Below, in pieces: positions 1 to 64,000 of a DNA stretch of 64,000 nucleotides; position 1 is the stretch's first letter, and each line of letters starts with the position of its first letter. The position numbers and the translations under genes were made by a program. The DNA comes from Actibacterium ureilyticum (GTDB lineage: Bacteria; Pseudomonadota; Alphaproteobacteria; Rhodobacterales; Rhodobacteraceae): positions 1-64,000 of the forward strand of contig NZ_NSBT01000020.1 of assembly GCF_002285435.1 (NCBI RefSeq). The letters run 5' to 3'. The notes beneath the pieces were generated by a model. The model was given only the letters and a program-made list of their open reading frames with translations, made no database searches and was not told the DNA's origin.

Positions 1-134
1 GAGCCCAAACTCACGGTTTCTGCATGCCTACTGAATGTCGGCTATCGTGCACAGCGCGGTTGACTTGCAAAACTAAAACTGGCAGGCACAGGGAGAACAA
101 AAATGGAACAAATTGCTCTTTTGGAGGTACCGTT

Positions 135-515
135 TTGGCTCGCAAAGCAACTATCAGCATTGATGTATCTGACATGTCCACAGCCTTGAAGTTTTATGTT
201 GAGGCATTGGGCTGCAAATTTAAGAAAAAGTACTCGGATGATTGGCAGGTTATCTCCGTTGGAACGCTCGATCTCCACATCCAAGAGAAAGCCGCAGGCA
301 CCATCGGCGCAGCCGATGAAAAACGTCACTACCAGCGTCATTGGACACCGGTTCATCTTGACTTCATAGTAGATGACATTGATCCGGTTTGTGCAGAAGT
401 TGAAAAGTACGGCGGCTCGGTTGAAAAGAAAACCTACTCAGAGGTCGCAGACCTTGCAAATTGTGCTGATCCGTTCGGAAACGGATTTGATCTTATTCGG
501 GAAAACCTGGAATAG
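135..515 (+). CDS. VOC/glyoxalase-superfamily protein
   Basis: Small single-domain protein (126 aa) with the beta-alpha-beta-beta-beta pattern of the vicinal oxygen chelate superfamily: an N-terminal strand followed by MSTALKFYVEALGC, and a second half with VHLDFIVDDID and a closing DPFGNGFDLI motif. Members bind metal and act as lyases, dioxygenases or resistance proteins; the substrate cannot be told here. I chose TTG at 135 because GGAGG lies at 123-127 with good spacing and homology-like sequence starts there; an upstream in-frame ATG at 24 would add an unlikely basic, Cys-rich leader. Base composition is visibly lower in GC than the neighbouring genes, suggesting recent acquisition. It points toward rlmN on the other strand. 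Confidence 0.7.
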   Translation: MARKATISIDVSDMSTALKFYVEALGCKFKKKYSDDWQVISVGTLDLHIQEKAAGTIGAADEKRHYQRHWTPVHLDFIVDDIDPVCAEVEKYGGSVEKKTYSEVADLANCADPFGNGFDLIRENLE

Positions 516-630
516 GTACGCGAAGAAGCCTCGGAGAGCGCAAAGTTCGCCCGTCGGGGTATCGCCAAGCCGCCATTGGCGCAACCGCAGCGAATTGGCG
601 CTTAGTCCGCACAGCGGACCAACCTGCCTA

Positions 631-1812
631 TCACAACCCCGCATCCTTCTGGATTTCCGCGCGGCTTTTGCGGGCGCGTTCGGTGGCGGATTTCAGCTGG
701 CCGCAGGCGGCCATGATATCCTCGCCCCGGGGGGTGCGGATGGGGCTGGCATAGCCTGCCTTGTAGATGATGTCGGCGAAGCCTTCGATCCGGTCCCAGT
801 CGGACCGCTGATAGGGGGCGCCGGGCCATTCGTTGAAGGGGATCAGGTTGATCTTGGCCGGGATGCCCGCGATCAGACGGACCAGGCGGCGCGCGTCGTC
901 GTCGCTGTCGTTCACATCCTTCAGCATCACGTATTCAAAGGTGATGCGTTCGGAATTCGACAGCTTGGGATAGGCGCGCAGCGCGTCCAGCAACGCGGCG
1001 ATGTTCCATTTCTTGTTGATCGGCACCAGCTTGTCGCGGACCTCATCCGTGGTGGCGTGGAAGCTGACCGCCAGCATGCAGCCGATCTCTTCGGCGGTCT
1101 TGGCGATTTCCGGGACCACACCGCTGGTCGACAGGGTGATGCGGCGGCGGGACAGGCTGATGCCTTCGCCATCCATCGAGATCTTCATCGCGTCGCGCAC
1201 GGCGTCGAAATTGTAAAGCGGCTCGCCCATGCCCATCAGCACGATGTTCGACACCAGGCGCGGGCGTTCGCCCATCCCCTCGCCCTGGCGGGTCCAATCG
1301 TCCAGATCGTCACGCGCCAGCATGACCTGGCCGATGATCTCGCCCGCGGTCAGGTTGCGCACCAGCTTCTGTGTGCCGGTGTGGCAGAAGGAACAGGTCA
1401 GGGTGCAGCCCACCTGGGAGCTGATGCACAGCGTGCCGCGATCGGTTTCGGGGATATAGACCACCTCGACCTCGTGCCCGCCGGCGATCCGCACCAGGTA
1501 TTTGCGGGTACCGTCGGCACTGACATTCTTGCTGACGATCTCGGGGATCGCGACATCGAAGTTCTTGGCCAGCAGCGCGCGGTAATCCTTGGACAGGTTG
1601 GTCATCTCGGCGAAATCGCGCACGCCCTTCTGATAGATCCACTGCCAGATCTGGTTCAGCCGCATCTTGGCCTGTTTTTCCGGCGTGCCGGCGGCGATCA
1701 GCGCCGCGCGCAGCTGGTCCCGGGTCAGACCGACAAGGTTGACCTTGCCGCCATCGGGCAGCTTGCGGGGGATGGTCAGAACATCCTGAGTGATCGGGGC
1801 CGAGGCCGACAT
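631..1812 (-). CDS. rlmN: 23S rRNA/tRNA adenine-C2 methyltransferase RlmN
   Basis: Radical-SAM enzyme that methylates C2 of A2503 in 23S rRNA and A37 in some tRNAs, supporting translation fidelity in the cytoplasm. The 393-aa protein has an N-terminal RNA-binding accessory region, then the radical SAM cluster motif CTLTCSFC (Cys136, 140, 143), the GMGEPLYN motif and [15 protein letters not shown] Cys near residue 372 (AACGQL) fits the methyl-carrying cysteine position. The start at 1812 has GGAG about eight bases upstream; the frame is open 25 codons further but that part is not RlmN-like. It lies downstream of the IalB-like gene, separated by a hairpin terminator. Confidence 0.95.
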
Positions 1813-1867
1813 GCGCGCGTCTCCAGTAAGGTGATCGGTCCAGATATAGGATTCGCGGACACAAATA

Positions 1868-1897
1868 AACAGCCGTACACGCGGCACGGCTGTTTTT
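1868..1897 (-). terminator. Rho-independent terminator of the IalB-like gene
   Basis: Perfect 9-bp inverted repeat AACAGCCGT (1868-1876) / ACGGCTGTT (1886-1894) with a 9-base loop. Read on the minus strand the stem is followed by TTTATTTGT, a usable U-tract for transcripts coming from the gene ending at 1920. The plus-strand side also carries five Ts, so it could act in both directions. Confidence 0.7.
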
Positions 1898-1919
1898 CAG
1901 GGGCGCGGCATGCGCGTGA

Positions 1920-2450
1920 TCAGTTGGCGCAGCGGCTCTGCGCCTCGTCCACCGCGGCGGTGAACCCCAGCAACGAGAACGTGTCCTTGGTAACCGTCCC
2001 GCGCGCCGACCGGCCCGTGACGACGGCATCGGCCCCGCGTTTCATCGCGGCGATGATCTTGCCATCTTCGGCGGCGGTGGCGGGCCAGGCGCTTTCGCCT
2101 TCGGTGAACAGGTCGAACTTGCTGTCGCCGATCTGGACACTGACGGTCGAGCCGGGCGCAAAGGGATAGCCACCCGCGAACTGGATCTGGCCCGTGATGC
2201 TTTCGGACGGGCGATAGAAGACCAGCATATAGATGTCACCGCGGCGCACGGCCTTGATATTGCCATCCGCGTCGGTGTTCACCGTCTCGCGCGGGGCCGA
2301 AACGGCCCAGCATTCGGTCGGGTTGTCCTCGACATAGACCGACCAATCGGTTTTCACAGCAACGCGGTTTTCGGTTTCCTGGGCGTTTGCCGCGACCGGG
2401 GCGGTCGCCAGGATCGCGCTTGCGACCGCGTATTTCATCCAGCGTGTCAT
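1920..2450 (-). CDS. Invasion-associated locus B (IalB) family secreted protein
   Basis: 176-aa exported protein of the IalB family, common in alphaproteobacteria; the name comes from Bartonella, and the role in free-living species is unknown. A signal peptide is visible (basic MTRWMKY start, hydrophobic AVASAILATAPVA, cleavage near ANA-Q). The mature part shows the conserved core: WSVYVEDNPTECWAVS, a beta-rich stretch MLVFYRPSES, the glycine-rich YPFAPGSTVSVQIG and the lysine- and alanine-rich IIAAMKRGADAVVTGRSARG region. Two cysteines (in ECWAV and the C-terminal SRCAN) could form a disulfide. Start at 2450 is the Met that begins the signal peptide; the frame is open far upstream but overlaps the divergent asparaginase. 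Confidence 0.85.
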   Translation of the reverse strand: MTRWMKYAVASAILATAPVAANAQETENRVAVKTDWSVYVEDNPTECWAVSAPRETVNTDADGNIKAVRRGDIYMLVFYRPSESITGQIQFAGGYPFAPGSTVSVQIGDSKFDLFTEGESAWPATAAEDGKIIAAMKRGADAVVTGRSARGTVTKDTFSLLGFTAAVDEAQSRCAN

Positions 2451-2616
2451 GTCGTGTACAGCCTCCAGCCGTCTTGCCTCTGGGCGCCCTCGTCCGTTTT
2501 TCGGACCTTTTCCTGTGGCGCGCGAAATTTCAACTCGATACAGCAAGATTAACGTAAATGTCCGGGGGGGTGAAAGCCCTGTTGGCACAAATTCGCGCAG
2601 CAAACAGGGGAAAATC

Positions 2617-3615
2617 ATGAATCCGGCGAACCTTGTCGAAGTCTGGCGTGGGCCGTTTCTGGAATCGATCCACCAGGGACACGCGGTTATCTGTGACGCG
2701 ACGGGCGGGATTGTCGCGGCCTGGGGCGATCCCGAAGCGGTGATTTTGCCGCGCTCGTCGGCCAAGATGTTGCAGGCGCTGCCGCTGGTCGAAAGCGGGG
2801 CCGCGGATGCGGCGGGGCTGTCGCAGGCGCATCTGGCGCTCGCCTGTGCCTCGCACCAGGGGGCGCCGGGGCACACCGATGTGGTCTCCGCGTGGCTGGC
2901 CGAACTGGGGCTGGGCGACAGCGATCTGCGCTGCGGCCCCGAGGCCCCGCGCGACCGCGAGATCAAGCATGACATGATCCGCGCGGGCGGGTCGCCCTGC
3001 CAGTGGCACAACAATTGTTCGGGCAAACACGCGGGCTTTCTGACCCTGACGCAGCACCTTAAGGCCGGGCCGGAATATGTGGACCCGGATCACCCCGTGC
3101 AGACGCGGGTGCTGGAGGCGTTTGAGGCCGTGACAGAGACGAAAAGCCCCGGTTTCGGCATTGACGGTTGTTCGGCCCCGAACTTCGGCACCACGCTGCA
3201 TGGGCTTGCGCGGGCGATGGCGTTTTTCGCCGCCGCCGATCCCGAAAGCAGCCACGCGCGCGACGGCGCCGCCGGGCGGCTGACACAGGCGATGATCGCC
3301 CATCCCTGGCTGGTCGCGGGCGAGGGCCGCGCCTGTACCGAGTTGATGCGGGCCACGTCCGAGCCGGTCGCGATCAAAACCGGGGCCGAGGGGGTTTTCG
3401 TTGCGATTCTGCCGAAACAGAGACTGGGTGTCGCGCTGAAGATCGCCGATGGCGCCACGCGCGCCAGCGAATGCGCGATGGCGGCGTTGCTGGTGCGGCT
3501 GGGCGTGTTGCCGGCCGATCATCCCGCGGTGCAGCGGCGTATGAACGCGCCGATCCCGAACCGGCGCGGCATGCTTACGGGGCATATTCGCCCGGTGGCG
3601 GGTTTGGCGGGCTGA
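2617..3615 (+). CDS. Rhizobial-type (class 3) L-asparaginase
   Basis: Hydrolyses L-asparagine to aspartate and ammonia. This 332-aa protein belongs to the Rhizobium etli AnsA/ReAV type, unrelated to the E. coli enzymes. The signature residues of that family are present: the SSAK motif (Ser47, Ser48, Lys50), CASH with Ser79, NNCSGKH (Cys134, Lys137) and GIDGCSAPNF (Asp183, Cys185), which in the family form paired Ser-Lys sites and a zinc-binding Cys-Lys-Cys centre. An AGGGG ribosome site at 2606-2610 precedes the ATG at 2617; an open frame from 2449 would run into the divergent gene's start. It is divergent from the IalB-like gene and converges on serB with an 7-base gap. Confidence 0.9.
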   Translation: MNPANLVEVWRGPFLESIHQGHAVICDATGGIVAAWGDPEAVILPRSSAKMLQALPLVESGAADAAGLSQAHLALACASHQGAPGHTDVVSAWLAELGLGDSDLRCGPEAPRDREIKHDMIRAGGSPCQWHNNCSGKHAGFLTLTQHLKAGPEYVDPDHPVQTRVLEAFEAVTETKSPGFGIDGCSAPNFGTTLHGLARAMAFFAAADPESSHARDGAAGRLTQAMIAHPWLVAGEGRACTELMRATSEPVAIKTGAEGVFVAILPKQRLGVALKIADGATRASECAMAALLVRLGVLPADHPAVQRRMNAPIPNRRGMLTGHIRPVAGLAG

Positions 3616-3622
3616 GCCCCGC

Positions 3623-4498
3623 CTATTCCGCGAAATCGGGCCGCGCGTAGCCCTGGATATACAGCAGCGCGGTCAGATCGCCGTGGTTGATGCGGATATC
3701 GCATTGCGCCGCGACGCTGGGCTTGGCGTGCAGCGCCACGCCCGCACCCGCCAGCCCCAGCATCCCCAGGTCATTGGCCCCGTCGCCCACAGCCATCACA
3801 TCGTCATGGGCGATGCCCAGTTTCGCGGTGATGTCCTTCAGCGCCTGCACCTTGGCCTCGCGCCCCAGGATGGGTTCGGCGACTGTGCCGGTCAGCTTGC
3901 CATCCGCGATGTTCAGCGTGTTGGCGCGGTTTTCATCAAAGCCCAGCGTGGCCGCCACATGGGCGGTAAAGGCGGTGAACCCCCCCGATACCAGCGCCGC
4001 ATAGGCGCCGTTGGCCTTCATCGTGGCCAGCAGCACCTTGCCGCCGGGCATGAAGCTGATGCGCTGGGCCAAAACAGTCTCTATCACGCCGGAATCGAGC
4101 CCCTTCAGCAGCCCCACCCGTTCGCGCAGCGCGCCTTCGAAATCCAGCTCGCCATTCATCGCGCGGGCGGTGATTTCCGCCACGCGTTCACCGATGCCCG
4201 CGACCACGGCCAGCTCGTCGATGCATTCCTGCTGGATCATGGTGCTGTCCATATCGGCCAGCAGCATCTTCTTGCGGCGCCCTTCGGCGGGCTGCACCAC
4301 CAGGTCGATGCCCATCCCTTGCAGGCTGTCCCAGGCGTCCCAGCGGTTGCCAGGCACTTCGGCCACCATGAATTCGGCCGCAATGTCGGGGTCCAGCCAT
4401 TGCGCATCGCCCCCACCCCAGGCATTGCGCAGCGCCTCGACCGTGGCGGGGGTCAGCGTGGGATCGGCGGGATTGGACAGCAGGGTGACAGCGTACAT
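3623..4498 (-). CDS. serB: Phosphoserine phosphatase SerB
   Basis: Last step of phosphorylated serine synthesis: phosphoserine to serine and phosphate. The 291-aa protein has the HAD-superfamily motif DMDST (Asp82 nucleophile, Asp84), the SGGFTAF motif II region, and GDGANDLGML as motif IV for Mg2+. Residues 1-75 form an ACT-like N-terminal domain typical of long SerB proteins. It is divergent from serC-serA, so all three pathway genes are adjacent. Length and motifs are standard and I see no defect. Confidence 0.96.
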   Translation of the reverse strand: MYAVTLLSNPADPTLTPATVEALRNAWGGGDAQWLDPDIAAEFMVAEVPGNRWDAWDSLQGMGIDLVVQPAEGRRKKMLLADMDSTMIQQECIDELAVVAGIGERVAEITARAMNGELDFEGALRERVGLLKGLDSGVIETVLAQRISFMPGGKVLLATMKANGAYAALVSGGFTAFTAHVAATLGFDENRANTLNIADGKLTGTVAEPILGREAKVQALKDITAKLGIAHDDVMAVGDGANDLGMLGLAGAGVALHAKPSVAAQCDIRINHGDLTALLYIQGYARPDFAE

Positions 4499-4547
4499 GG
4501 GGCAGTTTCCGATAGTGAACAGGCGTGTCGCTTTTTAACGATCAGGC

Positions 4548-4655
4548 GGCGCAATAGCGCGGTTTTCCCTATTGCGCCAGTCCCGAAACGGCCCTATGTC
4601 CGGCGGCGGGACACCCCTCCCCAACGAGGGGCATATATCTGTAAGGATACCAGAG
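4548..4655 (+). promoter_or_regulatory. Structured serC leader (serC RNA motif candidate)
   Basis: The 5' region of serC holds three consecutive perfect hairpins: GGCGCAATAG (4548-4557) with CTATTGCGCC (4569-4578); TGTCC (4597-4601) with GGACA (4609-4613) around a GGCGGCG loop; CCCCTC (4614-4619) with GAGGGG (4626-4631). The ribosome site AAGGA (4643-4647) follows directly and the serC ATG is at 4656. The last two stacked hairpins, position and host clade agree with the published alphaproteobacterial serC RNA motif found ahead of serC-serA; the match is from memory, not a model search. No ligand is known for that motif. Confidence 0.65.
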
Positions 4656-5798
4656 ATGGCTTTTGACGCTCCGGCTACGCGGCCGGCCAACCCGCGTTTT
4701 TCTTCCGGCCCCTGTGCCAAACCCCCCGTATTCACACTCGACGCACTTTCGGATGCCGCCCTGGGCCGCAGCCACCGTGCCGCCATCGGCAAGGCCAAGC
4801 TGAAAGACGCGATCGAGATCACGCGCGAGATTCTGGGCGTGCCCGCCGATTACAAGATCGGCATCGTTCCGGCATCGGATACCGGTGCCGTCGAAATGGC
4901 CATGTGGAACCTGCTGGGCGCACGCAAGGTCGAGATGCTGGCCTGGGAAAGCTTCGGCGCGGGCTGGGTCACCGATGTGGTCAAGCAGCTGAAGATCGAG
5001 GCCGAGGTCAAGACCGCCGACTATGGCGAGATCGTCGATCTGGCATCGGTCGATTTTGACAATGACGTGGTGTTCACATGGAACGGGACCACCAGCGGTG
5101 TGCGCGTGCCGAATGGCGACTGGATCGCCGCCGACCGCGCCGGTCTGACCATCTGTGACGCAACCAGCGCCGCGTTTGCGATGGACCTGCCCTGGGACAA
5201 GCTGGATGTGACCACCTTCAGCTGGCAAAAGGTTCTGGGTGGCGAAGCGGCCCACGGCATGCTGATCCTGTCCCCGCGCGCGGTGGAACGGCTGGAAAGC
5301 TATACCCCCGCCTGGCCGCTGCCGAAAATCTTCCGCCTGACCAAGGGTGGCAAGCTGATCGACGGTATCTTCACCGGCGCCACGATCAACACCCCGTCGA
5401 TGCTGGCGGTCGAGGATTATCTGGTCGCGCTGAACTGGGCGAAATCCGTGGGCGGGCTGAAGGGCCTGATCGCGCGCGCCGATGCCAATACGGGCGTGAT
5501 CGCCGATTTCGTCGCCAGCCATGACTGGATCGCCAATCTGGCGACCGATCCGGCGACCGCGTCGAACACCAGCGTCTGCCTGAAATTCACCGACGATCGC
5601 ATCCAGGACGGCGCCGCCTTTGCCAAGGCCGTCGCCAAGCGGCTGGAGGCCGAGGGCGTCGCACTGGATATCGGTGCCTATCGTGATGCACCTGCCGGTC
5701 TGCGGATCTGGTGCGGCGGCACGGTCGAAACCGCCGACCTGCAGGCGCTGATGCCGTGGCTGGAATGGGCCTTCGAGGCCGAGATCGCCGCTCAGTAA
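4656..5798 (+). CDS. serC: Phosphoserine aminotransferase SerC
   Basis: PLP enzyme converting 3-phosphohydroxypyruvate and glutamate to 3-phosphoserine and 2-oxoglutarate; also used in pyridoxal phosphate synthesis in some bacteria. The 380-aa protein is of the alphaproteobacterial/archaeal-like SerC type: N-terminal [13 protein letters not shown], the substrate loop [20 protein letters not shown], and the PLP-binding lysine in [11 protein letters not shown]. Start ATG 4656 has AAGGA nine bases upstream and sits right behind the leader hairpins; the open frame extends 28 codons into the leader. serA follows 63 bases downstream in the same operon. Confidence 0.96.
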
Positions 5799-5805
5799 GA
5801 TATCG

Positions 5806-5828
5806 CGCGGGGTGAATCCCACCCCGCG
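5806..5828 (+). repeat. Intercistronic hairpin between serC and serA
   Basis: Perfect 9-bp stem CGCGGGGTG (5806-5814) / CACCCCGCG (5820-5828) with a 5-base loop, in the 63-base serC-serA gap. There is no T-tract, so it more likely stabilises or processes the mRNA than terminates it. Confidence 0.6.
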
Positions 5829-5861
5829 ATTCCCCAAATTTCGCGAAAGATGGAGCGCCCA

Positions 5862-7457
5862 ATGGCCCCCAAAGTACTCGTATCCGACAAACTGTCCGAA
5901 ACCGCCGTTCAGATCTTCCGGGATCGCGGGATCGAGGTCGATTTCGATCCGTCCATCGGCAAGGACAAGGACAAGCTGCTGGAAGTCATCGGCAAATATG
6001 ACGGTCTGGCGATCCGCTCGGCCACCAAGGTGACCGAAAAGGTCCTGGAAGCCGCCACCAACCTGAAAGTCGTCGGTCGTGCCGGGATCGGCACCGACAA
6101 TGTCGACAAGGTCGCGGCGTCGAAAAAGGGCGTGATCGTCATGAACACGCCCTTCGGCAACATGATCACCACCGCCGAACACGCCATCGCGATGATGTTC
6201 GCCGTGGCCCGCCAGATCCCCGAGGCCAGCGCATCGACCCATGCCGGCAAGTGGGAGAAATCCAAATTCATGGGGGTCGAGCTGACCGGCAAGACCCTGG
6301 GCGTGATCGGCGCCGGCAATATCGGCGGCATCGTCTGCGACCGCGCCCGTGGGCTGAAGATGAAGGTCATCGCTTTCGACCCCTTCCTGTCCGAGGAAAA
6401 GGCCGAGCAGATGCAGGTCGAGAAGGTCGAGCTGGAAGAGCTGCTGAAACGGTCGGATTTCATCACCCTGCACGTGCCGCTGATCGACAGCACCCGCAAT
6501 ATCCTGAGCCGCGAGAACCTGGAAAAGACCAAGAAGGGCGTGCGCATCATCAACTGTGCCCGCGGCGGTCTGGTCGATGAAGAGGCGCTGGCAGACCTGA
6601 TCAAATCCGGCCATGTCGCCGGTGCGGCCTTTGACGTGTTCAGCGAGGAACCCGCGACCGAGAACCCGCTTTTCGGCCTGCCGAATGTCGTCTGCACCCC
6701 GCATCTGGGCGCCGCCACGACCGAGGCACAGGAAAACGTGGCGCTGCAGGTGGCCGAACAGATGGCCGATTACCTGCTGACCGGGGCCGTGACCAACGCG
6801 CTGAACATGCCGTCGGTCACCGCCGAGGAAGCCAAGATCATGGGCCCCTGGATCAAGCTGGCCGAGCATCTGGGCGCCTTTATCGGCCAGATGACGGACG
6901 AGCCGATCAAGGCGATCAACATCCTTTATGACGGTCACGTGGCCGACATGAACCTGGATGCGCTGAACTGCGCCGCGATTGCCGGCGTGATGAAGCCCGC
7001 CAACCCGGATGTGAACCTGGTTTCCGCCCCCGTGGCCGCCGCCGACAAGGGCATCCAGATCAGCCGCACCACCCAGGGCAAATCGGGCGTCTTCGATGCC
7101 TATATCAAGCTGACCGTGGTGACCGACAAGCGCGAGCGTTCGATCGCGGGCACCGTCTTCAGCGACGGCAAGCCGCGCTTCATCCAGATCAAGGGCATCA
7201 ATATCGACGCCGAGATCGGCAATCACATGCTCTACACCACCAATCAGGACGTGCCGGGCATCATCGGGACGCTGGGCCGCACCATGGGCGAGGGCGGCGT
7301 GAACATCGCCAACTTTACCCTCGGCCGGAAAGAGGCCGGCGGCGACGCCATCGCGGTTCTCTATGTCGATGCGCCGGTGCCGGATGCGGTGCTGAAACAG
7401 CTGCACGACACCGGGCTGTTCCAGTCGATCCGCCCGCTGGAATTCGACGCCGCCTGA
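5862..7457 (+). CDS. serA: D-3-phosphoglycerate dehydrogenase SerA
   Basis: First step of serine synthesis: 3-phosphoglycerate to 3-phosphohydroxypyruvate with NAD+. The 531-aa protein is the long form: substrate and Rossmann domains in residues 1-310 (GAGNIGG nucleotide loop, catalytic arginine in CARGGLVDE, catalytic histidine in HLGAAT), then the ASB/intervening domain, then a C-terminal ACT domain (NHMLYTTNQDVPGIIGTLG) of the kind that senses serine in feedback control. Two Met codons compete; ATG 5862 has GGAG at 5852-5855 six bases away, better than ATG 5850. Co-transcribed with serC. Confidence 0.96.
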   Translation: MAPKVLVSDKLSETAVQIFRDRGIEVDFDPSIGKDKDKLLEVIGKYDGLAIRSATKVTEKVLEAATNLKVVGRAGIGTDNVDKVAASKKGVIVMNTPFGNMITTAEHAIAMMFAVARQIPEASASTHAGKWEKSKFMGVELTGKTLGVIGAGNIGGIVCDRARGLKMKVIAFDPFLSEEKAEQMQVEKVELEELLKRSDFITLHVPLIDSTRNILSRENLEKTKKGVRIINCARGGLVDEEALADLIKSGHVAGAAFDVFSEEPATENPLFGLPNVVCTPHLGAATTEAQENVALQVAEQMADYLLTGAVTNALNMPSVTAEEAKIMGPWIKLAEHLGAFIGQMTDEPIKAINILYDGHVADMNLDALNCAAIAGVMKPANPDVNLVSAPVAAADKGIQISRTTQGKSGVFDAYIKLTVVTDKRERSIAGTVFSDGKPRFIQIKGINIDAEIGNHMLYTTNQDVPGIIGTLGRTMGEGGVNIANFTLGRKEAGGDAIAVLYVDAPVPDAVLKQLHDTGLFQSIRPLEFDAA

Positions 7458-7482
7458 GCGTGAAACAGCTTGCCAAATTTCC

Positions 7483-7507
7483 AACCCGCCGCAGTTTGTG
7501 GCGGGTT
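7483..7507 (+). terminator. Hairpin at end of serC-serA operon
   Basis: Perfect 8-bp inverted repeat AACCCGCC (7483-7490) / GGCGGGTT (7500-7507), loop of nine bases, 26 bases after the serA stop. What follows (GTGTCATT) is only weakly T-rich, so termination may be partial. Confidence 0.5.
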
Positions 7508-7530
7508 GTGTCATTCCAGGGGGGCCCTTG

Positions 7531-8271
7531 ATGCGGTTCTATGCCATCGGCGATATTCACGGCCATCTCGACAAGCTGCACGGCGTGCATGACCTGATCG
7601 CGGCCGACCGCCTTGCCACCGGCGACCCCGCCGCGCCCGTGGTGCATCTGGGCGATTTCGCAGATCGCGGCCCCGATGTGCGCGGCGTTCTGGATTTCCT
7701 GATCGACGGGATCGCGGCCGGCCAGCCCTGGATCTGCCTCAAGGGCAACCACGACCGGATGATGGAACACTACCTGCGCAGCCCGGAACAGCCCGACCCG
7801 CTGCGCGACGACCTGCACTGGCTGCAGGACATCATCGGCGGACGCGAGACTCTGGCCTCCTACGGTGTGGACGTGTCGCTTGACCGGAACGAACGGGATA
7901 TTCATGCGGACGCAACCGCGCTGGTGCCGCCCGCACACCGCGCCTTTCTGCAGGCCCTGCCGAACCATCACCATGCGGGCGCGGTCTATTTCTGCCACGC
8001 CGGTATCCGCCCCGGTGTGCCGCTGCCGGATCAGGTCGAGGATGACCTGGTCTGGATCCGCCGCGAGTTTCACGATGCGGCTGATGACCACGGCGCGCTG
8101 ATCGTACATGGCCACACACCGGTCGACAGGGTGACCCATTATGGCAACCGGCTGAACCTGGACACCGGCGCGGCTTACGGCCGTGCGCTGTCGGTCGCGG
8201 TGATCGAGGGGCACGAGGTCGCCCAGCTGACCCCCACCGGACGTAAACCGCTGCCCCCTTCATCTTGGTGA
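7531..8271 (+). CDS. Metallophosphoesterase (serine/threonine phosphatase-like)
   Basis: 246-aa calcineurin-like phosphoesterase. All metal-binding signatures are visible: GDIHGH near residue 8, GDFADRGPD, the GNHD-type KGNHDRMM motif, a late histidine in CHAGIRPG, and VHGHTPV near the C-terminus. This is the small bacterial PP1/PrpE/ApaH-like group that dephosphorylates proteins or dinucleotide polyphosphates; the substrate cannot be decided. AGGGGGG at 7518-7524 precedes ATG 7531. The last codons (SSW, stop) lie inside a Rhodobacteraceae-type intergenic repeat. It converges on tdh. Confidence 0.88.
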   Translation: MRFYAIGDIHGHLDKLHGVHDLIAADRLATGDPAAPVVHLGDFADRGPDVRGVLDFLIDGIAAGQPWICLKGNHDRMMEHYLRSPEQPDPLRDDLHWLQDIIGGRETLASYGVDVSLDRNERDIHADATALVPPAHRAFLQALPNHHHAGAVYFCHAGIRPGVPLPDQVEDDLVWIRREFHDAADDHGALIVHGHTPVDRVTHYGNRLNLDTGAAYGRALSVAVIEGHEVAQLTPTGRKPLPPSSW

Positions 8272-8312
8272 AAATACCTCGCGGGGGTCCGGGGGCGCGC
8301 AGCCCCCGGCGC
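8258..8312. repeat. Rhodobacteraceae-type intergenic repeat with bidirectional hairpin
   Basis: Contains the phrase CTTCATCTTGGTGAAAATA followed by a GC-rich stretch with a perfect 8-bp stem CCGGGGGC (8289-8296) / GCCCCCGG (8302-8309). I recognise this layout as a dispersed element frequent at gene ends in Rhodobacteraceae genomes. It lies between convergent genes, contributes the final codons of the phosphoesterase, and may terminate both transcripts. Confidence 0.5.
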
Positions 8313-8329
8313 GGGCCACCCACGCCGCG

Positions 8330-9370
8330 TCAGGACCAGTCCAGCACCACCTTGCCGCTGGCCCCGCTGCGCATCACGTCGAACCCGATCTGAAAATCAT
8401 CGACCGCAAACCGGTGCGTGATCACCCCGCGCACATCCAACCCGTTCTGCAACATGGCGATCATCTTGTACCAGGTCTCGAAAATCTCTCGGCCATAGAC
8501 GCCCTTGATCGTCAGCGCCTTGAACACGATCCGACTCCAGTCCACGGGCGATTTTCCGGGCGGAATGCCCAGCATGGCGATGCGCCCGCCCATGACCATC
8601 GCCGCGACCATCTGATCCAGCGCCGCCTGGTTGCCCGACATTTCCATGCCCACATCGAACCCCTGGTTCATGCCCATTTCAGTGACGATTCCGGCCAAAT
8701 CCTCCTCCAGCACATTCACCGGGCGCACGTCAGCCACCCGGCCCGCCAGCGCCAGCCGCTCGGGGTTCACATCGGTGATCGCCACATGGCGGGCGCCCAC
8801 ATGCCGGGCCACGGCGGCGGCCATGATGCCAATGGGGCCCGCGCCGGTGATCAACACATCCTCGCCCACCAGATCGAAGCTTAACGCGGTGTGGACCGCA
8901 TTTCCCAGCGGATCCAGGATCGCGCCGATCTCGTCGTCGATCTCATCGGGCAGGGGGACCACGTTGAACGCAGGCAGGCGCAGGTATTCGGCAAACGCGC
9001 CCTGTTCATTCACCCCGATCCCACGCGTTTCGGGGTCCAGGTGGAACTTGCCCGCGCGGCTCTGGCGCGAGTGATGGCCGATCAGATGCCCCTCGCCGGA
9101 ACAGCGCTGGCCGATTTCCAGACCTTCGACATCGCGGCCGATCTCGACGATCTCACCGGCGAATTCATGGCCGGTTATCAGTGGAACAGGCACTGTTTTC
9201 CGGGCCCACTCGTCCCAGTTCCAGATGTGGATGTCGGTACCGCAGATGCCGGTTTTGCGGATGCGGATCAGCACGTCGTCGGGGCCGATTTCCGGCACCG
9301 GCGCGCGGTCCATCCACAGACCCGGCTCGGGCCGGGCCTTGACCAGCGCCTTCATCTGGTTGCTGCTCAT
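8330..9370 (-). CDS. tdh: L-threonine 3-dehydrogenase
   Basis: Zinc medium-chain dehydrogenase oxidising L-threonine to 2-amino-3-ketobutyrate with NAD+. The 346-aa protein has the catalytic zinc motif GICGTD (Cys43) and GHEFAGE, the Rossmann loop GAGPIG, and [15 protein letters not shown] typical of Tdh. The structural-zinc cysteine cluster seen in many members is replaced (region after QRCSGEGH). Its start overlaps the kbl stop by four bases (ATGA), so the two are translationally coupled and together turn threonine into glycine and acetyl-CoA. Confidence 0.95.
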
Positions 9371-10560
9371 GACAGCACCCCCGTGTCGCGCCCGGCCTGA
9401 CCGAACGCCGTCAGCGCGGCGTCCAGATCGTCACGTGTCAGTGCGGCGCTCATCTGCGTGCGGATGCGCGCCTGGCCCTTGGGCACCACGGGAAAGAAGA
9501 ACCCGGCGACGAAAACGCCCAGCGCGTCCAGCCGCGCCGCCATCTGCTGGCTGAGCTTTGCGTCGCCCAGCATCACCGGCACGATGGGATGTGCCCCGGG
9601 CAACAGGTCAAAGCCCAGCTTTTCCAGCCCCGCGCGCCAATAGGCGGTGTTGTCGAACAGTTGCGTGCGCAGATCGTCGCCCTGCTCGACCAGCTCGATG
9701 GCGGTGATCCCGGCGGCGGTGACCGGTGGCGGCAGCGCATTGGAAAACAGATAGGGCCGCGCGCGCTGGCGCAGCAGGTCCACCACCGGCTGCGGCCCGG
9801 CGATATAGCCGCCGATCGCGCCCCCCAGCGCCTTGCCCAGCGTGCCGGTCAGGATGTCGACCTTGACCTCGTGATGGGCGGGCGTGCCGGCGCCCTTTGG
9901 CCCCATGAAACCGGTCGCATGGCAATCGTCGACCATCACCAGCGCGCCGTATTGCCGGGCCAGCGCGGTGATCTCGGGCAGCTTGGCCAGATAGCCATCC
10001 ATGCTGAACACACCATCGGTGGCGATCAGGATGTCGCGCGCGCCATCGGCGCGGGCGGCTTTCAGCTGATCCTCCAACGCGTCCATGTCCGAATTGGCAT
10101 AGCGATAGCGTTTCGCCTTGCACAGCCGGATGCCGTCGATGATCGACGCATGGTTCAGCGCGTCGGATATCACCGCGTCCTCGGGTCCCAAAAGCGGCTC
10201 GAACAAGGCCCCATTCGCGTCGAAACAGGCCGCGAACAGGATCGCGTCATCGGTGCCCAGGAACCCCGCCAGCCGCTGTTCCAGCGCGCGGTGCAGATCC
10301 TGTGTGCCGCAGATGAACCGGACCGAGGCCATGCCGAACCCGTGATCGTCCATCGCCTGTTTCGCCGCCGCGATCAGGGCGGGGTGGTCGGCCAGACCCA
10401 GATAGTTGTTGGCGCACAGGTTGATGACCTGACGCCCGCCAACCTGCACCCGGCCCGACTGGGGCGAGGTGATCTGACGTTCGTGTTTCATCAGCCCCTG
10501 CGCCTCGATCTCGGCCAGGGTGTCGTGGATGCGGGTCAGGAATGGGGTGGGCATGGGCAA
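9367..10560 (-). CDS. kbl: Glycine C-acetyltransferase (2-amino-3-ketobutyrate CoA ligase)
   Basis: PLP-dependent alpha-oxoamine synthase that cleaves 2-amino-3-ketobutyrate with CoA to glycine and acetyl-CoA. The 397-aa protein shows [14 protein letters not shown], the [14 protein letters not shown] substrate region, [10 protein letters not shown] (cofactor-binding Asp and His) and the Schiff-base lysine in [12 protein letters not shown]. It is the first gene of the kbl-tdh operon. Nearness to the serine genes places serine/glycine/threonine interconversion in one neighbourhood. Confidence 0.95.
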
Positions 10561-10632
10561 CCTCCGCTTTCTGCCCTGACTATGCCGTGGCGGGCGGGGT
10601 GCGGCGAATCAATTCCGACAAGGGAACCGTCG

Positions 10633-12213
10633 TCAGTCGCGCCGGATCACCCCGGTGATGGCCGCCGCGCCCAGTGCCGTGACGACCCAGCCGATGGCCT
10701 TGGCGAACCAGCGGAGCCACCAGCCGACCCGGCCCAGAGGGCTGCGGGATGTGGACGGTGCCCAGGCGCTTTCCTGTCCCAGCGACACGATGGGAATGAC
10801 CAGATCGGCGGCATAGGCGATGCCGTGGAAGGTTTCCCAATCCTGCCCGGCCTGTCCGGGTTGGGACCAGAACGCGCCGGGATTTTTCGGGTGGCTTTCG
10901 GTGGCGGCGATCCAGGGCGCCGATGTCAGGATGGGCGCGGCGTTCGGGGTCATGTCCCCGGCCTCCCAGCAGCGCTGGAAGAACACGCCCAGCCCCAGGA
11001 TCAGCACCGCCGCGATCACGACCGACCGCGACGGGCGATAGCCATAGCCCACGGTCCAGCGCAGCACCGCATCGCCCACCCATTTCGCGGCCCAGGCCCC
11101 GCTTTGGCCATGCGCTTTCAGCAGGATGCGGCGATCCTCGGCCCTGAGGCGCTGTTCCTTGCGCAGCAGCACGGTCAGCGCATCGTCGCGCTGGCCCAAA
11201 CGGTTCAGGACGCGCGCCAGATGCTCGTACGGTTGGGCGGTGAAGGGCGTGTCATCGGGGCGGCGCTCCAGCCAGTTCAGGCGCGCCTTGATCGTCGTAT
11301 CGGCATGGCGCGAGAAATCGGCATAGGTGAACCCATCCAGCCGGATCGGGAACCGCGCGCCGTCGCCTGCGGGTTCGTCCGTCAGCCGTTCGACCGACGC
11401 GCCCGCCAGGTTGACGATGCCGCCCCGGATGTCCAGCGCGTGCATGTAAAGCAGCCCGCCGATCCGCGCGCGTGCCAGTGACAGCGCCATGCCACGGCCG
11501 TGTTCCTCGGTCGCGCCGAAGACGGCGCCATTGGCGGCGGTATCTGTCGTGGCCACGGACAGGTTGCTGAGGAACACGTCATGTTCCACCCGGGCCGAGG
11601 ACAGGAAGATCATGCCTTCGGTCTTCAGATACGTCTCGCCGCTGGCATAGGGATAGTTGCCCAGGAAAACCGAGCCTTCGACCCGAAGCGAGGGCGCGAA
11701 GATCGCGTCTTGCAGGGGCGAGCGGATCTCGGCCCCGCAGATCTGCAGGTCGCCGCCGATCCGCGCCCCGGCCAGCGCGATCTCGCCCGTGACTAGGATG
11801 TCGTCGCGCAGATAAACGCTGCCGGAAAACCGCGCGTTGTCGGCGCTGATCCCTGCCAGCACGCCCCCGCTCAGGTGCAGACCGCGCAGGCTGGCATTCA
11901 CCAGGTTCAGGGTGGCGTCCAGACGGCAATGCGACAGCGTGATGTCGCGGGCGCAATCGCAGCCCTGCAGATCCAGCGCGCCGTCGATCCGCGCCCCGCG
12001 CAGGCGCAGGCCCTTGTCATGCAGCACCGGCGCGCCCGGGTGTCCCAGCAGGATATGCCGCAGCACCACCGCGCGCAGGCCGGTCGATGGATCGCCGCCC
12101 GTATCGCCGGGCGTGGTGCCATCGCCAAAGCTGATGCGTTCGGGCGTGGCGCATTCTGAAATCAGTTTCTGTTCCGCCGGGGAAAAGGGCGCGAGATCGT
12201 CGAAATGCGTCAT
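10633..12213 (-). CDS. Pentapeptide-like beta-helix membrane protein, function unknown
   Basis: 526-aa protein I cannot assign. Residues about 50-330 are a run of short beta-strands built on A(R/N)-(I/L)-x-G repeats (GARIDGALDL, GARIGGDLQI, RARIGGLLYM, GASVERL), as in pentapeptide-like right-handed beta helices. Then comes a helical linker (LNRLGQRDDALTVLLRKEQRLR) and two C-terminal hydrophobic segments (around VVIAAVLILGLGVFF and AIGWVVTALGAAAITGV), so the helix is probably anchored in the inner membrane. Start ATG 12213 has AGGG upstream; the longer frame begins with an unlikely segment. It lies between kbl and the DUF2783 gene on the same strand with a 42-base gap to the latter. Confidence 0.7.
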   Translation of the reverse strand: MTHFDDLAPFSPAEQKLISECATPERISFGDGTTPGDTGGDPSTGLRAVVLRHILLGHPGAPVLHDKGLRLRGARIDGALDLQGCDCARDITLSHCRLDATLNLVNASLRGLHLSGGVLAGISADNARFSGSVYLRDDILVTGEIALAGARIGGDLQICGAEIRSPLQDAIFAPSLRVEGSVFLGNYPYASGETYLKTEGMIFLSSARVEHDVFLSNLSVATTDTAANGAVFGATEEHGRGMALSLARARIGGLLYMHALDIRGGIVNLAGASVERLTDEPAGDGARFPIRLDGFTYADFSRHADTTIKARLNWLERRPDDTPFTAQPYEHLARVLNRLGQRDDALTVLLRKEQRLRAEDRRILLKAHGQSGAWAAKWVGDAVLRWTVGYGYRPSRSVVIAAVLILGLGVFFQRCWEAGDMTPNAAPILTSAPWIAATESHPKNPGAFWSQPGQAGQDWETFHGIAYAADLVIPIVSLGQESAWAPSTSRSPLGRVGWWLRWFAKAIGWVVTALGAAAITGVIRRD

Positions 12214-12255
12214 GCCCGGACCCTGCCACGCGCGGTGGCGCGGCGGCAAGACGGT

Positions 12256-12444
12256 TCAGGCCTGTTGGGCGGTGGCGATGGCGTCCTCCAGCACCGACAT
12301 ATCGCCGATATGGTTGGCCAGAAGCAGCACCAGCCGCGCGTTCAGCGTCAGGCTTTCACCGGTGCTCAGCCCGTCATGGGCGGCCATCAGACGGGCATAG
12401 AATACGTCATGTTCAGGCAGGTTAGGCTCTGTTTTTAGGGTCAT
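12256..12444 (-). CDS. DUF2783 domain small protein
   Basis: 62-aa acidic helical protein matching the DUF2783 pattern (DVFYARLMAAHDGLS, LNARLVLLLANHIGD). Function is unknown; the family usually sits beside a UbiH-like FAD hydroxylase, and here its ATG overlaps the stop of that hydroxylase by four bases, which indicates coupled translation and perhaps a shared complex or pathway. Confidence 0.75.
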   Translation of the reverse strand: MTLKTEPNLPEHDVFYARLMAAHDGLSTGESLTLNARLVLLLANHIGDMSVLEDAIATAQQA

Positions 12445-13991
12445 ATGCGTCCCTCCCACAATTCGGTGACGGCGTCTGTGATGGCTTCGGGGGTCGGGTC
12501 GACCCAGCGCGCGGCGATCACCTGATCGGGCCGGATCAGGTAAAGCGCCCGCGCCGCGTCGCCCAGATAGTGTTTCCGGACGGTCGGGTTCGGGTCGGCC
12601 TCGATACAGGGCAGGGGCACGTCCGGCACGGGGCTGTTGATCGCGATCAGGCGCAGCTCGCCGCCCAACGCATCCAGCAGCCAGCCATGGCCGTGCGGGG
12701 CGTCCTCGGCCACGGCGCCGGGGCGGGTATGGGCGGGCAGCGCGGAATCGTCCGGCCCCGCGCTGGGATAGATGCCCGGTGTCGCCAGACGGCCGGTATT
12801 CACCCAATCGCGCGCAAAGCCCGTGTTGCGCGACATCGCCAGCAGACCATCGCGAAACGCCCGTTCGACGGCGCTTCCCGGCGCCATGAAACGGGCCGTC
12901 GCCTGGGCCTGACGCAGGTTCTCGTCGGTGGCCTGGCCGCGTTCGCGGTCATAACCGTCCAGCAATTGCGCCGATCCCTGACCTTGGATCGTGCTGGCCA
13001 GCCGCCAGGACAGGTTCACCGCGTCCTGCAACCCGCCATTCCCCGCCCGCGCGCCGAAGGGCGGCATGACATGCGCGCTGTCGCCGGCAAAAAACACCCG
13101 GCCCTGACGGAATTGCGGCAGCCGCCGGCATTGAAAACGATAGAGGCTGACCCAATCCAGTCGCAGCTCGGATTTGGGAAAAATCAGTGACAATTTCGGC
13201 AGGATTTGCTCTGGAAGCGCCTCTTCCTCGGGGTTGGCATCGGGGGGGATCTGAAGCTCGACCCGCCACAACCCGTCGGGCTGGCGATGCAGCAGGCTGG
13301 TGCGCCCCGGGTTGAAGGGCGCGTCGAACCAGAACATCCGCCCCGAGGGCAGATCGTGATCGGTTTCCACATCGGCGACCAGGAACTGATCCTCGAACGC
13401 GGTGCCGACCATATCCAGCCCCAGCTTGGTGCGGATCGCCGACCGCGCGCTGTCACAGGCGATCAGGTAATCCGCCCGCAGCCCGTAATCGCCATCGGGC
13501 GTGGTGACATAGACATGGACGCCCGCGTCATCCTGTTCGACCGCTTCGACACGGTTGCTGAACCGCAGGTCGATCGCGGGCTCGGCCCGGATCCTGTCGA
13601 TCAGAAGCGTTTCGACGTGATATTGCTGCAGGTTCACGAAAGCCGGCATGCGTTGCCCCGGATCGGGGTTCAGGTCGGTCGTGAACAACTCGTCCGTACC
13701 GCGCCGCGTGCGGGCGGTTTCCCAGAACACCCCCTTGGCCAGCACCTTTTCGGCGATGCCCAGCCGGGCAAAGATCTCCAGGCTGCGCTTGGACCAGCAC
13801 AGCGCGCGCGACCCCATGGCAACGACATTGTTCGCCTCGAGGATGACAGCCTTGATCCCCGCCTGCGCCAGCAACAGCCCCGTGGCCAGCCCCACCGGCC
13901 CGGCGCCGACGATGATGACCTGATGCTGCGGCTCGGTCGCGTTGAGCCCTGGCGGGGGCACGAATGGAAAGGGCTTGTAATCGAATGGCAT
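12441..13991 (-). CDS. FAD-dependent aromatic hydroxylase (MhpA/UbiH-like)
   Basis: Class A flavoprotein monooxygenase, 516 aa. FAD/NAD motifs are complete: GAGPVGLATGLLLAQAG near residue 30, the DG-type region LIACDSARSAIRTKLG, and the FAD ribityl motif FFAGDSAHVMPPFGARAGN. A C-terminal thioredoxin-like domain (residues about 400-516), as in 3-(3-hydroxyphenyl)propionate and 2,4-dichlorophenol hydroxylases, is suggested by the length. The substrate is presumably a phenolic compound. GGGAGGAG precedes ATG 13991. Followed by the coupled DUF2783 gene and divergent from a thiolase, consistent with an aromatic degradation unit, though ring-cleavage genes are not in the window. Confidence 0.85.
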   Translation of the reverse strand: MPFDYKPFPFVPPPGLNATEPQHQVIIVGAGPVGLATGLLLAQAGIKAVILEANNVVAMGSRALCWSKRSLEIFARLGIAEKVLAKGVFWETARTRRGTDELFTTDLNPDPGQRMPAFVNLQQYHVETLLIDRIRAEPAIDLRFSNRVEAVEQDDAGVHVYVTTPDGDYGLRADYLIACDSARSAIRTKLGLDMVGTAFEDQFLVADVETDHDLPSGRMFWFDAPFNPGRTSLLHRQPDGLWRVELQIPPDANPEEEALPEQILPKLSLIFPKSELRLDWVSLYRFQCRRLPQFRQGRVFFAGDSAHVMPPFGARAGNGGLQDAVNLSWRLASTIQGQGSAQLLDGYDRERGQATDENLRQAQATARFMAPGSAVERAFRDGLLAMSRNTGFARDWVNTGRLATPGIYPSAGPDDSALPAHTRPGAVAEDAPHGHGWLLDALGGELRLIAINSPVPDVPLPCIEADPNPTVRKHYLGDAARALYLIRPDQVIAARWVDPTPEAITDAVTELWEGRI

Positions 13992-14129
13992 TCCGCTCCT
14001 CCCGAAATGAGTGCGGATGTTGTAGCGATTCGTGCCCGCACGTTCTTTGATCTGACCCCTTGACGCCCGGGATGCGCAGCGTCCCTATGGGGGCGAAAGT
14101 GGGCATCTGCCCGGGTGGGAGAATTTTTC

Positions 14130-15308
14130 ATGACCGATATCGTCATTCTGGGTGCGGCACGCACAGCCATCGGAACCTTTGGCGGATCCCTGGCGGGCAC
14201 ACCGCCGATTACGCTGGGCACCATCGCCGGCAAGGCCGCGCTGGACCGCGCCGGGGTCGAACCCGCGCAGATCGGTCATGTCGCCTTTGGCCACATCATC
14301 AACACCGAACCCCGGGACATGTATCTGTCGCGGGTGGCGGCGATCGAAGCGGGGATCCCCGACCAGACGCCCGCGATGAACGTCAACCGCCTGTGTGGTT
14401 CGGGCCTGCAGGCGGTGGTGTCGGTGACGCAGTCGCTGATGCTGGGCGATGCCGAATTCGGGCTGGCTGGTGGCGCGGAATGCATGAGCCGTTCGCCGCA
14501 TATCCTGCCCGCGGCCCGCTGGGGCCAGAAGATGGGCGATGCCGGTGCGGTCGACATGATGATCGGCGCGCTGACCTGTCCGTTCGGCACCGGCCATATG
14601 GGCGTCACCGCCGAGAACGTGGCCGATGAGAACGCCATCAGCCGCGCCGACCAGGATGCCTTTGCGCTGGAAAGCCAGACCCGCGCCGCCAAGGCGATTG
14701 CCGAGGGGCGGTTCGCGTCGCAGATCGTCCCGGTCGAGGTGCGCCGCAAGCGCGAAACCGTCGCCTTTGACACCGACGAACACCCCAAACCCACCACGGC
14801 CGAGGCGCTGGCCGGGCTGCGCGCGGCATTCCGTAAAGAAGGCTCTGTTACAGCCGGAAACGCCTCGGGCATCAATGACGGTGCGGCCGCGCTGGTGCTG
14901 GGCACCGCCGATGCGGCCGCGCGGGCGGGGCTGGCGCCGATGGCCCGGATCGTGGGTTATGCCCATGCCGGTGTCCGGCCCGAAGTGATGGGCATCGGGC
15001 CCATCCCGGCGGTCGAATCGCTGGTCAAGCGCACTGGGCTGTCGCTGTCGGATTTTGACGTGATCGAAAGCAACGAGGCCTTTGCCGCCCAAGCCATCGC
15101 GGTCAACCGGGGGCTGGGGCTGGACCCGAACAGGGTCAATCCCAATGGCGGTGCCATCGCGCTGGGCCACCCGGTGGGGGCGACCGGTGCGATCCTTGTG
15201 GTCAAGACGCTTTACGAGCTGGAACGCATCGGCGGCCGCCTTGGTCTGATCACCATGTGCATCGGCGGCGGCCAGGGGATCGCGATGGCGGTCGAACGGC
15301 TGGGCTGA
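14130..15308 (+). CDS. Acetyl-CoA C-acyltransferase (thiolase)
   Basis: 392-aa thiolase that condenses or cleaves acyl-CoAs. Active-site residues are in place: nucleophilic Cys89 in NRLCGSGLQ, GHPVGATGA with the catalytic histidine, and the C-terminal CIGGGQGIA cysteine. Biosynthetic (PhaA-type) and degradative thiolases are hard to tell apart; the sequence looks like the PhaA/BktB group. Start ATG 14130 is preceded by GGGAGA. It is divergent from the flavin hydroxylase (138-base gap), so it may supply the final thiolysis of that pathway; no PHB synthase is near. Confidence 0.9.
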   Translation: MTDIVILGAARTAIGTFGGSLAGTPPITLGTIAGKAALDRAGVEPAQIGHVAFGHIINTEPRDMYLSRVAAIEAGIPDQTPAMNVNRLCGSGLQAVVSVTQSLMLGDAEFGLAGGAECMSRSPHILPAARWGQKMGDAGAVDMMIGALTCPFGTGHMGVTAENVADENAISRADQDAFALESQTRAAKAIAEGRFASQIVPVEVRRKRETVAFDTDEHPKPTTAEALAGLRAAFRKEGSVTAGNASGINDGAAALVLGTADAAARAGLAPMARIVGYAHAGVRPEVMGIGPIPAVESLVKRTGLSLSDFDVIESNEAFAAQAIAVNRGLGLDPNRVNPNGGAIALGHPVGATGAILVVKTLYELERIGGRLGLITMCIGGGQGIAMAVERLG

Positions 15309-15395
15309 CCCGGCGGGCCGGTCTTTCCGGCGGTTAAGGGGTTATTCATCTTGGCCCGGCATGGATAGGTCAAACTGTCCGGGCCGGGAATACCG

Positions 15396-17948
15396 ATGAA
15401 CCTAGAGCAACAATTGGCGCAAGAACGCCGCGCGCGGCTGGCAGCAGAGAAATTGCTGGGCCAGAAAAAGCGCGAGCTGACCGAAGCAAACCGCCGATTG
15501 GCGCAGCACGCCCAGGATCTGAGCGCCGAGATCGTCGAGACGAAATGCCAGGCCGACCGGCTGCGCGGCCAGAACGACCGTTTCATCACCGAGCTGGAGC
15601 AGGTGAGCCAGGCCTGCGCGATGGCCGAGCGGCGGCTGTGGGATTCGGTGGAAACCATCCGCGACGGGTTTGCGGTGTTCGATTCCTCGAACCGCATGGT
15701 GGCGGCGAACCGGGCCTATCTGTCGATCTTTGACGGTCTGGATGCGGTCAAGGTCGGTGTGGATTACAGCGATATCGCCCGGCTGATCGTCCAGGAGGGG
15801 ATCGTCGATATCGGCGAGACATGCCCCGAGGACTGGATCGACGACATGCTGTCGCGCTGGCGGCAGAACCCGATCCCCGATCGCGTGATCCAGCTGTGGA
15901 ACGGGCAATATGTCAAGCTGATCGACCGCCGGACCCCGGCCGGGGATATCGTGTCGCTGAACCTGAACATCACTGAGATGATGCGCATGTGGGCCGCGGT
16001 CGAGGCGGTGCCCGATGGGTTCGTGCTGTATGACCACGATGACCGCATGGTCATGTGCAACGAAAACTATCGCAAGCTTTACGCCGACAGCGCACCGGCG
16101 ATGAAGCCGGGCACCACGTTCGAAGAGATCCTGCGCTATGGTCTGGATCGCGGCCAGTATGTCGAGGCCATTGGCCGCGAGGAGGACTGGCTGGCCAATC
16201 GGATGGTATTGCACCGGCGCACGGCGGGGCCCATCGAACAGCAGCTTTCGGACGGCCGCTGGCTGCGGGTGCTGGAAAAACGTACGCCCGATGGCGGTCT
16301 GGTGGGGCTGCGCGTGGATATCACCGAACAGAAAAAGGCGCAGCTTGCGCTGGAAAAGGCCCGCCAATCCGCCGAAACCGCCAACCGTGCGAAATCGGCC
16401 TTTCTGGCGAATATGAGCCACGAGCTGCGCACGCCGATGAACGGCGTGGTGGGGATGGCCGAACTGTTGTGCGATACGGGCCTGAGCGTGGAGCAAAGGC
16501 TTTATGCCGAAACCATCCGCAACTCGGGCGAGGGGCTTTTGGCGCTGCTGAACGATGTGCTCGACTATTCCAAGATCGAGGCCAGGAGAATGGTCCTGCA
16601 TCCCGAACCCTTCGACCTTGAGCGGACGATCCACGAGGTCGTGATGCTGTTGCAGGCCACCGCGCAGGACAAGTCGCTGGATATCTATATCGACTATGAC
16701 ATGTTCCTGCCGACCCAGTTCTGCGGCGATCGAGGCCGTATCCGGCAGATCCTGACCAATCTGATCGGCAACGCGGTCAAGTTCACTGATGAGGGGCACG
16801 TGCTGGTTCGCGTCGTGGGATACGAGACCGACGATCAGGGGCAGCAAAAGGTTCACCTGACGGTCGAGGATACGGGGATCGGCATCGCGCCCGAGATGCA
16901 GAATCACATCTTCGGCGAGTTCAACCAGGTCGAGGATCAGCAGAACCGCAAATTCCAGGGCACCGGCCTTGGCCTGGCGATCACCAAGCGTCTGGTGACC
17001 ATGATGGGTGGGGATGTCTGGCTGGAATCCGATGTGGGCCAGGGGGCCTGTTTCGGGATCAGCCTGTGTCTGCCCGTCACCGAAAAGGCCGCGCCGCAGG
17101 ATACGGGGATCGTGCACCTGCCCGGGCGGGTGATGGTGGTGGATGACCATGCCGTCAACCGCACCATTCTGGACCGGCAATTGTCGCCCCTTGGCATTCG
17201 CGTTGATCTGTATAACGGCGCCGATGCCGCGCTGCGCGGTTTCGATACCGCGGAACGGCCGGATCTGATCATCACCGACCACAAGATGCCGGGAAAGGAC
17301 GGGCTGACCTTCGCGCGAGAGATCCGCGCGCGTCAGGCCGATATCCCGATCCTGATGCTCAGCTCGTCGCCCCCGGCGCAATCCGATGCGGCCGCGGGCG
17401 GGCCGGTGGATATCGCGTTGAAAAAGCCGGTGCTGCGGCGGCAGCTTTATACCGCGATCGAGGCTTTGGTCAGCGGCGTTCCGGCAAAACCCGGCCATGA
17501 TGCCATCCCCGAAGACAGCTCTGGCATGCCCGATCCGGGGCGCAGGCTGGATATCCTGATTGCCGAGGACAACCGCACCAACCGGCTGGTGGTGGGCAAG
17601 ATGCTGCAGGATCTGCGCGCCGATCTGCGCTTTGCCGAGGATGGGACGCTTGCCGTCGATGCGTTTCGCGCCAAGCGACCGGATCTGATCTTCATGGATA
17701 TCTCGATGCCCGGGATGGACGGGAAAGAGGCCACGCGCCAGATCCGCAGGCTGGAGGCGCAATCGGATCTGCCCCCGGTGCCGATCGTGGCGCTGACCGC
17801 GCATGCTCTGACCGGTGACGCCGAAGAGATCCTGGCCGCAGGGCTGGACCGTTATCTGACGAAACCGCTGCGCCGGGATGAAATCGTGGCCGCGATCCGC
17901 GATTTCGTGCCCGTGACGCCGATGCCCGCACAGGCGAAATCGGCCTGA
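15396..17948 (+). CDS. Cytosolic hybrid histidine kinase with two PAS and two receiver domains
   Basis: 850-aa soluble sensor. Order: N-terminal coiled coil (residues 1-80), PAS of the PAS-7 type (IRDGFAVFDSSNRMV, about 85-190), second PAS (VPDGFVLYDHDDRMV, about 195-310), HisKA with phospho-acceptor His342 in FLANMSHELRTP, HATPase_c (NLIGNAVKFTDEGH, DTGIGIAPE, GTGLGLAI), REC1 (VVDDHAVNR, Asp about 628 in ITDHKMPG) and REC2 (IAEDNRTNR, Asp about 768 in FMDISMPG). No membrane segment is visible, so it senses a cytoplasmic cue, perhaps redox or an aromatic ligand. There is no cognate response regulator nearby. Converges on recQ. Confidence 0.92.
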   Translation: MNLEQQLAQERRARLAAEKLLGQKKRELTEANRRLAQHAQDLSAEIVETKCQADRLRGQNDRFITELEQVSQACAMAERRLWDSVETIRDGFAVFDSSNRMVAANRAYLSIFDGLDAVKVGVDYSDIARLIVQEGIVDIGETCPEDWIDDMLSRWRQNPIPDRVIQLWNGQYVKLIDRRTPAGDIVSLNLNITEMMRMWAAVEAVPDGFVLYDHDDRMVMCNENYRKLYADSAPAMKPGTTFEEILRYGLDRGQYVEAIGREEDWLANRMVLHRRTAGPIEQQLSDGRWLRVLEKRTPDGGLVGLRVDITEQKKAQLALEKARQSAETANRAKSAFLANMSHELRTPMNGVVGMAELLCDTGLSVEQRLYAETIRNSGEGLLALLNDVLDYSKIEARRMVLHPEPFDLERTIHEVVMLLQATAQDKSLDIYIDYDMFLPTQFCGDRGRIRQILTNLIGNAVKFTDEGHVLVRVVGYETDDQGQQKVHLTVEDTGIGIAPEMQNHIFGEFNQVEDQQNRKFQGTGLGLAITKRLVTMMGGDVWLESDVGQGACFGISLCLPVTEKAAPQDTGIVHLPGRVMVVDDHAVNRTILDRQLSPLGIRVDLYNGADAALRGFDTAERPDLIITDHKMPGKDGLTFAREIRARQADIPILMLSSSPPAQSDAAAGGPVDIALKKPVLRRQLYTAIEALVSGVPAKPGHDAIPEDSSGMPDPGRRLDILIAEDNRTNRLVVGKMLQDLRADLRFAEDGTLAVDAFRAKRPDLIFMDISMPGMDGKEATRQIRRLEAQSDLPPVPIVALTAHALTGDAEEILAAGLDRYLTKPLRRDEIVAAIRDFVPVTPMPAQAKSA

Positions 17949-17969
17949 ATCCGGCGCAACAGTGCCTGA

Positions 17970-20024
17970 TCAGCCCGCGTCGGCCTGGGCCAGCACCCGC
18001 AAAAAGGCCGCGCCGAAGCGTTCGCATTTCTGCGGCCCCATGCCGGGCAGGCGTTCCAGCTCGTCCTGCGACCGGGGGCGCCGTTCGGCCACATGACGCA
18101 AGGTCGAAGCGGTGCAGCTCAGGTATTTTCCGGTGCCGTCATCGCCGCGCGCCAGATCGGCCTGGGCCTGTTGCAACTGATCGAACACCGATCCGCTGGC
18201 CCGGCCCGCCAGCTTGCGCCGCGCGGGGTGGACGGGCGTGGCATCCGCCCCGGTGATAACCGCAAGAAACGCGGCGCCATAGCGTTCCAGCTTTTTCGCA
18301 CCCACGCCGCCGATCCGCGCCATGTCATCCAGCGTTTGCGGCCGGGTCTGGGCCATTTCGATCAGCGTGCGGTCATTGAAGATCATATAGGCGGGCAGCG
18401 ATGCCTCTTCGGCAAAGCCACGGCGGCGGGCCTTGAGCGCCGACATAAGCGGGGCATCCTCGTCCGAGACCAGCGCATGCGCGACGGGGCGGCGCGCGGC
18501 CTTGCGCAGCGTGTCCTGGCGGAAGGTGATCGTTTCCTCGTCCCGCAGGATCGGGCGCGCCTTTTCGGTCAGGCGCAGCGCGCCGTGGCGTTCGGGATCG
18601 GGGCGCACCAGATCGTGCCCCATCATCTGGCGGAACACGCCTTGCCAGGCAGGGCGGTTGAATTCGCGGCCCACGCCGAAGGTCGGCAAGGCATCGTGCC
18701 CGCGGGCCTGCACCTTGTCGGTGGCATTGCCGGTCAGGATATCGATCAGGTGGCCGGTGCCGAAATATTCACCCGTCCGCAGGATCGCCGACAGCGCCTT
18801 GCGCACCGATTGGGTGGCGTCAAAGGTTTCGGGCGGGCTTTCGCACAGGTCGCAGTTGCCGCAGCTGTCCAGCGTTTCGCCGAAATAGGCCAGCAGGGTC
18901 TTGCGCCGGCAATCCAGCGCCTCGGCCAGACCCAGCAGGGCGTTCAGACGCGCGTGATCGCCGGATTTATGCTCGGGCGGGGCCAGGCCTTCGTCGATCT
19001 GCGACCGGCGCAGGCGGATATCCTCGGGCCCGAACAGGGTCAGGGTTTCGGCGGGGGCGCCATCGCGGCCCGCGCGGCCGATTTCCTGGTAATAGGCCTC
19101 GATCGACTTGGGCAGGTCGGCATGGGCGACCCAGCGGATATCGGGTTTGTCCACGCCCATGCCAAAAGCCACGGTGGCCACGACAATCAGACCCTCTTCC
19201 TGCTGAAAACGCGCCTCGACCTGTCGGCGCAGGTCGGGTTCCATCCCGCCGTGATAGGCGACGGCGGCGTGGCCGGCCTCGGACAAGGCGGCGGTCAGGG
19301 TTTCGGTCTTGGCGCGGGTGCCGCAATAGACGATGCCAGACTGGCCCGTGCGCGCGGCGGCGAAATCCAGGATCTGGCGGCGCGGCCCGTCCTTGGCGGC
19401 AAAGGCCAGATGGATATTGGGCCGGTCGAACCCGTGCAGAAAGGTCTGCGGCGGCTGCCCGTCGAACAGGCGCGTGACGATTTCGTCGCGGGTTTCGGCA
19501 TCGGCGGTGGCGGTAAAGGCCGCCAGCGGCACATTCAGCGCCTGCCGCAGCGCCCCGATCCGAAGGTAATCGGGGCGGAAATCATGGCCCCACTGGCTGA
19601 CGCAATGCGCCTCGTCCACGGCGATCAGGGTGGTGTTGATCCGGCGCAGGAAAGAGACTGTTCCAGCCGAAGCCAGCCGTTCGGGTGCCAGGTAAAGCAG
19701 CTTCAGCCGCCCCTCGCGCAGGGCTTCGTGGACGGCTTCGGTCTCGGCCTCGGAATTGGCCGAGGTCAGGGCGCCGGCACAAACGCCCGCCTGTTGCAGC
19801 GACCGGACCTGATCGCGCATCAGGGCGATCAGCGGCGAAACGACGACCGTCACCCCGTCGCGGCAAAGCGCGGGCAGCTGGAAACACAAGGATTTGCCGC
19901 CGCCCGTGGGCATGATCGCCAGCGTGTTCTGCCCGCCCAGAACGGCGGCCACGATGTCGGCCTGACCCGGCCGGAATTCACTGAATCCGAAGACTGAGGA
20001 TAAAAGCGCCTGCGCCTGTTCCAT
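17970..20024 (-). CDS. recQ: ATP-dependent DNA helicase RecQ
   Basis: 3'-5' DNA helicase in recombination and replication repair. The 684-aa protein has Walker A (MPTGGGKS), the DEAH box (DEAHCVSQWGHDF), motif VI in QEIGRAGRDG, the RQC zinc cluster (CRRK...CGNCDLCE) and two C-terminal HRDC-type domains (around TLDDMARIGGVGAKKL and DELERLPGMGPQKCERF). RecQ proteins with tandem HRDC repeats are known; the second is degenerate at its start. Standard otherwise. Confidence 0.96.
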   Translation of the reverse strand: MEQAQALLSSVFGFSEFRPGQADIVAAVLGGQNTLAIMPTGGGKSLCFQLPALCRDGVTVVVSPLIALMRDQVRSLQQAGVCAGALTSANSEAETEAVHEALREGRLKLLYLAPERLASAGTVSFLRRINTTLIAVDEAHCVSQWGHDFRPDYLRIGALRQALNVPLAAFTATADAETRDEIVTRLFDGQPPQTFLHGFDRPNIHLAFAAKDGPRRQILDFAAARTGQSGIVYCGTRAKTETLTAALSEAGHAAVAYHGGMEPDLRRQVEARFQQEEGLIVVATVAFGMGVDKPDIRWVAHADLPKSIEAYYQEIGRAGRDGAPAETLTLFGPEDIRLRRSQIDEGLAPPEHKSGDHARLNALLGLAEALDCRRKTLLAYFGETLDSCGNCDLCESPPETFDATQSVRKALSAILRTGEYFGTGHLIDILTGNATDKVQARGHDALPTFGVGREFNRPAWQGVFRQMMGHDLVRPDPERHGALRLTEKARPILRDEETITFRQDTLRKAARRPVAHALVSDEDAPLMSALKARRRGFAEEASLPAYMIFNDRTLIEMAQTRPQTLDDMARIGGVGAKKLERYGAAFLAVITGADATPVHPARRKLAGRASGSVFDQLQQAQADLARGDDGTGKYLSCTASTLRHVAERRPRSQDELERLPGMGPQKCERFGAAFLRVLAQADAG

Positions 20025-20091
20025 ACGCCCTGTGGTTTGCCCGATATTGGTTTTTCAGGACAATCCCACAGACCGAATCGACGAACAAGCG

Positions 20092-20379
20092 TTAACCGAA
20101 GGCGTACATGTTGTTGCCGATGATGATCCGCAGCGCATAGATCCCGACCAACACGATCAGCGGCGCCAGATCCAGCCCGCCGGTATTGGGCAGCATGTTG
20201 CGGATCGGGCGATAGATCGGTTCCAGGATCCGGTTCAGACCGTCCCAGATCTGATAGACCAGCGGTTGCCGCAGGTTCAGCACCTGAAAGTTGATCAGCC
20301 AGCTCATGATGATCTGGATGATGATCACGAACCAGACGATATCCAGGATCAGAAGCAGGATCTGGAAAAGCGAGGTCAT
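20092..20379 (-). CDS. YggT family membrane protein
   Basis: 95-aa integral membrane protein with two hydrophobic segments (ILLLILDIVWFVIIIQIIM and LIVLVGIYALRIII) around the conserved loop LEPIYRPIRNMLP that defines the YggT family. The role is poorly known; related proteins act in osmotic stress, division or photosystem assembly. ATG 20379 is chosen because the family begins with this hydrophobic stretch; the frame is open 20 codons upstream. Same strand as recQ, 67 bases upstream of it. Confidence 0.88.
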   Translation of the reverse strand: MTSLFQILLLILDIVWFVIIIQIIMSWLINFQVLNLRQPLVYQIWDGLNRILEPIYRPIRNMLPNTGGLDLAPLIVLVGIYALRIIIGNNMYAFG

Positions 20380-20515
20380 GGGCGTTGCGTCCTTGTTGCG
20401 GCGGTCTGAACCCGACAGGTAAGCGCTGCGGGCGCGCAAGACAACCGCCTAACGCAACGGCAACATTGACGCGCGGGTCATGCCGGTGAAGCTGAGCCGC
20501 GAAGGAGAGACCGAC

Positions 20516-21046
20516 ATGTACCCGTTCATCCGCATGGTCAAAGGCCTGATCATGGTCCGTGGCGAAACGCCGCTGGGGATCTTTGACACGCATGTGTCGC
20601 ACCATATCTGCTGGCCCTGGGACATCGACCTGTGGATGGAGCTGAACAACGGCCGCACCCTGACGCTGTATGATCTGGGGCGTATCCCGCTGGCCTCGCG
20701 CGTGGGGTTGATCGACGTGCTGCGGCGCAAGGGGTGGGGTCTGACGATGGCGGGGGTCAGCGTGCGGTATCGCCGCCGCGTCCGGACCTTTGACCGGGTC
20801 GAGATGCGCAGCCGCTGCGTGGGCTGGGACGACAAGTTCATCTATCTGGAACAGTCGATGTGGCGACAGGGCGAATGCGCCAACCACGCGCTGTACCGTT
20901 CGGCGGTGACGGACCGGAACGGGATCGTCGCGCCCGACACTGTGCTTGCCGCCCTGGACCGGCCGTTCGAGGCGCGCCCGCTGCCCGACTGGGTACAGGC
21001 CTGGATCGCGGCGGATGCCACCCGCCCCTGGCCGCCGCAGATCTAA
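20516..21046 (+). CDS. Hotdog-fold acyl-CoA thioesterase (THEM6-like)
   Basis: 176-aa single-domain protein of the 4HBT_2/thioesterase-like family. Visible features are DIDLWMELNNGRTLTLYDLGR (the conserved D-x-x-x-H/E-x-N-N hotdog helix start), followed by beta strands GVSVRYRRRV and KFIYLEQSMWR. The active residue pattern D-x-N-N fits thioesterases acting on small acyl-CoAs, but the substrate is unknown. AAGGAG precedes ATG 20516; an in-frame ATG at 20480 lacks a ribosome site. Followed by an MFS carrier after 61 bases, possibly one transcript. Confidence 0.75.
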   Translation: MYPFIRMVKGLIMVRGETPLGIFDTHVSHHICWPWDIDLWMELNNGRTLTLYDLGRIPLASRVGLIDVLRRKGWGLTMAGVSVRYRRRVRTFDRVEMRSRCVGWDDKFIYLEQSMWRQGECANHALYRSAVTDRNGIVAPDTVLAALDRPFEARPLPDWVQAWIAADATRPWPPQI

Positions 21047-21107
21047 GCGCGCTTGCGCCACGCGCCGTTTGCCGTTCTTATCGCGCCAAGGCAGTCGGGG
21101 GCGTTTC

Positions 21108-22475
21108 ATGGCAGAGATTTCGATGCGCAAGCGGATCTGGGGGTGGTTTGCGTTCGATTGGGCCAGCCAGCCCTATAACACGCTGCTGCTGACCTTTATT
21201 TTCGCGCCTTATGTCAAGGAATTGCTGGGCGATGGCAGCGCCGCACAGGCGGCCTGGGGCTATGGCGTGGGGGCGGCGGGGCTGCTGATTGCGGTCTGTG
21301 CCCCGGTGCTGGGGGCAATTGCCGACCGCGCCGGTGGGCGAATGCGGTTCATCTGGGTCTTTTCGCTGCTTTATTTCGCCGGGGCCTGGGGGCTTTGGTG
21401 GGCGGTGCCGGGCGATTTCAACCTGACCCTGATCCTGATGTCCTTTGCCATCGGCCTGATCGGGATGGAATTTGCGACGATCTTCACCAACTCGATGCTG
21501 CCCGATCTGGGCAGCCGCGAGGAAATCGGCGGGATTTCGGGCACCGGCTGGGCCTGGGGCTATGTCGGCGGGGTGCTGGCGCTGATCCTGATGCTGACGC
21601 TGTTTCAGGCCAGCCCCGAAACCGGCAAGACAATGGTCGGCCTGTCGCCCATTCTGGGGCTGGACCCCGAACTGCGCGAGGGCACGCGGGCGGTGGGGCC
21701 GTTCACGGCGGTCTGGTATGCCGTATTCATGATCCCGTTTTTCCTGTGGGTGCGCGAGCCACGGCGTGCCGGTACGCTGAGCAACAGACAGGCCATCGCG
21801 TCGGCCCTGCCCGAACTGCGTCAGACCCTGCGGCATCTGCCCGATACGCCCAGCCTGTTTGCCTATCTGGGATCGTCGATGTTCTATCGCGACGCGCTGA
21901 ACGGCATGTATGTGTTCGGGGGCATCTATGCGGCGGGGGTTCTGAAGTGGGAAATTACCGATGTGGGCAAGTTCGGCATCCTGGCCGCCGTGACCGGGGC
22001 GATCTTTGCCTGGCTGGGCGGCAAGGCCGATGATCGTTTCGGGCCGAAACCGGTCATCGTCACCTGCGTCCTGACGCTGACCGCCATTGCCATCGCTGTT
22101 GCCTTTGTCTCGCGTCAATCGGTGTTCGGTCTGCCGGTGGCGGCGGACAGCAGCCTGCCGGATCTTACGTTCTATATCCTTGGTGCCGGGATCGGGGCCG
22201 CGGGCGGGGCACTGCAATCGGCCAGCCGCACGATGATGGTGCGCCAGGCCCGCCCCGGCCACATGACCGAGGCGTTTGGCCTGTATGCGCTGGCGGGCAA
22301 GGCCACGTCCTTTATCGCGCCGCTGTCCATCGGCGTCGTCACCGATCTGACCGGCAGTCAGCCATTGGGGATCACGCCGCTGATCGCGCTCTTTCTTTTG
22401 GGGCTGTTTTTGTTACGCTGGGTAAAACCAGAAGGTGAACGAGCAGAGACATGGACCGTATCCTCATCGCCCTGA
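21108..22475 (+). CDS. MFS transporter, UMF1/Atg22-like
   Basis: 455-aa major facilitator with 11-12 predicted membrane segments. The start FAFDWASQPYNTLLLTFIFAPY and the central SSMFYRDALNGMYVFGGIYA are hallmarks of the UMF1 (Atg22-like) group, which exports or imports amino acids or unknown solutes. Start ATG 21108 was chosen; ATG 21123 is an alternative. The 3' end overlaps mepA by 25 bases in another frame. Confidence 0.85.
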   Translation: MAEISMRKRIWGWFAFDWASQPYNTLLLTFIFAPYVKELLGDGSAAQAAWGYGVGAAGLLIAVCAPVLGAIADRAGGRMRFIWVFSLLYFAGAWGLWWAVPGDFNLTLILMSFAIGLIGMEFATIFTNSMLPDLGSREEIGGISGTGWAWGYVGGVLALILMLTLFQASPETGKTMVGLSPILGLDPELREGTRAVGPFTAVWYAVFMIPFFLWVREPRRAGTLSNRQAIASALPELRQTLRHLPDTPSLFAYLGSSMFYRDALNGMYVFGGIYAAGVLKWEITDVGKFGILAAVTGAIFAWLGGKADDRFGPKPVIVTCVLTLTAIAIAVAFVSRQSVFGLPVAADSSLPDLTFYILGAGIGAAGGALQSASRTMMVRQARPGHMTEAFGLYALAGKATSFIAPLSIGVVTDLTGSQPLGITPLIALFLLGLFLLRWVKPEGERAETWTVSSSP

Positions 22476-23332
22476 CCGTCATTCTCGGACTGTCCGGCGC
22501 CGCAATGGCCGAGCCGCTGGCAAACCAGCTGTTCGGCGCGAAACGCAACGCATCGGGTCAGAACCCGGCCGCGATCGGCAGCTATGCCAAGGGCTGCGGC
22601 GCGGGACTGGCGCAGCTGCCCGAAAGTGGCCCCACCTGGCAGGCCATGCGGCTGAGCCGGAACCGCAACTGGGGCCACCCCGAGATGGTCGATTTCCTGC
22701 AGGATCTCAGCCGGTCGGCGGTGCAACTGGGGTGGAAGGGGCTTTATATCGGGGATATCAGCCAGCCGCGCGGCGGCCCGATGACCAGCGGCCACCAGTC
22801 GCACCAGATCGGGCTGGATGCCGATATCTGGATGCTGCCGCCCAAGCGCCTGAACCTGTCGCGGACCGAGCGTGAGAACCTCAGCTCGATCTCGATCCGC
22901 AGCAAGGACCAGCGTCGGGTAAACGGCAACTGGACCCGCACCCATGCCAAGGTGATCGAGGCCGCGGCGCGCGACCCGCGCGTCGACCGGATCTTCGTCA
23001 CCGCGCCCGCCAAGATCGAGATGTGCAAGACCGCCCGCAAAAGCGACCGCAAATGGCTGCAAAAGGTGCGGCCGCTTTGGGGGCATCACTATCATTTCCA
23101 CGTGCGGCTGAAATGCCCCGCGGGATCGCGCGCCTGTCAGACCCAGCGCCCGTCCGTGGCCGAGCTGTCCAATGGCGGCGATGGGTGTGATGCCAGTCTG
23201 AACTGGTGGGTGACCGACGCGCTGAAGCCGCAGCCGGCGCCCAAGAACCCGCCGCCGAAGAAGCGCGGCGCCCGCGAATACACGATGCAGGATCTGCCCG
23301 GCCAATGCGCGCGCGTCTTGTCCTCGCGCTGA
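22451..23332 (+). CDS. mepA: Penicillin-insensitive murein endopeptidase MepA
   Basis: Periplasmic LAS-family metallopeptidase cutting D-Ala-meso-DAP cross-links. The 293-aa protein starts with a signal peptide (RILIALTVILGLSGAAMA), then has ASGQNPAAIGSYAKGC, the zinc motif SHQIGLDADIW and the second metal motif HHYHFHVRLKCP. Cysteines in the C-terminal part match the family's disulfides. Its start lies inside the MFS gene (25-base overlap), and its end overlaps the next lipoprotein gene by 28 bases, giving a tight three-gene run. Confidence 0.93.
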   Translation: MDRILIALTVILGLSGAAMAEPLANQLFGAKRNASGQNPAAIGSYAKGCGAGLAQLPESGPTWQAMRLSRNRNWGHPEMVDFLQDLSRSAVQLGWKGLYIGDISQPRGGPMTSGHQSHQIGLDADIWMLPPKRLNLSRTERENLSSISIRSKDQRRVNGNWTRTHAKVIEAAARDPRVDRIFVTAPAKIEMCKTARKSDRKWLQKVRPLWGHHYHFHVRLKCPAGSRACQTQRPSVAELSNGGDGCDASLNWWVTDALKPQPAPKNPPPKKRGAREYTMQDLPGQCARVLSSR

Positions 23333-24189
23333 TTGCGGCGGGGCTGACGGGATGCAACACGGCCACGGCCCCGGCAGGGGCGCGGCTGGCTGCGGTCCTG
23401 TCCCTGCAATCGGACGATCCCGATTTCGGCGGTCTTTCGGGGCTGGAAATCAGCGACGATGGCAGCAGCTTCATCGCGATCACGGACCGGGCGCGGTTCG
23501 TGACCGGGCGGTTGCGGCGCACGGATGGAATGCTGGTGGGCGTGTCGGATATCCAGATCACCGAAATGCGCGGCTCGAAGCCCGGCCCGCTGCCCAAGGG
23601 CGCCGCCGATGCCGAGGGGCTGGCCCAGTCCCCCACCGGGGGGCTGTTCGTGTCGTTCGAGGCATATCAGCGCGTCTGGGCCTATCCATCCATATCCGCC
23701 CGGCCGCGCAACATGCCGCGCCATCCCGATTTCGCGCAGATGCCCGGCAATGGCGCGCTTGAGGCGCTGGCGATTGCCCCCGACGGTGCGCTTTATACCC
23801 TGCCCGAACACAGCGGGCGGCGCGACTGGGCGATTCCGCTGTATCGTCTGGACGGGGCGACGTGGAATGTGGTCGCCCTGTTGCCCCGGCGCGGCGGGTT
23901 TCAGCCCGTGGGCGCGGATTTCGGCCCCGACGGGCATCTTTACCTGTTGGAGCGTCTTTTCCGCGCGCCCATCGGCTTTGCCACCCGCGTCCGGCGCTTC
24001 ACCATGCAAAACGGCCGGATTCAGGCGGAACAGAGCCTGTTTCAGACCCCGGTCGGCCGTCATGGCAATCTGGAGGGGCTGTCGGTCTGGCGCGATGATG
24101 CGGGCAAGATCCGGCTGACGATGGTGGCCGATGACAATTTCCTGCCCTTTCAGCGGGGGCAGATGGTGGAATACATCCTGACCGACTGA
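23305..24189 (+). CDS. Lipoprotein, esterase-like activity of phytase family
   Basis: 294-aa predicted lipoprotein: MRARLVLALIAAGLTGC ends in a lipobox with the acylated cysteine. The mature part looks like a beta-propeller of the phytase-like esterase domain: FGGLSGLEISDDGSSFIAITD at the start, then DAEGLA, GALEALAIAPDGALYTLPE, VGADFGPDGHLYLLER and HGNLEGLSVW repeats with D-G-x-x-x-I/L blades. Activity on phosphate esters is only a family annotation. Overlap with mepA suggests co-expression at the cell envelope. Confidence 0.8.
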   Translation: MRARLVLALIAAGLTGCNTATAPAGARLAAVLSLQSDDPDFGGLSGLEISDDGSSFIAITDRARFVTGRLRRTDGMLVGVSDIQITEMRGSKPGPLPKGAADAEGLAQSPTGGLFVSFEAYQRVWAYPSISARPRNMPRHPDFAQMPGNGALEALAIAPDGALYTLPEHSGRRDWAIPLYRLDGATWNVVALLPRRGGFQPVGADFGPDGHLYLLERLFRAPIGFATRVRRFTMQNGRIQAEQSLFQTPVGRHGNLEGLSVWRDDAGKIRLTMVADDNFLPFQRGQMVEYILTD

Positions 24190-24280
24190 CTTGATTTTAC
24201 CGCCCCCGCCCGGTATTCAGCCGCGTCCGCCGCAGATGGCGGGCCAAGTTTCCGCGACCTTGTCAAAACGGATCACGCAC

Positions 24281-24904
24281 ATGACCCGCATCCACCTTCC
24301 CGGCATTCTTGCCATGGCCGCCATTGTCGTGGCCTCGAACATCCTGGTGCAGTTCCTGTTCGGCCAATGGCTGACCTGGGGCGCGTTCACCTATCCGCTG
24401 GCCTTTCTGGTCACCGACGTGATGAACCGTGTCTATGGCGCGGCGGCCGCGCGGCGGGTGGTGTTTGCGGGGTTCGTTGTCGGTCTGATCTGTTCGTTCA
24501 TCGGCACGCAGATCATCGGCGAATTCGGTCCGCTGGTGACGCTGCGCATCGCGTTGGGCTCTGGCCTGGCGTTCCTGACGGCACAGCTGATGGATGTGGC
24601 GATCTTCGACCGGCTGCGCGGCGGGGCGTGGTGGAAAGCGCCGCTGGCCTCGACGCTTGTGGGGTCCGCCGTGGACACCGCGCTGTTCTTCACCATCGCG
24701 TTTTCGTCGATGCTGAGCTTCATCGAACCCGCCAACGATACCGGCTGGGCGCAAGAGGCGCTGCCGCTTCTCGGGGCCGGTCCGGTGGTGCCGCTGTGGA
24801 TTTCGCTGGCCGTGGCGGATTGGTGTGTGAAACTCGCCCTTGCTTTGATCGCGCTCGTCCCATTTCGCCTGATTACTAGGCGTTTGATCGCAGAACTTGC
24901 GTAA
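24281..24904 (+). CDS. Queuosine precursor transporter (YhhQ/VUT family)
   Basis: 207-aa membrane protein with six likely helices. Conserved features of the VUT family are AFTYPLAFLVTDVMNRVYG, near residue 40, followed by acidic/aromatic residues lining the pathway, LMDVAIFDRLR, and DTALFFTIAFS. YhhQ imports queuine precursors for tRNA modification. ATG 24281 begins at the conserved N-terminus; no clear ribosome site. I looked upstream for a preQ1 riboswitch and saw none. Confidence 0.85.
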   Translation: MTRIHLPGILAMAAIVVASNILVQFLFGQWLTWGAFTYPLAFLVTDVMNRVYGAAAARRVVFAGFVVGLICSFIGTQIIGEFGPLVTLRIALGSGLAFLTAQLMDVAIFDRLRGGAWWKAPLASTLVGSAVDTALFFTIAFSSMLSFIEPANDTGWAQEALPLLGAGPVVPLWISLAVADWCVKLALALIALVPFRLITRRLIAELA

Positions 24905-24910
24905 AAAGAT

Positions 24911-24939
24911 TTGACACACACCATATCTGTGGCAGGCTG
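24911..24939 (+). promoter_or_regulatory. Possible promoter of the arfB leader
   Basis: A consensus -35 TTGACA (24911-24916) lies seven bases after the transporter stop. At 17 bases spacing the -10 would be AGGCTG (24934-24939), which is weak. A short stem CTGT...ACAG starts just after. The call rests on the -35 hexamer and the well-formed leader that follows. Confidence 0.4.
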
Positions 24940-24973
24940 TGGATAACGGCAACAGCAGAAAGGAGGTGGTCCA

Positions 24974-25030
24974 GTGTCTAGAGTGATGTTGGAGAGAGGG
25001 ATCAGGACAGTCAGAGGGGCCGTGGTCTGA
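24974..25030 (+). CDS. 18-codon leader ORF upstream of arfB
   Basis: Tiny open frame beginning GTG and reading VSRVMLERGIRTVRGAVV then TGA. It is preceded by AAAGGAGGTGGTCC (24959-24972), a Shine-Dalgarno sequence complementary to the 16S 3' end over 14 positions with one mismatch relative to AAAGGAGGTGATCC, far stronger than any other in the window. The GTG starts one base after it, unusually close, so an in-frame ATG at 24986 may be the true start (14 codons). The ORF contains the segment GATCAGGACAG that can pair with the terminator before arfB. I interpret it as a translated leader; the peptide may have no function of its own. Confidence 0.5.
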   Translation: MSRVMLERGIRTVRGAVV

Positions 25031-25098
25031 AGGCAAACCGAAAGACCGAACACTTCTGATTGGGCGTGGCTCTAACCGACCATCTCCCAAAGATCTCG

Positions 25099-25132
25099 AA
25101 GGGCTGTCTGATCTGGACAGCCCTTTTCGTTC
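25099..25132 (+). terminator. Rho-independent terminator just upstream of arfB
   Basis: Stem AAGGGCTGTC (25099-25108) / GACAGCCCTT (25116-25125), perfect 10 bp, loop TGATCTG, followed by TTTTCGTTC. It ends about 12 bases before the arfB start codon, so any transcript from upstream must read through it to express arfB. Confidence 0.8.
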
Positions 25133-25143
25133 AAGATGACGCC

Positions 25144-25566
25144 ATGCTGCATGTGACCGACGAAATCACCATCGAAGACTGGGAACTGACCGAGCAATTC
25201 ATGCGCGCGTCGGGCCCCGGCGGGCAGAACGTGAACAAGGTCAGTTCAGCGGTCGAACTGCGGTTCGAGGCCGCGCGGTCCCCCAACTTGCCCGAGCCCG
25301 TGAAGCGCCGATTGCAGCGGCTGGCCGGGCGGCGCTGGACCAAGGACGGGGCGGTGGTGATTCAGGTCGACACCACCCGCCATCAGGCCCGCAACCGCGA
25401 GATCGCCCGCGAACGCCTGGCCGAGCTGATCCAGAAGGCAACCGTGGTGCCCAAGCGCCGGATCAAGACGCGCCCAACCAAGGGGTCGGTCGAGCGCCGG
25501 ATCAAGGCCAAGAAGGTCCGGGGCGAGGTGAAGAAGATGCGCGGCAGCGTCGGGCGGGGCGATTAA
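25144..25566 (+). CDS. arfB: Alternative ribosome-rescue factor ArfB (peptidyl-tRNA hydrolase)
   Basis: Rescues ribosomes stalled on mRNAs without a stop codon: the GGQ motif hydrolyses the peptidyl-tRNA and the basic tail enters the empty mRNA channel. The 140-aa protein has GPGGQNVNKVSSAVELRF (GGQ at residues 26-28), then the long lysine/arginine-rich tail (VPKRRIKTRPTKGSVERR and onward) typical of YaeJ/ICT1. ATG 25144 has no good SD and lies directly behind a terminator, which suggests low basal expression. Its stop overlaps the convergent PNPOx-like gene by four bases. Confidence 0.95.
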   Translation: MLHVTDEITIEDWELTEQFMRASGPGGQNVNKVSSAVELRFEAARSPNLPEPVKRRLQRLAGRRWTKDGAVVIQVDTTRHQARNREIARERLAELIQKATVVPKRRIKTRPTKGSVERRIKAKKVRGEVKKMRGSVGRGD

Positions 25567-26177
25567 CGCGCCTTCAACGCCGCCAGCTCGGCCTTGAGCG
25601 CCTCGTTCTCGGCGCGCAGCTCGGCGGTATAGGCATCGGTGGCGTCATTCGCGACCTGCACCGGCACCAAGGGCGGGATGTATTTCGGACAGTTCCAGTC
25701 CAGCGCCACCACATCGACAACCAGTAGCCGCTCTGCCGGGGTGCCCTGGGGCTGGAATTTCGCCAGCACCTCAGGCTCGGCCTGATCCAGCGGCAACAGG
25801 CTGGCGCGGCCCTGAATTTTCAGCCGGGCGCGGTTCATGTAATCCATCAGGAACAGCGACACCCGCGGGTCCTGCGCGACATGACCCATGGTGATGAACT
25901 GCCGGTTACCGACATAATCCAGACAGGCAATGCGCGCAGGGCCGATGGCCGCCAGAAACCCCGCCGGCCCGCCACGATGCTGGACATAGGGCCAGCCATC
26001 GGGCGTGACGCTGGCGATATAAAAGCTCTCACGCGACTGGATGAAGCCCACCTCGTCCGGCCCCAACCCCGATTTCGTCCGCCGCGCATAGGTCGCGCGA
26101 TACCTGTCATAGCCGCCATCGGCCTTCTGCAACTCGGCCACACGGCCCTGAAACATCAACTCGGCGTAGTTTTCCAT
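25563..26177 (-). CDS. Pyridoxamine 5'-phosphate oxidase family flavoprotein
   Basis: 204-aa split-barrel FMN-binding protein. The fold is visible in FIQSRESFYIASVTPDGWPYVQHRGGPAGFL, DYVGNRQFITMG and RVSLFLMDYMNRARLKIQGRA, with CPKYIPPLV at the end of the domain, a pattern of the 'pyridoxamine 5-phosphate oxidase, FMN-binding' general family rather than true PdxH. A C-terminal coiled coil (TAELRAENEALKAELAALK) follows. Start ATG 26177 has GGGGAGGG upstream. Substrate unknown. Confidence 0.82.
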   Translation of the reverse strand: MENYAELMFQGRVAELQKADGGYDRYRATYARRTKSGLGPDEVGFIQSRESFYIASVTPDGWPYVQHRGGPAGFLAAIGPARIACLDYVGNRQFITMGHVAQDPRVSLFLMDYMNRARLKIQGRASLLPLDQAEPEVLAKFQPQGTPAERLLVVDVVALDWNCPKYIPPLVPVQVANDATDAYTAELRAENEALKAELAALKAR

Positions 26178-26347
26178 CTCGACCCTCCCCGGAATGTCGA
26201 TGGGATGATGCCCGGGTTGCGCGGGGTGGGGAAGGTGGACCAAAGGGGGGTGGGTTGGACGGTTGGTTCGGAGCTGCGTCGAGCGCCAGAGGCGTAGGAA
26301 AATTCAACGGCTCCTTTAGATTGGCATGTGATAGAAACTCACTCCAC

Positions 26348-26635
26348 TCAGGCTACTGTTGCCGCTTCCTTTTTCATCCGGTCTCTGACCAGATTCCCAA
26401 TCTGTCTGTTAACATTCTGAAGATGCAGGCGCGATCGAATTTGTGCGAAGTCAAAGTCCTGAAGTAACGCTACAAACGCGCAGTTTACAAAGGAAGAGGT
26501 TACGTTCGGGATGCCGCTGAAGTCTACGACGACAGAGTCGGTGCCATGAAGCGCTGACAAAACATGCTTGTGGACCACCATACCGTCATAGTTGGTGTCG
26601 CAAGAGCTGACCAAATCTTTAACCACAACTACCAT
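26348..26635 (-). CDS. STAS-like (DUF4325) protein
   Basis: 95-aa protein with the STAS-like DUF4325 pattern: VVVVKDLVSSCDTNYDGMVV, HGTDSVVVDFSGIPNVTSSFV (the FSGI...S segment is the equivalent of the phospho-serine loop of anti-anti-sigma factors) and NCAFVALLQDF. DUF4325 proteins often pair with a histidine-kinase-type ATPase, as SpoIIAA pairs with SpoIIAB; here the ATG lies inside the last codons of the ATPase gene (7-base overlap). Probably a partner-switching regulator; the target is unknown. Low GC relative to neighbours. Confidence 0.7.
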   Translation of the reverse strand: MVVVVKDLVSSCDTNYDGMVVHKHVLSALHGTDSVVVDFSGIPNVTSSFVNCAFVALLQDFDFAQIRSRLHLQNVNRQIGNLVRDRMKKEAATVA

Positions 26636-27513
26636 TCGAAGCTTCCATCGTTGACTTCATCAAACTCTATACGATCCGTGCGGATCTCGAGTTCAACCAT
26701 AGTCCCGGGGCAAAATCCACTACCTTCACATAGTTTAACTTGGTGAGAATTTCCATTCTTTTCGAAACGAACTACACCGCTCCCAGAATGCACTCGTAGG
26801 TTTCCACCAAGGTTGTCGAGCACATTTTGACGCAAGTAATGTAGTCCGGCTCCTCTGTTTGTGGGCCTGCTTTTTGCAGAAAATCCTTCATCGAAAGATC
26901 TTAAGATCGCGTTGGCGTCGCTATCAATTGCTTCAACTGTCCTAACTGTTCGCGGTATCCCAGAACCAAAATCTGCCACGACGATCTCAAGTTTGTGTTC
27001 TTGCGGATACCATTGAGCAAATACGCTCCCGACATCATACTCGGTATGGTCTTGGATGTTGTTAAATAGTTCAGACATGCATGTACGAAACTCCGCTAAC
27101 TCCGTTTCTGGAACGCCAGAACTGGCCGAGAGCCAAGGGATTAACTGAAAACCGATCCAACCGTGTACTTCAGTATGTCTGATTTCCATCAGAGGCCTGG
27201 TAGTGGGTCTTGGTTGAGAACTGTCTAAAAGCCGGCGACCGCAGTGCTGCTCGAAGAACAACGAGTCATCCATGTATGCTATCGGATCGCGGCTTGGATC
27301 TAGGCCGCAGTAGGTCACTCTGCAACCATTGCGTCTCAGATAGCGGGTAAGATTGCTAAGAAAAACAACGCCGGATGGCCTCGCAAACTGCAGCTGACTA
27401 AAGTCGAATTGAACATGATTAGGTATTCGTTCAAGTCTTCCAAACTCTCGCTGCACCTGGGGAAAGAGTTCGGGTGCTCTGAACTGGCGCGGCAGAATAA
27501 CCCTACAAACCAT
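26629..27513 (-). CDS. HATPase_c protein with N-terminal STAS-like half
   Basis: 294-aa protein. Residues about 30-75 (VQFDFSQLQFARPSGVVFLSNLTRYL split around FARPSG) resemble a STAS strand-helix. Residues about 140-290 are a GHKL ATPase: N-box MSELFNNIQDHTEYD, G1-box ADFGSGIP, and G2 GAGLHYLRQNV. There is no HisKA domain or phospho-acceptor histidine, so it is a stand-alone kinase-type ATPase like SpoIIAB/RsbW. Upstream GGAAG at good spacing. Overlaps the DUF4325 gene and is foreign in composition. Confidence 0.7.
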   Translation of the reverse strand: MVCRVILPRQFRAPELFPQVQREFGRLERIPNHVQFDFSQLQFARPSGVVFLSNLTRYLRRNGCRVTYCGLDPSRDPIAYMDDSLFFEQHCGRRLLDSSQPRPTTRPLMEIRHTEVHGWIGFQLIPWLSASSGVPETELAEFRTCMSELFNNIQDHTEYDVGSVFAQWYPQEHKLEIVVADFGSGIPRTVRTVEAIDSDANAILRSFDEGFSAKSRPTNRGAGLHYLRQNVLDNLGGNLRVHSGSGVVRFEKNGNSHQVKLCEGSGFCPGTMVELEIRTDRIEFDEVNDGSFEW

Positions 27514-27564
27514 GATGTCGTTCTTCCAAAGGTGGTCGGCACTCCACCATAGGGAGAAATGACC

Positions 27565-28857
27565 CTAAACCACAACCTCCATTGCCTCCTGCTCCCCGAC
27601 CCCGAACACACGCTTATAACGGGCGACTTCGTCCGCCGGGCCCATCGCCTTGTTCGGGTTGTCCGAAAGCTTCACCGTGGGTTGGCCGTCGGCGCTGATG
27701 GCTTTGCAGACCAGTGAGAACGGCGCCAGGGCGTCGTCGGGGACCAGGCCGCGGAAGTCGTTGGTCAGCAATGTGCCCCAGCCGAAGCTGGGTTTCACGC
27801 GGCCGGCGAATTGGGTGTAAAGCTCGATGATCTTCTGCTCGTCCAGCCCGTCGGAAAAGATCACCAGCTTCTCGCGCGGGTCCTCGCCGCGGGATGTCCA
27901 CCAGTCGATGGCGGTTTCGGCCCCGGCGGCGGGGTCGCCGCTGTCGATGCGAATCCCCGTCCATTTCGTCAGCCAGTCGGGCGCGCGGTTCAGGAACCCC
28001 TTGGTGCCATAGGTGTCGGGCAGGATTATGCGCAGGTTGCCGGAATGCTCGTCATGCCAGTCCGACAGCACGTCATAGGGGGCGCGGGCCAGTTCGGTGT
28101 CGTCGCGGGCCAGCGCGGCATAGACCATGGGCAGTTCGTGGGCGTTGGTCCCGATCGCCTCGAGGTCGCGGCTCTTGGCGATCCGGCAGTTCGAGGTGCC
28201 GACAAAGGACCGGCCCAGCCCCTCGGTCATGGCCTGAACGCACCAGTCCTGCCACAGAAAGGAATGGCGCCGGCGGGTGCCGAAATCGGCAATGCGCAGA
28301 TCGGGATAGGCGCGCAGGCGTTCGACCTTTTCCCACAGCTTGGTCATGGCGCGGGCATAAAGCACCTGAAGCTCGAACTTGCCCATCGGGCCCATGACGG
28401 CGCGGCTTCGCAGCTCCATCAGCACGGCCAGCGCCGGGATCTCCCACAGCATGACCTCGGGCCATTTGCCTTCGAAGGTCAGCTCGTACTGGCCGTCGCG
28501 TTTTTCCAGGTGGTAGGGCGGCAGTTGCAGGGATTCGAACCACTCCATGAAATCGGACCGGAACATCTGCCGCTTGCCGTAAAAGGTGTTGCCGCGCAGC
28601 CAGGTGCTTTCGCCACGGGTCAGGCGCAGGGTGCGGATATGGTCCAGCTGCTCGCGCAGCTCGCCCTGGTCGATCAGGTCGGCCAAGCGGATGGATTTGG
28701 TCCGGTTGATCAGGCTGAAGGTGACGTTTGTGTCGGCGCGGTTGCGGAAAACAGACTGACACATCAACAACTTATAGAAATCCGTGTCGATCAGCGACCG
28801 CACGATCGGGTCGATTTTCCATTTGTGATTGTAAACGCGTGTCGCGATGTCGACCAT
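27565..28857 (-). CDS. pncB: Nicotinate phosphoribosyltransferase
   Basis: NAD salvage: nicotinate plus PRPP (with ATP hydrolysis) to nicotinate mononucleotide. The 430-aa protein shows [14 protein letters not shown] at the start, the PRPP/nicotinate site in [14 protein letters not shown], the phosphorylated-histidine region GTNAHELPM, and [22 protein letters not shown] and [11 protein letters not shown], all typical. Start ATG 28857 has GGAGGGG upstream; the frame is open 31 codons more. Divergent from an unknown gene at 29012. Confidence 0.96.
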
Positions 28858-29011
28858 GATCCCCTCCGCAGCGGTTGCCCCGGTTAGACCAAGCGGTGCC
28901 GAGCTTGGCAAGAGTGTGGCGCTGCCCAGATCGATGCATGGTTTTGCCACAGAGAGTCCTCATTTCGATTCTAGTTCAGAAACAATGGGAAGTACGGAAT
29001 GGGTTTGTGCG

Positions 29012-29530
29012 ATGTCTTTGAAATATGATTTCGATATGTTCGCGCTGGGCGGTGAGGGTGGCAAAGACAGTGCCACCACACAGGGGGTTCTGAACGACGT
29101 GGGCGTGGCCCACACCAATGCCGGAAACAAGATCGCCTTGTTCCGGAACCGGGAAACGGCAGAGGCGCTGGCCGGTGCGTCCGAGAAGGTGCGGCAGTAT
29201 TTTCTGGATTCGGGCTTTGGCCTGACGACTTTTGCCAGCGGCGCGCCCGATGGGTTCTATCCCGAAACCGACGAGGATGCCCGCCTTTACGTGATCAATG
29301 CGCTGACGGTGAACCTGGGCAGTCATGACCTGAGCGGCGAGGATTTCGGCGCTTTCGACATGAACGATTTCCTGGAACATATCGATACGGCCGAGCCGAT
29401 GACCTGGGAGCCGCCGCAGGGTGTGGCCGCGCTCGCGGCCTGGGGATTGACCCGGTTGACCGCCCCGCTGCGCCGTCTGATGCCCATCGCGGCGCTGGGT
29501 CTTGTGGTGTTCGCGGTCTATCAGATCTGA
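29012..29530 (+). CDS. Unknown protein with C-terminal membrane anchor
   Basis: 172-aa protein I do not recognise. It begins hydrophilic and soluble (MSLKYDFDMFALGGEGGKD, later FYPETDEDARLYVINALTV), is acidic in the middle (SGEDFGAFDMNDFLEHI), and ends in a basic linker and a hydrophobic helix (MPIAALGLVVFAVYQI). This is the shape of a tail-anchored inner-membrane protein. Start is uncertain: ATG 28985 is in frame nine codons upstream and neither has a clear ribosome site. Divergent from pncB and upstream of leuD. Confidence 0.6.
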   Translation: MSLKYDFDMFALGGEGGKDSATTQGVLNDVGVAHTNAGNKIALFRNRETAEALAGASEKVRQYFLDSGFGLTTFASGAPDGFYPETDEDARLYVINALTVNLGSHDLSGEDFGAFDMNDFLEHIDTAEPMTWEPPQGVAALAAWGLTRLTAPLRRLMPIAALGLVVFAVYQI

Positions 29531-29613
29531 GGTCCGGTGGCCGAAATCCACCGCAGAAGGCTTGTTTCCAACGGCGGGGCGTGATTAATGCCCTTGTCTG
29601 AAAGGAGACTGGC

Positions 29614-30219
29614 ATGGACAAGTTCACAAAAATCACCGGTGTGGCGGCGCCGCTGCCGCTGATCAATGTCGACACCGACATGATCATTCCCAAACAGTTT
29701 CTGAAAACGATCAAGCGCTCGGGTCTGGGTGTGAACCTGTTCGACGAGATGCGCTATGACTCCGACGGTAAAGAGATCCCCGATTTCGTCCTGAACCAGC
29801 CGGCCTATCGCGCGGCCGAGATCCTGGTCGCGGGCGACAATTTCGGTTGCGGGTCCAGCCGCGAGCACGCCCCCTGGGCGATCAAGGATTTCGGGATTCG
29901 CTGCGTGATCGCGCCCAGCTTTGCCGACATCTTCTTCAACAACTGTTTCAAGAACGGCATCCTGCCGATCGTGCTGCCGCAAGAGCAGGTCGATATCCTG
30001 ATGAAGGACGCGGAAAAGGGCCAGAACGCCCGTATGACCGTGGACCTTGAGGATCAGTCGATCACCACATCGGATGGCGAGGTCTTCAGCTTCGAGGTCG
30101 ATCCGTTCAGAAAGCACTGCCTTTTGAACGGGTTGGACGATATCGGCCTGACCCTGGAAAAGGCCGCTGCCATCGACTCGTTCGAGAATGAGGCAAGCGC
30201 CGCACGCCCGTGGGTGTAA
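29614..30219 (+). CDS. leuD: 3-isopropylmalate dehydratase small subunit
   Basis: Swivel subunit of the LeuCD [4Fe-4S] isomerase of leucine synthesis (2- to 3-isopropylmalate). The 201-aa protein carries [16 protein letters not shown], the substrate-binding [17 protein letters not shown], and the flexible loop region, as in all LeuD. GAAAGGAGA lies just upstream of ATG 29614. leuC and leuB are not in this window in the usual place; in many Rhodobacteraceae leuC precedes leuD. Confidence 0.96.
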
Positions 30220-30243
30220 TTGTTTCCAAATCCACAACATGTT

Positions 30244-30271
30244 GGGCTGCCCCATAGGGCAGCCCTTTTTT
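30244..30271 (+). terminator. Rho-independent terminator after leuD
   Basis: Perfect 9-bp stem GGGCTGCCC (30244-30252) / GGGCAGCCC (30257-30265), tight 4-base loop, then six Ts (30266-30271). A textbook terminator 25 bases after the leuD stop. Confidence 0.93.
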
Positions 30272-30473
30272 GATCGTCTAATGATGCATTGTCGCGACAG
30301 TTTTTCCACGAAAATGCCCCAATGGAGGCGTTTGTTTTACCTTGCGTCTTGCCGGATTTTGGCTTCACGGGCAAAGGTTACTCAAAAATGGCAGCTTGCC
30401 AAAAAGAGCAGGTACCCGGTGGGACGAGGGCACGGTTGTTTACCGTGTTCGACCAGTTGGGAGATTGAGGGCA

Positions 30474-31310
30474 GTGATCGCTCAGGTGATAGGCGCATTC
30501 GTGCGCGCGGTGTTGGTGGTGTTGCTGGTTGCAACGCCGTCTTTGCTGTTGCCGGGCGTTTCAGCTGACTCGACGCAGATCGTCGCTCTTGTCGCGATCT
30601 TTGCCGCGGCGCTGACCATTTTCGAATATTCCGCGACCTATCCCGGCCTGGTCGAATTCCGCGATGCGCCGCCCTTCAACCGGATCCGGTTCGGGGCGAT
30701 GTTCATCACCGTGTTCCTGCTGACGATCATCACCCGTGGCCAGAGCGAGCTGAGCGCGACCGCATTGTTCATCCAGACCGTCGGCGCGATCCTGGGCGAG
30801 GCGATCGATTTCCCCTATAGCCCGGTGCGTCTGGTCGTCCTGATGCTGTCGGACCAGACGACCATGCAACAGGTCGTCATGGTGCGTACCGCTGCGGGCA
30901 TGAGCTATTTCATCTCGTTGCTGTCGCTTGCGATCTTTGCGGTGCATATCCGGGTCAATCACTGGCCGGTGCGCAACGGGTCGTTCAATGTCTGGGTCAA
31001 CCTGCCCACATTCGATCCCACCGCTGGCGGCGACGTGGTCGACCGGCTGTCGCGGGATGCACGGTTGAACGTGGCGCTGGGGTTCCTGCTGCCGTTCCTC
31101 ATCCCCGCCGTCGTCCGCGCCGCGACCGTCGTGTTCGAACCGGTCACACTGAACAATCCGCAAACCATGATCTGGACGGTGACGGCATGGGCGCTTCTTC
31201 CGGCAAGTCTTTTCATGCGCGGGATCGCGATTGCCCGGATCGCCGACATGATCCGCGAGCAACGCCGCCGCGCCGCACCACAACACGAATCGGATCTGCT
31301 GCCAGCCTGA
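30474..31310 (+). CDS. Conserved membrane protein, function unknown
   Basis: 278-aa integral membrane protein with about six hydrophobic segments (AVLVVLLVATPSLLLPGV, IVALVAIFAAALTIF, MFITVFLLTII, YFISLLSLAIFAVHI, VALGFLLPFLIPAVVRAATVV and IWTVTAWALLPASLFM). The FRDAPPFNRIRFG motif after the second segment recurs in roseobacter homologues as I recall them. Start is uncertain: GTG 30474 begins the predicted first helix, whereas an in-frame ATG at 30342 would add a 44-aa basic leader; GGAG lies about ten bases before the GTG. The 3' end overlaps the following gene's open frame. Confidence 0.6.
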   Translation: MIAQVIGAFVRAVLVVLLVATPSLLLPGVSADSTQIVALVAIFAAALTIFEYSATYPGLVEFRDAPPFNRIRFGAMFITVFLLTIITRGQSELSATALFIQTVGAILGEAIDFPYSPVRLVVLMLSDQTTMQQVVMVRTAAGMSYFISLLSLAIFAVHIRVNHWPVRNGSFNVWVNLPTFDPTAGGDVVDRLSRDARLNVALGFLLPFLIPAVVRAATVVFEPVTLNNPQTMIWTVTAWALLPASLFMRGIAIARIADMIREQRRRAAPQHESDLLPA

Positions 31311-32365
31311 TCCTGACCGTTTGCGCCGCCACGGCGGCACAGGCCGACACGTTGCGGGTTGCGACCTTTAACTCCGAATTGTCCCGCAAGGGGCCGGGTG
31401 TGCTGTTGCGCGATATCCGCAAGGGCGACGATCCCCAGATCCTGGCGGTGGTCGATGTGATCGCCGGCGCGCGGCCCGATATTCTGGCGCTGCAGGGTGT
31501 CGATTGGGATCACGACCGCGCGGCGCTCAAGGCGCTGGCGGGCGCCTTGGCCGAGGCGGGGCTGAGCTATCCGCATCTGTTGGCGCTGCGTCCCAACAGC
31601 GGGATGCGCACGGGTCTGGATCACGACGGCGACGGCCGGACCGATGGCTGGCGCGACGCCCAGGGGTTCGGGCGGTTCCCGGGGGCTGAGGGGATGGCGA
31701 TCCTGTCGCGCCACCCGATCGACCGCGACGGGGTTCAGGATTTCAGCGACCTGTTGTGGGCGGATCTGCCGGGCGCGGTGTTGCCGGAACGCGATGGCGC
31801 GCTTTTCCCGTCCCAGGCGGTTTACGCGATCCAGCGGCTGTCATCGGTTGGGCATTGGGCGGTGCCGGTCCGGGTCGGCGACACGCGCCTGACGGTGATG
31901 ACCTTTCACGCCACGCCGCCGGTCTTTGATGGTCCCGAGGATCGCAACGGCCTGCGCAATGCCGCCGAAATCGGGTTGTGGTCGCTGTTTCTGGACGGGG
32001 CGATTCCGGGGGCGGATCCGCCCGACGGTGCCTTTGTCATCATGGGCGATGCCAATCTGGACCCGGTCGATGGCGACGGGCGCAAACCGGCGATCCGGGC
32101 GCTGCTGGCCGACCCCCGGTTGCAGGACCCGCGCCCCGAAAGCGCGGGTGGGCGCGCGCATGCCGATGCCGATCATCGCGGCCCGCCGGAACGCGACACG
32201 GTCGACTGGCCCGATGGTCAGCCCGGCAATCTGCGGGTGGACTATGTCCTGCCCTCGGCCGATCTGCGGGTGCTGGATGCCGGTGTGGTCTGGCCCGAGG
32301 GCGAGAGTGCGGCCAGCCATGCCTCGCGCCACCGGCTGGTCTGGGTCGATATCGCGCTGCCCTAA
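31187..32365 (+). CDS. Exported endonuclease/exonuclease/phosphatase family protein
   Basis: EEP-fold hydrolase. After a signal-like stretch (SLILTVCAATAAQA) the domain runs LRVATFNSEL, ILALQGVDWD (catalytic Glu position shows Gln), GMAILSRHPID, LTVMTFHATPP, VIMGDANLDPVDGDG and a final SRHRLVWVDI, near the catalytic Asp-His end. Substrate may be nucleic acid or a phosphoester. The start is odd: the only ATG in frame is 31187, deep in the upstream gene, giving a 36-aa non-hydrophobic leader; a CTG at 31307 would overlap the upstream TGA as CTGA, like an ATGA coupling. The listed coordinates use the ATG. Converges with the carbamoylase (4-base overlap). Confidence 0.7.
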   Translation: MGASSGKSFHARDRDCPDRRHDPRATPPRRTTTRIGSAASLILTVCAATAAQADTLRVATFNSELSRKGPGVLLRDIRKGDDPQILAVVDVIAGARPDILALQGVDWDHDRAALKALAGALAEAGLSYPHLLALRPNSGMRTGLDHDGDGRTDGWRDAQGFGRFPGAEGMAILSRHPIDRDGVQDFSDLLWADLPGAVLPERDGALFPSQAVYAIQRLSSVGHWAVPVRVGDTRLTVMTFHATPPVFDGPEDRNGLRNAAEIGLWSLFLDGAIPGADPPDGAFVIMGDANLDPVDGDGRKPAIRALLADPRLQDPRPESAGGRAHADADHRGPPERDTVDWPDGQPGNLRVDYVLPSADLRVLDAGVVWPEGESAASHASRHRLVWVDIALP

Positions 32366-33273
32366 CCCTTGGGCGCGGTGATCGGGGCATAGTCCTGCGG
32401 CTCGCGGTGCAGGGCGAAGTTGAAGATGTTGCGCCGAATCTCCTGACAGCGGTCCAGATCGACGGCGGCGGTGATCAGCTCGTCGCCATTGGTCGCGGCG
32501 CGGGCCACGACCTCGCCCGTGGGGGCGACGATGACGCTGCCGCCGATCAGTTCGCTGCCCTCTTCCATCCCGGCCTTGGCGACGGCGACGGCCCACAGAC
32601 CGTTCTGATAGCAGCCCGCCTGGATCGACAGCTCGTTATGGAAATATTGCAGGTGGTCATGTTCGGGCGCCGGGGGGTAATGCAGCGGCGTGTTATAGCC
32701 CAGCATCACCAGCTCGGCCCCGCCCAGCCCCAGAACACGCCAGGTTTCGGGCCAGCGCCGGTCGTTGCAGATGCACATGCCCAGCTTGCCGCCGCGATGA
32801 TCGAATACCGGAAAGCCCAGATCGCCCTTTTCGAAATAGCGTTTCTCCAGATGCTGGAACGGGCGCCAAGGTTCATCCTGGGAATGACCGGGCAGGTGGA
32901 TCTTGCGGTACTTGCCCACGATCTGGCCCGTGTCCGAGACGATGATCGCGGTGTTGAAATGCTGCCCCTCGGGCGTGCGTTCGGCGTAGCCCAGGTGAAA
33001 GCCGATCCTCAGCTCGCGCGCCAGGTCGAACAGCGGGGCGGTATCGGCATTGGGCATCTGGGATTCGAACCAGCGGTCGATTTCGGCCGCATCGGTCATG
33101 TACCAGCGGGGAAAGAACGTGGTCAGCGCCAGCTCCGGAAAGACGACCAGCGCCGCACCCCGGTTTTTCGCCTGGCGCATCAGAGCGCACATGCGCCCCA
33201 CGGCCGAGGCGCGCGGTTCGTCCCGCGCGATGGGGCCCAGTTGCGCGCCCGCGACGATGAATTGCCTGCTCAT
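32362..33273 (-). CDS. N-carbamoyl-D-amino-acid hydrolase (nitrilase superfamily)
   Basis: 303-aa C-N hydrolase of the Agrobacterium D-carbamoylase type, which turns an N-carbamoyl amino acid into the amino acid, CO2 and NH3. The triad is visible: Glu47 (VFPELAL), Lys124 (KYRKIHLPGH) and Cys169 (ICNDRRWPE). The signature HLEKRYFEKGDLGFPV and HNELSIQAGCYQNG also match the family. Length is normal. It is the last gene of the TRAP-dpaL operon, 13 bases behind dpaL, so its natural substrate is probably what the transporter brings in. Confidence 0.88.
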   Translation of the reverse strand: MSRQFIVAGAQLGPIARDEPRASAVGRMCALMRQAKNRGAALVVFPELALTTFFPRWYMTDAAEIDRWFESQMPNADTAPLFDLARELRIGFHLGYAERTPEGQHFNTAIIVSDTGQIVGKYRKIHLPGHSQDEPWRPFQHLEKRYFEKGDLGFPVFDHRGGKLGMCICNDRRWPETWRVLGLGGAELVMLGYNTPLHYPPAPEHDHLQYFHNELSIQAGCYQNGLWAVAVAKAGMEEGSELIGGSVIVAPTGEVVARAATNGDELITAAVDLDRCQEIRRNIFNFALHREPQDYAPITAPKG

Positions 33274-33286
33274 GCTTCTTGTCCTG

Positions 33287-34534
33287 TCATGTGTTGCTGG
33301 CGCGGACCTGAGCCGCCGTCATGCCGACCAGTTCGGTATAAAGGGCGGCATCGGTGTCGCCCTCGGTCCCGAACAGCAGGATCCGCGCGTCGGGGCCCAG
33401 ACCCAGCAGGGCGCACGCATCGGCATCCCGCATCAGCGCGGTGACCCCCGCCAGCCCCGCGACCGCCGATTCCCCGGCGACAATGGCGGGGTCCTGTCCG
33501 GTGGGGCGGGCCAGCCGCCGCATCGCGGCCACGGCGGATGCATCGCTGAGCGCGACAACCGCGTCGGCATGATCGCGCAGGATGGTCCAAGCCAGCTCCG
33601 ACACCTCGCCACAGGCCAGCCCGGCCATCAGCGTGTCCAGATCGCCTTCGACGGCCGTCGGGATGCCCGCCCGGAACGAGGCCAGATAACAGGCCGACTG
33701 GTCGGGATCGCACAGCACGATGGCTGGCCGCTTCGCACCCCAGCGGCGCACCGCCAGCGCCGTGACCGCCGCGGCCATGCCGCCGACGCCGGTCTGCAGA
33801 AAGATATGGGTGGGCGGCTGGTCGATCTGATCGAAAGCCTCGGCCGCCATCAGCTCATAGCCCTGCATCACGTCCTTGGGGATGTCCATATACCCCGCGT
33901 AGGAGGTGTCCGAGACCACGAACCATCCTTCGCGGTCGGCGGTTTCCTGTGCCGCGCGCACGCTGTCGTCATAGTTCCCGTCGCATCGCCGCACCTCGGC
34001 GCCAAAGGCGGCGATGGCCTCTTTGCGGCTGTCGGACACGGTGGCGTGGATGAAGATCACGCAGTTGCAGCCGAAGGTCTGCGCGCCCCAGGCGACGGAC
34101 CGGCCGTGATTGCCATCGGTCGCGCAACAGACGGTGATTTCTGCGGCCAGGTCGGGATGCGCCTTGCCCGTCACCTCGTCCATCGTGACGGGGCGGCCCA
34201 GTTCCCGGCTGAATTCGGCCTGCAGCAGCCGCGCCACCGCATAGGCGCCGCCAAGCGCCTTGAAACTGCCCATCCCGAACCGCCCGCCCTCGTCCTTGTA
34301 GCGCAGCGTGGCCAGGCCCAGTTCTGCCGCCAATGCGGGCAGGTCATGCAACGGTGTGGGGGCATAGCCCGGCCAGCCCGAGATCGTGCCGCTGGCCAGT
34401 GCCAGGTTGGCGTCGTTCAGGATCGCATCCTGCGCGCCCGTCCACGGGTTGGTTTTCGCGGCCCTCGGGTTTGGGCAAAGCGCGTAATTGTCCGTCGAAT
34501 CTGTGCCCGATGCGCGGATGATCTGGCTGGTCAT
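33287..34534 (-). CDS. dpaL: Diaminopropionate ammonia-lyase
   Basis: PLP enzyme converting 2,3-diaminopropionate (both enantiomers) to pyruvate and two ammonia. The 415-aa protein has the fold-type II lysine in GSFKALGG (Lys92), TDGNHGRSVAW, the ammonia-lyase glycine-rich loop GVGGMAAAVTA, and a conserved DNYALCPNPRAA start (N-terminus NYALCPNP) typical of DpaL (E. coli YgeX). Cytoplasmic. It follows dctP by 72 bases with a strong hairpin in between and precedes the carbamoylase. Confidence 0.9.
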   Translation of the reverse strand: MTSQIIRASGTDSTDNYALCPNPRAAKTNPWTGAQDAILNDANLALASGTISGWPGYAPTPLHDLPALAAELGLATLRYKDEGGRFGMGSFKALGGAYAVARLLQAEFSRELGRPVTMDEVTGKAHPDLAAEITVCCATDGNHGRSVAWGAQTFGCNCVIFIHATVSDSRKEAIAAFGAEVRRCDGNYDDSVRAAQETADREGWFVVSDTSYAGYMDIPKDVMQGYELMAAEAFDQIDQPPTHIFLQTGVGGMAAAVTALAVRRWGAKRPAIVLCDPDQSACYLASFRAGIPTAVEGDLDTLMAGLACGEVSELAWTILRDHADAVVALSDASAVAAMRRLARPTGQDPAIVAGESAVAGLAGVTALMRDADACALLGLGPDARILLFGTEGDTDAALYTELVGMTAAQVRASNT

Positions 34535-34570
34535 TGTGTCCTCGAAAGTGATGCCCCGTTCAGGGGCGTT

Positions 34571-34599
34571 GGCCCGGACACGACGAACGCGTCCGGGCC
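34571..34599 (-). repeat. Hairpin between dctP and dpaL
   Basis: Perfect 9-bp inverted repeat GGCCCGGAC (34571-34579) / GTCCGGGCC (34591-34599) with an 11-base loop in the gap after the binding-protein gene. No T-tract on the minus strand. Such hairpins behind solute-binding-protein genes often stabilise the upstream mRNA or reduce downstream expression. Confidence 0.65.
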
Positions 34600-34606
34600 T
34601 TTGATA

Positions 34607-35644
34607 TCAGAAATCGGTCTTTTCTTCGTCGATCGATGCCAGCATCGCATCCAGCATCGCGGTGCCTTCGTCGCCGAACTTTTCGGCGATCAGCGCGCGC
34701 ACGGCGGGTTGTGCGGCCTGGGCGAACTTGGCCTGTTCCTCGGCGGTGACGACGTTCACATCCATCTTGGCCGCCAGCGCCGGCAGCCCCTTGTCCGACG
34801 CTTCGATGACACGGCTCATCGACCGGCCCGCATCGGTGGCCACGTCAGCGGCCCATTTGACCAGGTACTGATCCTCGTCGCTCAGACCGGCCAGGAAATC
34901 GGCGTTCATGGTCCAGATATAGGGCGTGATCAGGTGGTTGGTGATCGACAGGTATTTCTGCACCTCGTCGAACTTGGCAAACGCGATGATCGGCACCGGG
35001 TTCATCTGACCATCGGCCACGCCGGTTTGCAGCGCGGTATAGACCTCGGCCCAGGGAAGGGGGGTCGGCTGGCCGCCCAGCGACGAAATCATCGCCTCGT
35101 GCGTGGGCAGGGTCATGGTGCGGATGCGCTGACCGTCCATATCCGCGACCGAGGTGATGGGCGCCTTGCCCGAGGTAAAGGCAAAGAAGCCACCCGAATC
35201 CAGCAGGCCCAGAACCTCCAGCCCGGTCTTGTCCTCAAGATCGGCAATGAATGTCTCGCCGAAGGTGCTGTCATCGGTGATGACCTTTGACGCGACGCCG
35301 ATATTGGGGAAGGCGAAGGGGATGTCGAAGACCCCGACCAGCGGATAATGCTGCGCCATCCCGCCCGAGGAAGAGATCGTGCTTTCCACCAGGCCCGAAC
35401 GAACCTGGTCGATCACCTCGTTATCCTTGCCAAGCTGGCCATTGGGGAAAAGCTGCACCTCGATCCGGCCGTTCGAGTTGGATTCGACCAGCGATTTGAA
35501 CACCGCCGACATGGCGCCGGAATGGCTGGCGAACGGGTCTTCGGGGTTCAGGTGGGCCAGCCGGATGGTGATATCGGCGGCCTGTGCCTGAACGGCCAGG
35601 CAGATCCCGGCGATGGCAAAAGATGCTTTCCTTATCAATGACAT
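34607..35644 (-). CDS. dctP: TRAP transporter substrate-binding protein DctP
   Basis: 345-aa periplasmic DctP-type binding protein. Signal peptide visible (SLIRKASFAIAGICLAVQAQA, cleaved before ADITIR). Domain features are the IRLAHLNPEDPFASHSGAM start, FPNGQLGKDNEVIDQVRSG, the arginine that in the family binds a carboxylate in GQRIRTMTLP, and PLPWAEVYTALQTGVADGQMNP. It delivers a carboxylate to the DctQM permease. Ligand unknown; the operon suggests a ureido or diamino acid. Confidence 0.92.
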   Translation of the reverse strand: MSLIRKASFAIAGICLAVQAQAADITIRLAHLNPEDPFASHSGAMSAVFKSLVESNSNGRIEVQLFPNGQLGKDNEVIDQVRSGLVESTISSSGGMAQHYPLVGVFDIPFAFPNIGVASKVITDDSTFGETFIADLEDKTGLEVLGLLDSGGFFAFTSGKAPITSVADMDGQRIRTMTLPTHEAMISSLGGQPTPLPWAEVYTALQTGVADGQMNPVPIIAFAKFDEVQKYLSITNHLITPYIWTMNADFLAGLSDEDQYLVKWAADVATDAGRSMSRVIEASDKGLPALAAKMDVNVVTAEEQAKFAQAAQPAVRALIAEKFGDEGTAMLDAMLASIDEEKTDF

Positions 35645-35683
35645 GATATTTCCTCTCCTGTTGGATTTATGGGTGTGCCAGGA

Positions 35684-36970
35684 TCAAAGCCCCAGCAATC
35701 TTGGTATGAAAAGCGTCAGATCGGACCAGAAGGCGATGATGATCAGCACGCCGACCTCGGCCAGGATAAAGGGCCAGAGCTCGCGCGTGATCGCCTCGAC
35801 CTTTTCGCCGGTGACCGAGGCCAGGACGAACAGACAGGCGCCCACCGGTGGCGTCATCAGCGAGATGTTCAGTGCAAGGATGATCATGATGCCCGCGTGC
35901 ACCGGCTCCATCCCGATCTGCACGGTCAGCGGCGCCAGCACCGGGGCCAGGATGATCAGCGTGGCATTGATGTCCATGACCAGCCCGATCAGCAGCAGCA
36001 GGATCAGGATCAGGCCGATGATCACCTGCGGGTTGTCCGACACCGACAGCAACCCGGTGGCAATGGCCTGCGGGATGCGGTTGAACGTCATCCACCAGCC
36101 CAGGATCGAGGCCGAGGCGATGATCAGGAAGATGACCCCGGTGATGCGCGTCGTGCGCACCGCGATTTGGTACAGGTCACGCCAGCTGAGTGCGCGATAG
36201 ATCACCCCGCCCACGAACAGCGCATAGGCAACCGCGATGGCCGCGGCCTCGGTCGGGGTGGCGATGCCGCCCAGGATCGAGCCCAGGATGAACACCGGCA
36301 GCAGCGCGGCCAGAAACCCCTCGCGCAGCGCGGCCCAAACGGTGCAGAGCGACGGGCGCCCCTGGCCCTTCGGCAGGTTCTTGCGCCGTGCGGTCAGGGC
36401 GATCACCCCCATGCACAGGCCGCAGATCAGCAGCCCCGGCAGGATACCCGCCGCGAAAAGCCCCGCGATAGAGACACCCATGATCGAGCCATAGATGATC
36501 GCCAGCGTCGATGGCGGGATGGTCGGGCCGATGATCGACCCGGCGGCGGTGACGGCGGCGGCATAGGGGCGGGAATAGCCCGCCTTTTGCATCGCCGGGA
36601 CCAGCGTGTTGCCGAACGCCGCCGCATCGGCGGTGGCCGACCCGGTGATGCCCGCGAACATGACGCTGGCCACCATGTTGGAATGGGCCATGCCGCCCCG
36701 CATCCAGCCCACCAGCGCATCGGCCAGCTTCACCAGACCCTGGGTGATGCCGGAGCGGTTCATGATCTCGCCCGCCAGGATGAAGAACGGCATGGCCAGG
36801 AACGGGAACAGGTCCAGCCCGGCAAACACCCGGTCCGGCGCCATCTGCATGAAGCGCGGCCCCATATCCAGAATGCCGACCACGCCCGCAACGCCAATGG
36901 CGAACCCCACCGGCATGCCCAGGGCCATCAGCCCGAAAAACGCGATCGCCACCAACAGTGCGCCCATCAA
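35684..36970 (-). CDS. dctM: TRAP transporter large permease DctM
   Basis: 428-aa membrane protein with about 12 hydrophobic segments, driven by a Na+ or H+ gradient. The DctM features are clear: FALAMPVGFAIG-like start (ALGMPVGFAIGVAGVVGI), PFFILAGEIMNRSG, the central IIGPTIPPSTLAIIYG repeat and TPPVGACLFV near the C-terminus. It overlaps dctQ by four bases. Standard length. Confidence 0.94.
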   Translation of the reverse strand: MMGALLVAIAFFGLMALGMPVGFAIGVAGVVGILDMGPRFMQMAPDRVFAGLDLFPFLAMPFFILAGEIMNRSGITQGLVKLADALVGWMRGGMAHSNMVASVMFAGITGSATADAAAFGNTLVPAMQKAGYSRPYAAAVTAAGSIIGPTIPPSTLAIIYGSIMGVSIAGLFAAGILPGLLICGLCMGVIALTARRKNLPKGQGRPSLCTVWAALREGFLAALLPVFILGSILGGIATPTEAAAIAVAYALFVGGVIYRALSWRDLYQIAVRTTRITGVIFLIIASASILGWWMTFNRIPQAIATGLLSVSDNPQVIIGLILILLLLIGLVMDINATLIILAPVLAPLTVQIGMEPVHAGIMIILALNISLMTPPVGACLFVLASVTGEKVEAITRELWPFILAEVGVLIIIAFWSDLTLFIPRLLGL

Positions 36971-37500
36971 TCGTCCCCCGGTTTCGCGATGGTGGCCCCG
37001 GTGCGGGCCGGGGCGCGTTCGGCAAAGAAATCATGCAGCCCGATCAGGAACAGCTGCACACAGGCCATCGCGGCGGCCAGTGGCACGCCCATGAACGGAT
37101 AGCCCTTGGGCATGGCATAGATCATCGTCAGGCGCGAAAAGCCTTTGGCTGCGAAGCCGATCCCATAGAAGAAGAGCGCAAAGAAGAAGGCGAAGGCGAT
37201 CACGTCGAACGCCACCGCCAGCCAGCGCCGCACCGGACCCGGCAGGCGCGAGAATACGAAGTCCACCCCGATATGCTCGCGATGCGCGATCCCCGACGAC
37301 ACCGCCAGCAGCGCCATCCAGATCATCAGGTACCGCGCCAGTTCCTCGGTAAATGTCAGCGGCAGCGGGATGACATAGCGCACCAGAACGCCCAGCCACA
37401 CATCCAGCACCAGCACCGCCAGAAGCAGCACACAGACGCGCTCGACCAGCCAGTTGACGCGCTGGCTCCATCTTTTGGCCTTGTCTGCAATCGCCGTCAC
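36967..37500 (-). CDS. dctQ: TRAP transporter small permease DctQ
   Basis: 177-aa membrane protein with four helices (VCVLLLAVLVLDVWLGVLVR, LMIWMALLAVSSG, FFFALFFYGIGF and MGVPLAAAMACVQLFLIG), the small partner of DctM. Contains the EELARYLMIWM motif typical of DctQ. I chose GTG at 37500 (TAIADKAKRW) with GGAAGA upstream; no ATG exists in frame close by. It is the first gene of the minus-strand catabolic operon and faces rpiR at 37603 across 102 bases holding two operator-like palindromes. Confidence 0.85.
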   Translation of the reverse strand: MTAIADKAKRWSQRVNWLVERVCVLLLAVLVLDVWLGVLVRYVIPLPLTFTEELARYLMIWMALLAVSSGIAHREHIGVDFVFSRLPGPVRRWLAVAFDVIAFAFFFALFFYGIGFAAKGFSRLTMIYAMPKGYPFMGVPLAAAMACVQLFLIGLHDFFAERAPARTGATIAKPGDD

Positions 37501-37538
37501 GGTGCGGATCTTCCGGTTCCGAGGAGGTGTTGCATGTA

Positions 37539-37554
37539 TGAAATTCAATTTTCG
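37539..37554. promoter_or_regulatory. RpiR-type operator candidate 1
   Basis: Imperfect palindrome TGAAATTCAATTTTCG in the dctQ-rpiR intergenic region. Its GAAAT...ATTTTC arms match the GAAA(N)nTTTC style reported for RpiR/MurR-type sites. It lies nearer dctQ. Low-GC against the flanks, consistent with a promoter. Confidence 0.45.
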
Positions 37555-37569
37555 TATGATACGGTAAGA

Positions 37570-37585
37570 TGAAAATATAATTTCA
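37570..37585. promoter_or_regulatory. RpiR-type operator candidate 2
   Basis: Perfect inverted repeat TGAAA-N6-TTTCA (TGAAAATATAATTTCA), 31 bases from the first palindrome (centre to centre), i.e. about three helical turns. Sits just ahead of rpiR at 37603, fitting autoregulation and control of the TRAP operon. Confidence 0.55.
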
Positions 37586-37602
37586 CGAGGCGCAGGCGCG
37601 AA

Positions 37603-38463
37603 ATGCCACAAAAAGCAGCAGAAACGGGCCGTGTCGCCATGACAAGGCGCATTCACAAGGCCTATGCGGGCCTGTCCGATGGCGAGCGCCGGGTCGCGGA
37701 TGCGATTCTGGACAGCCCGGCGGAACTGGCGGTGTTCGCGGCCTCGGAACTGGCGGAGCAGGCGGGCGTGTCGAATGCCACGGTCAGCCGGTTCTTTCGC
37801 CGGCTGGGCTATGCCAATTTCGACGAGGCGCGGCAAGAGGCCCGGCGGATGCGCGCCACCGGCTCGCCGCTTTATACCGGCGCGGGCGGGGCGGACCGGG
37901 CCGATCCCATATCCGTTCTGGCCGCGCAAGAGGCGCAGTCGATCGACGCCACCCTGTCGCGGCTGAACCCGTTGGCGCTGCGCGAGATCGGCGCCGCCAT
38001 CGCCAAGGCACCGCGCATCCGCACGCTGGGCTTTCGCAACAGCCATTTCCTGGCGCAATACATCACCGCGCAGCTGGCGCAGATGCGGGCGGGTGTGGCG
38101 CCGATGCTGTTGCCCGGCCAGACCCGGGCCGAAGGGGTTTCGGCGCTGGAACCCGGCGATCTGGCGATCATCGTCGGGCTGCGCCGGCGTCCGCGCGATT
38201 TCGTTCAGACCGTGGATGCGGTCGCCGCGCAGGGCGCGCAGATCGTCCTGCTGGCCGATCAGACCATCCGCGCCGCCCCGGCCCGCGCGACATGGACGCT
38301 GGATTGCGTGGTCGACACACCGCAATTCGCCGATTCCTATGCCGGGGCGATGTCGGTCCTGCGCCTGTTGACGATCGAGGCCCACCGCGCCCTGGGCGAC
38401 CGGGGTCAGAAATACCTGGAGCGGGTCGAGAACCTGCGCGATGCGATGGACGAGCTGGAATAG
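37603..38463 (+). CDS. RpiR/MurR family transcriptional regulator (TRAP operon side)
   Basis: 286-aa regulator with an N-terminal winged/HTH_6 domain (LAEQAGVSNATVSRFFRRLGYANF, in the form ELAEQAGVSNATVSRFFRRL) and a C-terminal SIS sugar-isomerase-like domain (residues about 130-260, with ALEPGDLAIIVGLRRR and IVLLADQTI). SIS-type regulators sense phosphorylated or small polar effectors. It is divergent from the dctQ-dctM-dctP-dpaL-carbamoylase operon and is the likely controller. Converges on the second RpiR gene with a 6-base gap. Confidence 0.88.
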   Translation: MPQKAAETGRVAMTRRIHKAYAGLSDGERRVADAILDSPAELAVFAASELAEQAGVSNATVSRFFRRLGYANFDEARQEARRMRATGSPLYTGAGGADRADPISVLAAQEAQSIDATLSRLNPLALREIGAAIAKAPRIRTLGFRNSHFLAQYITAQLAQMRAGVAPMLLPGQTRAEGVSALEPGDLAIIVGLRRRPRDFVQTVDAVAAQGAQIVLLADQTIRAAPARATWTLDCVVDTPQFADSYAGAMSVLRLLTIEAHRALGDRGQKYLERVENLRDAMDELE

Positions 38464-38469
38464 AGCCGT

Positions 38470-39324
38470 TCAGCTGCGCCCGAACAGACCCGTGGCGCCG
38501 ATCATCTTTTCCATCTCGCGGATGCGGCGGGCGCTGTCATCGGCGTTGCGTTTCTGGATCTCGGCGATCAGCGACTCGACCAGGAAATTCAGCGCCATGG
38601 TCGAATCCCAGCTCGAGGGTGCCTCGACCATGGCGCGGAAACAGTGATCGGCGATGCGTTCGATGGGCGAGCCCCATTGATCGGTGAACAGCACGATCCG
38701 CGCCCCGCGCTCGGCCGCCAGCGCGGCCAGATGCGCCATCTGCTTTTCGTAGCGCCGAATGTCGAAAATGATCAGGACGGCGTTGCGGTCCATGTCCAGC
38801 ACGGTCTGCGGCCACAGGTTCTGCGAGCTGCTGACAAGCTGGACCCGGGGGCGGATGATTTGCAGGTGATGGGCCAGGTATTGCGCCAGCGGCCCGGTGA
38901 TCCGCCCGCCGATCAGATGCAGCGCGCGGTCGGGATCGCCCAGCAGCTTCGCCGCCGCGTCGAAAGCCGCGAAATCCAGCTGGCCGATGGTCTGGTTGAT
39001 GTTCTGCACCGCTTTTTCGGCAAAACGGGTGACAATATGGCCGCTTTGATCGTCGGGCAGTTCGGCCTCGAGCTTGGCCAGAGGTTGCTTGATGCGCTCG
39101 GCCAGTTCGGCGCGGATGGCGGTTTGCAGGTCGGCAAAGCCGTCGAACCCCAGCTTGCGCGCCAGACGGATCACGGTGGGGGTCGACACGTTGGCGGCAT
39201 CGGCCAGCTTGGTGATCGATTGCAGCTCGATCGCGCGCGCGTCGTCTTTCAGGAACGGCACGATCCGGCGCTCGGCTGGGGTGAAATCGGCTTTGTGTTT
39301 GTCGACACGGTCGCGGACACGCAT
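38470..39324 (-). CDS. RpiR/MurR family transcriptional regulator (glutamylation operon side)
   Basis: 284-aa regulator. HTH_6 domain in residues about 10-80 (ITKLADAANVSTPTVIRLARKLGF) and SIS domain in about 110-260 (ALHLIGGRITGPLAQYLAHHL and AVLIIFDIRRYEKQM, IVLFTDQWGSP). ATG 39324 is used; the frame extends 31 codons upstream through the operator region. It is divergent from the N-formylglutamate amidohydrolase/GS-like operon starting at 39449. It is not a close copy of the neighbouring RpiR, so it likely senses a different effector. Confidence 0.88.
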   Translation of the reverse strand: MRVRDRVDKHKADFTPAERRIVPFLKDDARAIELQSITKLADAANVSTPTVIRLARKLGFDGFADLQTAIRAELAERIKQPLAKLEAELPDDQSGHIVTRFAEKAVQNINQTIGQLDFAAFDAAAKLLGDPDRALHLIGGRITGPLAQYLAHHLQIIRPRVQLVSSSQNLWPQTVLDMDRNAVLIIFDIRRYEKQMAHLAALAAERGARIVLFTDQWGSPIERIADHCFRAMVEAPSSWDSTMALNFLVESLIAEIQKRNADDSARRIREMEKMIGATGLFGRS

Positions 39325-39344
39325 GGCTGGCCCTGCCTTGCTTA

Positions 39345-39390
39345 CATTTTCTACACTGTACCGCAGCTGTGTAGAAGAAAGTACAGAAAA
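39345..39390. promoter_or_regulatory. Nested palindromes between the second rpiR and the glutamylation operon
   Basis: Inverted repeat TTCTACAC (39349-39356) / GTGTAGAA (39369-39376). A second, overlapping symmetry pairs TGTAC and TTTTCT with GTACAGAAAA further right (39381-39390). The AT-rich stretch lies about 25 bases ahead of rpiR's start and 60-100 before the operon's first gene. Likely the RpiR binding region. Confidence 0.5.
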
Positions 39391-39448
39391 TTCTTGACCC
39401 GCGCCGTGGCTCTGCAATCTTCGGTGCAGGACGAAGGAAAGGGTGGGG

Positions 39449-40222
39449 ATGACACAGGCCTGGTCACCGGTGGTATTCTACCGCACCGGCGGGGACGCGC
39501 CGGTGGTGCTGGTCTGTGAACATGCCAGCGCGGCGATCCCCGAAGCGTTCGGCGGTCTGGGACTCATCGCGGATGCGGCGGTGTCGCATGCGGCCTGGGA
39601 CATTGGTGCGCTGGATGTGGCGCGGGGCCTGGCCGATGCGCTGGATGCGCCGCTGGTCGCGGGCGGGGTGTCGCGGCTTTTGTATGATTGCAACCGCCCG
39701 CCCACCGCGCCCGACTGTATCCTGCCCCGAAGCGAGGTGTTCGCGGTGCCCGGCAATGCCGATCTGGATGCGGCGGCGCGGTTGCAGCGGCAGACACTGA
39801 TCCATGACGTGTTTCATGGCGCGGTTCAGGGGCTGATCGCGGCCCAGGCGGCCCGAACCGGCGGGCCGGTTGCCCTGATCACCGTTCACAGTTTCACGCC
39901 GGTCTATCACGGGCAGCGCCGGGCGGTCGAAATCGGCTTTCTGCATGATGCGGACCCCGCGCTCAGCATTGCCGCGCAGCGGATCGAGGCCGCGCGGGGC
40001 CGCTATCGCGCGGAGCTGAACGCGCCCTATGATGCGACCGATGGGGTGACCTATTCGCTGGCCCGCCATGCCGGGGCGGCGGGTCTGCCCACCACGATGA
40101 TCGAAATTCGGAACGACCTGATCGACACACCCGAAAGCGCCGAAGCGATGGCGGCGCATCTGGCCGATACGCTGTCACAGGCGCTGGCCGCGATTGCCGC
40201 GCCCGCCGGGGCGCAACGATGA
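39449..40222 (+). CDS. N-formylglutamate amidohydrolase family (HutG-like)
   Basis: 257-aa zinc amidohydrolase. The family motif set is present: CEHASAAIP near residue 26, GGVSRLLYDCNR, ITVHSFTPVYHG and TMIEIRNDLI. HutG-type enzymes cleave N-formylglutamate, but relatives hydrolyse other N-acyl or gamma-glutamyl amides. No hut genes are near, and it heads an operon with a glutamine synthetase-like ligase, which points to gamma-glutamyl amide chemistry instead of histidine catabolism. ATG 39449 has AAGGA upstream; GTG 39443 is an alternative. Confidence 0.85.
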   Translation: MTQAWSPVVFYRTGGDAPVVLVCEHASAAIPEAFGGLGLIADAAVSHAAWDIGALDVARGLADALDAPLVAGGVSRLLYDCNRPPTAPDCILPRSEVFAVPGNADLDAAARLQRQTLIHDVFHGAVQGLIAAQAARTGGPVALITVHSFTPVYHGQRRAVEIGFLHDADPALSIAAQRIEAARGRYRAELNAPYDATDGVTYSLARHAGAAGLPTTMIEIRNDLIDTPESAEAMAAHLADTLSQALAAIAAPAGAQR

Positions 40223-40252
40223 CACAGGCCGCTCACAACCCAAGAGGTGCCC

Positions 40253-41602
40253 ATGACATATGACGAGTTGAAAGCGCAGATCGCCAAGGGCGCGGTCGAC
40301 ACGGTTCTGGCCTGTATCATCGACATGCAGGGCCGGCTGATGGGCAAACGCTTCCATGCCGAGGCGTTCCTGGAGGTGGCCGAGGGCGAGACGCATTGCT
40401 GCAACTACCTGTTGGCCACGGATCTGGAGATGGCGACGCCCGATGGCTATGCCTCGACCAGTTGGGAGCGGGGCTATGGCGACTATGTGATGAAGCCCGA
40501 CCTGAGCACCCTGCGCCCGGTCCCGTGGCTGGAGGGCACGGCGATGTGCCTGTGCGATATCCTGGACCATCACAGCCACGACCCGATCCCCTTTGCCCCG
40601 CGCCAGTTGCTGAAGGCACAGATCGCGCGTGCGCAGGCGATGGGGCTGACCCCGGTGACCGCGACCGAATTGGAGTTCTTTCTGTTTCAGGGCACCCATG
40701 ACGAGATCGCGCGTGGCGGTTTCGATCTGAAGCCGATCTCGAACTATAACGAGGATTATCACATCCTTCAGACCTCGAAAGAGGAATACGTGATGCGCCC
40801 GATCCGCAACCATCTGCGCAAGATGGGGGTGCCGGTCGAAGGGTCGAAGGGCGAGGCCGAGGCCGGTCAGGAAGAGCTGAACATCAAATATGCCGATGCG
40901 CTGGCCACCGCCGATCACCACACGCTGGCCAAGCACGGGATCAAGGAAATCGCGCATCAGCACGGGGTCGCGGCCAGCTTCCTGCCGAAATGGCACCAGT
41001 CCCGCGTGGGCAGCGCCGCCCATGTGCACCAGTCGCTGTGGCAGGACGGCGCGAATGCCTTTTTTGACCCCGACCGGCCGCTGGGGAAATCGGCGCTGAT
41101 GGACCACTACATCGCCGGGCTGCTGAAATACGCGGCCGAATACACCTATTTCCTGGCGCCCTATATCAACAGCTACAAGCGGTTCGCCAAGGGCACCTTT
41201 GCGCCCACGCAGATCGTCTGGTCGGTCGACAACCGCACGGCGGCGTTCCGGCTGTGTGGCGATGGTACCCGGGCCGTGCGGATCGAATGTCGCCTGCCGG
41301 GGGCGGACATGAACCCCTATCTGGCGACGGCGGCGATGCTGGCGGCAGGGCTTCAGGGGATCGCCGAAAAGCTGCCGCTGCCCGCGCCGTTTTCCGGCGA
41401 CGCCTATGCCGACGACGCCGACCGCCATGTGCCGCGCACCCTGCGCGACGCGCGCGCGGCGCTTCTGGGGTCCGAGATGCTGACAGAAGCTTTCGGGGCC
41501 GAGGCCGTCGCCCACTACGCCCGCGCGGCGGAATGGGAAATCGAAGAGTTCAACCGTGTCGTCACCGACTATGAAATTGCCAGAGGATTTGAAAAAGCAT
41601 GA
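40253..41602 (+). CDS. Glutamine synthetase-family gamma-glutamyl ligase
   Basis: 449-aa glutamine synthetase homologue of the GlnT/PuuA-like group, shorter at the N-terminus than GlnA and without the tyrosine adenylylation site. Catalytic features present: ELEFFLFQ (metal Glu), SAAHVHQSL (His for metal/ATP), NRTAAFRLCGDGTRAVRIECRLPGAD split as NRTAAFRL and RIECRLPGAD. Such proteins ligate glutamate to amines (polyamines, ethanolamine, isopropylamine) and seldom make glutamine. GAGGTG precedes ATG 40253. Its stop overlaps the aldehyde dehydrogenase start (ATGA). Confidence 0.85.
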   Translation: MTYDELKAQIAKGAVDTVLACIIDMQGRLMGKRFHAEAFLEVAEGETHCCNYLLATDLEMATPDGYASTSWERGYGDYVMKPDLSTLRPVPWLEGTAMCLCDILDHHSHDPIPFAPRQLLKAQIARAQAMGLTPVTATELEFFLFQGTHDEIARGGFDLKPISNYNEDYHILQTSKEEYVMRPIRNHLRKMGVPVEGSKGEAEAGQEELNIKYADALATADHHTLAKHGIKEIAHQHGVAASFLPKWHQSRVGSAAHVHQSLWQDGANAFFDPDRPLGKSALMDHYIAGLLKYAAEYTYFLAPYINSYKRFAKGTFAPTQIVWSVDNRTAAFRLCGDGTRAVRIECRLPGADMNPYLATAAMLAAGLQGIAEKLPLPAPFSGDAYADDADRHVPRTLRDARAALLGSEMLTEAFGAEAVAHYARAAEWEIEEFNRVVTDYEIARGFEKA

Positions 41603-42978
41603 GCCTGTTGCGCTGTATCTCGCCCATTGACGGGTCGGTCTTTGCCGAACGCGCGGCTTTGGACATCCCCGCCGCCCGCGACCGCATCGCGGCGGCCCGC
41701 ACCGCCCAGGCGGACTGGGCCGCGCGCCCGCTGGCCGACCGCATCGCGCTGGTCATGGCCGGGGTGGCCGCCGTGGGGGCGCTGAACGATGAAATCGTGC
41801 CGGAACTGGCCCAGATGATGGGCCGCCCGGTGCGCTATGGCGGGGAATTTGGCGGTTTCAACGAACGCGCCAGCCACATGGCCGCCATCGCCGAAGACGC
41901 CCTGGCCCCCATCGAGGTGGGCGAGGACGCGACATTCAAACGCATGATCAAGCGGGTGCCGCATGGCGTGGTGCTGGTCGTGGCGCCGTGGAATTACCCC
42001 TATATGACGGCGATCAACACGGTGGCCCCGGCGCTGATCGCGGGCAACACCGTGGTGCTGAAACACGCGACCCAGACGCTGCTGGTGGGGGAACGGATGG
42101 CCGATGCGTTCCATTCGGCGGGCGTGCCGGCGGATGTGTTCCAGAACCTGTTCCTGGATCACGGCACCACCACCGACCTGATTGCGGAAAACGCGTTCGA
42201 CTTCGTCAACTTCACCGGCTCGGTCGGCGGCGGGGCCGCGATGGAGCGCGCGGCGGCGGGCACTTTCACCGGCGTTGGGACCGAGCTGGGCGGCAAGGAT
42301 CCCGGCTATGTGATGGAGGATGCCGATCTGGACGCGGCGGTCGAAACGCTGATCGACGGGGCGATGTTCAACTCGGGCCAGTGCTGCTGCGGGATCGAAC
42401 GGATCTATGTGCATGAAAGCCTGTTCGACGATTTCGTCGCGAAAGCGGTCGCGATCGTCAAAGGCTACAAGCTGGGCAATCCGCTGGACCCCGAAACCAC
42501 GCTGGGCCCGATGGCGCATGTGCGTTTCGCGGCCGAGGTGCGCGCCCAGATCGACGAGGCGCTGGCGATGGGCGCCACGGCCCATATCGACACCTTCGCC
42601 GAGGATGACGGCGGCGCCTATCTGTCGCCGCAGATCCTGACAGGGGTCACGCATGACATGCGCGTGATGCGCGACGAAAGCTTCGGCCCCGTCGTGGGCA
42701 TCATGCCGGTCAAGGACGATGACGAGGCCATCGCGCTGATGAATGACAGCGAATTCGGCTTGACCGCCAGCCTGTGGACCCGCGACATCGACCGCGCCAT
42801 CGCCGTGGGCGACCGGATCGAGACCGGCACCGTCTTCATGAACCGGGCCGATTACCTGGACCCGGGGCTGTGCTGGACCGGGTGCAAGAATACCGGGCGC
42901 GGCGGCGGCTTGTCTGTCATCGGCTATCAGAACCTGACGCGGCCCAAATCCTATCATCTGAAAAAGGTTACCTCATGA
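41599..42978 (+). CDS. NAD(P)-dependent aldehyde dehydrogenase
   Basis: 459-aa ALDH. The oxyanion Asn is in VVAPWNYPY (Asn132), the base Glu229 in GVGTELGGKD, and the catalytic cysteine is in NSGQCCCGIE (residues 262-264, three cysteines in a row, an uncommon variant). C-terminal GRGGGLSVIGYQNLTRPK is normal. It overlaps the upstream and downstream genes by four bases each. By context it oxidises the aldehyde produced by the neighbouring alcohol dehydrogenase. Confidence 0.92.
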   Translation: MSLLRCISPIDGSVFAERAALDIPAARDRIAAARTAQADWAARPLADRIALVMAGVAAVGALNDEIVPELAQMMGRPVRYGGEFGGFNERASHMAAIAEDALAPIEVGEDATFKRMIKRVPHGVVLVVAPWNYPYMTAINTVAPALIAGNTVVLKHATQTLLVGERMADAFHSAGVPADVFQNLFLDHGTTTDLIAENAFDFVNFTGSVGGGAAMERAAAGTFTGVGTELGGKDPGYVMEDADLDAAVETLIDGAMFNSGQCCCGIERIYVHESLFDDFVAKAVAIVKGYKLGNPLDPETTLGPMAHVRFAAEVRAQIDEALAMGATAHIDTFAEDDGGAYLSPQILTGVTHDMRVMRDESFGPVVGIMPVKDDDEAIALMNDSEFGLTASLWTRDIDRAIAVGDRIETGTVFMNRADYLDPGLCWTGCKNTGRGGGLSVIGYQNLTRPKSYHLKKVTS

Positions 42979-44120
42979 CACTCGTTGGAAACTGGTCCTA
43001 TCCGACCGCGATCAAGTTCGGCGCCGGGCGCATTGCCGAACTGGCCCAGGCCTGTGCGCAGGCGGGGATTTCCAAGCCGCTGCTGATCACCGACCGGGGG
43101 CTGGCACCGTTGCCGGTGACGGAAACCGCGCTGGCGGTGATCGACGGCGCCGGGCTGGGGCGGGCGATCTTTTGCGATGTCGATCCGAACCCGACCGAGA
43201 TCAACCTGGAAGCCGGGATCGCCGCCTACAAGGCTGGCGGGCATGACGGGGTGATCGCCTTTGGCGGGGGCTCGGGTCTGGATCTGGCGAAGATGGTGGC
43301 CTTTATGGTCGGACAGACGCGGCCGGTCTGGGATTTCGAGGATATCGGCGATTGGTGGACCCGTGCCGATGCCGATGCCATCGCCCCCATCGTGGCGGTG
43401 CCGACCACCGCCGGAACCGGGTCCGAGGTCGGTCGCGCCGCCGTTCTGACCAATTCGGTCACGCAGGAAAAGAAGATCATCTTTCATCCCAAGGTGCTGC
43501 CTGCGGTGGTGATCTGTGACCCGGACCTGACCGTGGGCATGCCGCCCGCGATCACGGCAGGCACGGGGCTGGATGCCTTTGCCCATTGCGTCGAGGCGTT
43601 TTCCAGCCCGTTCTATCACCCGATGAGCCAGGGCATCGCGCTGGAAGGGATGCGGCTGGTGATCGACTATTTGCCGCGCGCTTATGCCGATGGGTCGGAT
43701 ATCGAGGCGCGGGCCCAGATGATGTCGGCCGCGTTGATGGGCGCGACCGCGTTCCAGAAGGGGCTGGGCGCGATCCACTCGCTGAGCCACCCCATCGGCG
43801 CGATCCATCACACCCATCACGGCACGACGAACGCGGTTTGCATGCCCGCGGTGCTGAAGCTGAACGCCCCGGCGATCCGCGACCGGTTCGACCGCGCAGC
43901 GGGTTATCTGGGGATTTCGGGCGGGTTCGACGGGTTCTGCGATTTCGTCGGCGGGTTCAACGATGGGCTGGGCATCCCGAAACGGCTGAGCGGGCTGGGT
44001 GTGACCGACCCCGATATCGACAAGCTGGTCGCAGGCGCGCTGAAGGATCCCAGCTGCGGCGGCAACCCGGTCGAGCTGACGGCCGAGAATCTGCGCGCGC
44101 TGTACGAAGCCGTTTTGTAA
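42975..44120 (+). CDS. Iron-containing alcohol dehydrogenase
   Basis: 381-aa group III (Fe-dependent) alcohol dehydrogenase. Cofactor loop is FGGGSGLDLAKM; metal ligands are in TAGTGSEV-type region, AGTGLDAFAHCVEAF, GAIHSLSHPIGAIHHTHHG and NAVCMPAVL. Oxidises a primary alcohol with NAD+ in the cytoplasm. Its ATG overlaps the ALDH stop (ATGA). A GC-rich hairpin follows. Last gene of the operon. Confidence 0.93.
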   Translation: MTLVGNWSYPTAIKFGAGRIAELAQACAQAGISKPLLITDRGLAPLPVTETALAVIDGAGLGRAIFCDVDPNPTEINLEAGIAAYKAGGHDGVIAFGGGSGLDLAKMVAFMVGQTRPVWDFEDIGDWWTRADADAIAPIVAVPTTAGTGSEVGRAAVLTNSVTQEKKIIFHPKVLPAVVICDPDLTVGMPPAITAGTGLDAFAHCVEAFSSPFYHPMSQGIALEGMRLVIDYLPRAYADGSDIEARAQMMSAALMGATAFQKGLGAIHSLSHPIGAIHHTHHGTTNAVCMPAVLKLNAPAIRDRFDRAAGYLGISGGFDGFCDFVGGFNDGLGIPKRLSGLGVTDPDIDKLVAGALKDPSCGGNPVELTAENLRALYEAVL

Positions 44121-44126
44121 GCCTTC

Positions 44127-44148
44127 GCCCCGGCCGCCTGGCCGGGGC
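44127..44148 (+). terminator. Terminator-like hairpin after the alcohol dehydrogenase
   Basis: Perfect 9-bp stem GCCCCGGCC / GGCCGGGGC with a GCCT loop, seven bases after the stop codon. No U-tract, so efficiency is doubtful. A second inverted repeat CCACCGC / GCGGTGG spans 44158-44185. Confidence 0.5.
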
Positions 44149-44229
44149 CACCACCCGCCACCGCCGCGTCAATTCGTAGCGGTGGCGCGATTGGGCGGAT
44201 AAATCAGTACCAGACAAAAATTGTCGGAT

Positions 44230-44244
44230 TGACTTAACCGATCA
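44230..44244. promoter_or_regulatory. TGA-N9-TCA iron box upstream of hemP
   Basis: The sequence TGACTTAACCGATCA fits TGA-N9-TCA, the 'iron-Rhodo-box' consensus bound by RirA-type regulators in Rhodobacterales. It overlaps a TTGACT -35-like element (44229-44234) and precedes hemP by 140 bases. A TATAT at 44256-44260 may be part of the -10. Basis: published consensus; no binding data. Confidence 0.55.
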
Positions 44245-44383
44245 ATTCACTCAACTATATCCGAAAGTAGCCACCGAATCCCGGGCAAGCCACGACCCAG
44301 ACCTGCAAAGGGCGTGGGCAGAAGACCTGCGTCCGGAGTCACGTGGCGGATCGAACGATCCAAACGGGATGAAGGAGCGGACC

Positions 44384-44551
44384 ATGATGTTGAGCAACGA
44401 GACCTCGGTCGGGATCAGATGCGGCGAGGGCCTGCCGGTGCATGACGCCACCGCGCTGACCGAAGGCGGCGATCTGGCGCGGATCCGGCTTCAGGATCAG
44501 CTGTACACCCTGCGGATCACCCGCGCGGGCAAGCTGATCCTGACGAAGTGA
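44384..44551 (+). CDS. hemP: Hemin uptake protein HemP
   Basis: 55-aa cytoplasmic small protein, usually first gene of iron/heme operons and involved in activating heme receptor genes in related bacteria. The C-terminal signature QLYTLRITRAGKLILTK is characteristic of HemP. GAAGGAG (44371-44377) is six bases before ATG 44384; the upstream ATG 44369 is too early for this. It sits directly behind the iron box, so iron repression is expected. Confidence 0.85.
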   Translation: MMLSNETSVGIRCGEGLPVHDATALTEGGDLARIRLQDQLYTLRITRAGKLILTK

Positions 44552-44628
44552 GCCCGGCCCAGACATATCGCGCCCGCACGCGGGACCGCGACACCGACAC
44601 ACCATCACGCAAAAGGAAGAACGACGCG

Positions 44629-45900
44629 ATGAAATACCGGACCCTTGCCACGAGTGCTGTGGCCTTTTGTCTCGGCACCGCAGCCATGGCCCAGGACGAT
44701 GTCAGCAAGGCGGCGGTCCTTGAGACCTATGCCGATATTGCCGCGGCGAAATACGAAGACAGCCTGATCACCGCGCAGCGCCTGCAGGCGGCGGTCGACG
44801 CGCTGGTTGCAACCCCGTCGGCCCAGGCGCTGGCGGCGGCGAAATCGGCCTGGCTGGCGGCGCGCGTGCCCTATCAGCAGACCGAGGTGTACCGGTTCGG
44901 CAACGCCATCGTCGACGATTGGGAAGGCAAGGTGAACGCCTGGCCGCTGGACGAGGGGCTGATTGATTACGTCGATGCCAGCTATGGCGGGGCGACCGAT
45001 GAAAACGCGGCGGCGGTTCTGAACGTGATCGCGCACCCGACCTTTACCCTGTCAGGCGCCGAGGTCGACGCGACCGAGATCACGCCCGCCCTTCTGGAAG
45101 AGACCCTGCAAGAGGCCGACGGGGTCGAGGCGAATGTCGCGACCGGCTATCACGCCATCGAATTCCTGCTGTGGGGTCAGGACCTGAACGGTCACGGCGC
45201 CGGGGCCGGCAGCCGGTCCTGGACCGATTATGCCCAGGGCGAGGCTTGCACCGGGGGCAATTGCGACCGGCGCGGCGCCTATCTGAAGGCGGCGGCCGAT
45301 CTGCTGGTGTCGGATCTGGGATTCATGACCGCCCAATGGCAGGACGGCGGCGATGCGCGTGCCGAGGTGATGGCCGACGAGAACGCGGGTATCGTGGCGA
45401 TCCTGACCGGCATGGGCTCTTTGTCCTATGGCGAGCAGGCGGGCGAACGGATGCGCCTGGGCCTGATGCTGAACGACCCCGAGGAAGAGCATGACTGTTT
45501 CTCGGACAACACCCATAACAGCCATTACTATGACGGGCTGGGCATCCAGAACGTGTATCTGGGCGAATATGTCCGGGTCGACGGGTCGCTGGTTTCGGGG
45601 CCGTCGCTGTCGGATCTGGTCGCGGCCAAAGACGCCGCGCTGGACGCCGAGATGACCGGCAAGCTGTCCACCACCATGATGGCGCTGGGCCGGATCAAGA
45701 CCGCGGCCGAAGCCGGGTTCAGCTATGACATGATGCTGGAACGCGGCAATGCCGGTGGCGAGGCGCTGGTCATGGGCGGTGTGAACGGGCTGATCGATCA
45801 GACCCGCAGCATCGAACGTGTGGTGTCCGCACTGGGCGTCGATGCCATCGCCTTCGAAGGGTCCGACAGCCTGGATAATCCCGACGCCGTCTTCCAGTAA
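44629..45900 (+). CDS. Imelysin-family iron-regulated periplasmic protein
   Basis: 423-aa secreted protein of the imelysin (ICMP) family linked to iron uptake. Signal peptide is clear (KYRTLATSAVAFCLGTAAMA). The family motif GxHxxE is present in TGYHAIEFLLWGQDL, and DDCFSDNTHNSHYYDG-like region EEHDCFSDNTHNSHYYDG is a second conserved block. AAAAGGAAG precedes ATG 44629. First structural gene after hemP. Confidence 0.9.
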   Translation: MKYRTLATSAVAFCLGTAAMAQDDVSKAAVLETYADIAAAKYEDSLITAQRLQAAVDALVATPSAQALAAAKSAWLAARVPYQQTEVYRFGNAIVDDWEGKVNAWPLDEGLIDYVDASYGGATDENAAAVLNVIAHPTFTLSGAEVDATEITPALLEETLQEADGVEANVATGYHAIEFLLWGQDLNGHGAGAGSRSWTDYAQGEACTGGNCDRRGAYLKAAADLLVSDLGFMTAQWQDGGDARAEVMADENAGIVAILTGMGSLSYGEQAGERMRLGLMLNDPEEEHDCFSDNTHNSHYYDGLGIQNVYLGEYVRVDGSLVSGPSLSDLVAAKDAALDAEMTGKLSTTMMALGRIKTAAEAGFSYDMMLERGNAGGEALVMGGVNGLIDQTRSIERVVSALGVDAIAFEGSDSLDNPDAVFQ

Positions 45901-45920
45901 ACAACCAAGGGTTCGCTGCC

Positions 45921-46172
45921 ATGATCGTCTGTCACTGTCAGAATATCACCGATCAGGATATCCATTCCGCTATTGACTGGATGCGGGCAGCGGACCCTGA
46001 TACCCTTATCACGCCCGGTAAGATCTATCGGGCGTTGGGAAAAACCGCCGATTGCGGCGGTTGTGTGCCGCTGTTTCTTGGAACCATGCGTCAGAACCCC
46101 AGCCTCGAAGTGCCCATGCACCTCCGCAATCTGCGCGGAGCTACACAGGAAAACAGAAATGCAAGGCGATAG
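45921..46172 (+). CDS. bfd: Bacterioferritin-associated ferredoxin Bfd
   Basis: 83-aa [2Fe-2S] protein that hands electrons to bacterioferritin to release stored iron. Cys4 and Cys6 (VCHCQNI) plus Cys45 and Cys48 (ADCGGCVP) form the cluster ligands. Twenty bases after the imelysin gene; overlaps bfr by 14 bases. Confidence 0.92.
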
Positions 46173-46644
46173 CAAAGTCATCGATTACCTCAACCGGGCG
46201 TTGCGCAGTGAACTGACCGCGATCAGCCAGTACTGGCTGCACTTCAAGCTTCAGGAAGACTGGGGCCTGGGCCACATGGCCAAGAAAAGCCGCGAGGAAA
46301 GCATCGAAGAGATGAACCACGCGGACAAGCTGATGGAACGGATCATCTTCCTGGAAGGCCATCCCAACCTGCAGAAGCTGGACCCGCTGCGGATCGGCCA
46401 GACCCCGCGCGAAACGCTGGAGTGCGATTTGGCCGCAGAGCAGGAAGCGCGCGCCTTGTATAAAGAGGCACGGGAATACTGTAACGAGGTCGGTGACCAC
46501 GTCACGAAGGATCTGTTCGACGAGCTTCTGACCGACGAAGAAGGCCATATCGACTTCCTCGAGACACAACTTGATTTGCACGATCGTGTGGGTGCAGAGA
46601 ACTATGCGCAGCTTAACGCTTCGAAAATGGACGAGGCCGAGTAA
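46159..46644 (+). CDS. bfr: Bacterioferritin
   Basis: 161-aa iron-storage cage subunit. Ferroxidase ligands visible in [29 protein letters not shown] (EMNH motif with the axial heme methionine of Bfr, residue 52-type) and [12 protein letters not shown]. Starts in the bfd tail and overlaps the next gene by 41 bases, an unusually long overlap. Co-expression with Bfd makes a matched store-and-release pair. Confidence 0.94.
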
Positions 46645-48145
46645 CCTCGGACTGCTGGCCCTGGTGGCCGGAACCACGGCGATCGCTGCGCCTCTGGAAG
46701 AACCACATCTGAACATCGTGCCACGCACAGACGCGGAAGCCGCCCGTATCGCGGCGGTGACCGCCCTGGCCGACAGTTTCGATGCGCCGCAGAAATTCGA
46801 AGAGATGTCTGCTGGCGCGGCGACGGTGCGGGTCACACCGGATGCCAACGCGTTTTCGCAGCCATCGGGCAACATCACCTTTCAGGACGAGCTGGACTTC
46901 AAGGTCGGCAACGGGCTGTTCCGCAAGCTGTGGGTGTCGTCGCCGTCATCCACGCTGGCCTCGGACGGGCTGGGGCCGCTTTACAATGCGCGGTCCTGTC
47001 AGCGCTGCCACATCAAGGACGGCCGCGGCCACCCGCCCGAAAGCGCCGATGACAACGCGATTTCGATGTTCATGCGGGTGTCGATCCCCGGCGGTCCCGA
47101 CGATGGCATTGCCGAGATCGAGGGGTATCTGGCAACGCTGCCCGACCCGACCTATGGCAAGCAGCTGCAGGATTTCAGCCTGGCCGGTCATCCGGCGGAA
47201 TACCGGCTTCAGATCGATTATGACGAGGTCGCGGTGCCGCTGTCGGGCGGGCAGGTCGCGCATCTGCGCGCGCCCACCTATACCGCCGCCGATCTGGGCT
47301 ATGGCCCGCTGCATCCCGATGCGATGCTCAGCCCCCGGATCGCGCCGCAGATGATCGGGCTGGGCCTGCTCGAGGCGGTACCGGCCGCCGATATCCTGGC
47401 GCTGGCCGATCCCGACGATGCCGATGGCGACGGGATTTCGGGCCGTCCCAACGTGGTCTGGTCGGTCGAATTCGATCAGCCGATGCTGGGCCGGTTCGGT
47501 CTGAAGGCCGGATCGCCCACGGTGCGCCACCAATCGGCGGGCGCGTTTTCCGGGGATATCGGGATCTCGAACCCCTATTTCCCGAATGGCTGGGGCGAGT
47601 GCACCGCGTCCGAAGCCGCCTGCCGCGCCGCGCCGCATGGCGATGGCGATGACCGCACGTTCGAGATCGACGCCGAAGGGCTGGATCTGGTGACCTTCTA
47701 CAGCCGCAACCTGGGCGTACCGGCCCGCCGCGACGTGGACGACGCGCAGGTTCTGCACGGCAAAGAGGTGTTCTATACCACCGGCTGCACATCCTGCCAC
47801 AATCCGAAATTCGTGACCCACCGGCTGAACGACCAGCCAGAGCAGAGCTTTCAGCTGATCTGGCCCTATACCGACATGCTGCTGCATGACATGGGGCCCG
47901 GGCTGGCCGACAACCGCCCCGAGGCGCGCGCGACCGGCACCGAATGGCGCACCCCGCCGCTGTGGGGGATCGGCTTGACGGAACAGGTTTCGGGCCACAC
48001 CTATTTCCTGCATGACGGGCGGGCGCGCTCGATCCTCGAAGCGATCCTGTGGCATGGCGGCGAGGCCCAGCCGCATCGCGACGCGGTGGTCGAAATGCCG
48101 CCCGAAGACCGCAACGCGCTGCTGCGTTTTCTGGAGAGCTTGTAA
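46604..48145 (+). CDS. Di-heme c-type oxidoreductase (DHOR, COG3488)
   Basis: 513-aa exported protein. Signal-like start ([14 protein letters not shown]) then two heme-c sites, CQRCH (Cys132) and CTSCH (Cys395). The region [20 protein letters not shown]-like ([13 protein letters not shown]) and [12 protein letters not shown] match the 'thiol oxidoreductase' DHOR family that recurs with imelysins. Its ATG is inside bfr. Probably a periplasmic ferric reductase or redox partner for iron uptake; not proven. Confidence 0.85.
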
Positions 48146-48146
48146 G

Positions 48147-49139
48147 ATGCGATTTCTGATCATGGCCCTGACACTGATCTGGGCATCGGCGGCGGGTGCG
48201 CAGATGCCCGACGCGACCCGGATCGTCACCGGGCATGTGCTGCCGCATTACCGCGCGCTGGCGGAACAGTCGCGCGCGTTGGCCGATGCGGCGCAAGCCG
48301 ATTGCGCCCCGCAGAACCCGGCGCTGCGCGATGCCTATGGCGCGGCTTTCGATGCCTGGATCGGGGTCAGCCATCTGCGCTTTGGCCCGTCCGAGGCCGG
48401 CGACCGCGCCTTTGCGCTGGCCTTCTGGCCGGATTCGCGCGGCTCCACGCCCAAGGCGCTGGGCAAGCTGATCGGCGATCACGACCCCATCGTCGACACG
48501 CCCGCCGGGTTCAAGACCGTGTCGATCGCGGCGCGCGGGTTCTATGCGCTGGAATTCCTGCTGTATGACCCACAGTTCAATGCCGGTGACGATCCGGTCT
48601 ATCTGTGCAGCCTGATCCAGGCTGTGACCGCCGATATCGCCGCCAACACGGCCGCGATCCTGCAGGATTGGGAGGGCGGCTATGGCGCGCTGATGACCGC
48701 GCCCGGCAATGACACCTATCGCTCCCAGACCGAGGTCGCACAGCAATTCTTCACCGCGCTGTCGACGGCGCTGGAATTCACCGCCGATACGCGGCTGGGC
48801 CGACCGATGGGCACGTTCGACCGCCCCCGCCCGAACCGGGCCGAGGCACGCCGGTCGGGCCGCTCGCAGCGTCACGTGATCCTGTCGCTTCAGGCCACAC
48901 GCGAACTGGCCGCGCTGCTGTCGGACAACGACCAGGTGCTGGACGCCGCTTTCGACCGCGCGCTTGTCATGGCACAGGATCTGGACGATCCGGTTCTGGC
49001 CGGTGTGGCCGACCCACAGGGCCGGTTGCGGGTCGAGGTCTTGCAACAGACGATCGATCATATCCGCGAGATTCTGTCGACCGATCTGGGGCCGCGGCTG
49101 GGATTTGCCGCCGGTTTCAATTCGCTGGACGGCGACTGA
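48147..49139 (+). CDS. Second imelysin-family protein
   Basis: 330-aa exported protein (signal RFLIMALTLIWASAAGA). Imelysin-like helices with ARGFYALEFLLYD in the position of the GxHxxE motif, where the histidine is replaced by tyrosine (G-F-Y-A-L-E). Other conserved blocks: AFDAWIGVSHLRFGP and LEFTADTRLGRPMGTFD. Lies one base after DHOR and overlaps the DUF1513 gene by one base. The missing histidine suggests a changed metal site. Confidence 0.85.
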   Translation: MRFLIMALTLIWASAAGAQMPDATRIVTGHVLPHYRALAEQSRALADAAQADCAPQNPALRDAYGAAFDAWIGVSHLRFGPSEAGDRAFALAFWPDSRGSTPKALGKLIGDHDPIVDTPAGFKTVSIAARGFYALEFLLYDPQFNAGDDPVYLCSLIQAVTADIAANTAAILQDWEGGYGALMTAPGNDTYRSQTEVAQQFFTALSTALEFTADTRLGRPMGTFDRPRPNRAEARRSGRSQRHVILSLQATRELAALLSDNDQVLDAAFDRALVMAQDLDDPVLAGVADPQGRLRVEVLQQTIDHIREILSTDLGPRLGFAAGFNSLDGD

Positions 49140-50215
49140 TGGCGGATCGACGTTCCTTTCTGGCCGGTATCGTCGCCGCGGGTCTGTGCCCCCGCACCAC
49201 ATGGGCCGAGGCCGGCAGCCCGGCCTTTCTGTCGGCGGGTCTGAAACCCTCGGGCGCCTATGTGCTGTGTGGTCTCAGCGCGCGGGGGCGGGTTCTGTTC
49301 GAACTTCCGCTGCCCGCCCGTGGCCACGCCGCCGCTGCCCATCCCGACCGGGCCGAGGCGGTGGCTTTTGCCCGCCGTCCGGGCACCTTTGCGCTGGTGA
49401 TCGACTGCGTCACAGGCCAGCAAAAGGCGACGCTGACCGCGCCGGATGGCCGTCATTTCTATGGCCATGGGGCGTTTTCGGCCGATGGCGCGCTGCTTTA
49501 CACCGCCGAGAATGATTTCGAGGCCGCGCAAGGCGTCATCGGCATCTGGGACGCGCGCGGCGGCTATCGCCGTCTGGGCGAATTCGCATCGGGCGGCGTG
49601 GGCCCGCATGATATCAAGCTGATGCCGGATGGCGAAACGCTGGTCGTGGCCAATGGCGGGATTGAAACCCATCCCGACAGCGGGCGCACAAAGCTGAACA
49701 TCCCCACGATGCGCCCCAGCCTGGCGTTTCTGGGCGTCGATGGCGGCCTGCGCCAGGCGATCACGCTGGAGCCAGAGCTGCACAAGAATTCGATCCGGCA
49801 TCTGGCGGTGGCCCCTGACGGCACGGTGGCCTTTGCTATGCAGTGGCAGGGGGATCTGGGTGCGCATCCGCCGCTGTTGGGGCTGTGCCGGCGGGACAGG
49901 ACCGTCGCGTTGCTGCGCGCCGGGGACGATGCGCACACCCGCATGGCGGGCTATGCGGGCAGCGTGGCGATCTCGGGCGACGGGGCGCAGGTTGCGATCA
50001 CCTCGCCGCGCGGGGGGCTTTGCCAGATCTTCGACCTGCGGGCTGAAACGCCGCTGGGCACGGTCGAGATCGAGGATGTCTGCGGACTGGCCCCCAATGG
50101 TGCGGGGTTCGAGCTGACCAGTGGAATCGGTCAGGTGGCGGGCTTTGCCGCAGGCCGCGAAACGCCACAGGAAACCCACGCGATTCGCTGGGACAACCAC
50201 CTGATTCTGATCTGA
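49139..50215 (+). CDS. DUF1513 exported beta-propeller protein
   Basis: 358-aa protein with a twin-arginine-like N-terminus (ADRRSFLAGIVAAGLCP) and beta-propeller repeats: FYGHGAFSADGALLYTAEN, GPHDIKLMPDGETLVVANGG, NSIRHLAVAPDGTVAFAMQ, MAGYAGSVAISGDG. DUF1513 proteins are usual last members of imelysin/DHOR clusters; function unknown. The stop and start overlap with the second imelysin gene (TGATG). Confidence 0.85.
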   Translation: MADRRSFLAGIVAAGLCPRTTWAEAGSPAFLSAGLKPSGAYVLCGLSARGRVLFELPLPARGHAAAAHPDRAEAVAFARRPGTFALVIDCVTGQQKATLTAPDGRHFYGHGAFSADGALLYTAENDFEAAQGVIGIWDARGGYRRLGEFASGGVGPHDIKLMPDGETLVVANGGIETHPDSGRTKLNIPTMRPSLAFLGVDGGLRQAITLEPELHKNSIRHLAVAPDGTVAFAMQWQGDLGAHPPLLGLCRRDRTVALLRAGDDAHTRMAGYAGSVAISGDGAQVAITSPRGGLCQIFDLRAETPLGTVEIEDVCGLAPNGAGFELTSGIGQVAGFAAGRETPQETHAIRWDNHLILI

Positions 50216-50454
50216 ACGGCCGCCTTTTTACGGCTTTCGCGCCCCCGGATTGACACGCTCTGGTTGTGCATCGTTTTTCCCCAGGGATGTGCTGAAATCA
50301 TGGGTTTGGGCCATTTTCACGGGCCTGTGAAGCCGTCATGACACCGCCGTCAGCGGTCCCGGCCATGCGCTGAAATTCGCCGAAAGTTGACCGAAACCCG
50401 TTCTGGGCGTACCCTATCGGTATTGTTTTGAAGAAATTTTCGGGGGTTTGGGGG

Positions 50455-51672
50455 ATGTTGCGTTCCTCGATTACGAGTCTCGTATTGTTCGCGCTGCTGT
50501 TCATCGCACCGGCACGCGCCCAGACAGAACGGCCCGAAGACGCGCTGGATCCCGAAGACTTCACCACCGACACCTTCCTGTCACAACAACTGGAGCTTGA
50601 ACCGGACGCCGAGCAGTCCGAGATGGACGCCGCGCAAGAGGCCCTGCGCGAGGTGACCGCCCGTATTCGCGAGTTGGAAGAGGAAGAATGGCAGATACTG
50701 GCGCGCATGCAGCAGGCGCTGGATCTGGGCCGTGAAGAGCGCAACGCGCTTTACGAACAAAGCGAAGCAACACGGGTCGAGCTGAACCGGCTTCTGGGCG
50801 AGGTCGGGATGTTGCAGGAAAAGCTGATGCTGGGCACCGAAGAGCTGGTGGCACTGGAACAGTCGGCGCAGGCGTTGACGGACCAGATCGACGGCCTGAC
50901 CACCCAGCGCGATGCGTTGCAGGCCCAGGTCGCGCAGGCCGAACAGGTCCTGGCCGAAAGCGATGACGACAGGGGCGCGCTCGAGGCCCGCAATGCCGAA
51001 CTGGCCGCTGCGCTGACCGCGGCAGAGGCGCTGAACGCCGATCATCAGGTCACGCGCGACAGTGTCGTGGCGGCGCAATCCGATCTGGCGCGGCTGCAAC
51101 AGCAGGTCGATGATCTGACCCAGCAGCGCGCCGCCTTGCAGGCCGAGGCCGAACGCGACACTGCCGCCCGCGCGGAGGTCGAGCAGACCGCGCAGACCCA
51201 ACTGGCCGGGTTGCAGGACAGCATCGCCGCCGCGCAGGCCGAGGCGCGCGATATCCTGACCGCCGCCCGGGCCGAGGCCGAGGCGCTTGTCGCCCAGGCC
51301 CGCGCCGATGCGGACGCGATAGAGGCCCGGCGCATCGCCGCGGCGGACGAGCTTGACGCGCTGGAGGCCGAGCTGATGCGCCTGTCGAATGCGGTCGAGG
51401 TGAAATACGACACCTTGGATGCCGACCCGCCTGCGCCCGCAGCAGCCGTGGCCCCGCGCCCCCGGGCCGATCGCCCGCCGCCCTCGCCCGCCAGCGTGGC
51501 GCGCGCGGTGAATGCGGCGCCGGGTTTGCAGGCGGCGACCGGGGCGCAGATCGGCAGGCTGCAGCAATTGCTGGCCGACAACCAATGCGCCGCCGATGCC
51601 TTGCAGACCGTCTTTGGACAAATCAATCGCCAGACCCTTGTGTCCTTGATCCGCAGCCTTGGCGCGTGCTGA
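50455..51672 (+). CDS. Exported coiled-coil protein, function unknown
   Basis: 405-aa protein: signal peptide (SLVLFALLFIAPARAQ), then a long coiled coil from about residue 55 to 320 (heptads such as ALREVTARIRELEEEEWQI, LQAQVAQAEQVLAE, ARAEAEALVAQARADADA), then a proline-rich hinge (PPAPAAAVAPRPRADRPPP) and a small globular end (GAQIGRLQQLLADNQ) with two cysteines (NQCAADAL and the final AC). Envelope organisation or a scaffold is likely; no family recognised. GGGG precedes ATG 50455. Confidence 0.75.
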   Translation: MLRSSITSLVLFALLFIAPARAQTERPEDALDPEDFTTDTFLSQQLELEPDAEQSEMDAAQEALREVTARIRELEEEEWQILARMQQALDLGREERNALYEQSEATRVELNRLLGEVGMLQEKLMLGTEELVALEQSAQALTDQIDGLTTQRDALQAQVAQAEQVLAESDDDRGALEARNAELAAALTAAEALNADHQVTRDSVVAAQSDLARLQQQVDDLTQQRAALQAEAERDTAARAEVEQTAQTQLAGLQDSIAAAQAEARDILTAARAEAEALVAQARADADAIEARRIAAADELDALEAELMRLSNAVEVKYDTLDADPPAPAAAVAPRPRADRPPPSPASVARAVNAAPGLQAATGAQIGRLQQLLADNQCAADALQTVFGQINRQTLVSLIRSLGAC

Positions 51673-51707
51673 TCGATGCGCGGGGCCAAGCATGGAGCCC
51701 TTGAACG

Positions 51708-52763
51708 ATGACCGAATGCCTGCGTCTTTTCCGCCGTGCCGCCATGTTGTGGGTGTTCGTGATGCTGGCGCTTCCCGCCGCCGCGCAAGAGTTCGAAAAG
51801 AACATGCTGACCGGCGGGCCGACGGGCACCTATATCCAATTCGGGCGCAATATCGCGGATGTGGCCGCCAGCTGTGGCGTGACGCTGAATGTGCGCGAAA
51901 GCGCCGGGTCGCTCGAGAATTTCCTGGGCGTGCGGCAGCGGCGGTTTACCCAGTTCGGGATCGTGCAAAGCGATGTGCTGGAATATCTGCGCACCTATGC
52001 CGCCGACGATCCCAGCATCGCGCGGGCCATTGCCGGGGTACGCATCGCCTTTCCGCTTTACAACGAAGAGGTCCACCTGCTGGCGCGGCGCGATATCACG
52101 TCGCTGCAGGATCTGGCGGGCAAGAATATTGCCATCGGGGTGGCCGATAGCGGCACGTTCCTGACCGCGTCGCTGGTGCTGGACCTGGCGGGGCTGGACA
52201 CGGTCGAGCGTCTGACCATCGGGCCGGATGCCGCGCTGGAACGTCTGCTGGCGGGCAGCATCGACGGGTTCTTTTACGTGGCGGGGGCGCCCGCCCGGAT
52301 CTTTGCCGATCCTGCCATCGACGCGGCGCGGTTCCATCTGGTGCCACTGACCGATCCGGTTCTGAACGCGGTCTATGCCCCCGCCCGGATCGCGGCGGGC
52401 ACCTATCCGTTCCAGGAACAGGCGGTGGATCTGGTCGCGGTCAAGGCGGTGCTGATGACCTATGAATACGCCAAGGGGCGCAATTTCTATCACCGCGAAA
52501 GCTGCAAGGCGGTGTCGGATGTGGTGCATCTGATCCTGACCCGGTTCGACAGCCTGCGCGAAAGCGGCCACCCGAAATGGGCACAGGTCGACCCCAACGA
52601 TATCCCCCCGGGGTGGGAGATCGGCGCCTGCGTCAACGAGGGGCTGGCCGCCGATTACACACTGGATTGTTCGATGGCCGCGCCCCAGCCCGCCGGGGCC
52701 GACACCAGCGTGGCGAACCAGATCTATCGCTCGCGGATCTGCGAGGCGCTGGGCGGCTGCTAG
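51708..52763 (+). CDS. TAXI-family TRAP solute-binding protein
   Basis: 351-aa periplasmic protein with a signal peptide (LWVFVMLALPAAAQ). TAXI signature: NMLTGGPTGTYIQFGRNIAD, then LNVRESAGSLENFLGV and the binding-fold LQDLAGKNIAIGVADSGT. TAXI proteins bind acidic or amino-acid ligands for a fused DctQM permease, but no permease is next to it, so it is an orphan here. It follows the coiled-coil gene by 35 bases and may be co-transcribed. Confidence 0.85.
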   Translation: MTECLRLFRRAAMLWVFVMLALPAAAQEFEKNMLTGGPTGTYIQFGRNIADVAASCGVTLNVRESAGSLENFLGVRQRRFTQFGIVQSDVLEYLRTYAADDPSIARAIAGVRIAFPLYNEEVHLLARRDITSLQDLAGKNIAIGVADSGTFLTASLVLDLAGLDTVERLTIGPDAALERLLAGSIDGFFYVAGAPARIFADPAIDAARFHLVPLTDPVLNAVYAPARIAAGTYPFQEQAVDLVAVKAVLMTYEYAKGRNFYHRESCKAVSDVVHLILTRFDSLRESGHPKWAQVDPNDIPPGWEIGACVNEGLAADYTLDCSMAAPQPAGADTSVANQIYRSRICEALGGC

Positions 52764-52898
52764 CGGCCCGGACGCGGGTTTCGTTCAAAAACGGGTTCGG
52801 AACCTTCAATACCCGCGCCCGGTCTTTCCCTAGATTTGCAAGTCATCCGTGCGCGCTTTGCGGCGGGTGACCGGGCTATTTGATCAAGGGAGGAACAG

Positions 52899-54539
52899 AT
52901 GACCCAGAAGATTGACGCATTGGTGATCGGTGCGGGTGTTGCCGGGCTGTATCAGCTTTACCAGCTGCGGCAGGCAGGGTTCGACGTGCATGGCGTCGAG
53001 GCCGGATCCGATGTCGGGGGGACGTGGTACTGGAACCGCTATCCGGGGGCGAAATTCGATTCCGAAAGCTATATCTATCAGTATCTGTTCGACGAGGATC
53101 TGTACAAGGACTGGACCTGGAGCGAACGCTTTCCCGGCCAGCCCGAGATCGAGCGCTGGATGCACTATGTCGCCGAGCGGCTGGACCTGCGCAAGGATTT
53201 CACCTTTTCCAGCAAGGTCACAAGCGCCGATTACGACGCCGCCACCGGGCGCTGGCAGGTCCAGACCGATACAGGCGAAAGCTATGACACGCAGTTCCTG
53301 ATCGGCTGCACGGGCATGTTGTCGGCGCCGCTGGAAAACCGCTTTCCCGGTCAGGACAGCTTCCACGGGACCATCGTGCATACCGGGCGCTATCCCAAGG
53401 AAGGCATCGACCTGGAAGGCAAGCGGGTGGGCGTGATCGGCATCGGGGCGACGGGGATTCAGGTGATCCAGACCATCGCGCCGGTGGTCGAGCACATGAC
53501 GGTCTTTGTCCGGACGCCGCAATATGTGCTGCCGATGAAGAACCCCAAATACGGGCCGCAAGAGGCGCAATGGTACAAATCCCGATTTGACGAGCTGAAG
53601 GGAAACCTGCCCGCCACCTTTACGGGGTTCGAATATGATTTCGAACATAAGTGGGCCGATCTGACCCCCGATCAGCGGCGCGATGTGCTGGAAGAGATCC
53701 ACGCAGACGGTTCGTTGAAGCTGTGGCTCGCCTCGTTCGCCGAGATGTTCTTTGACGAAGAGGTCAGCGCCGAAATCAGCCAGTTCGTCCGCGAGAAGAT
53801 GACCGCGCGGCTGAAGGACCCGGCGCTGATCGACATCCTGGTGCCCAAGCCGGGCGATTACGGTTTCGGCACCCATCGCGTCCCGCTCGAGACCGACTAC
53901 CTGGAGGTTTATCTGCAGGACAATGTCGAGGCGGTGAATGTCCGCGACAACCCGATTGCCGAAATTGTCCCCGAGGGGATCCGGCTGGAGGACGGCACCG
54001 TTCATCCGCTGGATGTCATCATCATGGCGGTCGGGTTCGATGCCGGGTCGGGGGCGCTGGCGCGGATCGACATCACCGGGCGCTATGGCATGCGTCTGCG
54101 TGACGAGTGGAGCAAGGATATCCGCACCACGCTGGGCATTCAAAAATACGGGTTCCCGAACCTGTTCATGACCGGCGCGCCGCTGGCGCCCTCGGCCGCG
54201 CTGTGCAACATGACCACCTGTCTGCAGCAACAGACCGAATGGATCACCGATTGCATCAAGGCGATGCGCGACCGGGGCGTTTCGGTGATCGAACCCACCG
54301 CCGAGGGCGAGGATGACTGGGTCCGCCACCATGACGAGACCGCGAACGCCACGCTGATCGCCCGGACCAACAGCTGGTATACCGGGTCGAACGTGCCGGG
54401 CAAACCGCGGCGGGTCCTGTCCTATACCGGCGGCGTCGGGACCTATCGCGCCAAGTGCCAGGAGATCGCCGATAACGGCTATCCCGGGTTTGCGATGTCA
54501 CGCGCCGGGGCCGAGGCCGAAACCACCACCGCCGGCTAG
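52899..54539 (+). CDS. Baeyer-Villiger flavin monooxygenase
   Basis: 546-aa NADPH/FAD monooxygenase converting a ketone to an ester or lactone (CHMO type). FAD loop GAGVAG (residues 11-16), VGGTWYWNRYPGAKFDSES, the BVMO fingerprint around FHGTIVHTGRYP (FxGxxxHxxxY here, with Tyr in the usual Trp place), and NADPH loop GIGATG, plus a final ATG-type GVGTYR region. GGGAGGAAC precedes the ATG. An esterase and two AraC regulators lie next to it, as expected for ketone degradation. Confidence 0.9.
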   Translation: MTQKIDALVIGAGVAGLYQLYQLRQAGFDVHGVEAGSDVGGTWYWNRYPGAKFDSESYIYQYLFDEDLYKDWTWSERFPGQPEIERWMHYVAERLDLRKDFTFSSKVTSADYDAATGRWQVQTDTGESYDTQFLIGCTGMLSAPLENRFPGQDSFHGTIVHTGRYPKEGIDLEGKRVGVIGIGATGIQVIQTIAPVVEHMTVFVRTPQYVLPMKNPKYGPQEAQWYKSRFDELKGNLPATFTGFEYDFEHKWADLTPDQRRDVLEEIHADGSLKLWLASFAEMFFDEEVSAEISQFVREKMTARLKDPALIDILVPKPGDYGFGTHRVPLETDYLEVYLQDNVEAVNVRDNPIAEIVPEGIRLEDGTVHPLDVIIMAVGFDAGSGALARIDITGRYGMRLRDEWSKDIRTTLGIQKYGFPNLFMTGAPLAPSAALCNMTTCLQQQTEWITDCIKAMRDRGVSVIEPTAEGEDDWVRHHDETANATLIARTNSWYTGSNVPGKPRRVLSYTGGVGTYRAKCQEIADNGYPGFAMSRAGAEAETTTAG

Positions 54540-54545
54540 GGCCGG

Positions 54546-55430
54546 TTACTGCGCCCGCCGCCGAAAGACGGCGGGCGTTTGCCCGAACGCGGCCGCGAAC
54601 ATGCGCGTCAGATGCGCCTGGTCGGCAAAGCCGCAATCGACCGCGATGGCTTTGATCGGTTCCGATCCGGTGGCCAGCATGTGCCGAGCCCGCGCCAGGC
54701 GTTGCGCGGTGACAAACGCATAGGGCGGCTTGCCAAAGCTGCGGCGGAATTCGCGGGCAAAGCGGCAGGGTGCCATGTCCAGCGCGTCGGCCAGCGCCTT
54801 CAGGTCCAGCGCCGTGCCAAGATGGGTGTCGATGAAATCCACGATCCGGCGTTGCTGGGCCGGTGTCAGCCCGCCCGCGCAACCGGGCGGGGGGATGCGG
54901 ATCGCGGCATAGCGGCGCAAAAGGTGCACGATCAACCCGCGCGCGACGGCATCGACATAAAGCGCCCCGCCCAGGCCTTTGGCGCGGGCCTCGCCGGCGA
55001 TGGCCTGAAGCGCGTGGGTCATCACCGGATCGTCGGTGCGCAGCACGTCGTTCAGCGTCACCTGCGTCACGGCGCAATCCATCACCTCGCTCGCGACCTG
55101 GGACACCAGTTGCCCCGACAGATAGACATGGGTCACGTCGATGGGTTTGTGCCAGTTCCAATAGGCGCGCTGGGCCCGGGTCAGCAGCGACGCCGCGCCG
55201 GGCCCCAGCGTCTCGCGGGTCCAGCGCCCGTCGAACCGGCGCTGCATCGGGGTGACGCCGGTGCGATAGCCCACCAGCATGAAATCCTGCATCGCCGGAA
55301 CGATCACGTCCTGACCTTCATAGTGATAGGATCGCAGGGCGACGTTTTTCCATCCCAACCCGTCGCTGGCCAGCAGCACCCGGCCCGGCACCCAGTCGGG
55401 CAGTTCGGCATAGTCGATCAGATCTTGCAT
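54546..55430 (-). CDS. AraC-family regulator (BVMO side)
   Basis: 294-aa regulator with a C-terminal double HTH: LKALADALDMAPCRFAREFRRSFG and IKAIAVDCGFADQAHLTRMFAAAFG in shortened form (HTH1 at about 220-245, HTH2 at about 265-290). The N-terminal half (MQDLIDYAELPDWVPGR onward) is an AraC sensor cupin-like region. CAAGGAGGAGG lies ahead of ATG 55430. It converges on the BVMO gene with a 6-base gap. Confidence 0.88.
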   Translation of the reverse strand: MQDLIDYAELPDWVPGRVLLASDGLGWKNVALRSYHYEGQDVIVPAMQDFMLVGYRTGVTPMQRRFDGRWTRETLGPGAASLLTRAQRAYWNWHKPIDVTHVYLSGQLVSQVASEVMDCAVTQVTLNDVLRTDDPVMTHALQAIAGEARAKGLGGALYVDAVARGLIVHLLRRYAAIRIPPPGCAGGLTPAQQRRIVDFIDTHLGTALDLKALADALDMAPCRFAREFRRSFGKPPYAFVTAQRLARARHMLATGSEPIKAIAVDCGFADQAHLTRMFAAAFGQTPAVFRRRAQ

Positions 55431-55509
55431 CGCGCGCCTCCTCCTTGAACGCGCGACGCGGGAAGCGATGCCCGCCCCCCGCGCCGATTGTCGTCGAAAG
55501 GCGGTGATC

Positions 55510-56703
55510 TCAGGCCGCTTTGGCCGCTTCCATCGCCTGATAGACGGCGGTTTCGAAATCCAGATAGGCCGGGAACGAGACCGGATCGCCAAAGGGCAGG
55601 ATCTGTGTCGCCCAATAGCCGCCAAAGCCGTTCTTACGGTCGATCCAGTAAAAGCTGTTGGCCAGCCCCGCCCATCCGATCGCCCCCGCCGGGCGGCCCG
55701 TCGGCGCGGTCTCGACATTGACCATGAAGGTATAGGACCAGTCCTTGGCCAGGCCGGGGAAGAATTCGGCGTCGTTGGACAGGCTGGGGATCACGCCGGG
55801 CAGCATCGTCACCTTCTGCGGCGGGACCAGCGCCCCGCGCACGGCCCAGTCCACGGTTTCAGGCTTCAGAACCCGCCCATGCGGCCCCGCACCGTCGTTC
55901 AGCCACATGCGGATGAACTTCATGTATTCCGGCACCGTGCCATAAAGCCCGTGCCCGCCCATATCGACCTCGGGCGCATCGGGCAGGGCGAAATCGTCCA
56001 TCGGGGTCAGCGACCCGTCCGCGCCCCGGGCGTGGATCGTGGCGGTGCGGGTCTTCATCGCGTCGGTGCGGGTAAAGGCGATCTCGTCCATGCCCAGCGG
56101 GTCGAACACCTGCTCGCGCATGACCTGGCCCAGCCGCTTGCCGCGAATGCCCTCGACCACCTGGCCGACCCAGTCGATATTGGTGCCGTATTCCCAACGG
56201 GTGCCGGGATCAAACAGCAGCGGCGTTTCGATGCACGCGCGGCTGGCGCTGACCACCGACGGCTGGCCGTGTTCCTCGGCCAGGCGGTTGTAGGTTTCGT
56301 TGAAGAAATCATAGCCGAACCCGGCGGTGTGCAGCATCAGCTGGCGCGTTGTGATGTCGGTTTTCGGCGGCCGCAGCTTGGGCTGCCCGGCGTCGTCGAA
56401 CCCGTCGATCACCTGCAGCGCGCCGATGGCGGGGGCATAATCCCGCGCCGGTGCGTCCAGATCCAGAAGCCCCTCTTCGACACATTGCAGCGCGGTTGTG
56501 CCCGCAATGGCCTTGGTGGTCGAGAAGATCGCGAAAACGGTATCCGCGCTCATCGCGCCATCGCCCAGGCGCCGGTCGCCCGCCGCGCCGGAATAGATGT
56601 CGCCGTCGCGGTCGGTGACCATCGCGACCACGCCCGGGACCCGGTCCGGGCCGCTGACGGCTGTGTTCAGAACGGCATCGCAGGCCGCTTTCAGATTGCT
56701 CAT
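55510..56703 (-). CDS. Serine beta-lactamase-like esterase (family VIII type)
   Basis: 397-aa serine hydrolase of the class-C beta-lactamase fold. Catalytic Ser61-x-x-Lys64 (FSTTK) is clear, followed by [10 protein letters not shown] (the Tyr-x-Asn region) and a late [12 protein letters not shown] block. Family VIII esterases cleave short esters. Neighbour to the BVMO suggests it opens the ester formed from the ketone. ATG 56703 with GGGAGGAA upstream. Confidence 0.85.
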
Positions 56704-56800
56704 GTCTTCCTCCCTTGGCATTCGCGGACTTCAGCCTAGAGCGCGTCGCCGGGGCGCACTGTTCGCAAACGGCAGCCGCTGTCCGAAACCGGAAGGAAAC

Positions 56801-57817
56801 TCAGTCGCCGCCCGGCCGGGCCCGCGCGCGGGTATGCGAGGGCAATTCGCCGAACCGTTCGCGATACCGCCCGGCCAGCGCGCCGAAATTGGCAAAGCCC
56901 CAATCGGCGGCGATGTCCGATACGGTGCGATGCGCCGGTGCGGTGCGCAAGTCGTGGTGCAGCCCGTCCAGCCGCCGCGCGATCAGGAAACCCCGGGGCG
57001 AGATCCCGCGAAACCGCCGAAACCCGCCCGACAGGGTGCGCGCCGACACGCCGACACGCTGGGCGATGTCGCCGATGGTGGGGGCGGCGCGGGCCTCGGC
57101 CTCCATGATCTCCTCGGCCTGCCGGACATAGCGCGGCGCGGCGCAACGGGCGCCCTGGTCCAGCACCACACCCGCCCCGGCGGCCCATTGGCGCAGGAGC
57201 TCCAGGCAGATGATCTCTTCCAGGTGCCGCCCCAGCGCGCCGTCCGCGGGCACCGGGCCGGGGCCGTTGAGCGTCCGCGCGGCATAGTCCAGCAACCGCA
57301 GCCAGGCCGATTGCGGCCCGCCGAACTTGATCCGGCTGGTCCAGAGCGTGTCGTCGGGCACGAAGCCGAACCAGCGCTGGGCCGTTTCCTCCATCACCTG
57401 ATGGGGGATGGTCAGGTTGAACTGCATGTGGTCGGGGTCGCCCTGAAGCCAGTAATCGGTGCGCGAACAATCCACCACGAAGCTTTCCCCGGCCCGGGTC
57501 GTGGCGGGCGCATCGTGGCTTTGGTGGCTGAGCGCGCCGCGCAGCGTGTTCAGCACCAGGATATTGCCGGCCTCGGGGTCGAAGCGGTCCAGATAGATGC
57601 CGGTTCCATAGGAAAACCGCGTCATCGTGACCCGCCCGGCCTTGGCCGAGATCATCGTCGCATCGGGGCGCGACAGCCGTTCCAGCGGACGCACCCGATA
57701 GGGCATATAGACGGATTTGCAGAATTCCTGCACCTCGTCCCAATCGGTCGAATGGGTCCGCCTGTCATGACGAATGGGAAGCCCCAGAGAATCCAGGACA
57801 AGTGCCTCTTCCAGCAT
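56801..57817 (-). CDS. AraC-family regulator (upstream of the esterase)
   Basis: 338-aa regulator. N-terminal sensor of the AraC_binding_2 type (KSVYMPYRVRPLER, FSYGTGIYLDRFDPE, FVVDCSRTDYWLQGD) and C-terminal HTH (IAQRVGVSARTLSGGFRRF and VSDIAADWGFANFGALAGRY). Same strand as the esterase and first AraC, 97 bases upstream of the esterase, so probably part of its control. Confidence 0.88.
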   Translation of the reverse strand: MLEEALVLDSLGLPIRHDRRTHSTDWDEVQEFCKSVYMPYRVRPLERLSRPDATMISAKAGRVTMTRFSYGTGIYLDRFDPEAGNILVLNTLRGALSHQSHDAPATTRAGESFVVDCSRTDYWLQGDPDHMQFNLTIPHQVMEETAQRWFGFVPDDTLWTSRIKFGGPQSAWLRLLDYAARTLNGPGPVPADGALGRHLEEIICLELLRQWAAGAGVVLDQGARCAAPRYVRQAEEIMEAEARAAPTIGDIAQRVGVSARTLSGGFRRFRGISPRGFLIARRLDGLHHDLRTAPAHRTVSDIAADWGFANFGALAGRYRERFGELPSHTRARARPGGD

Positions 57818-58040
57818 CTCGCGCTCCTCCTCGCGATGTGGAAACGGTGTCAGCCTAGCACGAAATCGGTCGCGATGCGGCCCTGTTGTCTAAGACTTTG
57901 GTGGCGGATCCCTGTGGGGCGTGGATGTTGCGGATGCCCGCGATACCCCGGTGCCTAGCCAGCGGGGGCCGATTCGTGGTCTAATGGTTCCGCGCCACCC
58001 GTATTCAGGCGCCTGAAATTTATTGTTTAAAGAGGTTGTC

Positions 58041-61000
58041 ATGGGACGTATTTTCACGGCGTTCTTCATCCTGTTCGCGTGCGCTGCGCGCGCCGAACCT
58101 TTTTCCGCCAACGATGTTTCCATCCTGCTCGAGGCACCCGCGCGCGCCAGCGATCCGCGCTTGCCGGTGCCGCAATCGATCCTGCCCGACGCGCTGGCCA
58201 CCGCCGCTGGTGCGGCTGTTGCGGCGGTCAACGATCTGCCCACGGCGGTGGCGCAGATCGATACCGCTTTGCTAACCGACCGCCGCGCGCAATGGCATGT
58301 GGCGTCGATCCGGATCGATCCGGGCGCGCCGGGGCTGGGCCATGCCTTTGCCCCGTTTGGCCGCAATCTGCAGATCCGGCTGGTGGTGCAGCCGGTGAAT
58401 TTTCAGGACCCCGCGCCAGTCCGGGACGAGGCGGTGCATCTGGTCTATGACTTTGCCCAGCCGGTGTCGGGCGCGAAACAGCAGGCCAGCGGATGTGCCT
58501 TTCGCGTGCTGCCGGACCAGGGCGACATCGATGCGTTTCAGGCGGCATTGGACGATCTGTCGGCGCTGAAACGCGATCTGGCCGCGCTGGGCGTGCAGAC
58601 GGATGGCGCGCCCTTGGGGGTGCATCCGGCGTTCGCCGATCCGGCCGCGGCAGAGCTGTTGATCATCCGGCTGGCGGCGTTTCTGGACACGCATCTGGAC
58701 GCTGGCCGCCTGTCGGCGCTGTCGGTGGCGGGGCTGCCGCCTGATGCGCCCGAGCCTTGGGTGTTCCTGGCGCTGCAACGCGACGGCGACGGGTTCCGTC
58801 CCATTCCCGGCCCCGCCATCGCCCAGCCCGCACAGACAGGTGCGATCCCGAATTTCCAGCAGATGCTCAGCTTTCTGGACGACCCGCAGAATGGCGCGGT
58901 GGTGCCGCCGGGCCTGACGCGGAACGGTCAGCCGGTCGATTGTCTGGCGAATTTCCTGCTGCCCGGGCTGAACCTGCCGCAGCCCGATGGCGCGGCGGGC
59001 GTGGCGACCAGCACCCTGTTCGGTGCGGGGGCCAACAGCCCCGAAAGCGCCGCGCAGGTCGCCTCTGTCATCGCCGATCCCGAGCGCGCGCATTTCTTCA
59101 ACACCGATTGCGTCAGTTGCCATACCGAGACCCGGCGCGCGCTGGATGCCGCGCCCGATCCCGGTGCGATGGCCGCGCAGATCGCCGGGGCCGAAGGGAT
59201 CGTGGCCGATGATCTGCCGCGCAGCCCCGATGGGATGGGCGACCGGTTCGACCGGTGGAACATCCGTGCCTTTGGCTGGTTTCCGGGCTTTCCGCCCACG
59301 TCCGGCCGTGCCCATGCCACCGTGACCCGCCGCACCGCGCGCGAAACCGCCGAAGTGGTGGCATGTCTGAACACCGGTGACTGGGCGCGGACCGACCGCC
59401 CCTGCATGGCCAGCGACAGGGCGCAGGTCATGGATCAGGGCTGGCCGGATCAGATCCGCCGCATGTTCTATCACACCAGCCAGGGCGGCGCGATCATGCC
59501 GCTGTCGTGGTTTCTGGCGCTGGACGATCCGGCGGGCGATGGGCGCTTTGCCGCGCCCGAAAACCTGGCGCGCTACGGGCTGTTGCCGTCGCCCGCCGAT
59601 CAGGCGAACCCCCATGGGCTGCCGGTCGGGCTGGCGGTGACGGATAACGGCGCGGGCGAACAGATCGGGCTGAACTGCGCGGCCTGCCATACCGGCGAGG
59701 TGATCGCGGGCGGGCAGCGGCTGCGGGTGGATGGGGCGCCGGCCAGCTTCGATTTCGACCGTTTCGCCACCGATCTGGCCCAGGCGGTGCGCGCCACGGG
59801 CCAGTTGCGGTTTGACGATCCCGCCGGACCGCAGCCCGCGCCGCGGCTGGCGCGGTTCATGCAGACCCTGGGCACGATCGATCCCGCGGGCCTGGGGGCG
59901 CCGGATGATTTCGTGCCCCGCTTTCTGGCCTTTGCCAGCGCGTTTTCGGGACAGATGGCGCAGCGCAGCCCGGCGCATCCGTCGGGGCCGGGGCGGGTGG
60001 ATGCGCTGACCCAGATCGTCAATGCGATCGCGGTCAAGGATCTGGGCATCGCCGCGAACCTGGCGACCCCGCGTGCGCCGACCAGCTATCCGCCGCTGTG
60101 GCTGGCCGACCGGCTGGAGTTCGTACAGTGGAACCTGGCCGTCGCCGATCCGTTCGCACGCAACGTGGGACAGGCGCTGGGGGTGTTCGGCACCGTCCGG
60201 CTGGACCCCGAGGCGCTGTTCGATTCCTCGGCCGACAGGGCCGCGCTGGAGCTTTACGAGACATGGATCTCCGATCTGGCGCCGCCCCCCTGGCCCGAGG
60301 ATCTGCTGGGCCCCATCGACGCGGATCTGGCGTTACAGGGCCGCGATCTGTTCGCCGCCGGGTGCGAGGGATGCCACAACGCGCCACCCTTCCGGATGAC
60401 GCCCGCCACGGACAACCTGACCGGCGCCGCGTTCATCAAGGTGGGCGCGATCCCGTCGGCCGTGGCGCAGACCGACGCCGCCTATACCCGCGCCTTCACC
60501 GGGCGCTGGGCGGTAAGCGGCCCACTGGCCGAGCTTGCGGGTCTGCCCCCCGTGCTGCCGGCGGCGGGGCTGTTGCAGGCGGTTGTCACAGGGGTGGTGG
60601 ACAAGGCGCTGGCCACCGGCGGACCGGGGGGCGCCCGGCGTTTGCGGCCCGCCGATCACCCCGATTGCACCCGCAACCGCCCGGCGGACGCGGTGCCTGC
60701 GCCCTGCGGCTATGCCCCGCCGTTTGGCGGCGGGGCGTTGAAGGCCGGGCCGCTGATCGGGGTCTGGGCTACGGGGCCTTACCTGCATAACGGGTCGGTG
60801 CGCACGGTCTATCAGGTGATCTCGCCCCCGGCCGAGCGCGAGGCGGTCTTTTTCATCGGCGACCGCACCCTGGATGCCGGGCGTCTGGGGTTTGTCAGCA
60901 CCGAGCAGGACGGCGCGTTCCGGTTCGATACCCGCGTGCCCGGCAATGGCAATGGCGGGCATTTCTTCTGGGAAACGCCGTTCACCCACGAACAGAAGCT

Positions 61001-61052
61001 GGCGATCATCGAATACCTGAAGGACCCCGCGCGTTTTCCCATGGACCGCTAG
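58041..61052 (+). CDS. Very large exported multi-heme cytochrome c
   Basis: 1003-aa protein with a signal peptide (GRIFTAFFILFACAARA) and three CxxCH heme-c sites: CVSCH (Cys357), CAACH (Cys546) and CEGCH (Cys775). The C-terminal half (MTPATDNLTGAAFIKVGAIP, then GPLIGVWATGPYLHNGSVRT) has the 'cytochrome c, N-G-S-V' tail seen in large c-type oxidases and rubber-oxygenase-like (Rox) proteins. The first 350 residues lack a recognised domain. AGAGG precedes the ATG. Free-standing and divergent from the AraC gene; redox role and substrate unknown. Confidence 0.8.
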   Translation: MGRIFTAFFILFACAARAEPFSANDVSILLEAPARASDPRLPVPQSILPDALATAAGAAVAAVNDLPTAVAQIDTALLTDRRAQWHVASIRIDPGAPGLGHAFAPFGRNLQIRLVVQPVNFQDPAPVRDEAVHLVYDFAQPVSGAKQQASGCAFRVLPDQGDIDAFQAALDDLSALKRDLAALGVQTDGAPLGVHPAFADPAAAELLIIRLAAFLDTHLDAGRLSALSVAGLPPDAPEPWVFLALQRDGDGFRPIPGPAIAQPAQTGAIPNFQQMLSFLDDPQNGAVVPPGLTRNGQPVDCLANFLLPGLNLPQPDGAAGVATSTLFGAGANSPESAAQVASVIADPERAHFFNTDCVSCHTETRRALDAAPDPGAMAAQIAGAEGIVADDLPRSPDGMGDRFDRWNIRAFGWFPGFPPTSGRAHATVTRRTARETAEVVACLNTGDWARTDRPCMASDRAQVMDQGWPDQIRRMFYHTSQGGAIMPLSWFLALDDPAGDGRFAAPENLARYGLLPSPADQANPHGLPVGLAVTDNGAGEQIGLNCAACHTGEVIAGGQRLRVDGAPASFDFDRFATDLAQAVRATGQLRFDDPAGPQPAPRLARFMQTLGTIDPAGLGAPDDFVPRFLAFASAFSGQMAQRSPAHPSGPGRVDALTQIVNAIAVKDLGIAANLATPRAPTSYPPLWLADRLEFVQWNLAVADPFARNVGQALGVFGTVRLDPEALFDSSADRAALELYETWISDLAPPPWPEDLLGPIDADLALQGRDLFAAGCEGCHNAPPFRMTPATDNLTGAAFIKVGAIPSAVAQTDAAYTRAFTGRWAVSGPLAELAGLPPVLPAAGLLQAVVTGVVDKALATGGPGGARRLRPADHPDCTRNRPADAVPAPCGYAPPFGGGALKAGPLIGVWATGPYLHNGSVRTVYQVISPPAEREAVFFIGDRTLDAGRLGFVSTEQDGAFRFDTRVPGNGNGGHFFWETPFTHEQKLAIIEYLKDPARFPMDR

Positions 61053-61073
61053 CGCGCGGGGGGGGCGCGGCGG

Positions 61074-62120
61074 TCAGATCGCCTTGTCGTCGCTGTCGAA
61101 GAAATGCAGCCGCTCGGGCGGGGCGATCAGGCCGATCCGCGCGCCTTCGCGGACCGGCGTATCGCCGTCCGCGCGCACGGTGATCCGGCCCAAAGGCCCG
61201 CAATCGACGATCAGGAACGTATCGGCGCCAAGGTATTCCAGCACATCGACCGTGCCGTCGGCGATGCCGTCGCCCGGGGCGCCGATGCCGATATGTTCGG
61301 GGCGGATGCCCAGCCTGACGGCGGGGCGTTCCCCGGCATAGGCGCCGCCGCGCCCGCCCGCCAGCGTGAACCGGCCGCCGTCGGTCTGGCAGTCCATCAC
61401 GTTCATCTTGGGCGAGCCGATGAACTGCGCCACGAACAGGTTCGCGGGCCGTTCGTACAATTCGCGCGGGGTGCCCACCTGGGCGATCACGCCGAATTCC
61501 AGCACCACGATCCGGTCGGCAAGCGTCATCGCCTCGACCTGGTCATGAGTCACATAGATCATCGTCCGCTTCAGCGTTTGGTGCAGCTTGGCGATCTCAT
61601 AGCGCATTTCGACCCGCAGCGCGGCGTCAAGGTTCGACAGCGGCTCGTCGAACAGGAACGCGGTGGGGTCGCGCACGATGGACCGGCCGATGGCCACACG
61701 CTGCCGCTGCCCACCCGAAAGCGCCTTGGGCCGGCGATCCAGATAGGGTTCCAGCTTCAGCACGCGGGCGGCCTCGTGCACCTTGGCGTCGATCTCGGCC
61801 TTGGGGGCGCCGGCGGTCTTCAGCGAAAATCCCATGTTTTCGGCCACCGACATGTGCGGATAAAGCGCATAGGACTGGAACACCATCGTCAGCCCGCGTT
61901 TCGACGGCGGCTCGGCGGTCTTGTCGGCGCCGTCGATCAGAAGCCTGCCACGGCTGATCTCTTCAAGCCCGCCGATCATCCGCAGCAGGGTGGATTTGCC
62001 ACAGCCCGAGGGGCCGACAAAGACCACGAATTCGCCATCCTCGATTTCCAGGTCGATGCCCTTGATCACCTGCAGGGTGCCGAACCATTTTTCGACCTTG
62101 TCCAGGGTTATGCTGCCCAT
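61074..62120 (-). CDS. Sugar ABC transporter ATP-binding protein (UgpC/MalK type)
   Basis: 348-aa ATPase of the CUT1 family. Walker [11 protein letters not shown]-loop [15 protein letters not shown] signature [13 protein letters not shown], Walker [12 protein letters not shown] and switch THDQVEAM are all intact. The C-terminal OB/TOBE region ([10 protein letters not shown]) is present. Last gene of the minus-strand operon; its 5' end overlaps the glycosidase gene by 13 bases. Confidence 0.93.
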
Positions 62121-63364
62121 TCTGCCCTCCTTGCGCTGTCCGACGCCCAGGCCAGCCAGATCGCGGCGGTCCAGGTGAAATTGCGCCCGCCCGCCGGGGC
62201 GCCGTCGCGGGGATCGAAATATTCGGCAAAGCCGTTTTCCGCGATCATGTCGCGGGTGTTGATGCGCAGCGCCTCGGCCCGGTTCGGGTGGCCGCTTTCG
62301 GACAGGCCGCGCGCGATCAACATGTTCATCATCGCCCAGACCGGCCCGCGCCAATAGCGTTTGGGTTCATAGGCGGGATGCGCGGGGTCGGTCGACGGGA
62401 CGGCATGGCGGGTCAGTCCCGCGATCCGGTCGAATTGCGGCAGCATCCGGTCGCCGCCGATCCCGGCATACCAGCTCAGGAAGGACGCGTTCGTCACCAC
62501 GCCGGTATGCGTGCCCGTGCGCAGATCGACGCAATCATAGGTGCCCGCCCCGGCATTCCACAGCTGTTCCGCACCGCGCGTGATCTCGTCAATCCAGCGG
62601 TCCAGCCGGGATGTCGGCTGGCCGAACCCGGCGGCCAGCGCGCGCAGGTCGCGGGTGGCGCGCAGCAGGGTGAAGGTCATCGTGGGATCGGCCACGCGGA
62701 ACGGCGCGACCTGCTGCAAATGCGCGTCGTCCCAGCCGCAATCGGCGCCCAGCTTCACCAGGTGCAGATAGCGGTCATAATCCCAGCGGCGCGGGCGTTC
62801 CCCGGCCTGTACATGGGTCGTGTCGCGGCGGTCATATGCGTTGATCCCCGCCGGTTCGATGGCGGCCAGCGGCGCGTCCCAGTCGGGGCAATTGTCGCGG
62901 CCGGTTTCCCAGGGGTGGGTGACGAAAATGGCGCCGCCCGCGTTGCGCCAGGTCATGAACCAGCGGTGCCAGTCGATCAGCTTCGGGATCAGCCGCCGCG
63001 CCCGGTCGCCATGGCTTGGGTCCATCGCAAGCAGCCAGCGCACGAAGGTCGCCGCGATGGGCGGCTGCGATATCCCCGAGGACGGCACCGGCCCCACCCC
63101 CCGCCAGATATCGGGGCCGGGGAAATAGCCGGGATCGACCCGGTGGAACAGGATATGCGGCACCATGCCATTGGGCCACTGGCCCGCCAGCAGCGTTTCG
63201 ATTTCCGTCCAGGCGCGGTCCATGTCATGGGTGGCAAAGCCGATGGCGGCAAAGACGCTGTCCCAGTTCCACTGATAGGGGTAAAGCCCCGCCGTCGGCA
63301 CGGTATAGCCGCCCCGGTCGTTCGCCTTCAGGATCGCGCGGGCCTCGTCGTCGCGGGGGCTCAT
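62108..63364 (-). CDS. (alpha/alpha)6-barrel glycoside hydrolase (MGH1/GH63-like)
   Basis: 418-aa cytoplasmic enzyme (no signal peptide). Repeated alpha-barrel motifs: [17 protein letters not shown] (catalytic-region Asp), [22 protein letters not shown] and [14 protein letters not shown], the pattern of mannosylglycerate hydrolase/GH63-type glucosidases. In the ABC operon it probably hydrolyses the imported glycoside (such as glucosylglycerate or a short alpha-glucoside). Overlaps the permease by four bases (ATGA). Confidence 0.8.
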
Positions 63365-64000
63365 CCCTTCACGCTCCCGGCGGTCAGGCCCTTGGTCATG
63401 AACCGTTCCAGCCCCAGAAACAGCGCCATGATCGGCACCGTTGCCACCACCGCCCCGGCCATCAGGTGCTGGCGCGGGATCTCGGACGAGTTGAGAGAGG
63501 CGATGCCGCGCGTCAGGGTGAATTTCGACGGGTCGTCCAGCAGCATGAAGGCCAACAGGAATTCGTTCCACGCGATCATGAAGACATAAAGCGACACGCT
63601 GGCCAGCGCGGGCAGCGACAGCGGCAGGGTGATCTTCCAGATCACCGCCAGCCGCGACAGCCCGTCCATCAACCCGGCCTCTTCGACCTCGGCCGGCAAT
63701 CCGCGGAAATACCCTTGCAGCATGTAAAGCGCGACGGGGATGGTGGTCACCGGATAGATCAGGACGATCCCGAAGATCGTGTTGCGCAGCCCGGTCATCG
63801 AGAACGCGATATAGATCGGCAGCGCCAGCACAATCATCGGCACCATATAGATCAGCAGGATCGACCGCGAGAACACAGCCCGCCCCCGGAAGCGCAGCCG
63901 CGCCACCGCATAGGCGCCGGGGATCGAGAACGCCAGCGTCAGCAGCACGGTCAGGACCGAGACATAGAACGAGGTCCACAGATAGCTGCCGAAGTTGAAA
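63361..64000 (-). CDS. ABC sugar transporter permease, MalG type (5' truncated by window)
   Basis: Partial inner-membrane permease, at least 213 aa. Conserved features of MalG-type subunits: five hydrophobic segments, GLMDGLSRLAVIWKITLPLS around the EAA loop (EEAGLMDG) and the final [19 protein letters not shown] end. The frame stays open to the window edge (upstream residues SYLWTSFYVSVLTVLLTL read on), so the true start is outside. Confidence 0.88.
   Translation of the reverse strand, partial: FNFGSYLWTSFYVSVLTVLLTLAFSIPGAYAVARLRFRGRAVFSRSILLIYMVPMIVLALPIYIAFSMTGLRNTIFGIVLIYPVTTIPVALYMLQGYFRGLPAEVEEAGLMDGLSRLAVIWKITLPLSLPALASVSLYVFMIAWNEFLLAFMLLDDPSKFTLTRGIASLNSSEIPRQHLMAGAVVATVPIMALFLGLERFMTKGLTAGSVKG

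Follow-up and report, generated by a model that had tools for sequence, protein, structure and literature searches.

A predicted ethanolamine gamma-glutamyl catabolic operon without its TRAP importer in Actibacterium ureilyticum

What is the substrate of a compact operon that pairs a ligase of the glutamine synthetase (GS) family with two dehydrogenases and an amidohydrolase? The question arises in a 64,000-nucleotide stretch of contig NZ_NSBT01000020.1 of Actibacterium ureilyticum (the window), where a first-pass annotation had picked out four tightly coupled genes at 39449–44120. Open reading frames and Pfam matches bear out the coordinates and the families (Table 1), although the genes do not run in the order in which they were first listed (ligase, alcohol dehydrogenase (ADH), aldehyde dehydrogenase (ALDH), amidohydrolase) but as amidohydrolase, ligase, ALDH and ADH. 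All four ORFs are intact, uninterrupted and co-directional on the forward strand, with a 4-base stop/start overlap at both the GS/ALDH and the ALDH/ADH junctions and a gap of 30 bases between the amidohydrolase, a member of the FGase family, and the ligase; these last two genes have alternative GTG starts at 39443 and 40247, respectively. The pN/pS ratios of 0.17–0.28 for the GS, ALDH and ADH genes indicate clear purifying selection, and those of the FGase gene (0.40–0.75) a weaker one. Since the same gene order is kept in dozens of genomes, it is not a product of chance.

Table 1. Coordinates of the operon and its upstream region in the window.
Feature	Coordinates	Strand	Evidence
RpiR/MurR-family regulator (HTH_6 + SIS)	38470–39324	-	PF01418 4e-17, PF01380 3e-20
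Candidate operator, perfect inverted repeat TTCTACAC-N12-GTGTAGAA	39349–39376		RpiR/FGase intergenic region
Candidate -35 box TTGACC of operon promoter	39394–39399	+	Place matches the TTGACA-like box of relatives
FGase-family amidohydrolase, predicted gamma-glutamylglycine amidohydrolase (GGAH)	39449–40222	+	PF05013, E 3e-38
Empty slot where EtoV-EtoW-EtoX (ethanolamine TRAP) stand in most relatives	40220–40252	+	Sequence reading
GS-family ligase, predicted ethanolamine gamma-glutamylase	40253–41602	+	PF00120, E 6e-99
ALDH, predicted gamma-glutamyl-aminoacetaldehyde dehydrogenase	41599–42978	+	PF00171, E 4e-111
Iron ADH, predicted gamma-glutamylethanolamide dehydrogenase	42975–44120	+	PF00465 3e-46, PF25137 1e-39

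The locus is very probably an ethanolamine gamma-glutamyl catabolic operon. The corresponding pathway proposed for Chromohalobacter salexigens has been tabulated as PF00120, PF00465, PF00171 and PF05013 (PMC9397018), and all four families occur together in the window operon. The GS-family ligase would join glutamate and ethanolamine at the cost of ATP to give gamma-glutamylethanolamide, which the iron ADH would oxidise to the aldehyde and the ALDH further to gamma-glutamylglycine; the FGase-family enzyme would then hydrolyse the latter to glycine and glutamate, so that glutamate would be recycled and glycine would supply carbon and nitrogen. We infer each of these reactions, ethanolamine as their substrate, and the regulation of the operon; gene content and order, the orthology to EtoX-linked operons, the conserved active-site and family-invariant residues, and the lack of EtoX, EutB, EutH and an above-cut-off Eat permease in the genome are direct observations. 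Streptomyces GlnA4 glutamylates ethanolamine in vitro, and the same three later steps have been proposed there (PMC6529630). In Phaeobacter sp. MED193, phosphorylethanolamine raises the levels of the pathway proteins, and EtoX, the TRAP binding protein, has a Kd of 7.9 uM for ethanolamine (PMC10132767). The scheme of glutamylation, oxidation and hydrolysis put forward in the first-pass annotation matches this published ethanolamine scheme in the same four families, and the window genes are close orthologues of the published operon genes. Because the pathway is already published (PMC9397018, PMC6529630, PMC10132767), that proposal was a correct rediscovery, and what is new is the genome in which the pathway is found. 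The first-pass annotation did not remark on the absence of the ethanolamine TRAP genes from their usual place inside the operon.

The ligase was used to scan genome contigs, and 80 loci were kept. The standard layout among these relatives is a reverse-strand RpiR gene followed by FGase, TRAP genes, GS, ALDH and Fe-ADH. EtoX is found in 60 of the 80 loci; GS, ALDH and Fe-ADH are all present in 70, and 56 of these 70 have EtoX as well. Some of the 80 loci lie on short contigs, so true absences are fewer than these counts suggest. Paracoccus homiensis (L014) has the complete layout, with identities to the window of 60% for FGase, 83% for GS, 84% for ALDH and 85% for ADH, and its TRAP binding protein, encoded between FGase and ligase, matches 4uab with 627 bits, the next match being at 63 bits. 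The 4UAB structure is that of Csal_0678 with bound ethanolamine (PMC12410723). Among 61 related genomes, that of the window included, 18 have a strong ligase together with EtoX, five (again including that of the window) have the ligase only, and four have EtoX only.

Positions conserved at 97% or more across the 56 EtoX-linked operons were taken as near-invariant, and the window keeps 192 of 192 of them in the ligase, 219 of 219 in the ALDH, 161 of 163 in the iron ADH and 46 of 46 in the FGase. The best PDB match of the ligase is 5dm3 (684 bits), which we take to be Csal_0679 of C. salexigens. The ligase is about 82–83% identical to that of the EtoX-bearing P. homiensis operon, and in a quick tree it is the sister of this ligase (support 98) and nested inside the EtoX-linked ligases. 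The ALDH carries the catalytic ELGGK and GQCC motifs, the iron ADH has the metal-site motifs DAFAH, IHSLSH, HHTHH and GGGS, and the FGase contains CEHAS and HSFTP motifs and matches PDB 2odf with 208 bits. The FGase (45–60% identical to its relatives) and the RpiR regulator are the least conserved members of the operon.

The divergent regulator likely starts at ATG 39324, a longer TTG ORF reaching 39417. An RpiR homologue, 38–68% identical, occupies the same divergent place in 60 of the 80 loci, and the regulator probably controls the operon. The inverted repeat between the two genes, a candidate operator, is the single match of its pattern in the 64 kb, against 0 expected for a pattern picked after the sequence was seen. 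In the equivalent upstream regions of relatives, ATTGACA is present in 33 of 61, where 1.5 would be expected.

The operon of Phaeobacter sp. MED193 (MED193_10021–10056), a related alphaproteobacterium, consists of RpiR, GGAH, EtoVWX, ETAGA, GAADDH and GETADH (PMC10132767) and shares with the window the enzyme families, the gene order and the divergent RpiR-type regulator, but in the window the space between the amidohydrolase and ligase genes holds no EtoV, EtoW or EtoX, and no EtoX occurs elsewhere in the genome either. The Csal_0678/0679 region has the same four Pfam families and a clearly orthologous ligase, whereas C. salexigens is gammaproteobacterial and has the TRAP binding protein whose ethanolamine-bound structure is 4UAB. 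The GlnA4 cluster of Streptomyces coelicolor (SCO1611–SCO1615) has the same proposed chemistry, and GlnA4 shares with the window ligase the replacement of the ammonium-flap Glu (E327 position) by Phe; this distant organism has, however, a different regulator (EpuRI), and its first dehydrogenase is of the short-chain type according to a figure legend (PMC6529630).

The loss of the importer is the sole unusual point of the operon, and a mild oddity. EtoVWX is absent in and near the operon, which is so for a minority of the loci, the importer being common and not universal. In the 99.9% complete genome no EtoX was found, the best match being 30% identical (91 bits), and this lineage has most likely lost the importer. 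A replacement by EutH or by an Eat permease was rejected: EutH had no match in the genome, and the best Eat match reached 43 bits against a cut-off of 382. The adjacent TRAP system (34607–37471, reverse strand) was likewise discarded, its binding protein being 25% identical to EtoX, and 4uab is not among the best 60 PDB matches of this protein. It has an Arg where EtoX has Phe (GQRIRTM versus GKRVFTF in an ungapped comparison by eye; MAFFT places gaps there). An Arg at that position in TRAP binding proteins marks carboxylate ligands and is lacking in Csal_0678. From its sequence, the adjacent TRAP looks like an ordinary carboxylate-type system, and its genes cluster with a gene of the diaminopropionate-ammonia-lyase family. 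At 32362–37471 on the reverse strand, the TRAP genes are followed by this lyase-family gene (493 bits against a cut-off of 276) and by a carbon-nitrogen hydrolase, and an RpiR regulator at 37603–38463 diverges from them; the cluster probably imports and degrades an amino acid derivative. Downstream of the operon, imelysin (M75 peptidase), ferritin-like and di-haem oxidoreductase genes at 44548–48145 suggest an iron-related cluster unrelated to it.

The FGase start (39449–39460) carries a 12-base sequence, ATGACACAGGCC, that recurs across the FGase stop codon (40219–40230), where relatives begin their TRAP genes. It is possibly a trace of the TRAP deletion, or due to chance. As a deletion scar it was set aside: the dctQ starts of relatives are unlike the sequence after the second copy, and the repeat may be coincidental. 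Ethanolamine would now have to cross the membrane by diffusion or through a different carrier, or else be set free within the cell. There is a small but real chance that the operon at present serves a salvage or repurposed pathway, acting on ethanolamine freed in the cell from phospholipid headgroups or on another amino alcohol.

Other readings of the cluster have to be weighed against ethanolamine catabolism. It is scarcely credible that the cluster forms no pathway, with the ligase acting as an ordinary glutamine synthetase or the FGase as an ordinary HutG. Such a reading draws on names that go to family level only; against it, the gene order is conserved among relatives, and the ligase scores 235.5 and 246.7 bits with the type I and type III GS models, below their curated cut-offs of 429 and 470, and has GTFAP where the genome's own GlnA has GFEAP, so that a type I/III assignment was rejected. 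The D50 position is uninformative, since it is Asp in the window yet Gly or Pro in relatives. A typical GS sits elsewhere in the genome (C30:384745, 443 bits). The first-pass annotation had argued against a plain HutG from the lack of histidine-utilisation genes nearby, and this holds: no hut genes lie near the operon, and hutH (C18:274871–276367), elsewhere in the genome, adjoins another FGase-family gene (276412–277068), one of the genome's four FGases, for which reason HutG was rejected as the identity of the operon FGase. A pathway for putrescine (PuuABCD) or isopropylamine (Ipu) is only slightly less improbable. Gamma-glutamylation logic is common to both, and E. coli PuuABCD likewise gamma-glutamylates, oxidises and hydrolyses, but it acts on putrescine with an FAD amine oxidase and a class I amidotransferase-type hydrolase instead of an Fe-ADH and an FGase. 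The four window genes include neither a PuuB-like oxidase nor a PuuD-like hydrolase, and the ADH suits alcohol oxidation and not amine oxidation. The ligase reaches 203 bits with the gamma-glutamylputrescine synthetase model (GGputSyn; cut-off 650), and the ALDH 195 with the PuuC model (cut-off 850). The Eut ethanolamine ammonia-lyase pathway was dismissed, EutB (PF06751) having no match in the genome.

The same chemistry could also have passed, after the loss of EtoX, to another amino alcohol such as alaninol, serinol or 3-aminopropanol, taken up by another transporter and yielding alanine, serine or beta-alanine. The lack of EtoVWX in the operon and of EtoX in the genome would fit this, and many GS-like ligases are promiscuous. 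The operon has no alternative transporter, however; its ligase retains every residue that is near-invariant in EtoX-linked ligases and is nested among them in the tree, and other EtoX-less loci, including some that sit on short contigs, retain the same enzymes, all of which makes such a switch improbable. Ethanolamine is the likely substrate because of the orthology to EtoX-linked operons, the invariant residues kept and the HutG and GlnA candidates elsewhere. The first-pass annotation had left the choice between ethanolamine giving glycine and alaninol giving alanine; the evidence favours the former.

Five EtoX-less loci (L049:2248–11975, L063:2–5550, L069:4735–11956, L075:2998–16852 and L087:1791–11883) combine the ethanolamine enzymes with an inositol-monophosphatase-family gene and variously with a Na/Pi cotransporter+PhoU gene, a DeoR regulator, a sulfatase/phosphodiesterase-family gene and an ABC importer. 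The L087 binding protein has as its best PDB matches 8x1a, 4r72–4r75 and, in addition, a pyridoxal-phosphate binder. The module looks like one for uptake of the intact phosphorylated headgroup and its dephosphorylation in the cell, a possibility left open in previous work (PMC10132767). It has no clear counterpart in the window genome, where the binding protein matched at 26% identity (42 bits) and the phosphatase at 37%. ORFs 54–55% identical to the L069 Na/Pi-cotransporter gene lie directly upstream of the ligase in L053, L078 and L089 (each at 6211–7923) and in L039 (6250–7935), loci that retain EtoX; their position beside the ligase would tie phosphate handling to ethanolamine use.

The enzymes of the pathway can persist without the EtoX importer, and for this reason surveys counting etoX alone would miss such genomes, which make up five of the 23 ligase-bearing ones in the sample, that of the window among them. 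The locus very probably represents the described route by which bacteria, and notably marine alphaproteobacteria, recycle ethanolamine headgroups from membrane lipids with no need of the Eut microcompartment.
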